Under the pieces are notes generated by a model that saw nothing but the letters and a program-made list of their open reading frames with translations, had not been told where the DNA came from and searched no databases. Below are positions 1 to 64,000 of a stretch of DNA of 64,000 nt, piece by piece. Every line of letters begins with the position of its first letter. Position 1 is the first letter of the stretch. A program made the translations under genes and the position numbers. The stretch is from positions 1 to 64,000 of the forward strand of contig LATX02000253.1 of NCBI GenBank assembly GCA_001466705.2, in the 5' to 3' direction. This DNA is from Moniliophthora roreri (taxonomy: Eukaryota; Basidiomycota; Agaricomycetes; Agaricales; Marasmiaceae).

Positions 1-171
1 ACCCCTAACCCCTAACCCCTAACCCCTAACCCTAACCCCTAACCCCTAACCCCTAACCCTAACCCCTAACCCCTAACCCCTAACCCTAACCCCTAACCCC
101 TAACCCCTAACCCTAACCCCTAACCCCTAACCCCTAACCCTAACCCCTAACCCCTAACCCCTAACCCCTAA
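1..171. repeat. Left telomere, C-rich strand, mixed CCCCTAA/CCCTAA
   Basis: The window opens with an uninterrupted run of CCCCTAA and CCCTAA units, the C-strand orientation expected at the left end of a chromosome. After the first four 7-base units the order is strictly three CCCCTAA then one CCCTAA, a 27-base super-repeat. The single 6-base units lie at 30-35, 57-62, 84-89, 111-116 and 138-143. The last four units are all 7 bases. Non-telomeric sequence starts at 172. Confidence 0.97.
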
Positions 172-429
172 GTGCCCATCAGCTCAGTCCCATCTGTGTA
201 TAAGGGGTGTGACTTGCACTGAGGTAAGTCTTGAGGATCATTAGGTGGTGTTTGTGGCATCTGTTCCTGATTCAACACAAGGCTGCTTTTGTTACACAAA
301 GACACCTGGTTGTTGACCGACTGACATACAAGTTGTACAAGCGATCCTACACCACTGAGAGTCATAACAGTGACTTGTGCTGATGTGGAACTTGATGTCT
401 GTGATGGAGAGCCATTAGTGAGTACATTG

Positions 430-3400
430 AAATGAGGTAGAAATGTATGAACTAGACTAATTGGTGTAATTTGGCCAGTGCTTCTTTACTCTCAAAAACA
501 TATCTGAGTCAAGGACATCAACAACTAGCCATTCTTCTTCTAAAACATCCTCTAATGATGCCAAAACAAGCAGTGCACTCTGGACAATAGAATGAACAGA
601 GATAAACTCTGTCTTGTCCTTTTGAAGTCAAAGAATCCCAAAATCTTTGTTGGAATGGCTTCGTTGTAACAGATTGATGACTCTGTAAGACTGTATATAA
701 GCAACTTGATATTGCACACCACCAACCTTGCAGGCAAGCAGATGCTTTCGTGTTCCAAAAACAGGGCCATCCGATGACAAAAATATGATAGAGTCATACC
801 ACAGATGGTGTTGGAAACTTGGGTTGCAGCAAAGGTGATCTGTAGTGAGTTTCCATGTCTCGTATGACTCATAATTGATTTTCAGGTACTGAAATGGCAT
901 AACCTAGGGCTCAATATTAATTTGGCATGGTTTATGACTATAATTAAAAAGGTTGTACTGTGTAAAGGGGACTGTAATGTACCTATTGGTTGTTTGGAAG
1001 TGGAATCCCATGTGCATTGAAGGAGTCAGACATGAAATTAGCGAGATCAATGTGGAACCTCGTGCTGACTTCTGATGTAAGCCCACATGTATGACCAAAC
1101 TGTTCAAAGGACAGTTTTTTAAGCTTGGAACCAATAGTGAAATGACCACCACCAATGCTTGAACCTCCTCCACATCCTCAGGCCTCTCCTGAGAGAGTTG
1201 TGCTTTGATAAATCAGTCGTACTCTTCCATCACTTGTATATCCGACCAAATAAGTTCCAAGACCTCACCTTGGTGTGTAATATTTAGTATCTAAAGTAGA
1301 TGCTTAGCCACAAGCAAATGTAAGCAATTTTGTAAGTAACATACCTGTGGCACAATGTTTTTAAAGTTTGTTTGCCTCTGATAGATAACACATATAGGAC
1401 CATGCTTCTTTCTGAATGGTCGGATACTGAATTTCTGAAGGGCACCTTTACACTGAATGTCATCAAACAGATCACTGTGATAGTGGAGCTTGATGAACTC
1501 CCATGACTTTACATTGAGCTCCTCATGTTTAGGGGTATTGATATACTTCTATAATCACCAAGAATGTCATGGTTCAAGTACGTCAGAATGTGAGGAAGTT
1601 GATGCTAATAATAAACACACTGACAACAGAGACAGGAGGACAAGGACATTTCTTTGACCTATGTGTAAACTTGACAATGTCTGAATGTGTAGGCCCACAT
1701 ACATGATGACATTGAGATATGCTTGAGTACATCTGAGAAGTTGATATGCTGCTGGATCCCATCATTGAATGTCACTGTTGTCACTGCATTGAAATGATTG
1801 AGGTTGTGCCATCATGGAAATAACACTGAACCTGTTGATTATCAATTCCAGTTCTTGGAATACAATGCTGACCTACTGCCTGTCAATCTCTGCTTCAGCA
1901 TGCTGCCCAATCTTATCCAGGTGTTTCTTGAGCTGTAGGAAGAGATGTGCACTCCACAATCCACTGTCATTGAAATGCAAGTCATCAAAGGATACCGCTT
2001 CATATGGGTTGAAATTTGTGAATGACAGAAAGGCATTCTGAACATGAACCCGTCAGACATAATCTAGTGAATGTGTATCATGGTACCTGGCCATAATGCA
2101 AGCTGTATTGCTTCAACAGGTCCTTCTGATCTCCTTTCCATGCCATAGCAGCCACCTGGTTCAGGATGTGTGTCATGTCTTCAGGACTATGAGCATCCCA
2201 TCTCTCAGAGAGCTGCAAAAGCTTCTCTTTTCCTACCATACATTTTGGACAAAGGTGCAATGCACTTAGCCCATGAATCAAACACATAGCACACCTGAAG
2301 ACATATAAGTTTGATTTGCCAATTTTGATACACATGTGACATGGACTTACTGCTCTTCATAGTCTGCTGAGAGTGCAAGGAGAATTGGGTATAGAAGGCG
2401 ACATATTCTATCACTGCAGTCCAAAATACATTCAACCTTACAGTAGATCCTAATGGATTCAAACATCTTTATAGCAGACTGGTGCCATACAATCACCTTG
2501 AAATCAACAAATGAAGTCTTTCCAGAATGCTTTGACTCCTCTTCAACCTAATGTAGACTTAAACAGCATATCAAGCATGTGCAAGTGTAGACTCACGATT
2601 GATAATAAGACAAAGGCTTAGCATCCAAACCTCTTGGATTAGCATGAGCATTGATTCTTGACTGAGCAAACAGTCAGAACTAACACAATCAAAATGATGT
2701 AAGGTTGGAACTGTACCTGTGCTTCCCACGAGCTGTCTGCAGTCCATGGCTCATCTATGAATCATTCCCATCAGGTTCCATCGAAGTGATAGTGACACTG
2801 AGCATCCTACTCCATCTGAAGGGCCAGATGCAGGTCTTTGATGGTTTCCACAATCCAGTCCCAAAGTGGATGGTAATAAACATCAAACATTTGAATCTCA
2901 TTCTTGTATGGAACTGAGACCTCACTCTGCTTGAACTATGTTTTGGGTGAGTATTGGAATGACTTGAAACATCAAGATTGCATACCCTCGTCTTCCTATC
3001 AGCTGTGGCATCCCACATTTTCTGAACCTGATCATAGTTTTCCAGATGAGTGTGAGCCTCTTGATAGGACTGTTCCAGGAGCTTTAAGAATTTATTTGTC
3101 TGCTCCTTATTTATGGAGCACAGAAGAACGAGGTTGGCTACCTCAAAATCAAACTGCATTGGGAGGGGGTGCCAGGGTATTGAGTCATATGGGACAGGAT
3201 CCTCGGCTTCTTCAACACCGAAATCTTCAAAGGCCTTCTGTTCCATTGGATGACCGCTAGCTGGGTGGAAATTGGTACGAATGTCATCGACCACAGGATT
3301 GGAACCCATCAGCCCATTCGGCTGATCAAATGACATAAAATGTGGAGCTAGAAACTCATGTACAATCAGCAAGGGATTCAAAATGACCAAGGGTGATGCA

Positions 3401-3700
3401 CCAAAGTTTTCAAACTCATCCATTGGTAGCTCTTCGGGTGCTGTTTGTTGTTGGCATGAGTCTGAACCAGTGTGATCTAGAATATGGTTAGCTCGTGTTG
3501 ATTCGAAATTGCAGTGAAGAATACTTACCTTGGAAACTCTGCTGCCAGTTGGCTGATTGAAATTTGTGCCAGACATGAAGCTCTAGGTCTCATGCCACAT
3601 TGTCTCGTTCCTTCCTGCATTGTTTCTTATGTGAGGCAAAGCTGCCACCAGGAGTGAACCAATTCTTGCATATTTCACATTGCTGCTTTTCTGTGGGCAT
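430..3700 (-). pseudogene. Plavaka (CACTA-type) transposase relic
   Basis: Fragments on the minus strand follow the order of the agaricomycete Plavaka transposases, a CACTA/EnSpm-related DNA transposon family. It starts with an ATG at 3700 and a C2HC zinc-finger pair (CEIC, then HKKQC). Then come a DFEVANLVL / NKEQTNKFLKLL segment, the PLWDWI and FIDEPWTAD motifs near 2700-2860, a CPKCMVGKEKLLQL block near 2230, VTFNDG near 1760, HLFDDIQCKGAL with QRQTNFKN near 1350-1470, and a C-terminal YLKINYESYETWKL block near 860. The tail LVVDVLDSDMFLRVK lies around 490-530. Stops and frame changes interrupt it throughout (for example after LALQME), so it cannot encode an active enzyme as it stands. I saw no convincing terminal inverted repeats. 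The 172-430 stretch next to the telomere holds no separate gene. Confidence 0.85.
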
Positions 3701-4239
3701 TGTCCTTGGCTGCCAAAATCCAGTTGGAGGTGTCATTTAGACAGTGTCACCAGATAAAGCTCAAGTTCCAAGACTATAGACCATAGCCATGGCAGGAAAG
3801 ACAGGAGGGGAATGGGTGTGTGATACGAAATTTATACTCGTTAATTGCTTCAATTGGTGGCAGGTTGATTTTGATTCTACACTCATTTGCTTGTGTTAGG
3901 CTAATAGTTGTTCATGTCCAGCCTTGTCAATATGTGTTCTGTAGTTTGTAATTCAGGTTTCAGATGCAATTTCTCTCAATCCCCACTTTCTTGCTCATGT
4001 GGCATTGGTCATCTGAGGGTTGACCAATGCCTCTTCATGCTTCATTCATTTCAGGATTGAACAGTCCTTTTTGCTTGAAATGCATCTCAGGATTGCATTT
4101 CACCTTATAGGCTTACCAGTTCTTACCGACTTTCATACTTGGCATTTGCAACTCCATTCCTTCTTCACAATGTCAGCACTACATTCTTCATTGGGATCCC
4201 TCAATTGTGATGTGTACAAGACAGGCATAATCCTCAAAC
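3701..4239. other. No gene seen; spacer between two relics
   Basis: AT-rich sequence between the Plavaka start codon and the next plus-strand relic. It may include the 5' end of the Plavaka element, but I found no recognisable terminus or target-site duplication. Confidence 0.5.
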
Positions 4240-6271
4240 AGGCTAAGCTCATTGTGCTCTCACTGAATCAAGATGTAGTGTGTTTACCCATGACTGGGCA
4301 ACTACAGTCTGCATGCAACGTGATTTCCACTTTGGTGAGGAGGATCCAACTTACTTTCCTTAGCTCTTTTCCATTGAATGCAGTCACCTATCTGTCATTC
4401 TGTGTCCCAATGTTAACCCATCTAGCCCCCATGCTTTTGCCTGGTACAAGCTGCAAGTCAAAGACTTTGAGTTCTTCAATGCCAATACCTCTTCTATATA
4501 TGGAATTGGGTGATTTTCACAATCAGTAATCAATTGTGCTACAAAACTGGAGTGATCGATCATGGACAAAATGTCAAAAATCTTCCAGAGTCCTTCATGT
4601 GCAGCAGATTTATTTGAGAGGCTTTATCCAAGCAATGTGCAGGAGATGAGAAAGGACCAGCACCTCAAGAGGTACTCATTTGGTTTGCAAGTCATCTCAG
4701 CTTGTCTCAGAGCTGCTGGTGAATTCAAGAGAACTGCAATGACACTTGCCCTTTTGCAATGAATTTACTTGGAGATGTGGGTGCGACTAGAGTGGCTCAC
4801 ACAATACAAACCCAAGATTGACAGCCTGTACAGTACCATGCCTGCTTGCAAACCTTCTAACATCGTGGGTGCTTGTGTCAGGAGTATGATCACTGCCTGG
4901 CATCTTCTACATGCAGGTGGGTCATTTGAGTTCTTTATTGTTATGAATTCTTTTTTTGATGCCTCTATAGAAATACCAGTATGGTTAGCACACAATATCC
5001 AGGAAAAAGAGACTGTCAGAGTGGAAAGATGGCTCCCCATTTCACTACCAGTAGAGGTGCTGACACTTGCTCTCTCTGATGCTGATCCAGCATATGCCAC
5101 TCTCTATAAGGGATTCATTGACCCATCTCAGCCCTACATTCATTACAAGTCCATGGCTCAGTATCTTGCTAATGCAATTGATCAGAATGCCTTTATGCCG
5201 AGCACAAACCTGTACAATTTCAGCCTTACTTCCCCCTGTGATCCCCAGGCTGGCCCATCTCAAAGTTATTGAATGTCACTTAATCAATGACAACCATGTA
5301 AGTTCTTAATTATCAGATTTTTACCCTTAGACTTATGTGTTACATGCAGATCCTCAAAGAAGTAGCAAGAGGCAGCCTAGTACCACCCAAAACAAATTCA
5401 TTGACATTGAGTCCATCTTGTTGCCAAAGGCATTGAAGCAATGGACAAATGCTTCATGTGATGCTGGTCAGGGATACTACATTAATGATCACAAACCTGC
5501 TGGATATGCCTTACCTGACCCAAACATTATAGTGGGGACTGCAAAACAAGCAACTTGTGCTTCATTCTTTGCAGCATACCTCAAGCTATGAGAGGTGTTG
5601 AGTATTGCTAACTGGCAGTCAGTACCCAGTATCAAAGTGTATGGTCAGAACAAGGGAAAACCTGCTTTTCAACAGTGGAAAGAGGTTGGAGACTGTGCTG
5701 AATAAATGTTTCGACGAGGGCAACTTGAAGGTAAGGTAGTTTTCTATCTTGCTTCAACCCAACAGGCTAATGCTTGTGCTCACAACAGAGTACAATTGAC
5801 TTATGGAGGCTTGAGAACATTCACATGTTTTAGCATAGTCAGGCCCTCCAGCAGATTGTCGAGAAACCAACTGGTGTTGGGAGCTGCTTTCAATGGACCA
5901 ATGTCACTATTGTGGTCCCTTAACACCATCTGAACGCAAGGCCAAGGTGCTGGGGAGCATTTGGCATTTTAGGAGCAAGTTAATTCCAAGTGCCCTCAGC
6001 ACTGGTATAGTGGGGTTTGCATCAACTGATTTGACAGAATGACAGGTGGCTCTGAAGGGTCTATATGATGTCATGGCAGATTGGCAAACTGAAGAGGAAA
6101 GTCTGCCATGGACTCTGGCCAAGGACACATTCAGAAAGCAACTTGATATTAACAAAACGAGTGACTTAATTCTGATGGAGTTTGAACATATGGAGTTTGC
6201 ATTGGTCCATCATTATGTATCAGTCTTTTGCACTACATTTGGATGTGCCCTGCAACTCCCTCATCAACTTT
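4240..6271 (+). pseudogene. Decayed plus-strand gene of unrecognised family
   Basis: Successive plus-strand segments look protein-like but lie in different frames. One at about 4410-4760 includes MDKMSKIFQSPSCAADLFERL. One at 4769-5272 includes SMITAWHLLHAGGSFEFF and ETVRVERWLPISLPVEVL. An end piece with LAHLKVIECHLINDNH runs into a good fungal-type intron at 5298-5349 (GTAAGT to GCAG, 52 bases). Further pieces are 5350-5590, 5596-5700 (SIKVYGQNKGKPAFQQW) and 5940-6271 (VLGSIWHFRSKLIPSAL). The order and uniform style suggest one multi-exon gene, now frameshifted. I do not recognise its function. Its place between two transposon relics and its decay suggest a transposon accessory or a repeated host-like gene, which is inference only. 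Confidence 0.5.
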
Positions 6272-6453
6272 GATAGACTTTTTTAATACTATATAATGTT
6301 CTTGATAAAATCTACCTACTGAACTTACATAACTCATGCAATTTTTTTTGGGGAATTATGTGGGTACTGGTCTTTGTGACATTGCCTGTCTCCACAGTAC
6401 TGATAATCAACTGATAATTGCCTTGCCAGGTTTCATGTGCACTGATAAAGGCA
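6272..6453. other. Junction between opposed relics; nothing seen
   Basis: Short AT-rich stretch where the plus-strand relic and the truncated Helitron relic meet. The helicase half of the Helitron would be expected here and further left, but it is absent. Confidence 0.5.
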
Positions 6454-9291
6454 TTATGAAGCAGGTCTCTGTCTTATTATAGCTGATAAGGAGATCATGA
6501 TGGCCGACCTCTTATAACCAAAAATTAAATTTTCCAACATATACTGGAACATTACCATTACAACTGTTCCACACCCAATAGGCTTTGCATCCATGTTACA
6601 CCTTTCAGCAACCATGATGAGTGGATTATGGCCATTTACAAACCCATTATTGCATCTGAGGACAACATTTCCATCTTCATCAAAATGAGTTGCATCAACA
6701 AGATCCCTTGAAAGCATAAACTGACAATCCTTATTATCATCTCGGAGAGCATGCATTCTTGCTGGGAGATGTTTGTAGCAGGTGTCACTGTGAGTGTGAA
6801 TCATAGCTGAATTCTCTAAGATATCCCTCAAGTCTTGATTAAACTTCTCCCAAAATTGTAGATCATGAGGATTCATAGAACGACTCATTACAAGCTGTCT
6901 CTTGTACATTCCAGGCTTCTAGATGTAAGGGTGGGTGTTTTCAGGCATGTTGCGAGAAAATATGTCATTATACCACTTAGTAAGTTTTTCTTTAAGCTCA
7001 GGTTCACTTTCACACTTTCTCAGTTCAATAGGTGACAGCCCACCTTTAAGCCAAATCAACAGATGAATATGAAGTCGACCTTGACCTTGTGCTTCAACAA
7101 CACCATAGTACACCTCAACCTCTCCAAAAACCCCCTTCCTACTCTCTCTACCTGCTTCAAGAAGAATTTCAAGCATATTCTTAACACAGATGTGGAAAAA
7201 CTCTGCTCCTGCAACAGGATTTAGTGATATAAATGTGGAGTGTTCAAGGTTTTCTGCTGTTGGCTTGAGATCATGGAAGAATTTATCAAGATCAACATTT
7301 CATCCTGCTAGAACTTGAGCAATAGGACTATTTGTGTCTGATGGATTGAGAGTAAGAAATACATGGGGAAGCCCATTGGTGTTGACAATTGAAAACATCT
7401 CTTCTTGCATACTTTGAATCTTTGCAATTGATCCTGGAAGGTGATCACCCACATAATTGACATATTTCATTAGTTTGGCTGCAGCCTTCTCACCATCTGA
7501 TTCTGGATGTGCAAATGGGTTGGTTTTCAGCTTCTCAGAGTACTCTCTGATAGTACTTTCTGATATCATATTAAATAAAGCATCAACTCAAGGGAACCAT
7601 GAGTGATCAACAGCAAGACAAGCATTATATGAGGTCTGTCGACATTGCATAATATTGTAGACAATAAACATGAAAGACAAGTGAGTCTGAAAGTGACAAT
7701 CTGAACCACTCTGCAGAAGATGTGATACATGAGTTTTCATCTCAACTTCCTGAAACTATATTGAGTCATTTGCATGAACATCATTGTTTTCCATCATACC
7801 AACACCATATGGAAATAGTATTGGCCATGGATAGCCAAATATCTTTGGATTGTTTCTTGTTGGCTCAGGTGTTACACCAGAGGGATACTTGATAAATATT
7901 CCACCTGCTTTCAGTCATTCAAGAGCTGCAAGCTTCCAGCTTTAATATGTAGAAGCAACATTATCTGCATCAACTACTGTTGAGGATGGCATTCCCAGAG
8001 GTGAAACATTCTCATTAAAAGCCTTATCATCTGCCTGCTGTGTGTAGGATGCACCTTCACCAGCACTTGAGCTGATTCTAATAATACTCTGCACTGGGAT
8101 TGGTACCCCATCTTCAGGGTAACTTGCAGCATTAGTGTCAATAGCATCAAGATTTAGGTCTGCATACAGAGGATTGTTGTGATAGAGCCATCAGAGTGCA
8201 TTGACTATTCATGAGTGATGAACAAGCAGAGGTGTCCGCTTCAACATGTCAGCAGTTACTTCTGTATCAGGTGAGCCAACAAAGATAACAGATATTTCAT
8301 CATGCAGCTGAGTAAGAGGTGGAGGCAAGCATGTTGCTAAAAGTGTTGGGTTTTGAGGTAGAATATACACATTACCTCTTGATGCAAATTGGCCAGTGGG
8401 TCCCATCTCAAGCTTAAACATACATTTGGTGGTCCTTGCATGAGCAATACACTGCTCTTCAAGGAAAGTCAGACCTTTAAGCTCCTCAGGAACATCCCCA
8501 GTCCACAAACCATTTGCATAGCTTTGAACAGGAATCTGAGTAAACTGATGAAATTGAACTTCCTGCTTACAAAGGCCACAGAGGCAGTAAGAATCATTGG
8601 TAATGGTCTCAGAGCAATATGCTTGAATTGCAGGTTGGCAAGATTTGATGTGAAGCTCATCAACAGCATGCTGCAATAATGAAATATCTAGTTCACCACA
8701 AGGGATAAATGTGACATTGCAAGTGAATTCAAGCCTACCACAGAATGAACATCCTGAGCACTGAAGGGAAGCACTACTAGTTGCATTATAGTAGTCCTGC
8801 AAGATTTCCAATTTTTCTGAAAGTGTGAGTGGATTCAGCCAAGAGCTGTCATCAGGATTAGACACATAGTTAGTAGGATTATTGTGTTGTTGAGGTAGAC
8901 TAAATACAGAGGAGTGAGAAGTTGAGCCAGAGAAGATGCCTGTGGTTCAAGTTCTTTTCAATGGACAACTATCTTCAGCACTACCATTAGCATTTTGTTT
9001 ACACAAAGCTTGAGAACAGCCTAGTTTTAATTTTAATAGGTTAGAATTCTGTATAAAATCAGTCTGAGACAATAGTGGCACATCTGCATAACATGCAGCA
9101 GCTGCATGCTCACACCATATCAAACATGATGAAGTACAGTAATGGGCCTGAAACTCTTCACAAAGCTCACCAGTACTCTTCTTCTTACCATGTAGGCCAT
9201 GTTGAGCAGAGATACCAACATGTAAGGTGCATAGTTTCTGCAAGTCATTGATTGAGAAGGATGTACAAGAGGCTAGCTTCGTTACAACCAC
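6454..9291 (-). pseudogene. Helitron Rep relic, helicase part missing
   Basis: Minus-strand blocks match the N-terminal half of fungal Helitron Rep-helicases. From 9291 downward there is a SAP-like stretch (NDLQKLCTLHVG). At 8865-8209 comes a block with paired cysteines (CSGCSFCG, CLCGLCKQ) and NGLWTGDVPEELKGLTFLEE. At 7569-7300 is the Helitron-like N domain with PHVFLTLNPSD. At 7176-6919 is the rolling-circle HUH signature (EAQGQGRLHIHLLIWLKG). At 6909-6454 is NGHNPLIMVAERCNMD with an eroded region where the catalytic tyrosines should be. Stops and frame changes separate the blocks. The PIF1-like helicase domain that normally follows is absent, so the element is truncated as well as broken. 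The ends typical of Helitrons (5' TC, 3' hairpin plus CTRR) were not found. Confidence 0.85.
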
Positions 9292-9469
9292 ACATTTCTG
9301 ACCAATGGAGATGGGGATAAAGTGACTGGATACATAGGTATAACATCAAGTAGAGGGAGATATGGACTGAGGATATATTCGAGTGGTTTCAGTTTCATTG
9401 TCAGCATTCATTTCATTGTCATCGTTGTCTCTATCATTATTATTTGCATATGACAGGGCAGTGGGCCCA

Positions 9470-12457
9470 GGTTGGTATACTCGGTATACCAGTTATACTC
9501 AGGGCAGTATACTTGGTATACCAAGGTATGCTCAGTTATACTCAGGTCAGTATACTCAGTATACTAGGTGTACCCAGGTATACTGAGGTTGGTAGACTTT
9601 GTATATCAGGTATACCAAGATATACTCAGGTTGGTATGCTCAGTACACTCAGTATACATGGTATACCAAGGTATACTCAGGTTGGTATACTTGGTATATT
9701 AGGTATACCCAGGTATACCAGGTATACAAAGGTATACTCAGGTTGGTATACCAGATATACCAAGGTATGCTCAGGGTGGTATACTCAGGACACTAGGTAT
9801 ACTAGGATATACTCAGCTTGGTCTACTTAGTATACAAAGTCATACTGAGGTCAGTATACCTGAATATACCTGGTATACCGAGTATACCAGGTATACTCAG
9901 GTATACTCAGGTCGGTATACTCGGTATACCAGGTATACTCAGGTATACTCAGGTGGGCATACTCGGTATACCAGGTATACTCAGGTATACTCAGGTATAC
10001 TCAGGTCGGTATACTTGGTATACCAGGTATACTCAGGTATACTCAGGTCGGCATACTCGGTATACTAGGTATACTCAAGTATACTCAGGTCGGCATACTC
10101 GGTATACCAGGTATACTCAGGTATACTCAGGTCGGTATACTCGGTATACCAGGTATACTCAGGTATACTGAGGTCGGCATACTCGGTATACCAGGTATAC
10201 TCAGGTATATTCAGGTATACTCAGGTCGGCATACTTGGTATACCAGGTATACTCAGGTATACTGAGGTCGGTATACTCAGGTATACTCAGGTCGGCATAC
10301 TCGGTATACCAGGTATACTCAGGTATACTCAGGTCGGCATACTCGGTATACTTGGTAAACCAGGTATACTCAGGTATACTCAGGTCGGCATACTCGGTAT
10401 ACCAGGTATACTCAGGTATACTCAGGTCGGTATACTCGGTATACCAGGTATACTCAAGTATACTGAGGTCGGCATACTCGGTATACCAGGTATACTCAGG
10501 TCGGTATACTTGGTAAACCAGGTATACTCAGGTATACTCAGGTCGGTATACTTGGTAAACCAGGTATACTCAGGTATACTCAGGTGGGCATACTCGGTAT
10601 ACCAGGTATACTCAGGTATACTCAGGTATACTCAGGTCGGTATACTTGGTATACCAGGTATACTCAGGTATACTCAGGTCGGCATACTTGGTATACCAGG
10701 TATACTCAGGTATACTGAGGTCGGCATACTCGGTATACCAGGTATACTCAGGTATACTCAGGTCGGCATACTCGGTATACCAGGTATACTCAGGTATATA
10801 TACTTGGTAAACCAGGTATACTCAGGTATACTCAGGTGGGCATACTCGGTATACCAGGTATACTCAGGTATACTCAGGTATACTCAGGTCGGTATACTTG
10901 GTATACCAGGTATACTCAGGTATACTCAGGTCGGCATACTTGGTATACCAGGTATACTCAGGTATACTGAGGTCGGCATACTCGGTATACCAGGTATACT
11001 CAGGTATACTCAGGTCGGCATACTCGGTATACCAGGTATACTCAGGTATACTCAGGTCGGTATACTCGGTATACCAGGTATACTCAGTTATACNTATACC
11101 GAGTATGCCGACCTGAGTATACCTGAATATACCTGAGTATACCTGGTATACCAAGTATGCCGACCTGAGTATACCTGAATATACCTGAGTATACCTGGTA
11201 TACCGAGTATGCCGACCTCAGTATACCTGAGTATACCAACCTCAGTATACCTGAGTATACCTGGTATACCGAGTATACCAACCTCAGTATACCTGAGTAT
11301 ACCTGGTATACCGAGTATACCGACCTCAGTATACCTGAGTATACCTGGTATACCGAGTATGCCGACCTCAGTATACCTGAGTATACCTGGTATACCGAGT
11401 ATACCGACCTGAGTATACCTGGTATACCAAGTATGCCGACCTGAGTATACCTGAATATACCTGAGTATACCTGGTATACCGAGTATGCCGACCTCAGTAT
11501 ACTTGAGTATACCTGGTTTACCAAGTATACCGACTACTCAGGTTGGTATACTCAGGTATACTGAGGTATACCAGGTATACTCAGGTATACTGAGGTATAC
11601 CAGGTATACTCAGGTATACTGAGGTCGGTATACCAGGTATACTCAGGTATACTGAGGTCGGTATACTCAGGTATACTCGGTATACCAGGTATACTCAGGT
11701 ATACTGAGGTCGGCATACTCGGTATACCAGGTATACTCAGGTATACTCAGGTCGGTATACTCGGTATACCAGGTATACTCAGGTATACTCAGGTATACTC
11801 AGGTCAGTATACTCGGTATACCAGGTATACTCAGGTGTATACCAACCTGAGTATACCTGAGTATACCGACCTCAGTATACCTGAGTATACCTGGTGTACC
11901 GAGTATGCTGAGTATACCAACCTCAGTATACCTGAGTATACCTGGTATACCGAGTATACCGACCTGAGTATACCTGAGTATACCTGGTATACCGAGTATA
12001 CCGACCTCAGTATACCTGAGTATACCAACCTCATTATACCTGAATATACTGAGTATACCAACCTCAGTATACCTGAGTATACCTGAGTATACCTGGTATA
12101 CCGAGTATACCGACCTGAGTATACCTGGTATACCGAGTATGCCGACCTGAGTATACCTGAGTATACCTGGGCATACCTGAGTATACCTGGGCATACCTGA
12201 GTATACCTGAGTATACCTGGTATACCGAGTATACCTGAGTATACCTGGTATACCGACCTCAGTATACCTGGGTTTACTTTGTATACTTGGTATACCAATC
12301 TCAGTATACCTGGGTAAACTGAGTATACTGATCTGAGTATACTGAGTATACCGAGTTACCAACCTTAGTATACCTGAGTATATCTGGTACACTGAGGTCA
12401 GTATATGGTATACTTGGTATACCCAAGCATACTGAGGTTGGTATACTCGGTATATCC
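9470..12457. repeat. GTATAC minisatellite, about 3 kb, 42-bp higher-order unit
   Basis: The array is built from 9-14 base monomers each carrying the palindrome GTATAC (variant GCATAC). The commonest higher-order unit is 42 bp: a 13-base GGTCGGTATACTC, a 9-base GGTATACCA and two GGTATACTCA. For example, GGTC starts fall at 10088, 10130 and 10172. Extra 10-base monomers lengthen some units. Orientation flips at 11094 (marked by an N), about 11534 and about 11837, so blocks run forward, reverse, forward, reverse. Long open frames here (YTQVYSGILR-type repeats) come from the stop-free unit, whose 42-bp length keeps frame. They are not genes. Confidence 0.95.
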
Positions 12458-12485
12458 AGTACCATGTTTCTAATTTAAGTATTCC

Positions 12486-12680
12486 AACCCTAAAGACTTG
12501 GTAAATTTTAGCTATATTAGTCTGGTATACCCAGTGTGACTATATTTTGAACCCTAGACACTTGGTAAATTGTAGCTATATTAGTTTGGTATACCCAGTG
12601 TGACTGTATTTCTAACCCTAAAGACTTAGTAAATTTTAGACAAATCAGTTTGGTATACCCAGCATACCGAGGCTCAGTAC
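12486..12680. repeat. 64-bp tandem repeat, about three copies
   Basis: The motif ACTTGGTAAATT recurs at 12496, 12560 and 12624 (third copy ACTTAGTAAATT), exactly 64 bases apart. Each copy is followed by a GGTATACCCAG box that resembles the neighbouring GTATAC monomers. This looks like a degenerate edge of the minisatellite or a source of its monomer. Confidence 0.8.
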
Positions 12681-13070
12681 ACTCAGAGGCTCAGTTGCCA
12701 TCTTTGGTCACTATAGTACACACACACAGAGAGAGAGAGAGACAGCAAGAATAAGCATCTAAGTTTTAGAACAGCAGACAGGAACATACCCCTATAGGTA
12801 CATAACTTGAGCCTAAGCACAGCCAGGTATACCGGGTATACCGGACAAGACCCCTTGTCCGGGGAAGAATAGAGATAGGCCCAATCTGTGTTCTTGTCAG
12901 ATACCGTGAATGTATGCTTTGCTGATTGCTATAAGCCAGTGTCGTCGGATGGATGAATCCATATCCTGTGGCATCTGTGGCATCTGTGTTCTTGTGTGAG
13001 ATACCGTGAATCTATCGTTAAGGGTTGCCTTTTCTTAACCGAACAGATCACCGGATCTTGTTCCGCTCCG
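12681..13070. other. No gene; short CA/GA microsatellite
   Basis: An (AC)n(AG)n microsatellite lies at about 12718-12742. The phrase GAGATACCGTGAAT and near copies repeat at about 12900 and 13000. No coding signal was recognised. Confidence 0.6.
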
Positions 13071-13074
13071 ACCC

Positions 13075-13716
13075 ATGTCATTGCCGTTTTTCAATCCGCT
13101 AGCCATGGGTAGAAGGCAGTTAAAAACTGGGACCGATGGTGAGATTAGCTCCCCAACCGCCTCAACAACAATGTTTCCCATGCCTTACTGTGTTACTATT
13201 GCAACTGCGTGTGTGCCTAGCTCTCTTACAGAGCTGCTCATGCCTCACCCTCATACCTCCTACTGCTTCATCTTTCGTGACCATAGCCTCGGTGGAGAGT
13301 TCACTTTTTTCATTGTCCTCGTAGAAAACCATGGGTTCTTTTCTGTCTTTCAGCGTCTGACAATCAGTGACGACGAGTGAGTGGACTGCTTGCAAGCCTC
13401 GACGCCTTGACTGATGACTCCTTGTTCCAGAGTTGCCCCGCAGTTGAAGCACCCCAAGTTTGATGCTGAAACAAGGGAATGGCTCATTAATCAGCTCAAG
13501 CCCGGTAGTGAACTACTTGCCATGGAGGCAGTCGCCAAGTTGCCACCCCCAAGACCTTCCATGTATAGGATCGGTGGAGAGATTGGGTCTGTTCACTCCC
13601 GTTCTGATGTTGCATCTCAAGACACAAAGCTTGACGTGCAAGGCCTGGCCGTGGGAGAAAACTCTGAGAAGGAAGAAGGTGCAGAGATCGTTGACCGTGG
13701 GGAGATCGTTGGGTGA
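13075..13716 (+). CDS. Possible gene fragment, unrecognised
   Basis: Two plus-strand open stretches, 13075-13380 and 13414-13716, in the same frame are separated by stop codons. The second (QLKHPKFDAETREWLINQLK, then a basic and acidic tail) has the composition of a real protein. I recognise no domain. They may be exons of a gene or a captured fragment next to the repeats, and they may equally be chance. Splice signals are not decisive. Confidence 0.25.
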
Positions 13717-13783
13717 TAGTCTCATACTTTAGCACCATGTCTTCTTAATATACCACCACCCCGTGTTGTTCTTTTTGATGGTG

Positions 13784-15480
13784 GAGAGATCCTATCCATC
13801 CGTAGATGAATTAAGCACCGTATCTTCTTAATTGTTTCCAATCAAATAGCATCGTGTCTTTTCTGTTTTTTGTGTGGTTAGTGTGAGCCAAAGAGAGATG
13901 TAGTGTGGGTTGCATGTCCAGTAATCGTAGAGGTTTCTATAGTTAGTCATACATGGATATGGTTATCATTAACTTTTGGAAATAGCTTTAGATTCTGACA
14001 AGTGTGTGGGCGTGTATAATACCAGTTTGATGGTGGAGAGATCCTGTCCATCCATAGATGAATTAAGCACCATATCTTCTTAATTGTTTCCAATCAAATA
14101 GCATTGTGTCTTTTCTGTTTTTTTATATGGTTAGCATGAGCCAAAGAGGAATGTTCACACCCAACTTACAGGTCATTAGCGTCTCCAAAGATATCAATCA
14201 GTATGTACCATATGGTTAGCACTGTGTAGGCGTGTATAATACCAGTACAGTGTGAGAGCAGTGCTTTTTGTCTTTCATTTTCTCTTCAGGTGAGATCATG
14301 TTGCCAAACTACTGTCTGCATCCCATATTCAGTTCCGTCAATCAGCTTACAATTCATAAACTCATACAGATCACATGTCTTGTTCTCAGAGCCACTGTTT
14401 TACCCAAATATCACCCTCTGCTCCGAACCTTCATGTCCAGAGTAGCTTATGTCAGTCACTTTATCTTGCCAAACAAACACCCCATCCTGTCCATATTGAG
14501 TTCTGTGTCTTCTCTAGGTCAAATCATGGCCTCTGTCCTTATTAAATCTCACCTTGTTAGGTTGCTTTCCACTCAAACTATTTCTTACATCACANGATCC
14601 TGTCCATCCATAGATGAATTAAGCACCATATCTTCTTAATTGTTTCCAATCAAATAGCATTGTGTCTTTTCTGTTTTTTGTGTGGTTAGTGTGAGCCAAA
14701 GAGAGATGTTCACACCCAACGTACAGGTCATTAGCATCTCCAAAGATATCAATCAGTATGTACCGTATAGTTATCATTAACTTTTGAAAATAGCTTTAGA
14801 TTCTGACAAGTGTGTGGGCATGTATAATACCAGTTTGATCGTGGAGAGATTCTGTCCATCTGTAGATGAATTAACTACCATATCTTCTTAATTGTTTCCA
14901 ATCAAACAGCATTGTGTCTTTTCTGTTTTTTGTATGGTTAGCATGAGCCAAAGAGAGATGTTCACACCTAACATACAGGTCATTAGTGTCTCCAAAGATA
15001 TCAATCAGTATGTACTGTATCCTTAGCCGTGCGCAGGCGTGTATAATACCAGTACAGTGTGAGAGCAGTGCTTTTTGTCTTTCCTTTTCTCTTCAGGTGA
15101 GATCATGTTGCCAAACTACTGTCTGCATCCTATATTCAGTTGTCTTAATCAGCTTACAATTCATAAACTCACACAGATCACGTGTCTTGTTCTCAGAGCC
15201 ACTGTTTTACCCAAATATCACTCTCTGCTTCTCACCTTCATGTCCAGCGTAGCTTATGCCAGTCACTTTATCTTGCCAAACAAACACCCCATCCTGTCCA
15301 TATTGAGTTCTGTGTCTTCTCTAGGTCAAATTGTGGCCTCTGTCCTTATTAAATCTCACCTTGTTACCTTGCTTTCCACTCAAACTATTTCTTACATCAC
15401 ATTCATTTCAAGCACAAAACATAGCCTCACTACTTTCAAATTAACGTCTTGTGTTGCTTAAGTCATTGTGCTATAAATCT
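13784..15480. repeat. 807-bp tandem duplication
   Basis: The block around 13784-14594 is repeated at 14596-15400, offset 806-807 bases. For example, the same plus-strand open stretch starts at 14268 and 15075. Each copy itself holds a shorter internal duplication around the phrase GATGAATTAAGCACC. A single N at 14595 marks the join between copies, so the true copy number is unknown. I recognise no transposon terminus or protein. Confidence 0.8.
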
Positions 15481-15529
15481 TCAAATTTTCAGATTCAGAC
15501 CTCCAGGTTGCAAAATTCTTTGTTTCTTG

Positions 15530-17870
15530 ACATCCCTGCCTCCCTCTGTGGACTTTCATTGTTGTCAGCTTGTCAACTTGAACCTCACAAGACTCCATGT
15601 CCCACTTGTCATTGATATCTATCATCATCTCAATACAAGACTGCTGGTTTTTTATGAAAATAGATCAATTGCTAGATTGTCGGTCACACAGCTCAAATAA
15701 ACATCTTTCATTGTGTCTACATCCTTCTGGTGTCAGTCAGTGGTAGTACATCCATCCCACATTCCAGCTCACAACCTTTGCATAAACAAATTCAAACCCT
15801 CCACATCCTAATTCTGGCTAACAAGCCTTATGTTCCAGAGATCAATAGCCTCCACATTCCATGTTCACTCACTGGAGGTGGAGCAATCTGAAGAAAAAAA
15901 ATTAATTACCATCCTTGCTTGCTTAATTCATTGTCATCCAGGTATCCAGATCCTCGGTTGCTACCTGCTGATCACAAAAATAGATGGACTCCACATCCCC
16001 AAAAAATGCCCTGGGAGGGTCTCATGGCCAAAATAAGTGACTGATTATGTGGTGGAAGGCTTCGCTCAGAAAGATGTTTGGTGGGGATGTGGCTCCACAT
16101 CCCAATATAAGATAGTTAGATCGTACGTTAGTCATACCCGGATCAACCCGTCAGACTACGGGTACCTTCGGAGGAATGACGGATCTTTTCGGTTGGGCTC
16201 GTCCAATCAAATAAATCCCTCATCGTCAACTGACCACAAGATGTCATGCCACTCGTTGCCGTTTACCGACACAACCGGGAAATCGTCATCACTACCAAAA
16301 TTAGAAACAGGTCCTGAAGAGCATAAAAGCAAAACAGGCGTGGGCTGGGTCCATCATAACCCTCCCCTGTTGACCTGCTTTCGCCTTTACAGCAAAGAAT
16401 CAAACCAGCGACCCCCGGCCCTGCTTTTGTATATACACACCCCTAACCCTGCCTCCCTCTGTAGACTTTCATTGTCAGCTTGTCGACTTGAACCTCACAA
16501 GACTCCATGTCCCACTTTTCATTGATATTTGTGATTATTTCAATACAAGACTGCTGGTTTTTTATCAAAATAGATCAATTGCCAGATTGTGAGTCACACA
16601 GCTGGAATAAACATCCTTGATTGTGTCTACATCCTTCTGGTGTCAGTCAGTGGTAGTACATCCATCCCACATTCCAGCTCACAACCTTTGCATAAACAAA
16701 TTCAAACCCTCCACATCCTAATTCTGCTTGACAATCCTGCCTTTGTTACAATACATGGACTCCACATTCCAGCTCTCAACCGTGGGATGACTAAAATAAA
16801 TCCATTGACATTTTAGATTCCAGCTANACATCCCTGCCTCCCTCTGTGGACTTTCATTGTTGTCAGCTTGTCAACTTGAACCTCACAAGACTCCATGTCC
16901 CACTTGTCATTGATATCTGTGATCATTTCAATACAAGACTGCTGGTTTTTTATCAAAATAAATCAATTGCCAGATTGTGGGTCACACAGCTGGAATAAAC
17001 ATTCTTGATTGTGTCTACATCCTTCTGGTGTCAGTCAGTGGTCGTACATCCATCCCACATTCCAGCTCACAACTGTTGGATAAACAAATTCAAACCCTCC
17101 ACATCCTATTTCTGCTTGACAATAGTGCCTTTGTTACAATACATGGACTCCACATTCCAGCTCTCAAGCGTGGGATGACTAAAATAAATCCATTGACATT
17201 TTAGATTCCAGCTAACAAGCCTATGTTCCAGAGATCAATAGCCTCCACATTCCATGTTCACTCAGTGGAGGTGGAGGAATCTGAAGAAAAAAAATTAATT
17301 ACCATCCTTGCTTGCTTAATTCATTGTCATCCAGGTATCCAGATCCTCGGTTGCTACCTGCTGATGACAAAAATAGATGGACTCCACATCCCCAAAAAAC
17401 GCCCTGGGAGGGTCTCATGGCCAAAATAAGTGACTGATTATGTGGTGGGAGGCTTCGCTCAGAAAGACGTTTGGTGGGGATGTGGCTCCACATCCCAATA
17501 TAAGATAGTTAGTCACTTATACATCGCTCCTCAGGGAAAGCCAGGTANTTTTAGATTCCAGCTAATAAGCCTATGTTGGAGAGATCAATAGCCTCCACAT
17601 TCCATGTTCACTCACTGGAGGTGGAGCAATCTGAAGAAAAAAAATTAATTACCATCCTTGCTTGCTTAATTCATTGTCATCCAGGTATCCAGATCCTGGG
17701 TTGCTACCTGCTGATCACAAAAATAGATGGACTCCACATCCCCAAAAAACACTCTGGGAGGGTCTCATGGCCAAAATGAGTGACTGATTATGTGGTGGGA
17801 GGCTTCACTCAGAAAGACGTTTGGTGGGGATGTGGCTCCACATCCCAATATAAGATAGTTAGGTCACATG
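15530..17870. repeat. Composite tandem repeat (blocks X and Y)
   Basis: Two repeated blocks alternate. Block X (CTGCCTCCCTCTGT onward) occurs at about 15535, 16449 and 16830. Block Y (ATCAATAGCCTCCACATTCC through ATAAGATAGTTAG) occurs at about 15822, 17216 and 17570. A partial Y copy lies at 18559-18802. Copies are very similar. N characters at 16827 and 17548 mark uncertain joins. The short open frames in these blocks recur only because the DNA recurs; no protein family is recognisable. Confidence 0.8.
16128..16447. mobile_element. Segment Z1 ending in a telomere-like CACCCCTAACCC
   Basis: This segment interrupts the X/Y repeats just after ATAAGATAGTTAG. Its final roughly 140 bases (from GGTCCTGAAGAGC to CACCCCTAACCC) are matched by 18238-18375. 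It could be a solo LTR, a short non-autonomous element or an old telomere-capped end. There is no coding sequence. Confidence 0.4.
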
Positions 17871-18375
17871 GCAATGACTAAGGCGCCTAGCAGGTAAGCG
17901 CACGCTAGTAGGAGCGCCCGGCCATAGTCGGTCCCGGTATCGGTTGTCACGGCTGATGCCGGATAGCCGCCCGTGGTCGGTTGTGTCCGAACTTGGCGCG
18001 CGTCTATTTTAACGCCCGAGATCTCGGTGATCTCGGATCATTAGTCATACTCCGATATGCCCGACTTGGACTCCGGCTATCGGTAAGAAGAGTAAGCGAA
18101 CCGGCGGCTTCGGTAACCGCCGAGAAACTTCGAGAATTAACTCGTTTTGTCTTTCTCTGGTCAACTAACCAAGATATTATTATCGCGCCCTTTGCCCTAG
18201 GGCCTAGGCGCGTTATTCTTATCATCCAATAGCGAACAGGTCCTGAAGAGCACAATGCGAAACAGGACGTTGGTCTTGGTTGCTTTCAACCATCACCTGT
18301 TGGCCTGCTTCGCATCCATAAGCCTCTTTTCAACGCCCCCCGGCCCTGCTGAGTTATAGAAACACCCCTAACCCA
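17871..18375. mobile_element. Segment Z2 ending in a telomere-like CACCCCTAACCC
   Basis: GC-richer than its surroundings and again placed directly after ATAAGATAGTTAG. Its right end shares GGTCCTGAAGAGC, CACCTGTTGGCCTGCTT, CCCCGGCCCTGCT and the terminal CACCCCTAACCC with Z1. The left halves of Z1 and Z2 are only loosely similar (TTAGTCATAC in both). No open reading frame worth reporting. Confidence 0.4.
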
Positions 18376-18558
18376 GTTTTTTGCAATTTATTTCAAAACC
18401 GGATTTCAAGAAAAGATACTGACTATAGCTGTTTCCTAGTACTTATTGGATGTTAGAATAAGGGAAAAAAATTTTGTACAAAGTAAATCATGGGAACCTC
18501 CAATTTGGGCCAAAAAGGATTTTAGGCCACAATGTAGCATTATGGTGGAGACATACCT
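18374..18558. repeat. 185-bp fragment duplicated at 26683-26868
   Basis: From AGTTTTTTGCAATTT to ACATACCTATAG the sequence is nearly identical to 26683-26868. It sits between segment Z2 and a truncated Y block. The longer context at 26 kb suggests that locus, or a relative of it, is the source. Confidence 0.85.
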
Positions 18559-18802
18559 ATAGGTGGAGCAATCTGAAGAAAAAAAATTAATTAGCATCCT
18601 TGCTTGCTTAATTCATTGTCATCCAGGTATCCACATCCTCAGTTGCTACCTGCTGATCACAAAAATACATGGACTCCACATCCCCAAAAAATGCCCTGGG
18701 AGGGTCTCATGGCCAAAATAAGTGACTGATTATGTGGTGGGAGGCTTCCCTCAGAAAGACATTTGGTGGGGATGTGGCTCCACATCCCAATATAAGATAG
18801 TT
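18559..18802. repeat. Truncated copy of block Y
   Basis: AGGTGGAGCAATCTGAAG through ATAAGATAGTTAG repeats the 3' two thirds of block Y, with the usual final GTTAG. Confidence 0.85.
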
Positions 18803-19789
18803 AGTGTTTTTGAAGTCAGTGCTAACCTCCCTGACTCAGTATCTCAATGTACTCCTCATACCTTCACACAATTCTAGCCAACTCAAATACCACTTCCACT
18901 CCACTAGTAGCGTTTTCAAAGCCGGCGCTAACCTCCCTGACTCACTACCTCAATATCTTCCTCGTACCTCCATACTTTTCCACCCAACTCAATAACTACT
19001 TCCACAAGGACGGAATAGGATCACCTGAGACCCATCCCAGGGTACTTGACGTTGCCGAATCCACTGGTAACCTTTTCGAACCCGGCGCTATCCTCCCTGA
19101 CTCACTACATTGATGCCTTCCTCCTACCTCCACATGTTTCTACCCAACTTGATCACTGCTTCCACAGATCCAAAGTCGTGCACCACAGGCTTGTTCCTGG
19201 GGTATTCCATATCGACCAATCCATTGGTATCATTTTCGAACCCAGTGCTAACCTCCCTGACTCGGTACGTTGATGTCCTCCTCATACCTCCACACTTTTC
19301 TACCCAATTTGCTAACCACTTCCACAGATCCAAATTCACCCACCAGAGCCTTGTTCCTAGGGTATTCCACATCGACCAATCCATTGGTAACGTTTTCGAA
19401 CCCGGCGCTAACCTCCCTGACTCACTACCTCGATGCCTTCCTCGTACCTCTACACATTTCTACCCAACTCGAATACCACTTCCACAGATCCAAATTCAAT
19501 CACCAGAGCCTTGTCCCTAGGCTATTCCACGTCGACCAATCCATTGGTATCATTTTCGAACACCGCGGCGTCCTCTCTGACTCACTATCTCCATGTCCTC
19601 CTCGTACCTCCTTACATTTCTACCCAACTCAAATACCACCTCCACCGATCCAAATCCGATCATCAGACCGTCGTTCCCAACGTATTTGACGTCGACGAGT
19701 CCATTGGTAGCCTTTTCGAACCCGGCGCTATCCTCCTTAAACCAGTACCTCAATATTTCCGTACTGCAATATCCTAACCAAAGTCCCAT
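18803..19789. repeat. 160-bp satellite, about 6.5 copies
   Basis: The anchor CTGACTCA (or a close variant) falls at 18831, 18937, 19097, 19257, 19417, 19577 and 19737. All spacings after the first are exactly 160 bases; the first is 106, a 54-base deletion. Copies differ by substitutions but hardly by length. Open frames run through several copies, but 160 is not a multiple of three, so the satellite is not a repeated coding unit. Confidence 0.9.
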
Positions 19790-20292
19790 TCACTCGGCGG
19801 TAAAGACAGCGCCCGAGGAACCCACAAATTCCATTATGGAGTTTTTCGCATCGCTGAACACGATGGTGATGTCAGCAAGACTGCTAGACGTCACTATCAT
19901 CGGCGTTGCCGTTGCTCACTGCACACGCGCTCTCACCTGGATACCCAACCGCCCAGGAACCTTCTATAGCCTCTGGAACGACGGTTACGACGAATTCGTC
20001 GTTACATCTGTTCACAGAGGCTGCAGGAAGACCGGCGGGTGATGGGGAATGGGTAGGAAGACGGATGAGGAGGTGAGGTACGTAGTAGGTGCCATAGCGA
20101 CGAAACGACCTCAGCGCCGGCTTCGCTGACGTCGTAATCGTGTTCAGCGACCCAGGAAACCCCAGGAGAGGTCTCCTGGCGGCTTCGGAGCTGCTGGTTG
20201 TGTCCGGAAGCAGGGTAGGAGGAGAGGGTGGTGCTGGTGTCGAGATCGAATGAAAGACGACGTCGCTGATCTTCGGNAGGGAATCAGGGAGG
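19790..20292 (-). pseudogene. Module 1 long exon-like segment
   Basis: The minus-strand reading contains SVN..NDEFVVTVVPEAIEGSW and SLADITIVFSDAKNSIMEFV, ending GAVFTAE and a stop at 19790. The 55-base nested palindrome spans 19968-20022. A gap N at 20277 lies 15 bases from the acceptor. It is the most diverged full module. Confidence 0.45.
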
Positions 20293-20474
20293 CTGTAGGA
20301 GAAAGCAGAAGGTCAGTGAAACGAGATAAAGGTCAGTTTTGGGTACGCACCTTGTACCCTGTACCTCAGCCGCTCTCCCTCCTTCCAGCTTCCTCCACCT
20401 TTCTTGTAGCCAGTATACAGACCTAAAATAACAGTATTAGTTGTAGGAATAAAAATATAAGAAAAAAAACGTAC
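20293..20474 (-). other. Micro-exon cassette a (72-nt micro-exon 20351-20422)
   Basis: Read on the minus strand: donor GTACGT and acceptor TTTTAG bound a 52-base intron (20423-20474). The micro-exon is 72 bases. The next intron is GTGCGTAC to CTACAG (20293-20350, 58 bases). Both introns have the length and borders typical of agaric introns. Confidence 0.6.
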
Positions 20475-21238
20475 CTTTTACAATGTCGCTGCCACCGTCG
20501 TGGTGGTAAGAGAGAAAGAGCGTGTGTCACACGTAGTCACACACGCTCGATGATAACGCCGGCGCCGAGAGACCCCAGAATCGTAATTCTGGGGTTGTCG
20601 ACGTCTCCGAGCACGATGGTGGTGTCGGCGTAGCTGCACGATGCTTCCATCGTGCTCGTATCCATCCTTGCCACCCCCACTTTGTAGCTGCCTAGAGCTG
20701 CTGCAAAATTACCATCCAGAAGGCCGTCTATAGCCTCTGGAACCACGGCAACGATGAATTCATCGTTGTCGGTGTTCACAGAGGCTGCAGGAGCGAGTGG
20801 ATGGAGTGGACAATCCGTAGGAAGGGGAACGAGGAGGCGAGGGCGGTGAAAGTCCATCGAACGACCAAACGACGGTGTTGGTGGAGTCCGCTGATGCCGG
20901 AAATGGATTCAGCGACCCAAAATACGCCAGAACGGACAGTCCGGCGTATTCGGGCGCTGGCGTTTGAGTCCGGAAGCGGGGGTACGAGGAGATGGTGGTG
21001 TCGGTGTTGAAATCTAGGTGAAGATGACGTCGCGAGTCTTCGGCGACGTCATATCCGTGTTCAGCGGGTAGGAAAACCCCCAGGAGAGTTTTCCTGGAGG
21101 CTCTGGCGTATTCGGTTCGGGCTGGGGATGTTGACTTTGGTGGAAGGCCAGCTATGTGAGGTGGCGGGTTGTTGAGTGTTTCGGAGGCGACGTATGACGG
21201 CGGAGACGTAGGAAGTAGCGTAGAGGGAATCAGGGAGG
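20475..21238 (-). pseudogene. Module 2 long exon-like segment
   Basis: Best-preserved reading: ASVNTDNDEFIVAVVPEAID, then SCSYADTTIVLGDVDNPR, then LGSLGAGVIIERV and a stop at 20537. Palindromes: 55-base at 20732-20786, GCACGATG/CATCGTGC at 20636-20655, 22-base at 20573-20594, 31-base at 20518-20548. Upstream stems include AATACGCC/GGCGTATT and ATGACGTCGC/GCGACGTCAT around 20920-21055. The right part, from about 20773, is repeated 1749 bases further on. Confidence 0.5.
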
Positions 21239-21422
21239 CTGTAGGAGAAAGCATAAGGTCAGTGAAACGAGATAAAGGTCAGTTTTGGGTACGCACCTTG
21301 TACCCTGTACCTCACCGCTCTCCCTCCTCCTTCCAGCTTCCTCCGCCTTTCTTGTAGCCAGTATACAGACCTAAAATAACAGTATTAGTTGTAGGAACAA
21401 ATATATAAGAAAAAAAACGTAC
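21239..21422 (-). other. Micro-exon cassette b (74-nt micro-exon 21297-21370)
   Basis: Introns 21371-21422 (52 bases) and 21239-21296 (58 bases) flank a 74-base micro-exon nearly identical in sequence to cassette a but two bases longer. The extra two bases mean the frame is not kept between copies. Confidence 0.6.
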
Positions 21423-22023
21423 CTTTTACAATGTTGCTGACACCGTCGTGGTGGTAAGAGAGAAAGAGAGGATGTGACACAAAGTCACATCCTCTCGATG
21501 GTAACGCCGGCGCCGAGAGACCCCAGGATAGTGTACCTGGGGTTCTCTAGGTCGCCGGATACGATGGTGGTGTCGGTGAAACCGTACGACACCCCATTCT
21601 GGTCGTGCCGCCTTGACTTTGCAGCTCAATACCTGCAGCTGCATAGTTGGCACCCGGGAAGCCTCTCGTAGCCTCTGGAACGACAGCAACGACGAATTCG
21701 TCGTTGTATCTGTCCTCAGAGGCTGTAGGAGGATCCGGGTGTAACGGCGTATGCGTAGGAGGGGATATAAGGAGGAGAGGATGGTGGAAGTCCGCCGAAC
21801 GATATAATCACGGCGTCAGCGAGTTACGCTGACGCCAGAATCAGATTCTGCGACCCAGAAAGCACCCAGAGCGAAGAGTCTGGGGCTTTGGGTGCAGGCG
21901 TTGAAAGCCGGAGGGCGTACATGTGCGTAGTGGGTGGCTGATCTCTGCGGCGGCTATCCAAGGTGAAAAAGGTCAGCGGGGGCTCCTATTTGCGTGGGAG
22001 ATAGTCCAGAGGGTATGAAGAAC
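21423..22023 (-). pseudogene. Module 3 long exon-like segment
   Basis: Contains NDEFVVAVVPEATRGFPG and, in another frame, TDTTIVSGDLENPRYTILGS then LGAGVTIERM and a stop, so it carries at least one frameshift relative to module 2. Palindromes: 55-base at 21670-21724, 25-base at 21569-21593, 22-base at 21521-21542, 31-base at 21466-21496. A perfect GGCGTCAGCG/CGCTGACGCC stem lies near 21803-21827. Confidence 0.45.
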
Positions 22024-22215
22024 CTGTAGATGAAGGGAGGAAAGCCGGAATAAGAGGGGGGGAAAAAAAGGCAAAGACCTTTACAACGTACCTCGTACCC
22101 TACACTACACCTATTCTCCCTCCTACATCTGCTCCTCCCAACCCTCTAAAGCACGTATATAGACCTGTACACCCTAAGTTAGCGTAGAAAAGCAAAATAA
22201 ATCAAAAATACGCAC
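22024..22215 (-). other. Micro-exon cassette c (73-nt micro-exon 22092-22164)
   Basis: Introns 22165-22215 (51 bases, GTGCGT to TACAG) and 22024-22091 (68 bases, GTACGT to CTACAG) flank a 73-base micro-exon starting GTCTATATACG, the diverged counterpart of GTCTGTATACTGG in cassettes a and b. Confidence 0.6.
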
Positions 22216-22987
22216 CTTCTTTGCTTGTTCGTGGACGGTCGTGATGGTAAGAGGAAAAGAGAGATGCCATGATGTACACAGCCTCTCGATGGTAACGCCG
22301 GCGCCGAGAGACCCTAGAGTAGCATTTCTGGGGTTCTCGAGGCCGAGGAATGCGATGGTGGCGTCAGCGCAGGTGCCGGATACCTCTATCGTGGGTGTTT
22401 CAACCGGCGTGCACCATGCCTAGCCACCTGGTATAGCACGACATTCGAGGCTCTCCATCTAGCCTCTGGAACGACATGAACAACGAATTCGTTGTTCTGT
22501 GCGTGCTCAGAGGCTGGAAAAGGCCTCGNGAGGCTGCAGGAGCGAGTGGATGGAGTGGACAATCCGTAGGAAGGGGAACGAGGAGGCGAGGGCGGTGAAA
22601 GTCCATCGAACGACCAAACGACGGTGTTGGTGGAGTCCGCTGATGCCGGAAATGGATTCAGCGACCCAAAATACGCCAGAACGGACAGTCCGGCGTATTC
22701 GGGCGCTGGCGTTTGAGTCCGGAAGCGGGGGTACGAGGAGATGGTGGTGTCGGTGTTGAAATCTAGGTGAAGATGACGTCGCGAGTCTTCGGCGACGTCA
22801 TATCCGTGTTCAGCGGGTAGGAAAACCCCCAGGAGAGTTTTCCTGGAGGCTCTGGCGTATTCGGTTCGGGCTGGGGATGTTGACTTTGGTGGAAGGCCAG
22901 CTATGTGAGGTGGCGGGTTTTTGAGTGTTTCGGAGGCGACGTATGACGGCGGAGACGTAGGAAGTAGCGTAGAGGGAATCAGGGAGG
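22216..22987 (-). pseudogene. Module 4 long exon-like segment, joined at an N
   Basis: The left part reads SGTCADATIAFLGLENPRN then LGAGVTIERL and a stop, with AQNNEFVVHVVPEA upstream. The 55-base palindrome lies at 22461-22515 and the 22-base one at 22312-22333. The 31-base position has only a short GAGAG/CTCTC stem. From the N at 22529 rightward the sequence duplicates module 2 (20780 onward) almost exactly, so this segment may be an assembly chimera. Confidence 0.4.
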
Positions 22988-23171
22988 CTGTAGGAGAAAG
23001 CAGAAGGTCAGTGAAACGAGATAAATGTCAGTTTTGGGTACGCACCTTGTACCCTGTACCTCACCGCTCTCCCTCCTTCTTCCAACTTCCCCCGCTCTCC
23101 TTCTTGCTCCTAGATGGTCCTAGAAGAAAGATATCAGTGAAAAAAAGACAAAGGGAACCAAAAAAACGTAC
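22988..23171 (-). other. Micro-exon cassette d (74-nt micro-exon 23046-23119)
   Basis: Introns 23120-23171 (52 bases) and 22988-23045 (58 bases). The 3' half of the micro-exon matches cassettes a and b; the 5' half (GACCATCTAGGAGC) is different. Confidence 0.6.
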
Positions 23172-23745
23172 CTTTCAGGTTCGTTGCTGCCTCGTGGTGG
23201 TGGTAAGAGAGAAAGAGAGGATGTGACTTTGTGTCACATCCTCTCGAAGGTAACGCCGGCGCCGGAAGGTCCCAGATTCGAAAATCTAGGATTTTCAACG
23301 TCGGGGAAGAAGATGGTGGTGTCAGCGCAAGTGGCTGACACCTTCATCGTGGGCGTTTTAGCTGAGGTGCACGACGTCTTGGTACCTGGTATAGTACGGC
23401 ACTCGAAGCTCTTTCTCTAGCCTCTGGAACGACATGAGCAACGAAAACGTTGTTCTGTGCGTACTCAGAGGCTGGGGAAAGGCCTTGGTCGTGCTAGGGA
23501 AGGTGCTAATGGTGGAAGTTTGGCCTCTGTGGGTGTACGTCGTCGACGTGCAATGGTATGCGTCGATCCGCATTGGTTTGGATGCGAGTAGGGTTTTGTA
23601 AGGCGAGTAATGCACTTTGAGATGGGTTCTTGGATGTGAGGCGGGTCCTACGCTTGCGAGACGGGTTCTGAACTTGCGAGATGGACCGGTTCTGAGTACT
23701 TGGGTGCCATTGCAATGGGCATTCGTCGCCGGAGATGATACAAGG
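23172..23745 (-). pseudogene. Module 5 long exon-like segment
   Basis: Reads AQNNVFVAHVVPEARE, then VSATCADTTIFFPDVENPRF, then SGAGVTFERM and a stop. Palindromes: 55-base at 23419-23473, 25-base GGTGTCAGC/GCTGACACC at 23318-23342, 22-base at 23270-23291, 31-base at 23215-23245. The part above about 23490 has no counterpart that I can align to module 2. Confidence 0.45.
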
Positions 23746-23930
23746 CTGTAAGAACTAAAGAAACCGTTAGAAGAATCCAAAAAAGTACGAATTAAGCACG
23801 CACCTTTAATACTCTATCCTCTGCCCTTCTCCCGCCCTCTCCTTCAGCTTTTCTCCCTCCAAAGTCTTGTATATAGCCTGAAGATAATGTAGTCAGTAGA
23901 ATAGAACCAAATGAATGAAAAGAAACTCAC
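23746..23930 (-). other. Micro-exon cassette e (74-nt micro-exon 23804-23877)
   Basis: Introns 23878-23930 (53 bases, GTGAGT to TTCAG) and 23746-23803 (58 bases, GTGCGT to TTACAG). The micro-exon begins GCTATATACAAG and ends ATTAAAG. It is the most diverged minus-strand cassette, yet it keeps the same lengths. Confidence 0.6.
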
Positions 23931-24009
23931 CTGTCTTTGTTTCCTCACCGACGTTGTGATGGTAAAAGATCAAGAGAGGCTGCACAGCCTCTCGGACACG
24001 CGGCACTGC
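23931..24009 (-). pseudogene. Module 6 edge, next to an inversion
   Basis: Only the donor-side end of a minus-strand module is present: the CTCTT..TTACCATCACAACG stretch and a perfect stem GAGAGGCTG/CAGCCTCTC at 23974-23993. A plus-strand module starts immediately to the right. Confidence 0.4.
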
Positions 24010-24690
24010 ATCACGTCTCCGACGATCGATTTGCTCTTTGATCTCTTACCATCACCACGGCCATGTACTAGCACCCACAGGTAAGTTCTTTCTTATTTCT
24101 TTCATTCCTTTCTACTCAATACTCTCCTACAGGACTATCTACTTGAACTTGGAGGGAGGTAGGATGAAGGAGAAGCAGGGAGAATGGAAGAGGTCAGGAT
24201 TCCCGGTGCGTAGCGACTTTTGTTACATTTTTCTTGGCTCTTACCTTTCCTTTTGCTTTCTACAGCATCTACGGACCTCTGCTGACCGTATCTTGGAATA
24301 CCACGGAATCAAATGTACTCTCCGGCGTCACCAACTCGCAACGGCTTCGGCTCTATCTTTCCAATAACCAACAAACCAACACCCTTTCAGCCACCTTCCC
24401 CAGCGCCCAGAGACTCCAGAAGCATGCTTCGGGATATGCTGTACCATATTCCGCTGTCAGCTGAGCATTCCGATGCTGTCTGCCTATCGGTCGGCGCAGT
24501 ACTATGACTCTTACGTCCTCAACTCATTTCCGCCACATTCCTAAGCGCCGAGTGAGTCCCGAATTTCACTTCTAGTGTTTTCTAGGTTGCTGAATTCGAT
24601 TCTGGTGTCAGCGGATCCTGCTGACGCCATCTTCCCTTTGATCGACACCCTGGCTGGACCCGCACCTCTCCCATCATGACCACTTACCGT
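24010..24690 (+). pseudogene. Module on the plus strand, 73-nt micro-exon 24133-24205
   Basis: It starts with CTCTTTGATCTCTTACC, the same pyrimidine stretch that precedes the donor in the minus-strand modules. An intron (GTAAGT to CTACAG, ending 24132) is followed by a 73-base micro-exon with GACTATCTACTTG at its start, then an intron of 60 bases (24206-24265). The long segment after it contains the stem GGTGTCAGC/GCTGACGCC near 24605-24630. It points away from module 6, giving a head-to-head inverted pair. Confidence 0.45.
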
Positions 24691-25010
24691 CTATAGCCTC
24701 TGCGAATATGAAGAACAATGCATTCATTGTTCTCGCTGTCTCAGAGGCTAGTCGGCACCTCTGTAAGTGTTCATGTGGGTTAGGTTGCAGGTTGAGTTGA
24801 TGGGTTTCATCAAACTCGGGTGAAGCTGACCAGAGTACCAGCCTCTCGTCAGAGACGAGAGGCTGCTTTGGAGCTCCATACTGAGTTTGATGGGATCCTT
24901 TAAACTCAGTCATAGAGCTGGCACCCTGGCACACTCTTCGTCGGGGACGAAGAGTGGTATTAGCACCACAATTGCCGAGGTACATGAGTGATGAACTACA
25001 TCAACTCGGG
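24690..25010 (-). pseudogene. Outer module remnant with 55-base palindrome
   Basis: The palindrome AGCCTCTG..CAGAGGCT is at 24695-24749, again exactly 55 bases, with core AACAATG/CATTGTT. The minus-strand reading ASETARTMNALFFIFAEA replaces NDEFVVAVVPEA, so the peptide is lost while the fold is kept. Confidence 0.45.
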
Positions 25011-25300
25011 TGTAAGTGCCAGGGTATACGCCGTATCGTCGTAGACGTTACGATGCATGCTCCGGAACCTTTCCTGAGTGATGTAATTCATATCAACTCA
25101 GGTGGAAAGGTGCCAGAACATGCATCGTAACGTCGGGGACGTTACAGTGTACCTGCAGGCACCTCCCAAGAGATGTAATACATCAGCTCGAGGTCAGAGT
25201 GCTAGAGTATGCATTGTAACGTCCCCGACGTTACGGTGCTTGTTCTAGCACCTTTCCCGAGTGATGTAAATACTTGGCGTATGTGAGAGCACCCACAGCT
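24770..25300. repeat. Five tandem fold-back units of about 90-100 bp
   Basis: Hairpin centres lie at about 24852, 24944, 25047, 25136 and 25226. Most stems have the form stem-GTC-N3-GAC-stem. The first two are perfect 11-base stems (24840-24864 and 24932-24956). The last two extend into imperfect fold-backs of roughly 25 paired positions with GGTGCC/GGCACC or GTGCTAGA/TCTAGCAC at the base. The flanks repeat GAGTGATGTAAT and ATCAACTCAGG. No protein coding is evident. Confidence 0.75.
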
Positions 25301-25740
25301 CTTGTCCCGAGGTTCTGTAAAAAAGTAGGCAATGGTCTATTGCCCACTCAGTGCTTTGGATAGATAGTCAGTATATAAAAGTTAGATGAATGGAAAAAAA
25401 ACTTACCGTTGCGTGTCGTTGTCGTGGTACGAGAGAGGGGTGAGCTTACAAGCGCTGGCCAGCGCTTAACAACGGACAGTGTCTGTTCATTAGCGCTGGT
25501 CGGCGCTTAGCAACGGACACTGTCTGTTCATAAGCGCCAATGTGAAAATAAATAGTATTAACAATATATAAAAATATAATGATATATTAAAGGAAAAAGA
25601 GTAGTGTCTCAGATCTACTACTATTTATGGTAAGTAAAAAGAGAGAGGCGTGATGGATCCGTCACGTCGCGGATCCGTCCGAATGAGACATTCGGCGGCA
25701 GTTATATGAGTAAAAGAGCTATGTACAGATTCAATTGACT
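25301..25740. other. More palindromes and decayed module ends
   Basis: A minus-strand donor-like end (CTCTCGTACCACGACAACG then GTAAGTTT) lies near 25400-25440. Palindromes include GCGCTGGCCAGCGC near 25444 and AACGGACAGTGTCTGTT near 25470. They suggest further eroded modules. Confidence 0.45.
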
Positions 25741-26682
25741 ATTAAAGCTATTGTAGAGCTTATTGAATATGTATAGACTTGTTGGGATACCTGGTAAGGC
25801 CATATAATATGTGGAAGACTCAATACAGACTTGTAAGCAGGATTTCACATACTCCTAGGAATCTAGAAAAGATCAAGGCATATCTTGAGAACCACTGGAG
25901 CTCTGAACTGAAAAAGAATATTCTCATGATAAGAAAAATACTTCTGTCATTTTGACCTATCAAACATGTCATTTGGGTCAGTAGACAACCCAATTTGCAA
26001 TCACAACCTCAATTCAGGTAGTATTTTAATGTTTGACATGCAGTAGCAAATATAGTGATCAGATTGATTAAAAAACCTATATAACAACTCCTGGTACCCA
26101 CCTTGACATGCTGAAACACACCTCAAAGCCGTGTAATCCATACAATCCTGAATGCAGAGCTATAACCAAAAGTTCAAAAAACTACTTGCAATAAAATAAA
26201 GATCAGCTTATATTTTGGAAGCCACTTGTGCCATTGACTAGATAGAGATACTCCCATGAGCAGAAAAATATCCCTGTCATTTTGAGCCATTAAGCCTGAA
26301 ATTTGGATCAGTACAAGCATCAATACAAAGTACCACTCTTAAAATAGATAGTATTTTCAAAGTCTATATGCCAAAAGGGATGTGGTGATCCAGGCAGCTA
26401 GAAAAGCTATTTTACAGACTATTGGATATCTACTGGCACACTGAAACACCCACCAAGGTATTGTGATCACTGGAAGACCCAATGTACATGTATAAGTAGA
26501 AGTTCGAAAATTGGCAGCGGTAAAACAAAGATCAGGTCATATCTTGAGAACAACTAAAGCTATTGACTAGCAAGAGATAGCCCCATATTCAGACAGTATA
26601 CAAGAGCATTTTGAGGTATGTATCATGACAGTCTGATCAGCTGGAGTCTCAATGTGCAAGCCTTTTCTCAAAACTAATAGCA
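25740..26682. repeat. AT-rich degenerate tandem repeat, about 330 bp, three copies
   Basis: The phrase AAAGATCAGG..ATATCTTGAGAA and variants recurs at about 25872, 26196 and 26527. The phrase TGTCATTTTGA and its flank recurs at about 25945, 26275 and 26610. Copies are heavily diverged, implying age. No coding sequence seen. Confidence 0.65.
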
Positions 26683-26868
26683 GTTTTTTGCAATTTATTT
26701 CAAAAGGGGATTTCAAGAAAAGATACTGACTATAGCTGTTTCCTAGTACTTATTGGATGTTAGAATAAGGGAAAAAAATTTTGTACAAAGTAAATCATGG
26801 GAACCTCCAATTTGGGCCAAAAAGGATTTTAGGCCACAATGTAGCATTATGGTGGAGACATACCTATA
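26683..26868. repeat. 185-bp segment shared with 18374-18558
   Basis: Nearly identical to the fragment at 18.4 kb, far better preserved than the 330-bp repeats just to its left. The two copies therefore separated recently or are maintained by exchange. Confidence 0.85.
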
Positions 26869-27863
26869 GATGCCCCGCCTTTATGGTGTTTGGTATGGCG
26901 TTCGAGACGCGCGAGCCATGTTCTCTCTCCTTCCGAAACTCCAAGGGCTACTTCTCCTCCCGCCTCTCTGAGATCCTAGCATTTTGAGAATCTTCATAAC
27001 GTGGAGGGGAATGGATATTAGATTAGCGTTGGCTGTGGGAACGAGACATGAGCGTCAGAACATATAAGGCACCGGAAGGACTATTGTACCCTGATGACGA
27101 TGGGATACTGTGTTCCGGTGTCTTCTGAGTCATGAACCAGATTAACTTCAAACATGGAGCTGAAAATTATGAAGATGATGTTAACGAACCCACAAGCATT
27201 CAGCGTTCACAACTCACCTCATCTTCATGATGTCCCTAGTGATAGGCAACGTTCGCTAAAGGTATACAGCACCAGCGTGAGAAATGGGTGAGTCAGCACG
27301 CCAAAATTTGTTCTTGTTCTCTTCCGTCATGTCGTCGCGTCACTGAAGTTGCTCTGCGTCCGGCATGAGCAAAAAAGTACCATGTTGAGGTACAAGTGGG
27401 TACTTTGTTATATCCATCTCTTTCTTTCATCCTGATCATTACATTGCAGGTAACGAACATAGTTCAAGTTGGATGTATTCGCCGGTAACTGGAAGATGGG
27501 TCTTTATGAGGCACGAATGTGAATCTTTATCGCTTTCATATTCCTTGATTTCTCATTAGTTGTGCTGTATCAACGCTCCTTTCTGTAGAACAATCACTTT
27601 TGGCAACGTTCTGCAATTTGTTGCTCGACGTCACCCCCTAAGCTATTCGACCACAATCAATCCTTTATTCCCTCACAACTAGTCAATCACGTCACTCGCA
27701 TTCTCCTCGAGTTGTCTTTTACGTCGACCGAAGGCATTTCGGAAGTCATCGAAACTGAATAACAGTTGCTTTTCACCACTCGCAGCACCCTAAACTCAAT
27801 CTTCCTACTCCATCGTAATTCCGTATCCCCATGTGTTTAATCATCGGCTAACGTACTCCCCGC
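26869..27863. other. No gene recognised
   Basis: Base composition shifts to about half GC and CpG becomes common. Only short open stretches occur on either strand. I see no repeats or RNA genes. Confidence 0.5.
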
Positions 27864-27887
27864 TTGAACGTGCATCTATCACCCACA

Positions 27888-28163
27888 ATGCACTCTCCCA
27901 TAATACAGGCATGCAAATACGCCATAGCGGGGGATTTCATGGGTGGAGTGTGTTTGCTGTGTGCTCAGTGGGATCCAAATGAAAGGTACGACTTCTTTTC
28001 ATTCCTTTCTTCACATTTCCTGATATGCATTTTCTATAGCTGCAACTCTAGGTCTTCTCAAAGGTGCTCAGCGCCTATGTCCGGTTCTGCTGCTGGCCGA
28101 TTTTTTTTACGTGACTCACATTTGACGCACCTTTCCTGCATCGACCACCAACGTCCTCCTTGA
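27888..28163 (+). CDS. Possible two-exon small protein, unrecognised
   Basis: ATG at 27888 opens MHSPIIQACKYAIAGDFMGG, continuing to about 27985. A possible intron (GTACGACTT to TATAG or CTCTAG) joins it to a second stretch ending with a stop at 28163. The product would be about 75 residues. No family recognised. It could also be an upstream part of the next gene. Confidence 0.25.
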   Translation: MHSPIIQACKYAIAGDFMGGVCLLCAQWDPNERYDFFSFLSSHFLICIFYSCNSRSSQRCSAPMSGSAAGRFFLRDSHLTHLSCIDHQRPP

Positions 28164-28457
28164 CATTCTTCCTATCCGATACATGCCTCGAGACACGGGG
28201 AGGTGAAATTACATCTCGAACGGTGCCGCTTCCTAACTATCCGTCCTCTACGGCCAAATTGGGAGCCTTTCGGTACTGCCGACTTTTTGAAGGTTAGAAA
28301 TAGTTCAGATGGACGGAATGGGGTTCGTTCATTAGAAGGTTTAGGGAGATGGCAAATACGAGGGTTTTGGAGCTTTCAGGGCGGTCGGGACGATAGAAGG
28401 GGTTGGAAGAATTCAGTGGGAGCGATACTTCGTTTCAGCGCAGAAGCTAGACACGGT

Positions 28458-29083
28458 ATGCCCAAGCTCCCATCAGTTCTATCATGCACATTTCCGTTCT
28501 ATCCTACCCGACATGCCCATACCGCGACGTCGGACGTCTTCCAGTATTCACCAACATCGACCGTCGCTCTACCCTCTCTACTGAAGACGAAGAATCGCAA
28601 TGACGAAGGCACACTCACTGGGTTCCATATTCCATCTACGACCATTCTCTTCAATACCACCGCCTCCTGCGCACCTGGTGCTCCCGTTTTTTCCTTACAT
28701 GGCATGCCCAACCAGCGTCGTCGACCACTACGTCTTTATCTACTATTTTCGCCGGCTCGTTACCAGTGGCACTTTTTCGTACCAAATCCGATGATTCTAT
28801 CGAGCATGGATCCCTGGTCGCTTCCTCAATGCAACGTCGGGACAGCCAACGGTCCAAAAAGCGTTGGAAGGCGTTCAGTGCAGGAAAAATGGAGCTTGTT
28901 GGGCAGATGAGTCGGAAGGCGGTTTATAGGAGAGTAAGAAGGGTTTCTAGGGTATTCGGAGGACTGAAGGAGGTGCCTGAACTTGATAAAAGATATACTT
29001 TATTCCGACAGAGAACAATGTCTACTTTCGAATGTTCACCGTACTATCCTGCTCAGCGTTACTCAACCCCGAAAGTCTTCTAG
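28458..29083 (+). CDS. Unknown 195-aa protein, two exons
   Basis: Exon 28458-28677, intron 28678-28715 (38 bases, GTGCTC to ACCAG), exon 28716-29083. The spliced length is 588 bases, a clean multiple of three ending in a stop. The N-terminal half is rich in Ser, Thr and Pro (TTASCAP joined to ASSTTTSLS). The C-terminal half is basic and helical-looking (RSKKRWKAFSAGK, RKAVYRRVRRVSRVFGG). There is no recognised domain and no clear signal peptide. The start is the first ATG that keeps frame; an upstream exon is possible. Confidence 0.5.
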
Positions 29084-30447
29084 TCCTCACTCTTAAACAA
29101 AGAAGATTTCATTCCTCTGATAATAACCATGTACAATATCACCCTCGTTGACAATGAATGAACACTAGCTTCATCTCGATGTGTAGGACGCGATCGTGGC
29201 AAAGACGTCACACTGTATCTCCGCAGGAAACGGAATTACACACAAAGTCGGTTGGTAAATGGCACCGTACGGTACGTGAAGGCCTCCGACCAAGCAGAAC
29301 CTGCCCAGGATCAACTCCGGCGAGATAATCATGACAACGCCGTACAGTGCCCAAGAAAGCGAGTTCTGTCTTGCTCTATTCGTGTTGGAAAGTCAAAATG
29401 TTTGCGCTAGTCCGGAGACTGACAACAAGCCGATAACTGGAGCATTCGACGCACCAATCGTCTTTGAAGATGGTTATGTTGTAATGAGAACGGCAAGATG
29501 AAGGGAGTCAGGAAGTGAGCGAGCGAACGATCAGGTACCGGTATCGATGAATGACGAGTTGAGACCTGCTTTAGTGTATCACCATGGACTCGGGAGTGAT
29601 GATAGGTGCGAACTGCGTGGGGGTGTATTGCATGAGACCACAGTATCTGTCATGAAGTGCCAGAAGCACTGTGGAAATCATGAGTATCAGGAGACGCGAA
29701 AAGAGATAAGAGAACGCACCAGCGAATTATATACACATTGACCTCCAGGCTCCAGAATCGATTTCTCTGCTCCCATAGCCAAGTTACACGAGCATCCGGA
29801 ATCCACAGCACCAGTTCTAACCAGAGTGTGCTTCACCATCCTAAACGAGGCAGCGAGTGAGAGAGAGGGGGGCGGGATGCGAGGGTAGGTACCACGTAGT
29901 GAAGGGCTTGAGGGCAAAAAACGGCGTAGCTGGGAAGACGGACATGGTGGGAAGGCCTAGTTACCGAGGTACATCGTCAAAATCCATCGAAGCGCCAACG
30001 CGACCACAAAAGCATCAACATCGTAAGTGTTGTCCTCGGGAACGGTGAAGTGGGGTATTGACAGGCGATTATGGTGTTGGGAGCGACATTAGCGAAAGAA
30101 ATACGTTGAAGAATGGCGATCGTCACTTGGTGAGTAATGCCTGATCTTGCAAGAAGAGAGCATGACAGCTGGCGGCGTGAGGACGGCGCCGGAGTAGCTA
30201 TTCAATAATACAAGCGAAGTCTTCTGTTTGCGAGCGTGCTGCAAACAGGTTGTTTGGTTCTGAGTAAAGGACATATGAAGCACAGAACTTACACAAGGAG
30301 CCATAAACCAACTACTCTGTACAGCACGTTTTAAGCGGGTTGCGTGGTCACAGGTTCCGCCATTAAGCGCAAGAATGTCAGTACAATCCGCACGCATAAC
30401 CTAGAAAAAAGGAATTCAAAGATGACCATAGTTTCGACAATTGAGAG
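29084..30447. other. No clear gene; minus-strand fragments only
   Basis: Minus-strand stretches include a hydrophobic piece near 29330-29400 (SLSWALYGVVMIISPELIL) that could be a membrane segment of a decayed gene, and open stretches at 29687-29917 and 30089-30397. I could not splice them into a model. Confidence 0.3.
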
Positions 30448-31369
30448 GTGAATAGCCTACCAGATATTATGGGAGTTGATCGAATACCATATCAAAAGGC
30501 CGGCGCCAATGACATCCTGCGCGTGTTTGGCTTAAGTGCTCCAGCCAAACATCCGGCATCGGATACCCGCCTCGGACTCCAACGACGGTCAGCTTCCTTC
30601 TACAATGTCTTCCTTCAAACTACAGCCTTCAATACTCCAGGGGGTCAGACCTCCGATATGAAGGTCTCCTTTGTAAACTTTTTGGAACAACAGGTACGTT
30701 CCTCGCTTCGTAATTGACAACACCAAAGTCATTTATAGCGCTGTTTTTAGGTACTCACGAAGCTTCATATTGCCCCCAAAAAAAATATCAGGAAACGCAC
30801 GAACAAGACCTTTTAACAGTACATTGGGATTATGATGACGAATGGGTGTCGGAAAGCTAGAAAAATGGCTGTTCTAATGGGTGCGTTTCGACAAACTCGG
30901 CATTCGACGTCTTTCCGTCTTGCTGATCCTTACAAAGATACTGCGTGTTTCATATAACGTTACACCTCATCATGGCCATAGTAATCTCGAGGATATGCCT
31001 CAGAGCATCGCCGTCTTCAGACAAGGGGAGTTAATGCAATCGTTACTCACATATGATCTTGTTCACTTCAGAGAATTCGGACGACAGAATAGTGTCATGC
31101 AGAGACGTTACTCACTCTTCGAGTTGTGGGATCGGAATTTTTTGTTCTTAGGATACACCTTCAATTTCGATCTCCATTCTGGATATCATATGATAATCTG
31201 GCACTCGTTATCTACATCTCGAGAATACACGATAACGCCTACATGTCCAACCCATCATACTGGTTCCTTAACGCTCCCTTCTGGCCTCGTATGCTCTGCT
31301 CAAATATACGGAGAACATTGTCATATTATATATAACATGAGCTTCGGTTGGTCCGAAGTTGAGAGCTAG
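30448..31369 (+). pseudogene. Possible decayed gene, unrecognised
   Basis: A protein-like stretch at 30480-30690 (ANDILRVFGLSAPAKHPA, MKVSFVNFLEQQ) runs into a plausible donor GTACGT. A later piece at 31126-31335 (NAYMSNPSYWFLNAPFWP) is in another frame. Stops between them block a single model. No family recognised. Confidence 0.25.
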
Positions 31370-33398
31370 GTATCTTTGTCAGTGAGACTCAGAAAAAAGC
31401 ACGAACCACAGCCTCCTTGTTCAGATATACCTCATCCCGTCAATCGCAGTCCGCTGTTGCGCTCGAGAAACAGTCTTCGGCCTTATCCATCTGGAAATGA
31501 GTGCATTTCAATTACACCTATGTACACCGGGTCTGGTGTCGGTGACTCTAGGTAGTATCACCACAAGGAAATTGGTTGGTTTAGAATGGGGCTGACCGGT
31601 GAGGAGACGGAGGGCACTGTTGTATACGTTGTTTTTGGAGAGAAGAGAAGTTCTATCATACCGACTTCCGAGATCGCCAGTTTCCAAGCTTTTCAGGTTT
31701 GATGCTTCACACCATCGGCCAAGGATTCGGAGCAAAGTACTAGTAGCAATCGTTTGTTGAATGTGAATGCATGAAGAATTCAAGCTCACGACAACACTTT
31801 GAGTAAGAGCGTAGGCCATACAGTCTGGCGGAGCTACCTGATGAGCGTAACACGGAGAACTCAATTATCCATTTATACTGCAGCGCCAAAGGAAGCTCAC
31901 GACATGATTTGCATTCTCCATCGTAACACGATCCAGCATTTTCGTTGCCTCTCCTTTCGTGGTCCGCCCAAACCGTCTTCCACACCGAATCAGGGCATAC
32001 AAATGTTTCAGATTGTCCTTGCATAGGATATTCTTGTTAAACAGTACTTGTTTGGTAGGCTAAATCTGCGAAACACCGACTCAGCAAAGACTCGAACATC
32101 GGAAGAAAATAAATTGACTCACGCAAGGCAACCCGTCAGTATCGTAACATTTCCCGACTTGCTCTTTCGACCGCGCATTGACAAAGCACTCATTAGTGCG
32201 TGTACGCATATCGTACTCATCAAGGCTCGTTGATGGGACCTGCATTTGGCTGTGTGAATAGTTCGAGGGAGCCAGAATTGACGCATTTACCTTCGAGGTG
32301 GTTACGGCTTCGGATCAGTCTATGGAACGTAGATGACAAGTAAGAGGGGGCTGGGGTATGGAGCGTATCCAAGAGCTAGGCGTCTTGGCGACAGCAGCAA
32401 GAACGAGCGCCATCTGGCCAAAAGAATATCTTTCCGTCGTTCTGGACAGTTAAGCTGGGGAGTCTGAGACATTTAATGACTTTTCTCTGCACAGTTGGAT
32501 GACGATGCTTTGCCTTTGAATCTTACTGGAAAAAGAGGAGGCTACAAGTACTCATAGCATAGATATTTGAGCGCAGATTTGTCGATCGGCGTCTAATACG
32601 CTATGCAGAGCACTGCTGTCAATGAACTAAGCCATCTGGATAAAAAGTATCTTGGAGGGTGGTATGAGCTTGTGTACTGGCTACAAGTTAAAATGCTTTA
32701 CATACCTACGCCTCCGAGTCCGCTCCTTCATACCATCAAGCACAAATCAGATGTCGCCTTATCGACTGTCGACTCCTAGCATCCCTCGCGACAGATTGTA
32801 GCTTTGTTATAGCTGACATGAATATGGGATCTCGTGTCGTAGAATTCGGATTCAGGATAAAGATCGTGAAGGTAATGGAGAAAGCGGGAAAGGTCAACTC
32901 GGGGCCAATTCAGTGTTTTGGAAAATCCTTCCCACGCTTTTCGAATCCATCACCGGTGCTCGAGATTTGTTAGCCATGGTCTGCATATCTATCATCGTCC
33001 CTCACCTTGTTATTCCACCAGTTTGCATGGTTCATCAACGTGGAACCAGATGCATAAGAAATCACCTGCCACCGTTGTATCCTTGGGCCCGAGATTCTGT
33101 ATAGCGGCGGTGCAGAATTTCGACTTAGGATCACGATAATGATGATATCTATTTGTTGAAAAGCCTTCGCACGCACTCCGGAATACGCCGTAGCCACGAC
33201 AGTAAATAGCGCTCGTATTGACAGGACAGGCGTGGAAAACGTGTGTTTTTTCTATTACCTGCGTGCAAACCGAATAGCTGCACTGCACCCGCGACATGAT
33301 GCATGATCTCTGGCAGAAGTAGGTTTTATTCGACATCCGTATGAGCACAGCCTTGTTACGATTTGCAGGCATCACATTCTTCCCTCGGAACCACCACC
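31370..33398. other. No gene recognised
   Basis: Only short unrelated open stretches on both strands. There are no repeats, RNA-like structures or transposon signatures that I can identify. Confidence 0.45.
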
Positions 33399-35633
33399 AT
33401 GACATTTTTCAAGCACTCGTACCGACCGTTCATCCGCGATTCTCACTTCACATTTGTTCAAGGCAACCAGTACAATGACTCTACCCGCCCCAGTTCAAGC
33501 ACGGATGGATGGCCAGACTCAGTGGTGTGCTTACTGCCTTTTTTATTCAAGTTTTCCGCTTACAACGCCCACAGAACAATTTCACGACAATTAAACTCGG
33601 CGACCTCAAATTTATCGAATGTCGGAAACGCCTGGAATACGAAATGCAAATCAAAGATGACTCTCCAGCTTCCGAGAGACAGGATACTAACCCTTTCCGA
33701 GTGCAGATAAGAGAAGGAAGCAAAACGTGTAAAGCAATCAAAGTGATCAGAACCGTTCACACTGCTCAAATTGCCGGGAGAGAGTCGGAATTGTTCACCG
33801 TCGTCAAATATGAAGATAAGGGAGGGAGTGCAACAAATGCTCTTGCGGTGTGTGGTGTTCATATACCACATATTTTCGACTACTGATCCCATGATTGATT
33901 CCCATATTAGGCCTGCAAGTCAGAATATGAATATTGGTCGCAAAAAAAGTGTGTGGCCCATTATGGCAAGCGACCCAAACTCTTGATGAGATAAAACATT
34001 TGAAGACATGCAAAATTCCCGCAACTCTTTGGAGTAACATACTCGTCAATTCCAGCATTGATATACTATAATGGTAAGGCATTGAAATTACTAGGACAGT
34101 TTTCTGATAGACATTTTAGCTCGCGCCAATGCCATTGAAGTCCTTGGTTACCATAACAAGTGTCCTACTGTCTGGATCTTTTTATTAGTCCTCTATGTGT
34201 GTTACTCTCTATTGTCTGCATGTCACCTACTCACTGCTTCTCAAGATCATAGATTGCCGGGAAGCTTGTACCGCCATGCCAGAACTATTTAAGGTACTAA
34301 TCTTCTTTCCTTTTATTGGTAGTAATGACAGTTCTTCGGCATACGGCAGATGGATACATCTTTCTCCTCCTGGGATTTTGACTTTTCTACTCGATCATTC
34401 TATTATAACCTGGACTTTCCGATCAATAAGCACGTAAAGACCCGGCTAAGAAGCTCTTCTCGACGTAACTTCATAGAAGACGCGAGGACATTAGACTATT
34501 TCGAGCGGCCCCAGATCTCCCCTCCCGCACTGGATAACAGGGTGGAATCCAGACCGTCCATAATTAACTATTTATCGCGCATCACGGAAGACTATCTCGA
34601 CTTGATTGCCACACTTGGGGTGCAGTCCAACATCGTGGATCCCCTCGAGATTGCACTTGATGGACTGATTCCATTTGGTGCCTGCTTCCAGAAGCGATGG
34701 GGAGAAAAGCGAGGTCTGATTCTGGCGTCATTTCAGTACAGAGAGACGGTCACAAACTGGGGGATGGAGCCGACAGAACTTGATGTCAATCCATCGTATG
34801 GTAAGAAAGTATGATTATTGGTTGAACTGCATTCTCAATACATCTTTTCAACAGTCAACTCTCATGTTAGAATATCCTTCCTGAATTGGCAACAGGGAGG
34901 TGATTTTAAATGCAGTGTTACCATTGCACCACCCATGGACCAGAAGAGACGTTTTAGATGTGCTTTTCTCAGCCAATCATTGGTATTCATGAAGAGAAAT
35001 GGAATAAATTTTGAATCTTTTGATGAATGCTGTATGTTCCATTGATTCCGCTCTTGGTGTATTGCTTGACAAATTACGCAGATCTTCTTGATTCTGTAGT
35101 AATCGACATTCAGGGACGATTCAAACCTCTTCCCGGCAACTCTACATCCGCCGACCCCATCTATCTTTTCATTGGTCCATTTGAATTTGAAACTGTCGAC
35201 GGAATCCCCTGTCTCAAACGTCCACTCAACGGTTCATTCGCACATTGGTCCCTCGATCCTAGCGGGCCTGGTACACCGATTGATGCAGGCAAATACGGCC
35301 TTTCTCAGTTTGAGGAGAATTTCTCAGTTGGAGTTTTTTGGGACATCGCACGTTACATGGCAGTTGAGGAATATCTGCGTTTCAAGGAGTATGATCCCTA
35401 CAGTACAGCGCATGCGGAGGACCAAGAATATCCGCTCTTGACATGTGAGTAGACCAGTAGGGAAAATGAATTCGCAAGCTGAGGATCTTTCAGACAGAAA
35501 CAAACCGGGGCAGAGACTCGAGGAGGTAACGGAAGCAAGGAATGATTCCAACCGACGCCGAAGGATGAAAAAGATTGGGTTGAAAATCAAGCGGTTTCTG
35601 GATAGCTTGGCAAGGAGAAAGAAAAGGCGTTGA
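33399..35633 (+). CDS. WSLDPSG-motif agaricomycete protein, 594 aa, ten exons
   Basis: Exons: 33399-33524, 33575-33847, 33911-33948, 34006-34073, 34120-34187, 34246-34293, 34332-34800, 34855-35031, 35082-35444, 35479-35633. They sum to 1785 bases with no internal stop. Landmarks: SHFTFVQGNQYND near the start, then TTIKLGDLKFIE, KHAKFPQLFGVTYSSIPALI (a kinase-lobe-like turn), SSWDFDFSTRSFYYNLDFP, AHWSLDPSG and a very basic tail (RRRRMKKIGLKIKRF). These match an expanded agaric family usually annotated only as hypothetical, with vestigial kinase-like features and no complete catalytic set. The last intron (34 bases) is short. If it is not spliced, the protein ends at 35452 without the basic tail. 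Confidence 0.75.
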
Positions 35634-36476
35634 CAGATATATTCCGAGGGTCCGTTCAATTTTAGTTGTCGTGTACTACTCTTGTATAAGATAGCTGCTA
35701 TCCACGAGACTCAACGTCTTGCCTTTGCAGTCGGACAGAATCTGATTGGACCTCGGTGGCGAATTACCGGAATGCCATTTTAGCGCTCCTCGTGCTGATT
35801 TCTCACGATTTTCGCTTCTTACCCATTCCACCACCTCTACTTGCGACGGCCCTTGAACCTGCTCTAAACCGGGGAGTAATGCTTTAGGATATGAATTTTA
35901 TGATGGAGGACATATAGTGAGTCCATCTAGCTACAACGTCAGGGCAGTCAGGCTGACTTTTTTTTGTAGCGCAAAGTCGTGGTGCTTCACCAGTTCGTGG
36001 GTCGTCGACTCTACTACGCTCATAGACAATCTCCATCCGAAGCAAAGAATCACACTTTTTATGACCCGAAGAGTCATGACGCCCAACCGTGTGTATTGTC
36101 ACCCAAGCAAACGCCGAAACCTCGACACCGGAAACTTGAATGACGTACACGGCGACGCTGGGACAGAAGGAAGTTCTCGCTATGTGCGCTCATATATTGC
36201 CTGACTGTTCGTGCACATTTGCTAATGGTCAGTAACCTTACACCAGTGGCCCAAATGCCTCACCGGGAGTTGTCTATGGAAGAAGGCAATATTGTACATG
36301 CTCGTTGGGAGAGGTTATGAAGAAATAGGCATTTCCGAAGGAGAAACGTGAGTCATTGATTGGCCCCAGCCGCCCTATGTCTCAGCGCAGCACGAACAGC
36401 TCCGTCTTCAAGTCCAGCCTAGTCAACCAGCAATTCGCTGCGTCCGGGGTTCGCGAGTCGTCTCGCTCAATGATGA
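35634..36476. other. No gene recognised
   Basis: Intergenic sequence between two plus-strand models. Short open stretches on both strands only. Confidence 0.5.
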
Positions 36477-36885
36477 ATGATGGAACACTCGGTTATAAGC
36501 GATGATGAATATGGTTCCTCATGTATGTCTTACATTCCTATGTGCTACGCTACCTTGGCTTATATCATCATCTTCAGACCATCCCGAATCCTGGGCCAGC
36601 TCACATACCGAGAAGTTTGTCACCACCTACATCGCCTATCGACAAAGTACATTCCAATATTGAACAACCAGCTTCATCTACGGCCATTGAGATTCACCCT
36701 ACGGACCAAGAATCGGCGGCGCCTTGCCATCAGAAGAGGAAGAGGAAGAGAACAGTGGCTCAAGTTCCATCATCAATTCCGACGGCGAAGCGCTCTCTCT
36801 TTCTTATTCAGACTCTTCAAACTCGGAAGATGAACAGCCTACGACCCGAGTTGCCGTCATCATACCCAGAGTCAACGACACTTGA
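36477..36885 (+). CDS. Small acidic low-complexity protein, three exons
   Basis: Exons 36477-36522, 36578-36646 and 36692-36885 join to 309 bases, giving 102 residues. It begins MMEHSVISDDEYGSS and carries a run of Glu (SEEEEEEN) followed by Ser/Asp-rich SDSSNSEDEQPTTR. The introns have GTATGT/TTCAG and GTACAT/TTGAG borders. Other frames are also open here because the sequence is repetitive in purines, so the model is tentative. No domain is known to me. Further 3' exons are possible. Confidence 0.4.
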
Positions 36886-38300
36886 ACATGGACCAGAGCT
36901 CCGCGCCGCATGAATATCGGCCATGCTTGACCCTACCATGCATTCACAACACCTCGAGACACCGCACTCCGAACACGAAGATAGCCTCGTCGGAGGTTGA
37001 GATCCACCATCCAACGAAGGTGAAGGCTGAGGGGGCTGGCGCTGGCACTGTTGCGAAAAGTCCTCTGCGCGTTCATTGTTTACGGTGAACTGTGCTCTGC
37101 AGCCAAATGCCTAGATTGGGTGTTACAGCGTTCCGAAACGCAGCGCGGAGACGGGTTCAGGTCAACTGAGTCGCTGCATTCTTGGATATCGGGTACTGTC
37201 GTTGAAGGAGGTGAGCTTTCGAGGAGGAAGAGGTAAAGGGGCAGGTTGAGAAGGTGTACCAGAGGGTACAGAATGAGCGTTGGGGTATTGTTGGCTGTGC
37301 TCGCTGCGTGAGCTTTTTATGTTGTTCCTGGTACTTGTGCTCACTATTATTGTCTTCAGTACCGATACCCCCTCATTCCCTTTTCGCCCTGAGCAGTGTT
37401 GCTCGGCCTATAGTTACCACAGTTCCCTCGGTTTGCTTCGGGTGCAAGATCGCTTGTGTCGTCTGGCTCTTGCGGTGGTATGGTTGGGGAAGTGGTGTTG
37501 GTTTTGGTGGTCATGGTGATGCTGGCAGCGGTTTGGGTGGTGCTAACGGGTTTATGGTTAGCCGTCGTTCTTTCTTTTTTTGTTGTCACTCTCATGTACT
37601 CCCTGCAGAGCCGAACCCCAGACATATATTTGTCCTTCGCCCTCGCAGCTCGTATACCAGCGTTCTGCATGGTATGCTCTGCGGTATCCTGGGATTAGAG
37701 CGGTGGTGAAGGCTGTTGTTATGAGTATGAGGAAGCGAGGCAGGGCGGTCGGTACGGGGGTGGTGCTGGGAAAGACGTTGATGCTACTGGTTCCGGGGAG
37801 AAAGAGAGAGGACCAAATATTGTACAGTCGAAGCCTCTGCCGAGTGCGGATATCGAGGGAAGTTCTTTGTCTCATGGACTTTTTACTTGCTCTTTAATTT
37901 GCTGTCGTCAGTGTACATTGCTGTATTACACACTATCCTACACTATTTGTATACCGTACGCAGCTGGCGCTTCTGTTATCGTCAACAACTCGACAAGGTG
38001 TCTTTACGTCGTAGGTCAAGAATGATATCTGTTTCTGAATAACTCCTCTGAGGTGAACATACCGACGAGCGTCTTGTCGAAGCTATAGGAGACTGTGTGG
38101 TCATAGTAGCCTGCACTGAAGCATCGGATATATCCTGAATTTAGTAACCCCAAGCTGTGTTCACACCACTGTGAGCGTCGGTGCTATGCCCTTTTCGGAT
38201 CAAGACGTCAGTCAAGCTACACCATGTTGAGGTGAAAGCCTACTCACAGCAGCTTGCTTCAGTGAGTAATAAAAGACATTTGCTGAGACTGTTGCTCGTG
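36886..38300. other. Several overlapping open stretches, none convincing
   Basis: Around 37250-37900 both strands are open over 300-450 bases. The plus strand would give hydrophobic Val/Leu-rich peptides and Gly-rich GHGDAGSGLGGANG; the minus strand gives Thr-rich peptides. I could not choose a strand. Otherwise nothing is seen. Confidence 0.35.
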
Positions 38301-38359
38301 TTACTCCGAAGAAGCTCGAGACGATAGGATAGAGGATGCCTGATTCGAGGCTTGACAAG

Positions 38360-38950
38360 GATCACCAAACATTCTCGAGCATTTCAAGACAAAAAAGACA
38401 TGCGCTATAGCAGTGATTGTCCAGTACGTGTCGATAACATTGGGTCCTGAGACTGCTCCTAGTTGATGGCCTATCCAGAAAATTCTTCCCGCTATCTTGC
38501 AGCATGCGCGTCATAATGTTGGAATGCGAAGCTCGGATTCCAGACGTGCTGATAAGCAGGGACACCAGCGCATTGGTAACGGTAACAAAGATTTTGCCAA
38601 AGTTGAGCACGCCAATCGTTAGGAGAACAACACTGTTATTCTTGGCCAGAGATGGCAATAGTTATGATCGCTAAGACTACGATATGTAGGCTTTAATGAT
38701 GGATCTTCCGGAGCACAGCCCACGTTGAAGGCAAAGGGAACGTATGGTTATTAAACGCACACGGGATAGCAGGTATGACCGCGATTGGATCTTTAGGCAT
38801 TCCTTTTGCTTGTTTTGGAGAGCAAAGACATAAACGCCAGAAAGAACGATGTAGCACTGGCAGGTTTTAGGCGTCGGAAGATTAGATACGCAAATGCTCA
38901 CTTACAGCGACTGTCACGAGAGGGACGGTAATCGGCAGAGAAGCGTCCAT
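38360..38950 (-). pseudogene. Weak DUF6534-like membrane-protein remnant
   Basis: ATG at 38950 gives MDASLPITVPLVTVA followed by a good donor (GTAAGT) and an acceptor before CYIVLSGVYVFALQNKQK. Further on, near 38540-38600, come VTNALVSLLISTSG and SHSNIMTRMLQ. Order and wording resemble agaric multi-pass DUF6534 proteins, but membrane segments are missing and stops intervene. A different membrane protein family is possible. Confidence 0.3.
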
Positions 38951-39958
38951 GTTGACCAGGAGCCTTGGGACAAGAATTCAGGTAAGCCACACCATTTTTC
39001 TATACCCAAAAACCAAGTCCAAGAACACCCTTTACTCTCCAGCTCTCGAGTGACTGATATGCACGCATAATGCGCATGAGAGCTGATCAAAGCTGTCCAA
39101 GGCCTCGTATTGATGCAATGTGATGTCGGAGACCCAAGTTCAATCAGTCAAGCAACCAGACACAGGTACAGCTTTCCTCAATCAACTGAAAATGACGATG
39201 GAAAGGATTTAGACTCCTAGATGGTTTCATGGTCGAGTGCGAGTGGAACGACGGAACTCAAGTTGCCTGAACGGCGCTTGGCTAAACCAAGGGTTGATTT
39301 TCATGACTTGCTTTGAAACCCAACCTGAGTAGATATATCAGTAAGTCAGAGATTGGTCATTTAATGCTTGCCAGGTCTAACCAGAATGAAACCATGAGAA
39401 ACAGAGACGGGATTGCAGTTCTTCAGAAGCTTAGAATCCCGTTGCGGAAAAGGAACTTCAATGTGGCTGTGTAAGAGCCTGTTCGGCCAGTTTCCAGATT
39501 ATACCTTCAGTTGTAGAAAGACTCAAACGCGATAGTTTAGGTGGCGTACACAGTCAGTGACCGCACCACACATACGGCCGTATCGACAAGTCTCTGTGAT
39601 GAATACTGGTGAAAGGTATATCGGAATGGATTGAACGAATTTAAGAACAGTACATACCAGTACATGCCGAAAGAATGGCAAACGCAGATCATCATGGGAT
39701 CCCTGCGTCGACAGTTGCGATACTGAAAGTAGTCGTCGTTCGGAGCTAAGCCATGCGTGTGAAAGCAAGCCAGGTGGCTTTGTTTACCAAACACATCAAC
39801 ACGTGAAAATAAGTAATCCATCTTGACCCCGAACGTCAACCGCCAATCTCGACTTGCAGCAGCTAGTCGGTGTTACACGAATATACAAGGTACGGAACCC
39901 ATTACTCAACTCTAGACTTATCTGAATTTATCTCTGGTTAAGTGGACTCCCAGTCCCG
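38951..39958. other. No gene recognised
   Basis: Short open stretches only, mostly on the minus strand at 39523-39839. No splice-consistent model was found. Confidence 0.45.
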
Positions 39959-41422
39959 ATGATAAAAGATCTTCCGATTGAGATATGGGACGATATACTT
40001 CAAAACAGCCCTCCTAAGGTGCTCCGTTCGTTACGCTTGGTGTCCAGACGCTTTAGCGAAATCTCAGTCAAACATCTGTATCGCGAGATATGTCTCAATG
40101 ATTCCATAACGTCAATCCGATATGTTGCATTTTTACGAACAAACACCAGAGCAGCACATGCCGTGCAACGACTTAAAATTGACTACAAGTAAGCAGATCG
40201 TTCTTATTCCTAACTATCTTTGACCACGTTGACAGGTGGTTTTGCACAGTCGATGATTCACAAGTTCTGATCCCAAGATTAATATCCAGAACTATCTCCC
40301 ATCTTCCGTGTCTTCGACATCTTATCATCTATCCCCACATCCTGTTCTGTCTTATTTCGAAGAAGCCCGGACTTCTTTTACTCGGAAGTATCTATTGTTC
40401 TCAACTGGAATCCTTTCGTACTAGTTTCCGGCCATGTGACACCTGGTCATTTGCGACGAAACACGCTACTACCCTTCAACACCTCGTTTGGGTAAATTTG
40501 TCACATATCGATAGTTCTGCTGCCTTTGGTACTGCAACGTTTCCCAACCTGGTATCATTCGAAGGCTCGGAGGAGATCACACAGCTTTTCTTATCTTCTG
40601 CAACTGTGCCGAAGCTCAGGCAGGTCACGATGTGTTCGTGTGCATGGGGTGATGATTTCCGTTGCCTTATAGCCTCACTCTTAGTGTTGCAGAGGCTTCC
40701 ATGTGCAGCTGATGGTCTTCGACTCAGCTACAAGCGATATAAAGGGAATTATGGGTTAGTCGAGGAGATCTCGTTGCGATTACCCAAGTTGGCTTCACTC
40801 AACATAGATGGAACTCCGGCATTTCTGGTAGGTTCTTTTTCTCCACCAATGCCAACGTTTATTCACGAGTCGTATAGAACCACAGTGTTGTGGACCTTTC
40901 CAGATTCACCAAGCTTCGGCACTTTCAGTGGTGTATGCCCTACCTGTGTGACGTACGCTATTCCCAGGGAACAATCGAGGTATTGCAAAGTCAGTTACAC
41001 GAAGTCGGGCTTCTTGGCGCTCGTTGTCCAACTCTTAAATCGTGCAAACTTCGCGGTGAGTCCCTAGCGATTCCAAGTCTTGCTGTAACCGATATTCTTG
41101 ATTAGAACCATTTGCATGGGTACAAATATGCCCTGGTGTATGGATACCGAATGCAAGTCAACGCGCGGGATCAGTTATTTTTGATTGGCTACGGAACGGT
41201 CTCCTCCTAAGAAACCTTCCGGAGTTACCGAACCTGTTATCGCATCTTGACGGTTATGCAAGGTCCATGCCAGTTGCTGCAGACGTCCTGAGCGTCTATA
41301 AAGCAGCAGCACATCTTCCTATTAGTGACCCGTCTCGTCGTATTTCTACCCTCGATCTGCTGTCCCTAGGCCATGAGCTTGGGATTTGGTGCACGCCGGA
41401 CTTTGTCGAGCGGCTGGTATGA
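39959..41422 (+). CDS. F-box protein, 438 aa, four exons
   Basis: Exons 39959-40188, 40236-40827, 40878-41055 and 41106-41422 sum to 1317 bases with a stop at 41420-41422. The N-terminus carries the F-box itself: DLPIEIWDDILQN, then VLRSLRLVSRRFSEIS, the segment that binds Skp1 in SCF ubiquitin ligases. The rest has leucine-rich spacing typical of agaric F-box proteins (PCLRHLIIYPHI, LRLPKLASLNIDG, FTKLRHFQW), likely a substrate-recognition fold. Introns are 47, 50 and 50 bases. The start is the first ATG and places the F-box at residue 4, as usual in this group. The substrate cannot be inferred. Confidence 0.88.
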
Positions 41423-44300
41423 AGGGCATGCTTCCTTCTGTGATGTCGTTAACTTCTTTCAAACAGAGGCATGGACGCGAACTTTTGAGTTGTTGACTAT
41501 CGATGAGATGTTTGTTCAGGTCCGTTTCTCTATCCCCTGCACGGATACGCTAACATATATGGAAATAGCGCATTTGTCCGTGTATGACTGAATGTGAACC
41601 CGTTGAGTGCACGGAAAATAGTATCTATTAGGAGTATTTTGGTGATGGGTAGTTATGGCAGGTGTCGTTGCCCACCCAAGTTCCTATCCGTAACGTGCAG
41701 CTTCTAGTGTCGATCCACAGGTTGCGGGTATGCGGTGGGCCTCCATCAACTCCATCAGTTATTCTAGAGATGTACTGTGTGCGGAACTATCAATCAAGCG
41801 CAGGGAATGGCATGTAGTCTTCGAGACGTATTAGAAATGTATAATATCAATCGGGAATTTCGAACCTCAGGCATTCCAGATCGGAGAGGATACGATTCAT
41901 AGGAAGAAGTGCTGAAAAAGATGAGTGTGCCTACCGTCATAGAGTATTAGTGCAGGAGTACCATATTTATTTTCGTTATAGCCAAAAAGAGTTGAATGAT
42001 GTTCAAGTTGCTAGGAATATTCAAGGTAAGTATGAAAACCCAAGAGTATTGATTGAGATCCCATCTGAAAGCCTATCGTGCGTAAGAAGGCAGTACCGCG
42101 TGAGGATCTTAAACGCGTTCGGAAAGTATAGAAACTGCATAGTATCCAGGATGCCATAGATGGCAAAAATACCAGCGGTACGACAAGAGACAGCCCTCCC
42201 CTCGTCACGGTCTTCATCAGAATCATACTCCCGTTTCTCATCATTTCCGACGTCCTTCTGGAGAGTCCTTACGTCGCCAGTTTGTACTCTGCTGCGCTAG
42301 ATCATTCAGAGAAAACAGCCAGCCAAAGCGTAGGATACCTCAATCAACCCAAATCATCCGCTTCTTTTCCGTTTTTTGCGTACAGCCTGCAAAGTTGTGC
42401 TGTTAATAAACTGGGACCCTTGGAAGTTTGCAGGCTTGCCGCCGCTAACGGCAATTCTTTAACATATCCGTTTCTTGTAGTTCAATATTCAACATACTTA
42501 ATCAAGCTACGTTAAACCTTTTCTGATCGGGCGCCATAGGGAAATTACCTGTAACTTGGCTTGGGATGGCTTCACTAGCGCTCGGCTTGGACGGTTCGGC
42601 TTGAGTTCAGCATGAGCCGATATTTTCCCAGGCTCGGAGCTTCCAGCACCGGCTCTGACTTATCGTTATTATTTTCAACCCACCTCCGTTCGTGATACTC
42701 TCGTCTTTCCCTGCTTAACCTAGAGAACGTGTCGGGACTCCGAACCTCAGTTCGATGAAAATGGCGCTCCAGATGGTAGTCATACCTTTACTCTCAGTCT
42801 TTCACTTTCTCATTGACTGGATAGCTCGTTAGTGAAAACTATCCAATCGCTACTTATGAAATAGTCAACGTCGCCACCTACCCGTATTCTATACACTGAA
42901 ATCATTGTATTGAGACATCCCGTGCGTCTTGTCTTCTTTCGCAAGCTTAACATATCTGAAAATCTCTTCAGGCTCCCGAGGAATTGTCCTCGGCTTCCAA
43001 TGGACCTACGCTCACAGCATCATAGTGTTCACGCTACGCTAACTACGATCTTTCCTTCCTTCCGCCATCGCAGTCGCCGTAGCTCTACGTATAGCAACGT
43101 CATGTCCGAATTCAGCACCGACGCTTCAATTGTTGCTATCCAGAGGTATTTTTCCGCTATCGGTGTGCCATGGTCCCAAGGCGACGGGAATGACATTACA
43201 ATCCGGGTCCTCTATGGGTTGGATGGATCTCTGTAGCGGGAAGTGGGAGACTAAGGGGCCGTAAAGAGCAGAATGGCAGATCACAGAAGAGGGTATATCA
43301 GTAGGAAAGGCGTTAGGCGTGTGATCACGGCGAAAGAGATGTACCGGGTCTGGGCAATCCATGATCAGGAACGACAAGTACTTTGCAGCCTGACACTCGC
43401 AACTCTTCCGCCCATCAGCAATGCTTCGAAATCAGCCCTTCAACTGATAGCATCATGTCTATCCCACCCAGCTCGCTTGCTCGCTTGCATCACTGCTTTC
43501 GTTGTCATTGCCGTGATTTCCTTTCAAGTCCAGGGATCGAGACTATGCGATTTCCATTATTACGCTCGCTTTACATCGGGAACCCCACCACACCATTATT
43601 CTCCGAGCTTTTCCTGAATTGTAGACCGTTCCTTCAGATGGCAGTTAAATCGCTGATACCTGATGCATCATGGAGATTAGTGGTCCATTTAGGGCTTCCA
43701 TGGTGGAATGGACGATGACGTATGCACCGAAGCACCAGACGCACCACCAGCAGGAGGTCCTCTCTTGTTCGGAACCGAATATCTCCTACCCAGATGTTAT
43801 TCGTAGTCCCAAGCTCATGATTCTTCTCCGTTGCCACATCCGTCATCTAGGCCCAGATATCGCTTTCCCAGTCGCAGTGTGCATGTTGGCATATTTGACA
43901 AGACGACAAAATCCATGCACTCATGATCCAAAAGTAGCTCATACACCACGACAACTACACTACCTCCCTTACCGGAGCCATTCCTCATCCAACCTTGTGG
44001 TTTCTAGCTGCTGAACGCCGCCTACGCCTCTGAATTTGGTCACTCTCGCCATTCAGATTCTCTACCCGGTCCTTCCATCAGTAACGTCCCTCGTTTGAGT
44101 GGGGGAAGGCGGATTAAGCGATGCCTTGCGAGACAGCGGTATTTGTATTGGCACAGCCGTGTTGGGCTTGGGGATTTCGGGTATGTTTGCGTTCTTGACT
44201 ATGGGATCAATCCGGGGCAAATTAAGAGTAGCGAGACGTAAGTGAGTTTAGTAGACGGTACACGTATATTATCTGAGGGAATCCTCTTGGGATAGCTGAA
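41423..44300. other. Fragments only
   Basis: A plus-strand stretch at 43383-43718 (FPLLRSLYIGNP, LFSELFLNC) has LRR-like wording reminiscent of F-box proteins and may be a remnant. Stretches at 42910-43236 and 43670-44014 are unassigned. Nothing could be modelled. Confidence 0.35.
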
Positions 44301-45130
44301 TGTCAGGTTCTGGACTGCAATTTTGCTGCGATGAAGTTCACATACCACCGAGTTCGTTATTGAGCTAGTTGACACTGAGCCTGCCTCCAGGATTTCGTGG
44401 TTGTATGATTATTAGCGGCAAGAAGATTTAGACACATTGGATAGTTTGGCTTGCATATGACACTGGTGAGCTCGTCCTGGCTCACATCTCATCAACACGA
44501 AACTTCTGGTCCGTCACTGATACCTGGGATATTCGCGTATAAGCTCTACAGACCTGGGGCACGTCTATGTAATGAACTGTGACAATTTACATCGAGAGGG
44601 AGGTTCTTTCAAAACTGGCGAGAGCCATGTATCAAGATGGTCGGTGTGTCCAGTCGAAGCCCCAGTTACACTCGACTTGGCCCTCACTCGCTACCTAGGA
44701 GTCATCTGTTTTGCTTTGGTGTCTAGTATGTGATCTACCGTTGCTTTCTACCATATGCATTAGCCACTCAGCACTTTCCGCAGTCAACATTATAGTCATG
44801 ACGATACGTCTTGTGAGTACATGGGATTCGTTTGCTGTAGGTCGCCACCATATTGACTTTGGAAATGTTTAACCCGAGTATACGTTTCAACTTGGGACCG
44901 TAAGTCATCCCAGCTCCACATGGAAATTTTCACTCACCGTCTGCTATGTAATCATTTTTCAGCGAGTGTTACATTGTATCCTTACAAACCGTACTCGCCA
45001 AGTCGCGTCAAGAAATCATAGCTCTGGTTCTATACCTATGCAACTCAATCGGCTGCAATGCATTAATTATTATTGAGCTGGAACATGTTTAACCATCGTT
45101 GCTTTTGACATTGTCGGAGATCCACGTTGA
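44300..45130 (+). pseudogene. DUF6533-like membrane protein, truncated relic
   Basis: This is a paralogue of the gene at 48.1 kb. Recognisable exons: FRGCMIISGKKI (followed by a stop) ..THWIVWLAYDTG at about 44391-44464, LSKLARAMYQDG near 44610-44640, VATILTLEMFNPSIRF near 44840-44890, and RVLHCILTNRTRQ at about 44963-45002, a segment typical of the family's last membrane helix. The N-terminal half, including the DUF6533 domain proper, is absent. It keeps many CpG sites that the 48-kb copy has lost. Confidence 0.6.
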
Positions 45131-48129
45131 CTTTCGCTGCTGATATTGTAGGGTACCCGACATCCGATCAATCAGCGCATGTCTAGGTGCCTTGTAATTG
45201 ACTAGTGTGTAGACGGCCAGTGTATGGGATCATTAGCTGACACCTGCCCAGTAGTGCAGCGAAAAAAAATACAGTAAGAACTAGTACTCTCTGAATACAG
45301 AAAAATTGGGACCTCAACAACGTTACCTATGGTTATGGTTGCACGCGATCGGATAGGCTATGTCCACTAGCGCTAGGAGTAAACAGCCATTCGTACCGTT
45401 AGATCTACTTGATGCAACTCCAACAAATCAACGTTTCGCAGAGTTCCTGAGGGGGACCGGTAGGAGCCTTGCCGCAACCATAACCAGAAAAGAGAGCATC
45501 GCTTCTTCAGCATTCTGAGTCACAGCCTGTGGGCTATCGCACCGGGAAATAGCGAGTAAGCTCCCTTTTCAACGTATACTGTAGTTAATCAGGCGAACGC
45601 ACCTTGAGCCCCTTCCTGACAAACGAACGATGTGGCGGCCAAGAACTTAGGGGGGGCACGTGGTCGTGGCGATGACGCTCAGAAACGTGGCTTCATTGGC
45701 TGGTCTGAACTTTTGCCCTCTTCGTTCATCTTGCTCGAAGCTCCACACCCACAATATTGACCAGAATGGTCCTGGTTGGTCTTTTTTCTCACCAAGGACT
45801 CGTTTTTGATGTTGATTCATGCGCTCAGAATTTGTATCTGTCACCAACGCCCTACCGGATTCTCTGCGGGACAGCGATCGCCATCAATTCGAAGACAGGG
45901 AGGGAACCGAAAATGACATGGATAAACGGAAAATAAGGTGTTAATATGTTGCTATTCAGTATCAAACTTGGCATAGATGTTAAACTCACCTGACCGGATA
46001 AGTTCTTCATGCCTTATTCGCTTCCGAAGATAATCCTCGGCTATGCTACTGCCAATTATACTCCGCCCACATCAGTGTCTCTATACCGAATAATCACCCG
46101 TACCACATTGTTCATCATTGACGACGCCTGATACCGCCTCCTACTCTCGATCCCTTTTACTGTTGGGAATACCCGGTCGGCGCTACTTCCAGTATAATCT
46201 CACTCCTCCATAGGTAGTTATTCAACCGTATACCCTCATCCTCGTGCTACGAGTGGTCTACATACACGCGTGCGCTGAGAGAAGAGGTGTTCTGTATCGA
46301 CTGTGGTGCTGGAGTGGGAACTCGAGGTGTATAGAGTCCAAAACACGGTACGGACGGGCAAAAAGACTAGTAAGTATCTCGTTAAAGTCGTTCTGCAAGC
46401 GTAGTGCTTATACTATCTTTGAGAGGCGACTAACTGAGCACCATACGTTCACGAAGACAAGGTATTATCGCAAATTCTATCTACCTGCCACTCACGCAAC
46501 GCTGAAACGCCCTCTCATGATTCCATGAGTCCAAACGATCTACACCCGCAGTCAATAGCGAGCATCCCAACGCCAGCTTTGTTCGCATTGCGGAGAACTT
46601 CAACATCGTCATATTCCGGAGATAATAAATAATTGTTACGGTATGTTCTATTCGTTATTCCTTAGCCTAAAACATCTCTAACGCTTGAAAGACCGACTAT
46701 CCATCTGAAATCACCCTCGTTTGTGCATACTCACCTTTTAAACGCACGCATTCTCGCCTCACCACTTTTCGCCTCATAAGCGGATGACCGAACTCCAAGC
46801 AAGGGCGTCGCCTCAGTGCAACACGCTTTGTTATTTAGACCCAAAATCACATCCATCTCACCCTATGCATCGTATTACACCGCCACACGGGCACCATTTG
46901 GCGATCTTTATCCTGTTTGCCGCATGCTGGTGGTCGACCTTCAGCTAGTAGCTGAACGCTCGCGTCGATACTGAGCAGACAGTCGGGAAGCTGCAGCAAT
47001 ATGACTCCGGGAGGTGGCTCAAGGGGTGTCGGTGCTTTTTTCGGATGATTGAGTAGATGTAGGACGTTGACGGAGAGTGGGGATGGCAATTTTGGAGGAT
47101 CAACAGAAACCTTCCGTATTAATGTTACCTATTTGTATTTCATTCTACAAATTGGGGTGCTGGTGCGATACTCGACTAGCGGAGAAATTGAAATGCTGCG
47201 TGCGTATGACTTCGGACACGCGCGGTAGGTATATGGCATGAGGGAGCGACGGACCGAAATAAGTAGTCTCAAACGGAAAAAAACAGATCCAATCATTCAC
47301 TCTTCAATACGCCGTTCGTCCCCTGGTTCAGGTATTTGATGTCTAATGGGACAACACTGCTTCAGTGCTCAGGCTACTAGTATATCCCTCTCCCATGTGC
47401 CGACCGGGTAGTTCATATTTGGCTTTGGTTCATTCTATAGAGTACTTGCACACACTGCGCTCCCCATTCCTGTGTCTATTTGACTGCCATAGGGTAAGGT
47501 GGCAGTCTTTTGAAGTGAACTTGTTTTCATCGTCCTTCATCTGAATTTGTCACCGGCATATTACATACCTAGACTCTTGACCTTGTCATACGCCTGTCGA
47601 AGCATTTAACAGCATGTTTTATTATCTAACTCTAATTGGACGATGAGCGCACCTCCAAACATGCCACTGGGAAGTTTCATTCATGAAAGCTATGGCAGCC
47701 GATTCCGAAAAGCAGTTTCTGAACAGCTTTCAAGCTGTTGACATCAAACTAGAAGCAAAGAAGAGGTATTCACCTATGATCGCCACTAGCTCAATAGGAA
47801 GTTTCCGTAATTCAACTTGTTCATTAAGAAGCTTTGGATCACCCCGCACATCCTCTCCTCCTGATGCATCATGTTCAGTTGATCTTGAAGCAAGGACTGA
47901 ATTCCGTTACGACATCGCGAGGTCTATGTTAGAAGATGGATGACTCATGCATCATACTAGTCCGTCGATCAACATCTCTGTTCACCCCGCATTACCACTC
48001 TTTTCCCCTATCCTCACTCCTAGCGGCGCATCTGTTGTAATCCATGATATATTTTCTCCAAATCTCATGGTCATACCTCAATAAATCTTGAACAGAGCAC
48101 TGCCCCTGGGCATATATAACCAAAATCCT
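45131..48129. other. No convincing gene
   Basis: Short open stretches at 45647-45847 (-), 46244-46528 (+), 46847-47089 (-) and 47683-47943 (+). The last (Ser-rich, SIGSFRNSTCSLRSFGSP) is the most protein-like but has no context to support it. Confidence 0.4.
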
Positions 48130-49640
48130 ATGAACTCTCAGCCATCACCCCCCATGGCGAGTCATAGCCCCGAGATGCTCTCTGTACTCAATACTGCTCT
48201 CAACCATCAAACAACTGTTTCGGTGAGACCTGTGTTCATCACCCTTGTCTCTTCCTCATAATCTTATATTGTGACAGTATCTCGATGGTATGGTCCCTAC
48301 TGTCGTGATGAATGGATCAATTTTAAAACTAGGAAGCAGTTTCAGCATGCGTCCTTTTTGTATACGACTTTCTCCTCCGTTTGGATTTGGAGGCTCGATA
48401 CGTCTGGAAATCTCCATGGTCCCTATTCAAAGTTCTATATCTTGTGCAAAGGTTTCTGCCCATTGTGGATATGTGTATCTTTCTTCTTCACTGTGAGTTT
48501 GATTTCTTTACACACATGGCCAGGCTTTGACTCTTTCCAAGTAAACTTTGCCACCGAAATGAGCCCACAGGACTGTATGGTGAACTACTCTGTTATGTTC
48601 TGTGCGCCTTTCTATCTTTCTGGATAATAAATGAGCTAACCATGTAGACAGATCTCGCGGCCGTGGGGGTTTCATTATCAAACTGTAAGTTGTCCAATTG
48701 CATTGCATCACTTTACAGGCTTGATTGACTGAGGTGTTATGACAAGTGATCCAAACCATTCGTATTTGGTGCGCTTGGAGGAAAAACAAATTAGTGCAAA
48801 TCATCATTACTGCCTTGACAATCGGGTGCTTTGTTGTAAACATTATCGCTGTCAATAGAGTTACAATGTCTTTAAAGTGTGCGTGCTTAATTTCACTTGC
48901 TGGCTTATTGGCTGACAATCTCCTTAGTCTTGTCAATTCTGTTTCCAACATTTCGTGGTTGTTTGATCACTGACGGCAAGAACACTTATGCATCATGGAT
49001 AATATGGCTTGTCTATGACACTGGTAAGCATTTGCCCCGTACCGAGTAGCACATAATTAATGCAAGACTCAAGCTGCATCCCTTCTTATGCTGATCCCTG
49101 GGATATCTGGATGTAAGCTCTCCACATCTAGAATACATATATGTAGTATAAACTAATGGTGATTACAGATCAGAAAGGAGGCCTGTCTGAGTTTGCAAGA
49201 ATCATGTATCAAGATGGTCAGTGTGCCCAATCCAAAAACCCAATTACACTCAACATATCCCTCACTTATGCCTAGGAGCCATCTATTTCATTGTGATGTT
49301 CAGTAAGGAACCTATTTCCCCTTTCTACTACATAATTAGCTCACTACACAATCTCAGTACTCTCTGTTATCAACATCATAGTCATGACAACACTTCCTGT
49401 GAGTACCTGATACTTGTTTACTTTAAGTCTCCACCATATTTACTTATGGAATGTGTAGTGTGGTTATACTTTCATTCTAGCACCGTAAGTCATCCCAGTT
49501 TCACATTGAGTATTGTCGCTCACCATCAGTATTAGATTTGAGTGAGTGTTGCATTGTATACTTACAAGCCATATGATCATTCATATTCGTCAAGTGGCAG
49601 CAAGAAATCATAGCACTAGTTCTGTACCTATGTAGCGAAT
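48130..49640 (+). pseudogene. DUF6533-domain membrane protein, one nonsense codon
   Basis: Exons splice well from ATG 48130: a 93-base first exon, a 10-base exon (48278-48287), then 48340-48492 encoding LFVYDFLLRLDLEARYVWKS, the DUF6533 signature. Later exons give EMS PQDC, IQTIRIWCAWRKNKLVQIII, FRGCLITDGKNTYASWIIWL, SEFARIMYQDGAIYFI and LSVINIIVMTTLP, together making a seven-helix-type protein as in other agarics. Near 49543 the exon that starts CGAGTG in the 44-kb paralogue starts TGAGTG here, a stop just before VLHCILTS. The loss removes only the last helix and tail, so a shortened product is conceivable. The role of the family is unknown to me. Confidence 0.7.
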
Positions 49641-51240
49641 TGCAGTCAGATGTGGTGTTTCCATCTGGAACACATTTGTCTTCATTGCTGTTGACACCAT
49701 TTGAGATCTCTATGTTGATGGGTATTACCTTTCAATGACTGCCTTCATTCTTGAGTGATGCAGCTATGTTCAATGTAGTCTGAGACCACTAACAGTGGGC
49801 ATAACAGTCAGTCCAGGCCACAATCCTGGAACCTATGGCCCTGCCTTTTTAGGGACTACAACAGAAGTGCCTTCCATAGTACTGTCTGTTTTGTACCATA
49901 TTTGAATGGTATGGAACAGAATGGAAAAAATCTCACAGTAAGATGATTTTCTGTGGTAAACCATGGCTGCACTAGCTGAACTTTTGGATGCTATTGGATC
50001 AACTATTTTTCACTTCTATACCTACTGTAGCACTCACATGCCTTTGGATTTTTGAGAAATTCTCAGACTGGCAACCTCATTCTCTCCTGGGCCTCACATT
50101 ATGCACCGAAATTGAAGCCCTCAGCTTCTAGCACGCCGCTAAATTGCTAAATCCCTGACTGGGCAATCGCCCATCACCCACTTTTCGACAAGATGCCACC
50201 AGTGGTACATGTATATATGTACCTTATGCATCCCCTTTGATAGGTCCCAGAACCCGTTCTTTCTTTGTAACCGACAATTTCCTGAAGATACTCAAAAACG
50301 GGCCAAATGAGTCCAGATCACCGGTATTGGGATCCAGTAGTCCATTCACTGTCGTTAGGGTCTCGAAATGTTCGTCTGGACCTTCTCTACCTGATATCTT
50401 ACTTCATTCCTGAGATATAGCCTGTTCTACCTTTACGCAGTGCAAAGCTGAAGAGGCATCTAAACTGACGCCGGTGTTGGCTTCCAGAGGTCAGTATACC
50501 CAAGTGAATAATTCAATGTATGGATACATACCTAGTCAACCATAGACCACCCTTTGATAAGCCCACCGTACACTTGTTCTCGTTTGACTCAGTCGTTTCT
50601 CTGACATTCCCGAAAACCAGCAAAACAATAGAAACATCAGTCGGTGTCGGCCTCCACTACTCCATTGAGCCTAGTAAGTGTCTTGAAATGTCCATCTATA
50701 TTCTCTCTACATGAAGGTACCCTGTGTTAGTCAATACCTTGAGCCATTGTTGATATGGCCTTTGAAACACAACACGCACTGCCTAGCCCTTAGAGAGGCC
50801 TAGCAGCACACAGTGCCTCATTCGCACATGTCAGCAAGTTGTGTATTGAGAGTTATTCAATTTTATCACTTGTATTAAGTATACGAACGAGGAGAATGAG
50901 TCGGCGAAAAACATTTTATAGTGATATCTACCTCTACATGTACAACACGTAGATATATCCTCTGTCGGCTGCAAAATGGAAGTGATAAGTCAGTAGCGTT
51001 AAAAAAGCGAGACAGAGTTTGTTATGCACCTCTCCTAATTCAGTTGCACCTTCCAGATAATAGCTGCAAGCCTCAAACCATGAGAACAGACAAGAGACGG
51101 TCGGCGATGACGGCGGATAGCACTCTTCGAGATTCAGGACCCACCTGCCTTAGCAGATGGTACCAATATTCTTGCCTGCATCAACAGACAAGAATAACTC
51201 ACATTCCCGCCTTAACAGGAACGTGAACGTCGCGGTAAGA
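49641..51240. other. No gene; short duplication
   Basis: A stretch around 50336-50400 (CCATTCACTG..TCTCGAAATGTTCGTCTGG) is repeated imperfectly at 50656-50715, about 320 bases on. The sequence is AT-rich and CpG-poor up to about 50.1 kb. Confidence 0.45.
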
Positions 51241-51283
51241 AGAGAAGAGAAGAGGTTATGTGATTACTAATTGGTCGGTTCCG

Positions 51284-51534
51284 CAGCACTAAGCGCCTAG
51301 GCGCCTTTTTCTATCTTTTCCTCTTACCACCACTGCGCCCGGCAACAAGTTCAAACAGGTTAATTTTTCTTTCCCTATCATACATTCCATAACCAATATG
51401 TGTACACTAGAACTGTTACAAGTACTCAGGCAGTGGAAAGGGAAGGAAAATATTGGGAAGGGTGTGGGCATAAGGTGAGTCGACATTTCATTTATTTTTT
51501 TCTAGTGTTCTGATCTCTCCCTCTTCATCTTCAG
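51284..51534 (+). other. Plus-strand micro-exon cassette (64-nt micro-exon 51411-51474)
   Basis: Same architecture as the 20-24 kb array. TTCCTCTTACCACCACTG precedes a donor at 51359. The first intron is 52 bases (51359-51410), then a 64-base micro-exon and an intron of 60 bases (51475-51534). A near-palindrome AGGCGCCTAGGCGCTT-type stem lies at about 51289-51306. Confidence 0.5.
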
Positions 51535-52090
51535 GTTATAATACCCACCGCCGCCTTTTCTGGCATGTGATCGCCTTCCCACATCCGCAATTCCCGCTGA
51601 TGGCACCCCCAGCACCTGCAATCCAATGCCTGCGCCCAATGAACCCAGACATTACGTCCTGGTACTCTTTGGGTCACATAAAACGATTTCGGCATCAGCG
51701 GAGACCGGTTACGCCCTTTTTACACTGTTCGGCGCACATGTAACACCTCTCCTCCTCAACCCTCTGCTTACACATACTACATTGGACCCAGAACCTCCCG
51801 AAGCCTCTGAAGACTGATACAATGACGAATTCATCGTTGTCATAGTTCCAGAGGCTATAGAAGACCCCTGGGTTCCAACTTTGCAGCAATAGCCATGTGC
51901 TGCAAAGTGGAGATGGCAAAGGGGGTTAGACGGAACGAGGATATCGTGCGGTCTCGCCGATGCCACCACGATGTTCGGCGACCTCGTGGGGCTCTCGAAG
52001 GCTTGCGTAGACGTCGAGCAGGTGCGACATTACCGTCACACCAGCTCTTTCATCTCTACCACCACGACGGCGGTAGCGACTTCGAACAAG
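51535..52090 (+). pseudogene. Plus-strand module long segment
   Basis: The 55-base palindrome is at 51802-51856 (core ATGACGAATTCATCGT). In the same frame DEFIVVIVPEAIEDPWVP matches modules 1-3, and further on ADATTMFGDLVGLSK matches ADTTIVLGD. The reading stays open from about 51900 to the donor at 52091. It lies over 27 kb from the main array and on the opposite strand. Confidence 0.5.
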
Positions 52091-52284
52091 GTATTTATTT
52101 TTATCTTTTTTTTTTCCTTTCTTCAACTTATACGCTCTTTCTAGGATGCCTTACAGGCCGCATAACGGGTGGAAGGATGAAGATGAGGGAGGGAGAGATG
52201 TTGAGGTTCAGGAAAGCAGGTGCGTGCCCGAAAACTAACATTTTTTATTCTACTGACGTATCTTCTTTATTCCGGGTTTTCTAG
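52091..52284 (+). other. Plus-strand micro-exon cassette (75-nt micro-exon 52145-52219)
   Basis: Introns 52091-52144 (54 bases) and 52220-52284 (65 bases, GTGCGTGC to TTCTAG) flank a 75-base micro-exon beginning GATGCCTTACAGG. The donor of the second intron is the same GTGCGT seen in most minus-strand cassettes. Confidence 0.55.
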
Positions 52285-52675
52285 ACCCCTTTCCTTCGTC
52301 TCCAGCGCTGACGATATCTATCATCGCCGCTGAAATCCTTGAAAAACATGCCGCATCATGAATTTCTCCCAACACCAAAGTCGATGTCACAATCACGCCA
52401 GAATCACCAGGATCTCTCTTTCGGAGGTTCTTCAACACCCTGAACATGAATATGGCCTCGTATAAGCTCGCCGAGCTCATATTTTCATCGATTTCGGCGC
52501 TCCCATCCCCCTCTCACAGTATCCTTTTCCCGGCTGTCATCGTCAGCGCGCACAGACCCCAAACAGCCCGTTCTGGGGTTATTCGAGCTGCCGAGTTCGA
52601 ACCTGGTGTTAGCTTAATCCGCTGCCGCCTCCTTTCCGCTGATCGCCGCATGCTCAACGTCCTCTTCTCCTAATC
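52285..52675 (+). pseudogene. Second plus-strand long segment
   Basis: Contains stems CCCCAAAC..GTTCTGGGG and GGTGTTAGC..GCTGCCGCC near 52557-52627, in the same order as hairpins of the main array read in sense. An open reading frame runs 52446-52673. No 55-base palindrome was found here. Confidence 0.35.
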
Positions 52676-53480
52676 CCTCTTACTACATCTACGAAGCTGT
52701 TACTAAGTTTCTGCAGTCGGACGGAATCATGATTGAGAACTAAATCTTACTGCGGCAAAAGATCATCTGGATACTTGGAGTAGGAACGGGGGCGCAGCCG
52801 TTTCCCAATCAGTGAAACAGTTAGGAGGTATTTGGCTTCAGGGGGATAACGGCGGGGGTTTTACGATTGCTATCCAATCAGCACACTGGCAGCCAGGCGG
52901 TGTGGAAATCGACATGTTCGCAATGGTTTTTTCGGACCGGACAAATGGTGTGAACAAAAGGTCGGCTTGGTGAGTTACACAGCTGGCAACTCCGATTACG
53001 CCCTCAAGCTGTGCACTCTTCATCTGATTGATTCGAAGCACTAGGTATATGTGGAGCATACAGCAAGAAGACCTCAAGCAATTTTCGGTTTGATAGAATT
53101 TGATGATATGACGAATACTCCGCTAATTCTGCCTTGAGCGAAATTGACTACTCGAGAAGGGAAATTGTTAGTGTCGTAAATTGGTGATTTGGGAGATTAT
53201 GAGAAGTCAGATCAATTGTCCATCAGTAAAGAATAAGTACAGTTTTTATAGTAGATTTTGTATTTTATGTATGAAATATGTATGTGAGTTGGTAATTTAT
53301 ATGAGACGAAACCAAGAGACGAAACATGTGAGAGTAATATGAGAAAAAGGCCGAAACGAGTCCGAGGATGCAAAAACACTATTTCACGACAGTTAGAACG
53401 GACGAAGACAACGCATATACGATGCACACGATTGAGTCGGCAATTTAGACCACCGGGGACCACGAACAAGGATGCAGCAC
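52676..53480. other. No gene recognised
   Basis: Short open stretches on both strands, AT-rich around 53200-53330. Nothing assignable. Confidence 0.4.
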
Positions 53481-54165
53481 TGCGTGCGAACGCGAGCAAA
53501 TCCTCTTTTTCTCTTACCACGATGATCACTGACATCATGCCGCCTTCTCGATTTTCACACAGACTCCTTTTTCATCTCAATATATCTGATAGGGACATAC
53601 GATTGAACAATCTTCCTTCCACAGCCATCTGCCAATCATGCAGCTCCCATCTCGCCCATATCCAAGCACCTCCGCACCAGGAACACTGTAGCGCCTATCC
53701 ATCCGGAATACCCTCACAGCAAGCCCTTTTTGCTGTATCTCGTGCGAACGCTCGAGATCCAGTTTGACTTCTGCCCGGCCAACAATGATCTTTACACATG
53801 CTGACCTCAAGACCGGCATCCGTGCTTCCAGCATCGCCTCAAGTACTCCACTCTCGGCGCAGGGACTGTACAGCTCGAGTTGCAGATGGTTCAGCTGTGG
53901 TATGACCGTTCTTTCTCCACATCTTGTTGGATATCAAATTCAAGGCTGCGATGGAACCTTGCTGTAACGGGGCCATCCCGTTATGGTATATCTCCGCCAT
54001 TGCATCTTAGTTTTCACCCGTTGTTTATTTTTATTCCTCGTTTTCTTGACTTTTTACCGTCACTATCGTACTACTAGTCTTCGCATCTCGTCTATTCACA
54101 GAATGGAAAGAGGTCCAGTCGTAGGATCCAGTCTGAAGTTGAGACACTTACGAACAATTAGTTAA
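53481..54165 (+). pseudogene. Probable eroded module remnant
   Basis: CCTCTTTTTCTCTTACCACGATGA at about 53499 repeats the pyrimidine and TTACCACNA motif that precedes the donor in all modules, but no micro-exon cassette follows. An open frame runs 53339-53767 without recognisable protein similarity. Confidence 0.25.
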
Positions 54166-54840
54166 AAGTAACTAGGGACGGCGGAGGTATAACAGTTTAA
54201 ATACCTGGTGAACCATAGTCTTCATTGAATGTAACACCAGACGGAAACGAGGCGACATACAAACCTCGCTGACCTGAAGCTTTATAAATCACAGAACCAA
54301 ACACAAGAATATTGACGCAAGTCTTTTACCAAACGACCCTGATACGCAAATATATCGGCTTTTTCTACTAGTTCCCCTTGCTGCGCAGCTAAAAAATGTG
54401 CGTCAATAGAAGATTCACGCTAAAGAGAAACACGCCGTGATACATGACTGCGTCGTAAGAAGTACGTTCGTCGTCGATGATGGGTGAGGCTAGGGTAGTT
54501 AGGCGACGAGTATTTGTCACATGCTGATCATGTCTTCCCTACGTTGTGCTACGTTGATTCTCGTCCTTCTCGAATTTGCACAGTGTGTCCAAAGTGTGAA
54601 CGTCTCACTCCTTCAGTTTTCCCAAGGCTCTGAGTGTTTGAAAACGGGAAAGGTTAAAACAGTGTAATCCGAACACTTTCATTGGCCAGAACCCACCAGA
54701 TGACTCGTCCCTCCCACGTAACACGTTGCGTCATTTTTCCTGATTCCCGCTCACGCACGTTCTTTCCGATTCGAGTCCAGAGGTCTTCCGATTCCCGAGC
54801 CTCGGCCGTTGTTCACTTCTTGTCTTCTTCACCGACCTCG
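54166..54840. other. Intergenic; upstream region of the dioxygenase gene
   Basis: No gene seen. A core promoter could not be identified with confidence. Confidence 0.5.
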
Positions 54841-56267
54841 ATGGTTCATATCTCTGCTGAACAGAAGGCGTCTTTTGAACGCGATGGGGTATATACTTGT
54901 TATCATTTCTGTCTGTTCTAAATGACCCTTTTGTCCACCAGTTTCTCATCCTACCAGCAATTTCTGAAGGAATCTCGAACAACATAGTAAACTGGACACA
55001 CGAGATAAAGGTGCATAGTGTGTCCCTTTCTTCGTACTCGAAATATTAACGTGCCACAAAGAATCTTCCTCACCATTCAAATGCTTGGATGCACTACGAA
55101 GAGATCGATGCCAAGGGACAACGCACCCTCTGCCGAACGGAGAATTTTGCAAACTACCATGACGGATTCAACAAGTTGTTTCGGGGGGATGAAATATTGG
55201 GCATCCTTGAACAGCTAAGTGGGGAGAAAATGGTACTTTTTAAAGAGAAGATCAACTACAAGGTATGTTTCGGATAATGTCACCCGGTTTCATCTCAACA
55301 TTTCGACTTGCCAGGCGCCTTGGGCCGGCGGCTTTCGACCACATGTAACGCTTCATATTATTCTGGATGAAGAATACCGCTGATATATAGCATCAGACAG
55401 ATTCCCCTGCATGTAAGGCTTTGAATATTGCTCATCGTTTTTCGACGTCGTAACGCAAAACGATTTCAATCTTTCAAGACCAGCATGTTGCCAACGTGAA
55501 GCATCTCAGCAGTCCGTAGATAGCTATCCCTTCTCATAAATCATCACTAATACATGATGGAAACAGTTCTTATGGCTGCCGAGCCTGCTACCCTCGACAA
55601 CGGGTGTCTCGAAGTGAGCGGCCTATGAGCCTTCCGCATTTCCTCTTTCAAGACAGGGAACGTACAGGTAGTAGCTGGGTCTCATAAGGAATCGGTTCCT
55701 ATTGGCAACGACAACTGCATTGAAACTTCATGGTGCGATAAGCAAACTTGGGTAGGTAAAGGTTACTTTCCCGCTTTTCTCACCTGCTCACGTACCTTTC
55801 CATAGACACCCGTTCCCCTCAAAACCGGCGAGTTCCTCATATTTGGTTCTTACCTGGCTCATCGTTCTGGGCCAAATAACTCCCCAAACGGTCGAGCTGC
55901 AATTGTATACGCCTTTCAATTTCATGTCATAACATCTTAATAATGTCCCGTCAGTACGCCACTTACAACGCCGTCTCTGATGGCGGCGATAAACACGATG
56001 CATATTATGCTGACCGGTAAGAATCTTATTTAGTACCGAGTCGGTTGCCTCCTTGACTGATTTACATGTTCCGACGCAGTCGCAAGAATTGGCCACCTAC
56101 TGCTGACAGAGTACCGGGAGAAAAGTATGCGAAAGGTGCAAAGGTCTATGGGTACTCTTTCCTCACTCATGCGTTTTACTTTTCGTCATTAAGGCTAATC
56201 ATTTTTTAGCTTTGGGTCCCCGATGTTGTCCGTCGATGCTGAGTCGTACCGGGCCATGGGACTGTAG
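54841..56267 (+). CDS. Phytanoyl-CoA dioxygenase (PhyH) family protein, 272 aa, twelve exons
   Basis: Exons: 54841-54888, 54942-55010, 55062-55262, 55315-55344, 55397-55412, 55479-55511, 55567-55613, 55668-55751, 55806-55904, 55955-56016, 56080-56151, 56210-56267. They total 819 bases with a single terminal stop. Landmarks: MHYEEIDAKGQRTLCRTENF, EQLSGEKMVLFKEKINYK, the Fe(II)-binding H-x-D (FRPHTDSPAYQHV, formed across a 16-base exon), NGCLEVVAGSHK, and the distal His in GSYLAHRSGPN followed by GRAAIYATYN, whose Arg would bind 2-oxoglutarate. It is therefore likely an active cytosolic non-haem iron oxygenase. The substrate is unknown; family members hydroxylate acyl chains, amino acids or secondary metabolites. 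Confidence 0.9.
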
Positions 56268-56793
56268 TTTTTTCACACCTGACTGCTTTGAATAATATAA
56301 CCTGTACATTTTAATTAAAGAAATTTGTTCCATTACATCGGGCACGAGACCAAGCGGCCGTGAGTTATATTCAGTCCAACACGGTACTTACGCATGGTTC
56401 CAGACTTTTGGTTATCAGCGGAGAAGTGACATCAAAGCACACGATTTGGGGGCGCTCCTTCTAATTCATCAAAACATGTATCTTGGGAACATGATGTAAT
56501 GTTCACATAGGAAACTGAGGTCGAAAGTACAGAGGAAACGAGCGCAAGGTACTATGAAGTACAGTCTTGGAGATCTAAGATAGAAAACGGAGATTAAATG
56601 AATGTGTAGCGCGATTCAGGATTCGCGAGTATGAATCTAGAGTTCGTGAAGGCGTGACGACGTGATGGTATACAACAGCAGGCTCTAGGTACAAAAAAAA
56701 AAAAAAGGGTGAGATTCACGTAATGAAAAGTAGTGAATGTAACAAACTTTGAACAAATGCGGGGAAAATCAGCGCGGCCAGCGTGCTGCTAGA
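56268..56793. other. Intergenic between converging genes; poly-A run
   Basis: The 3' regions of the plus-strand dioxygenase and the minus-strand gene meet here. A run of 14 A residues lies at about 56693-56706. Nothing else is seen. Confidence 0.6.
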
Positions 56794-58402
56794 TTACTCG
56801 TCCAGGTAAACTAGACGCATCCGAGGGGTAATATCAATAAATACCCAACCCTCGTTCTGAGGGTTCGTACGCTTCAGTCTTCCAAATACACTCGGAAGTC
56901 GTGGTCTTCGAGACGTTGGGGTTATAGGAAAGTCTGGGGAGGGTGAGCGTGTCTCGGGTTTTGGGACTTGAGGTGTATCCGGTCGCCTTGGGAAGCGGGA
57001 TAGTGATGATTGACTCTTCACAGTGCTCGAGTCGGCAGTGGAAGGTCTAGACTCGGATATGATGCGGGAGCTAGTTGTTGTCTTCCGATAGAACAAGGAA
57101 CTTGTCAGCTGGAAAGGCTCCGAGATTACCGGTCGGCTTGATTGTGACCGCAACGTCGCGTTCAAACGAGGTCTTATTTGACCAACATTGAATATTTGAG
57201 GAAGTCGCGATGTTTGTGTATCGTCGTCCTGAGGTACCTCGGGTGTTGTGAATGGGAAAGCGTGTTTCGCATCTTCTGGACTGAAGTCGACATTGATATA
57301 GTTCGAGGTTGACGTAGTGGTGGTAGAGAATCTTGAGGGCTATTGAATCTTCTTAGTCCAGCCAAACAATGGTTTATGATAAACGACTACGCACGAGATG
57401 TGGCTCACACTCTGGATGCCCGTTTCCAAACGCGTCATACTCCAAATTCTCGTCGTCATTCAGTGAGAACGAAAGCTGCGAGGCTTTATGCAACAATTGG
57501 CGACCAGATATGGTCGTAAATCCATGATCTGGATCCCATATTGCGGCGAAAGTGAGTGCAGTCTGAGGCGTGGCGACCCGCTGTACTCGTGGCTTTGGAG
57601 TGAGGATTACACAAGCACTGTCGTGAGAGTACGTGGATTCCTTTCATTTATCAGTGGGGGGAGAGAGAGAATACGAATATTAATATACACACTCGGTCTG
57701 AAATCTCTTCTAACGAGGGGAGAGGCTTTGACTTGGATTCCTCGAAATTCGGTCGCCCTGGATGATTGTCTTGTGCCTTGTAAAGGACTTGTGAACCGAT
57801 AGTCGCAGGTTCTGGGGATGACAGAGAGCTTATAGTAGGGATAGAGGACGGGAGTGCAGTATTTGGAGTAATATTGCTAACATTGTGGTTGGCGTTTTGG
57901 TGATCCTGCGGCGTATTTAGAGGAGCGCGGTAGGAATAGGTCTCAGACTCACAGTATCTTGTACTGATACCGTTACAGTCAATCCAGGACGTTTCATGAC
58001 GCGCTCCTTCAGCGACAATTTCGAGGCCTCGACAAAGAAATCGGTGCTGGGCGTGCCAATCAATGCAGGTCCAACATGTAAGCACAAGGACTCACCAACA
58101 AGCACAGGTTGATTACCGAGGTGCTTCGATGGGCAGACTAGGAGGAGTAACGGGCTTTTAAGGAGACGCGCTCTGTGCCTGCAGAGAGAGAACGAAAATG
58201 AGGAAAGAAAGAGACGCAATAGGAACAGATCATGAGACCCCCGGACTACTTCTCGCAACATGGCCTTTCCGTGGACATAGCGCAGGGTCCCTGTGAGGTC
58301 TTCCGGGGTATGCTGTTGGCATGCCTTCGTAAGAACTAGACCCGCTCTTTCGGGTTCGGCAGTTGTAGCATGGGAATGATGCCGCCAAATAAAAAATTGC
58401 AC
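56794..58402 (-). CDS. Unknown protein, copy A of a tandem pair
   Basis: Minus-strand exons, approximate: an N-terminal part within 57650-58300, a middle exon about 57395-57585 (TALTFAAIWDPDHGF, SFSLNDDENLEYDAFGN), an intron ending in CAATAG near 57342, and a last exon to the stop at 56794 (STSNYINVDFSPEDAKHAF, then a Ser/Pro/Arg-rich tail ending EGWVFIDITP). I do not recognise the family. The WDPD block and the terminal W(V/I)-F/C-I/V-(D/E)I motif are shared with copy B just upstream. The tail composition suggests disorder. The N-terminal exons are uncertain. Confidence 0.5.
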
Positions 58403-58794
58403 AACTTTATCCCAATAGAAGACTTACCCTACTGCATGATTCGGACTCTAAGAAGCCAGAGTGAAGCATGAACGGATTTCAGCAATTAAGGTGCTGTTCG
58501 CGTAATCATCATCGAACCATCATGGCGAGAAGGAAAGGACCAAGAGCAAGGATATTGCGTAATTGACACGATCAGCTGGCATACACGTGCTCAACCGGGA
58601 TCACCGAGCAGCGAGTGCATTCAGGCGGCAGCAAGGCCAATCAGACAGAAATACAAGTCCGCGTCACAGTTTAAGATCTATACATCCTATGATACACTAA
58701 GAGGTAGAAAACACGGAAACATAGTACAGTCATTCATTACGCGACCTGCGCTTGGTATCGGTATGAAACATTGTCAACCAGCAGCACACAGGAA
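58403..58794. other. Spacer between the two tandem copies
   Basis: No open reading frame of note; presumably the promoter of copy A and the 3' flank of copy B. Confidence 0.5.
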
Positions 58795-60188
58795 CTACTT
58801 GGGCGCAATCTCAACGCAAATCCACTGTTCGACGGGAAACCTTTTCTTCTTGTAAGACAGTGTCCTACGAAGCCTGGAGATTGAAGAGCACAGTGGTTCC
58901 TCGTGAGGCTGCGGCTCCAAGTGGTCTGTGGGTAGAGACACCTGATGGTCAAAAACTTCGCGTCGCAGGACCTCAGACGGGGGCGCAGGAAGCTCTGCAG
59001 GTCGCCGCTTTTTCAAGCGGTTGTGGCGATGACTTGGAGGGTCATGCAGAAGGTAGCAGATGTGATCCGGAACTTCTGTAGGTTCCACTTTAGACCATGT
59101 TGAAGCTTCATCGGTCCCGCTGGATGAAGATTGAGGGAGCGACACCCTTGACGTGCCCTAGGTTGGAGACATTAGATCGAGAATAAGATGCTTTAGAGGA
59201 ATAGCTCGCACCCCAGATACTTCTCTCTCGACGGTACTGCGCATCGGAAGGCATTCCACTTCATAAAACCCTTCATCCGTCACTGATTCCTCTTCTTCGT
59301 TTCCCCTATCAACCTTTAGCTTCTTTGCAAATGATGTCCGGGGATCAAAGTCGAACTCTGGACCAAGCATCTCAAAGCATGAAAAGTATCGGTTGTTCCG
59401 ATGAGCCTTTCCCATCAACGAACCGCGTAAATAGACATCTAGTTCGCCCAGTGTCGAGGAGGTTTGGGTTCTTCCAAGTCTGAGTCTGTCGCTGGTAAAG
59501 TTGTCCGCAAACAACCACTCGTGGTTATCGCGAAAGTATTGTAGAGTGGCCGTGTTTTCGGAATTAGGGACAGTTAACTGCCCAATAGTAAGGACTTGGG
59601 AACACGCGTCCGTGGGTGACACCGCAGCACTGTCGCTTTCGCCCTCTCCGAGGAGCTCCGCGCTGGAAAACGCGACCATGTCATCGTCAGGATCCCATAC
59701 TACTGCAAATGTCAACGCTGAGTTGGGCGGAACCACGTCGGACCATCGACATCGGGAGGGTGACGCGCTCGTTGGCGGTGTTGAGTGGGGAGGGGTTGCA
59801 CTCTGCCCTGAATGTCAGAAAGAGCATCTCAGAAGGCGATTTAGACTCGCACCTCGCTAGCAGTTGGTGTTAAAGGGCTTATAGGAGCCGAAACGAAATG
59901 TCGAGTCAGCATTGGGGGCGAAATGACACGATTTCTGAACAAGGGCCTCCCAGGAACAAAGAAAGTCGAAATGTCTGTTATCGAACAGTCAACCTCGAGT
60001 AGCAGAAAGCAGATAGAAGAACGAGAATTTACGAGAACCCTGCGACTTTGAATGTACAGGAAGGGCTGATAACCAGTGGTGAGGAACTCGCGGCGGGGGA
60101 GGGGAGGTGACGGTGAAAAGGAATGAGCGAAGAAATTGGGTAATCCCTCATGCATAGATAGAAGCGTTTGTGTGAGAACCCCCATCAC
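58795..60188 (-). CDS. Unknown protein, copy B of a tandem pair
   Basis: A possible start at 60188 (MMGVLTQTLLSMHEGL) leads to a first exon up to about 59850. A middle exon at about 59740-59158 contains NSALTFAVVWDPDDDMVAF and a long region aligned only in part with copy A. After an intron ending CCTAG near 59160, the last exon ends at 58795 with RFPVEQWICVEIAPK. The shared WDPD block and C-terminal motif show it is a paralogue of copy A. It lacks recognisable domains. The gene may be intact, but exact splice sites in the first half are unproven. Confidence 0.5.
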
Positions 60189-60805
60189 GGGACTTTTTGC
60201 AGTGATAACACCTATAGGCGCGCGTTTCGGTGAGAGGTATTCGAGTCAATCTTGACACCTGACGACATCAATCTTAATTTTCATCAGTGATGACCTTCCG
60301 TCGCGAGGATACCACGCGTTACTCTGAGGCATTTTCTGGTAATCCTTTACGTCCAGTCCGAAGAAGGGATAATAGAAAGTAAATTGAGCGTACCAGAGAC
60401 GATGGCATCGTCGATGAATATTCAGACACGGGTGAATATGCTTAGAATTAGTTGCTTTGGGAAATAAGCGTCCCGTCTGTTTGCCTCGTGGTGGACAAAT
60501 ACCGAAGGAAGTTTAATGAAAACTTCGGCTATTGCCAGTCTTTCACAAAGCAAAGGTGATGGAGTGTTGCATCGGGAACTGTGCAAGAGGCACATGGAAA
60601 ATCAAGGGGCAATGGACGATCCCCGCTCCCCGGAATGACGTTGAATGTGGGCACCAGAGGACTGCACTTCGCGGGACCGTCACGTACAGAACCAGGAACG
60701 TATGCAGAGAATATTGCTCGAAGGCTTCAAGGCACTAAATTAATCGAGAATTTTGACCAGGCACACATTAGGCTGAAAAAGAGATAGCCTGTGATCGAAG
60801 AGTTC
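60189..60805. other. No gene recognised
   Basis: Overlapping open stretches at 60532-60787 on the plus strand look like chance. Confidence 0.45.
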
Positions 60806-62370
60806 CTATTCGTCATCGTCCCCAAGATTCTTGAAAACATACCTCATCAGATGTTCAGGCCACAAACAATGACCAAAAACCCTCACATCCAGCACCGCAA
60901 AACCGCCACCTCGAAAAGTATAACATGTACCACACAGCTGGTTGCTTTTGGCACGCCACAGGGAAAAGCAAGCTCCACTTTGAAGTTTGAATGTAGCGCA
61001 AGCGAAGAAGGAACAGATCAGAACTTGGTTCTCCCGAGAGCGAGAGCGATGAAATCGACTCAACGGACTGAAGGTTTACTTTTGAGGCGGGCTCTACAAA
61101 TCCGCTAGATATCGATGAATGATTGACGGTCTATCGAAGGATCTGGACCACCGCCAATATCGGCACATGGGGGAGAAGCGGGGACATACTCAACATATTC
61201 AATATTGTTCCGTTGGCAAACTGAACGGATAATAGTAGGTCGGAGTCAGAAACTGACCCTCGTGTTGGACGGGCAAGTCCTGATAGGCCTGTGGCTTGAG
61301 CCTCTCGGGGATGTAGACAGCATAGGAAGCTCAAAGAAAGATGAATTCTGATGAAGAAACATATATCTTGACAACCTTGAGAGATAGCTCCAAGGACCCC
61401 ATTAGCACCGGAAGAACATCAAGAATTGGGGCTATAGCACTTCGTCCAGCAAAACGAGGTCGCTATCTTGAAAAGTAGAATGGGTACCAGGCGGATGGTA
61501 GTCTTCGGCACGCCGCAGGGACAAGAAAACCCCGCTTTGAATGTAATGTACGTCCTGCAAAGAAGAGGAAATCAGAACTTTGTTGTTCGGAAAACTACTC
61601 TGAACTCGGATCGACGACTGGAAGTTGACATTTAAGGTGGGGTCTCCGAGCCCTCCTGCAGTGGCGCTAGATTAGCGATCCATTGATGGCTCTGGACCAA
61701 GACGGGTACCGCCTAACGGACGAAATCGGGATTGAACACGTACAAATTTTCAAGCAGGGTGAGGGTGACGTTGGATGTCAGACGTGGAGAAATCTGGCGG
61801 CGACGAGGTTTGATGGACTTCTGATTTGAGGCGTTCGGGGAGGAAGAACGCTTTGACGTCGATACTCTTGTTGCGCTGTGCTAGCAGTCGAAAATGACGT
61901 CCAAAGTATGTACCTGAACATCCGTTAGTCGTGTCCCTGGTAAGAATGGTGTCGGTGCCTACACTGTCGAATAATACACAGAATACCAATCAGTGAAGAA
62001 ATGGGCGCAAAAGCCACGCGACATTCAAAATTCCGTGCTTGCCTTACTCGCCTTGGCAACATTCGATGTTTCGCGGCTATGAGTCCCTGTACCATCTCTC
62101 GGTAACATCGAGTGATCTGTTTGAACACTGTATGAACGTGGCATTCAAGCGAGAATGATATATTTCTACCCAGAAGAAACGAGCGGAGGCCGCAGTAGTT
62201 GTAGGTAAACGAAGCTTGACCACGATGCGAGTACAGTCAATGGATGAATTGTGATTGCCTGGCGATGTCAGAAGAGAATAACCCTGGTTATCTGGAAAAC
62301 CAGAACAGTTGAATATTCTGCGAAAGGTAGTGAGTAAGGTAAAAACAAAGCATAAGGAAGTGAACGCCAC
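60806..62370 (-). pseudogene. Decayed tandemly repeated minus-strand sequence
   Basis: A segment reading LPERLKSEVHQTSSPPDF at about 61770-61840 is echoed by IPERLKPQAYQDLPVQHEGQ at about 61250-61310, and the flanking pieces repeat with about 530 bases of offset. Stops and frameshifts are frequent. A further piece at 62077-62370 is open. These may be old relatives of the 56.8-60.2 kb pair, but I could not confirm that. Confidence 0.35.
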
Positions 62371-63385
62371 CGGTGGCTCAGTGGCGTGTGCTCAGGTTGC
62401 AAATTAATTAATCTCTACGTGCCTACTTCCTCCGCAGTTCCCCTGAATGACTCAGAAGCGCAGGGGATAGGAAGTTGGACGGACCTTCGGGTATACTGCT
62501 TAGCTTCGTCCCCTTCAATGCTTCGAACAGAGGCGAGCAATCAGGGCGGAGAAATGTACATCAAATTCCCTTCACACGTCAGGTTCTCTGGGGTTTCCGG
62601 TGAAGCATGAACTGGAAGTTCCTGCAAAGGGGAAATGAGAAACGAGGCATAGGCTCAGGCAAGGTATCGGAGAGGTGCTTACCGTGGTTCCCGCATAATG
62701 ACGTGAATTCACTTTGACCCTTGGAGCGGCTGCATCCAGTGCCATCGGACAATATGGAGTGCATATAAGTCTAGACGCGCCTCGACCGATGATTTACACT
62801 TTTTTAGATTCGCAGTCCTTGCCATTCCTTTCCCGGACACTCGTATCACACCGTTTCACCGCGTGGCAAGAGCACTGAATGATCTGATTCGTTGTTGGAC
62901 CATACGGGGCGCCTTTAGAGAGGAAAACGGTATAGACGGAGAGGGTGCATATGAGATACGGAAATCAGCCGAGTTGAAGGAGGTGAGAGTCTTGTGGTGA
63001 GTGAACGAAGTCAAGTTCTGTTTCCAGCTTGCAAGGATCGAGACCCTGGTAACCTCGATGGGACATAGGTCCGTGGACATCACGGGATCAGTCCCGCCAC
63101 CTCAGCAGCGTGACGGTCCTAATGTCACACTGCTGTTCACTCCCGGTGAACAGCTCATTCAGGAGCCGCAGTCTGATCGTTCCTCCCCTCTATCCTCTCC
63201 CACTATCGTCGCAGTGCTGTTGGACGGTCCTTACGGTCCTTTTTGACATCAAAACTTTGTATCTATACCCACTCAATATCGCCAGGGAGATTGCATACCA
63301 ACCACATAGGCATCTTCCCAAGTTCACGCGCAAAAAAATTCTCAGAACGACCTATACAAGTCTAAAGGCATAGGAAACCCCAGGA
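62371..63385. other. No convincing gene
   Basis: Open stretches at 62386-62610 (+), 62579-62764 (-), 62856-63083 (-) and 63001-63246 (+). None can be tied to a family. The last 150 bases should hold the promoter and 5' UTR of the GOLPH3-like gene. Confidence 0.45.
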
Positions 63386-64000
63386 ATGTCTTCAGCAGGC
63401 CTATCTCGGCGTCGCGTAGCAACTTCTGCCAATGAAGATTCGGAATGGTCGTCTATGGGCGGTGATGATGACGAGAGATCCAAGAGAAATGGATCATCGC
63501 CTTCCGGAAGTACAACTCCTCGGACAGCCGTATCTCATGCAGGGTCCGCATTTGAAGGAGGAAACCGAATTGCATTTGACCCGAGGGATTTGGAGGATGT
63601 CGGTGCCGAGGAGAGGAAGGTTGGCGGAAAGGTGCCTAGATTAACAATCATGGAGGAGGTTCTACTGTTGGGGATTAAGGACAAGCAGGTGTGTACTTTG
63701 GCCATTATGACGAACACAATACCATCCACCTTTTCTGCTCAATTTTGTCGTGTGAGATGCTGATTCTGCATTGCGGTTCAGGGCTACCTTTCGTTTTGGA
63801 ATGACAATATCTCATATGCTCTACGTGGTTGCATTCTGATAGAACTCGCCCTACGGCGCCGTATTGCGCTCGTCAAGGATCCAAACCGTCGCCGTCTACC
63901 ACCATCTGAACGGCTAGTAGAAGTTTTAGACGACCGACAGACTGGGGAGACTATACTGGATGAGGCGTTACGGATGATGAAGGGGCAGCAGGATCCTGTG
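63386..64000 (+). CDS. VPS74: GOLPH3/Vps74 (GPP34) family protein, 5' part
   Basis: Exon 1 is 63386-63688 (101 codons), intron 63689-63781 (93 bases, GTGTGT to TTCAG), and exon 2 runs from 63782 past the window edge. After a disordered Ser/Asp-rich N-terminus of about 80 residues ([17 protein letters not shown]), the fold begins with [19 protein letters not shown], then [47 protein letters not shown] and [14 protein letters not shown]. These are the N-terminal helices of GPP34, the PI4P-binding Golgi adaptor that holds glycosyltransferases in the Golgi. A tail Arg pair and Trp typical of the PI4P pocket are visible. The C-terminal half lies outside the window. Confidence 0.93.

What the first reader, a model, noticed from the sequence alone, without database searches (positions are those of the whole stretch)
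19790..25010. Undescribed modular array: spliced-looking units full of structure-conserving palindromes
At least six diverged modules share the same plan: long segment, intron of about 52 bases, micro-exon of about 73, intron of about 58, next long segment. Within the long segments, hairpins lie at fixed distances. Measured in modules 2-5, the 22-base hairpin starts 24 bases after the end of the 31-base position every time (20548/20573, 21496/21521, 22287/22312, 23245/23270), and a fourth hairpin starts 48 bases after that in modules 3 and 5. The linker between the hairpins (around TAACGCCGGCGCC) is almost invariant, while the stems change on both arms together. I know no gene, satellite or transposon family with this design. 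A structured spliced RNA, a structure-bearing repeat, or a fast-evolving protein family with structured DNA are the options.
Basis: partly seen in the sequence, partly recalled or inferred. Interest (0 to 1): 0.93.

Follow-up and report, generated by a model that had tools for sequence, protein, structure and literature searches.

The report
Palindrome-packed, spliced-looking non-coding repeat arrays
Near a chromosome end of a cacao-disease fungus sits a family of repeat blocks that carry well-kept intron signals but no protein, packed with mirror-image DNA hairpins that look as if DNA copying errors keep them symmetric, rather than selection for a folded RNA.

Summary
The modules belong to a dispersed family in this Moniliophthora roreri genome: 26 array regions on 15 contigs and 55 near-full intron cassettes among the stretches fetched. 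They are read on the minus strand of the window, 20-25 kb from a telomere. They are not protein-coding: no codon periodicity, and 89% of gaps break frame. Splice signals are kept (5' GT in 51/55 and 53/55 copies) while intron interiors drift, and CpG is intact (0.99) where the first 9 kb of the window are depleted (0.13). This suggests an active, spliced non-coding locus; transcription was not testable. Hairpins are about nine times denser than in shuffles, and stem changes are coupled (33 compensated doubles, 3.4 expected). But broken pairs are G·U no more often than A·C (39 vs 53), the antisense strand folds at least as well, and loops are found inverted between copies. These point to DNA-level palindrome maintenance, such as template switching, rather than selection for a sense-strand RNA fold. 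Two single Ns (20277, 22529) look like assembly joints, so module count and order here are uncertain. No Rfam match, no Pfam match over cut-off, and no listed paper describes it.

The parts
1..171 (.). telomere repeat (CCCCTAA/CCCTAA)n; the window starts at a chromosome end
18806..19790 (.). 160-bp tandem repeat next to the array; elsewhere found by one search only in C103
19780..24000 (-). array of hairpin exons and intron cassettes, sense on the minus strand
20293..20474 (-). intron cassette: intron 1 20423-20474, micro-exon 20351-20422, intron 2 20293-20350
21239..21422 (-). intron cassette: intron 1 21371-21422, micro-exon 21297-21370, intron 2 21239-21296
22024..22215 (-). intron cassette: intron 1 22165-22215, micro-exon 22092-22164, intron 2 22024-22091 (last read by eye)
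22988..23171 (-). intron cassette: intron 1 23120-23171, micro-exon 23046-23119, intron 2 22988-23045
23755..23930 (-). intron cassette: intron 1 23878-23930, micro-exon 23804-23877, intron 2 23755-23803
24034..24748 (+). inverted module: intron 1 24081-24132, micro-exon 24133-24205, intron 2 24206-24265 (read by eye), H1 hairpin 24695-24748
19968..20022 (-). H1 central hairpin (outer arms AGCCTCTG/CAGAGGCT, variable inner stem)
20732..20786 (-). H1 central hairpin
21670..21724 (-). H1 central hairpin
22461..22515 (-). H1 central hairpin
23419..23473 (-). H1 central hairpin
20518..20548 (-). H4 31-base hairpin
21466..21496 (-). H4 31-base hairpin
23215..23245 (-). H4 31-base hairpin with the loop inverted (ACAAA) relative to the C146 copy (TTTGT)
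20573..20594 (-). A hairpin (22 bases)
21521..21542 (-). A hairpin
22312..22333 (-). A hairpin
23270..23291 (-). A hairpin
21569..21593 (-). B hairpin (48 bases on from the A hairpin)
23318..23342 (-). B hairpin
24760..25700 (.). further hairpins upstream of the array, shared in part with C146, C32, C139, C73
20277..20277 (.). N: probable assembly joint
22529..22529 (.). N: probable assembly joint; 22530-23049 is 99.4% identical to 20781-21300

Best explanation
A multicopy, subtelomere-enriched family of non-coding, gene-like repeat arrays. SHOWN: modules with two constrained introns around a micro-exon of about 73 nt; exons built of short palindromes in mirror order around a central hairpin of about 55 nt (H1); no protein-coding constraint; CpG not depleted, unlike the outer subtelomere; no intron-less copies among the arrays held. 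INFERRED: the arrays are transcribed from the strand with the splice signals and spliced into a non-coding RNA, and stay in open, unmethylated chromatin. They multiply by DNA-level tandem and inverted duplication. Their palindromes are re-perfected by template switching, in which DNA synthesis copies one arm from the other; this changes both arms together and sometimes flips the loop. The role of the spliced transcript is the weakest step. My best guess is that transcription and splicing keep the locus from being silenced as a repeat, while the palindromes feed template-switch-driven turnover of chromosome ends.
For: Family size. Not coding. Splice constraint over 55 cassettes: 5' GT 51 and 53; 3' AG within two columns of its place in 49 (intron 1) and 51 of the 54 with letters (intron 2); branch-point A 0.945 and 0.855; interior means 0.65 and 0.59. 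CpG o/e 0.99 pooled, 0.85-1.20 in 26 of 26 regions, against 0.13 in the first 9 kb of the window and in an old copy on C90. Coupled arm changes: 33 compensated doubles vs 3.4 expected over 141 hairpins against their closest relatives. No G·U excess. Loop inversion: among 762 distinct changed loop pairs the changed loop equals the reverse complement exactly in 5 (reverse 0, complement 0), within one mismatch in 35 (9, 3), and is closer to it than to the original in 98 (48, 63); clearest case H4 TTTGT/ACAAA between copies 96% identical. Antisense folds as well or better. Inverted loops are named as a template-switch footprint in PMC8794818 (passages read). No exon-exon junction in arrays held. 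A copy within 25 kb of 4 of 8 telomere tracts.
Against: No transcript was seen; transcription rests on splice-signal conservation alone. In the closest-relative comparison single-arm changes outnumber compensated doubles 150 to 33, so pairing is kept only partly; the 3.4 expected assumes one rate for all hairpins, and uneven divergence would raise it. Ectopic gene conversion of whole hairpins between arrays would also give coupled arm changes. At the strictest hairpin setting the mismatches lean to G·U (31 to 19 raw; 18 to 12 deduplicated, p 0.36). Eight of 26 array regions lie more than 40 kb from either contig end (C83 twice, C97 twice, C80, C66, C102:122 kb, C146:84.5 kb), so the subtelomeric link is a tendency. 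Sense orientation towards the chromosome end is mixed. Exactly inverted loops are few (5 ordered pairs), and in the bin of closest copies 0 of 4 changed loops are nearer the inverted form (then 3 of 42, 29 of 195, 91 of 875).
Confidence: 0.58

Rival explanations
1. A spliced structured RNA: the hairpins are selected as RNA stems in the processed transcript, with compensatory mutation keeping them paired.
For: Covariation above shuffled and slid controls in H1, A and H4; strong folding (z -9.7); conserved splice signals; fixed hairpin spacing in 34 of 38 copies; a slight lean to G·U at the strictest setting.
Against: G·U is no more frequent than A·C among broken pairs in the larger sets; the antisense strand folds as well or better (sense z lower in 13 of 40, p 0.023); loops are inverted; no Rfam match.
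Confidence: 0.15
2. A neutral subtelomeric palindromic satellite or foldback-type repeat. The intron signals are relics or pass unselected with recent duplication, and nothing is transcribed.
For: Tandem and inverted arrangement, mirror symmetry around H1, copies near telomere tracts and contig ends, association with other subtelomeric repeats.
Against: 5' GT stays at 93-96% and AG at about 89-94% (counting slips of up to two columns) while intron interiors fall to about 60-65%. CpG is intact in all 26 regions although the outer subtelomere is depleted to 0.13.
Confidence: 0.2
3. Coupled arm changes come from ectopic gene conversion of whole hairpins between arrays and not from template switching within a hairpin.
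For: Many near-identical segments are shared between arrays, so conversion or duplication is frequent.
Against: It does not explain how paired variants arose first, nor loop inversion in H4; the mirror-strand matches shown end before H4.
Confidence: 0.3
4. A fast-evolving protein family.
For: Open frames up to 213 aa; a UniProt gene model exists for one copy.
Against: No codon periodicity, 89% of gaps out of frame; a sub-unit repeated at 152-bp steps in C32 is not a multiple of 3; no protein relative named outside M. roreri; no Pfam hit over its cut-off among six array ORFs.
Confidence: 0.02

Closest known systems
Selfish palindromic repeats of Volvox carteri organelle DNA (Smith and Lee 2009, PMC2670323; passages read)
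   Same: Many short palindromes of about 50 nt with small loops, several sequence families, loops that read TAAA or TTTA (each the reverse complement of the other), palindromes inserted into one another.
   Different: Those are organellar, AT-rich in the mitochondrion, and their nuclear copies are called inert; here the family is nuclear, CpG-intact, arranged in fixed modules and tied to two constrained spliceosomal introns.
Template-switch-maintained hairpins (Monttinen and Loytynoja 2022, PMC8794818; abstract and passages read)
   Same: Multiple compensated changes and inverted loops as footprints of DNA-level copying between arms.
   Different: Described there for rRNA genes, where stems are also selected as RNA and loop inversion is rare; here a G·U bias is missing.
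Satellite DNAs rich in dyad symmetry (search listings only, e.g. PMC13081366, PMC8997354)
   Same: Repeats rich in inverted symmetry in a gene-poor chromosomal region.
   Different: Those are large tandem arrays, usually centromeric (listing abstracts); here short arrays of complex ~900-bp modules with intron cassettes.
TERRA and subtelomeric non-coding RNAs (search listing; rest recalled)
   Same: Non-coding, often subtelomeric; the C73 array ends within 100 bp of telomere repeat.
   Different: Sense direction relative to the chromosome end is mixed and the arrays are not confined to telomeres.
Foldback transposons with TIRs made of ~155-bp sub-repeats (recalled, not from a call)
   Same: Mirror arrangement, sub-repeats of about 152 bp.
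   Different: I found no element ends or transposase in what I looked at (not searched systematically); constrained introns and internal hairpins are not part of that design.

Membership tests
Protein-coding gene family | Reading frame kept between paralogues (3-periodic substitutions, in-frame gaps) | tested here: not met
   chi2 2752 on 4008 df, 10.7% of 8919 gaps divisible by 3. No coding positive control could be run.
Described structured RNA (Rfam) | Match to a covariance model | tested here: not met
   Searches (E<=0.1, window 17-27.5 kb; gathering score, 5 loci): 0 matches.
RNA with selected secondary structure | G·U tolerated over A·C; sense strand folds better than antisense | tested here: not met
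   the smallest, strictest set leans to G·U without significance. The size of the G·U excess expected in real RNAs is recalled, not measured here.
Spliced non-coding RNA gene | Constrained 5' splice site, branch point and 3' splice site without coding exons | tested here: met
   GT 51/55 and 53/55, AG 49/55 and 51/54 with slips of up to two columns, branch A 0.945/0.855; interior 0.59-0.65.
Spliced non-coding RNA gene | Transcript with the predicted junctions | not testable with these tools
   No RNA-seq held.
Subtelomeric repeat | Position near telomere repeats | tested here: met
   4 of 8 telomere tracts (C73, C134, C152, C113) have a copy within 25 kb; but several arrays are internal.
TERRA-like telomeric transcript | Transcription directed to the chromosome end | tested here: inconclusive
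   orientations against contig ends: C152, C73, C139, C114, C103 towards the end; C131, C146 away; C134 and C101 both ways.
Retrotransposed element | Copies lacking the introns | tested here: not met
   no junction-spanning match in the 19 stretches held; the whole genome was not searched with the junction.
Template-switch-maintained palindromes | Compensated double changes above independence and inverted loops | tested here: met
   33 vs 3.4; loops inverted exactly in 5 of 762 pairs (controls 0, 0), within one mismatch in 35 (9, 3).
Transposon silenced by CpG methylation | CpG depletion as in the outer subtelomere | tested here: not met
   0.99 against 0.13.

The most novel reading that the evidence does not exclude
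A new class of chromosome-end gene: a spliced, non-coding RNA locus whose exons are assembled from self-repairing DNA palindromes, protected from repeat silencing by its own transcription and splicing, and driven to amplify by template switching at those palindromes.
Probability: 0.22. Interest if true: 0.85.

Novelty: new variant of a known kind. Interest (0 to 1): 0.62.

Why it matters
It is a natural case where strong base-pair covariation coexists with evidence against an RNA fold. That makes it a test bed for telling DNA-level palindrome maintenance from RNA selection; two simple tests (G·U against A·C, loop inversion) point the same way here. It also poses a direct question: why would a non-coding, palindrome-packed repeat keep its introns in working order and escape the CpG loss that hits the outer subtelomere?

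Tried and rejected
Protein reading: Pfam on six array ORFs gave only hits below the cut-off. Of three protein searches, the 172-aa array ORF found itself and an M. roreri gene model that matches the C32 array at 100%, the 123-aa array ORF found nothing, and the third named the organism. RNA family reading: Rfam empty. Telomere-directed transcript: orientation mixed. Retroposition: no processed copies in the stretches held. Coding positive control for the periodicity test: a 67% repeat pair in the window showed no periodicity either and out-of-frame gaps, so it is no coding control; no coding pair stood out among the loci; HSP70 loci could not be delivered; so that test has no positive control beyond general knowledge. 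tRNA control for the G·U test: only one tRNA in the 29 sources scanned, too few. The AG2 count printed as 0 is an indexing slip of mine, and fixed columns understate AG of intron 1 (30 of 55); one search recounts both. The H1 alignment (A1) used 32 of the 40 distinct copies, dropping eight whose length was not 55. The A/H4 alignment (A2) used 38 of the 45 rows: I dropped four that lack the H4/splice end, two duplicates and one that ran off a merged locus; leaving out the four may raise the paired percentage. In one search two of five measures do not clear the shuffles (pairs with a change on both sides 37/500, pair types 181/500).
Full report
What it is in. The window is the first 64 kb of contig C152 of a 59.4-Mb, 154-contig assembly and begins with telomere repeat. 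An F-box ORF beside the C131 array is 100% identical over 78% of its length to Moror_2273 of Moniliophthora roreri MCA 2997, and a weaker relative lies on a 499,417-base contig, the length of our C102, under the name WG66_009525 [M. roreri] (contig length). So the genome is M. roreri, the cacao frosty-pod fungus.

Observation. The intron-like segments are introns on the minus strand: for example GTACGT...CTAAT...TAG, a micro-exon of 72-74 nt rich in A and G, then GTGCGT...CTGAC...CAG. A module at 24.0-24.8 kb faces the other way, and a further diverged copy lies at 51.3-52.3 kb. Two Ns inside the interval (20277, 22529) lie next to segments that duplicate neighbours; 22530-23049 is 99.4% the same as 20781-21300. 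The design itself is not an artefact: arrays without any N exist in C134, C146:81.5-91.5 kb, C80, C66 and C97, and C83 repeats two of the window's modules in the same order.

Family. Lower-bound searches of the own genome led to 26 array regions on 15 contigs, and 68 intron-cassette matches of which 55 are at least 190 nt. The pattern AGCCTCTG-N36-42-CAGAGGCT has 62 exact places in the genome against 0 for the reversed pattern (the list of places is capped); some of the 62 are worn single copies (C90, C110) or sit in a dispersed repeat (C68, C100, C118, C145). The H1 pattern is absent from the viral and prokaryote contig collections; no collection of other fungal genomes was at hand. Hairpins lie in mirror order on both sides of H1: of 84 profile matches of at least 200 nt, 41 reach the splice end and 43 do not, the latter, as far as the cut output shows, mostly mirror-strand matches. 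Four of eight telomere tracts have a copy within 25 kb: C73 (H1 about 75 bases from the repeat), C134, C152 and C113. Eight of 26 regions lie more than 40 kb from either contig end, and sense direction relative to contig ends is mixed.

Not protein. In 826 pairwise alignments of array copies, 2004 gap-free blocks show no preference of substitutions for one codon phase (summed chi2 2752 on 4008 df; values below df are expected because divergence is high), and only 10.7% of 8919 gaps are multiples of three. The pairs are not independent, and no coding pair was at hand as positive control.

Spliced, probably. Over 55 cassettes the 5' splice GT is kept in 51 (intron 1) and 53 (intron 2), and the branch-point A at 0.945 and 0.855, while intron interiors average 0.65 and 0.59. 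AG stands within two columns of its place in 49 of 55 (intron 1) and 51 of 54 (intron 2); in fixed columns it is 30 and 47. A strict regular expression finds a complete intron 1 in 44 of 55 and intron 2 in 39 of 55. No intron-less junction was found in the stretches held, so amplification looks DNA-borne. Transcription itself was not seen.

Gene-like CpG. The arrays have CpG o/e 0.99 (0.85-1.20 in all 26 regions). Window bases 201-9400 have 0.13, an old copy on C90 0.13, and a dispersed repeat on C68 that carries an H1 fragment 0.14. In the 1-kb profile the array (19-24 kb) stands at 0.88-1.04, with 0.21-0.67 on its telomere side from 14 to 19 kb and 0.30 at 26-27 kb. In contigs such as C134 and C131 the surroundings are CpG-normal too, so the contrast is seen in C152 and not everywhere.

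The hairpins: paired, but not as RNA. Density is 4.33/kb against 0.27-0.50. Both-arm changes exceed controls: H1 58 cells against 24.1 shuffled and at most 17 in slid versions; A and H4 60 against 25.6 and at most 29. Taking each of 141 hairpins against its closest relative (median flank identity 0.90), 33 pairs changed on both sides and stayed Watson-Crick, 3.4 expected under independence with one common rate (all double changes 47 against 10.2); 150 pairs changed on one side only, 39 to G·U, 53 to A·C and 58 to other mismatches (p = 0.17 for G·U against A·C). Other settings gave 18:12, 89:88, 112:132 and 66:59 after deduplication; the raw count at the strictest setting was 31:19, and the aligned helices give 22:33 (H1), 36:32 (A) and 18:15 (H4). 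Selection for an RNA fold on the spliced strand should favour G·U clearly (recalled). Sense and antisense of one exon fold equally well (z -9.70 and -9.38; control segment -0.16), and over 40 exons sense is the better strand in only 13 (mean z -6.5 against -7.4, p 0.023). The loop of H4 at 23215-23245 reads ACAAA where the C146 copy, 96% identical over about 300 bases, reads TTTGT; an A loop occurs as AGTG and CACT, and a third hairpin as TTATGCCTAAA and, one base off the exact inverse, TGTAGGCATAA. Over 762 distinct changed loop pairs the changed loop equals the reverse complement in 5, against 0 for plain reverse and 0 for plain complement; within one mismatch 35 against 9 and 3; closer to it than to the original 98 against 48 and 63. 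Inverted loops and multiple compensated changes are the footprints that PMC8794818 assigns to template switching (abstract and passages read). Whole-hairpin gene conversion between arrays remains possible for part of the coupled changes.

Literature. Searches (open-licence PMC papers only; only the top rows of each are listed) showed no paper that describes this family. The M. roreri genome paper PMC10468315 was read in passages and treats repeats in general terms; a re-analysis of fungal hairpin small RNAs, PMC9757828, searched for four terms, does not name Moniliophthora.

Verdict. A real, unusual non-coding repeat family with constrained introns; the covariation that made it look like a structured RNA is better explained at the DNA level. 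The function is open. Bench work in this crop pathogen is referred.

Noticed in passing
   Followed up: partly
1-9400: Subtelomeric DNA with CpG o/e about 0.13, with a DUF6570 ORF at 8212-8946 (E 1.5e-24): looks like repeat methylation and CpG decay in this fungus.
   Followed up: partly
9468-12600: Large satellite of GGTATACT-like units that matches itself on both strands; also present near the start of contig C103.
   Followed up: no
18374-18565 and 26681-26872: A 192-bp repeat, 98% identical in direct orientation on both sides of the array; 15 matches in the genome, several beside other arrays.
   Followed up: partly
18806-19790: 160-bp tandem repeat, found by one search elsewhere only in C103; some units carry splice-like GTACGT and CTAAC..CAG signals (read by eye).
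   Followed up: no
L039 (C68:824900-825400): A dispersed repeat with several copies 96-98% alike carries an H1 fragment; the C12 copy lacks the 203-base part that holds H1.
   Followed up: partly
L040 (C90:119150-120500): A worn array copy with CpG o/e 0.13: similar hairpins with CpG lost.
   Followed up: partly
25016-25257: Hairpins around GTAACGTC..GACGTTAC with inverted copies 46-59 nt long, shared with C32, C139 and C146.
   Followed up: no
11094, 14595, 16827, 17548, 20277, 22529: Single Ns; at several of them near-duplicate segments meet, so they look like unresolved assembly overlaps.
   Followed up: partly
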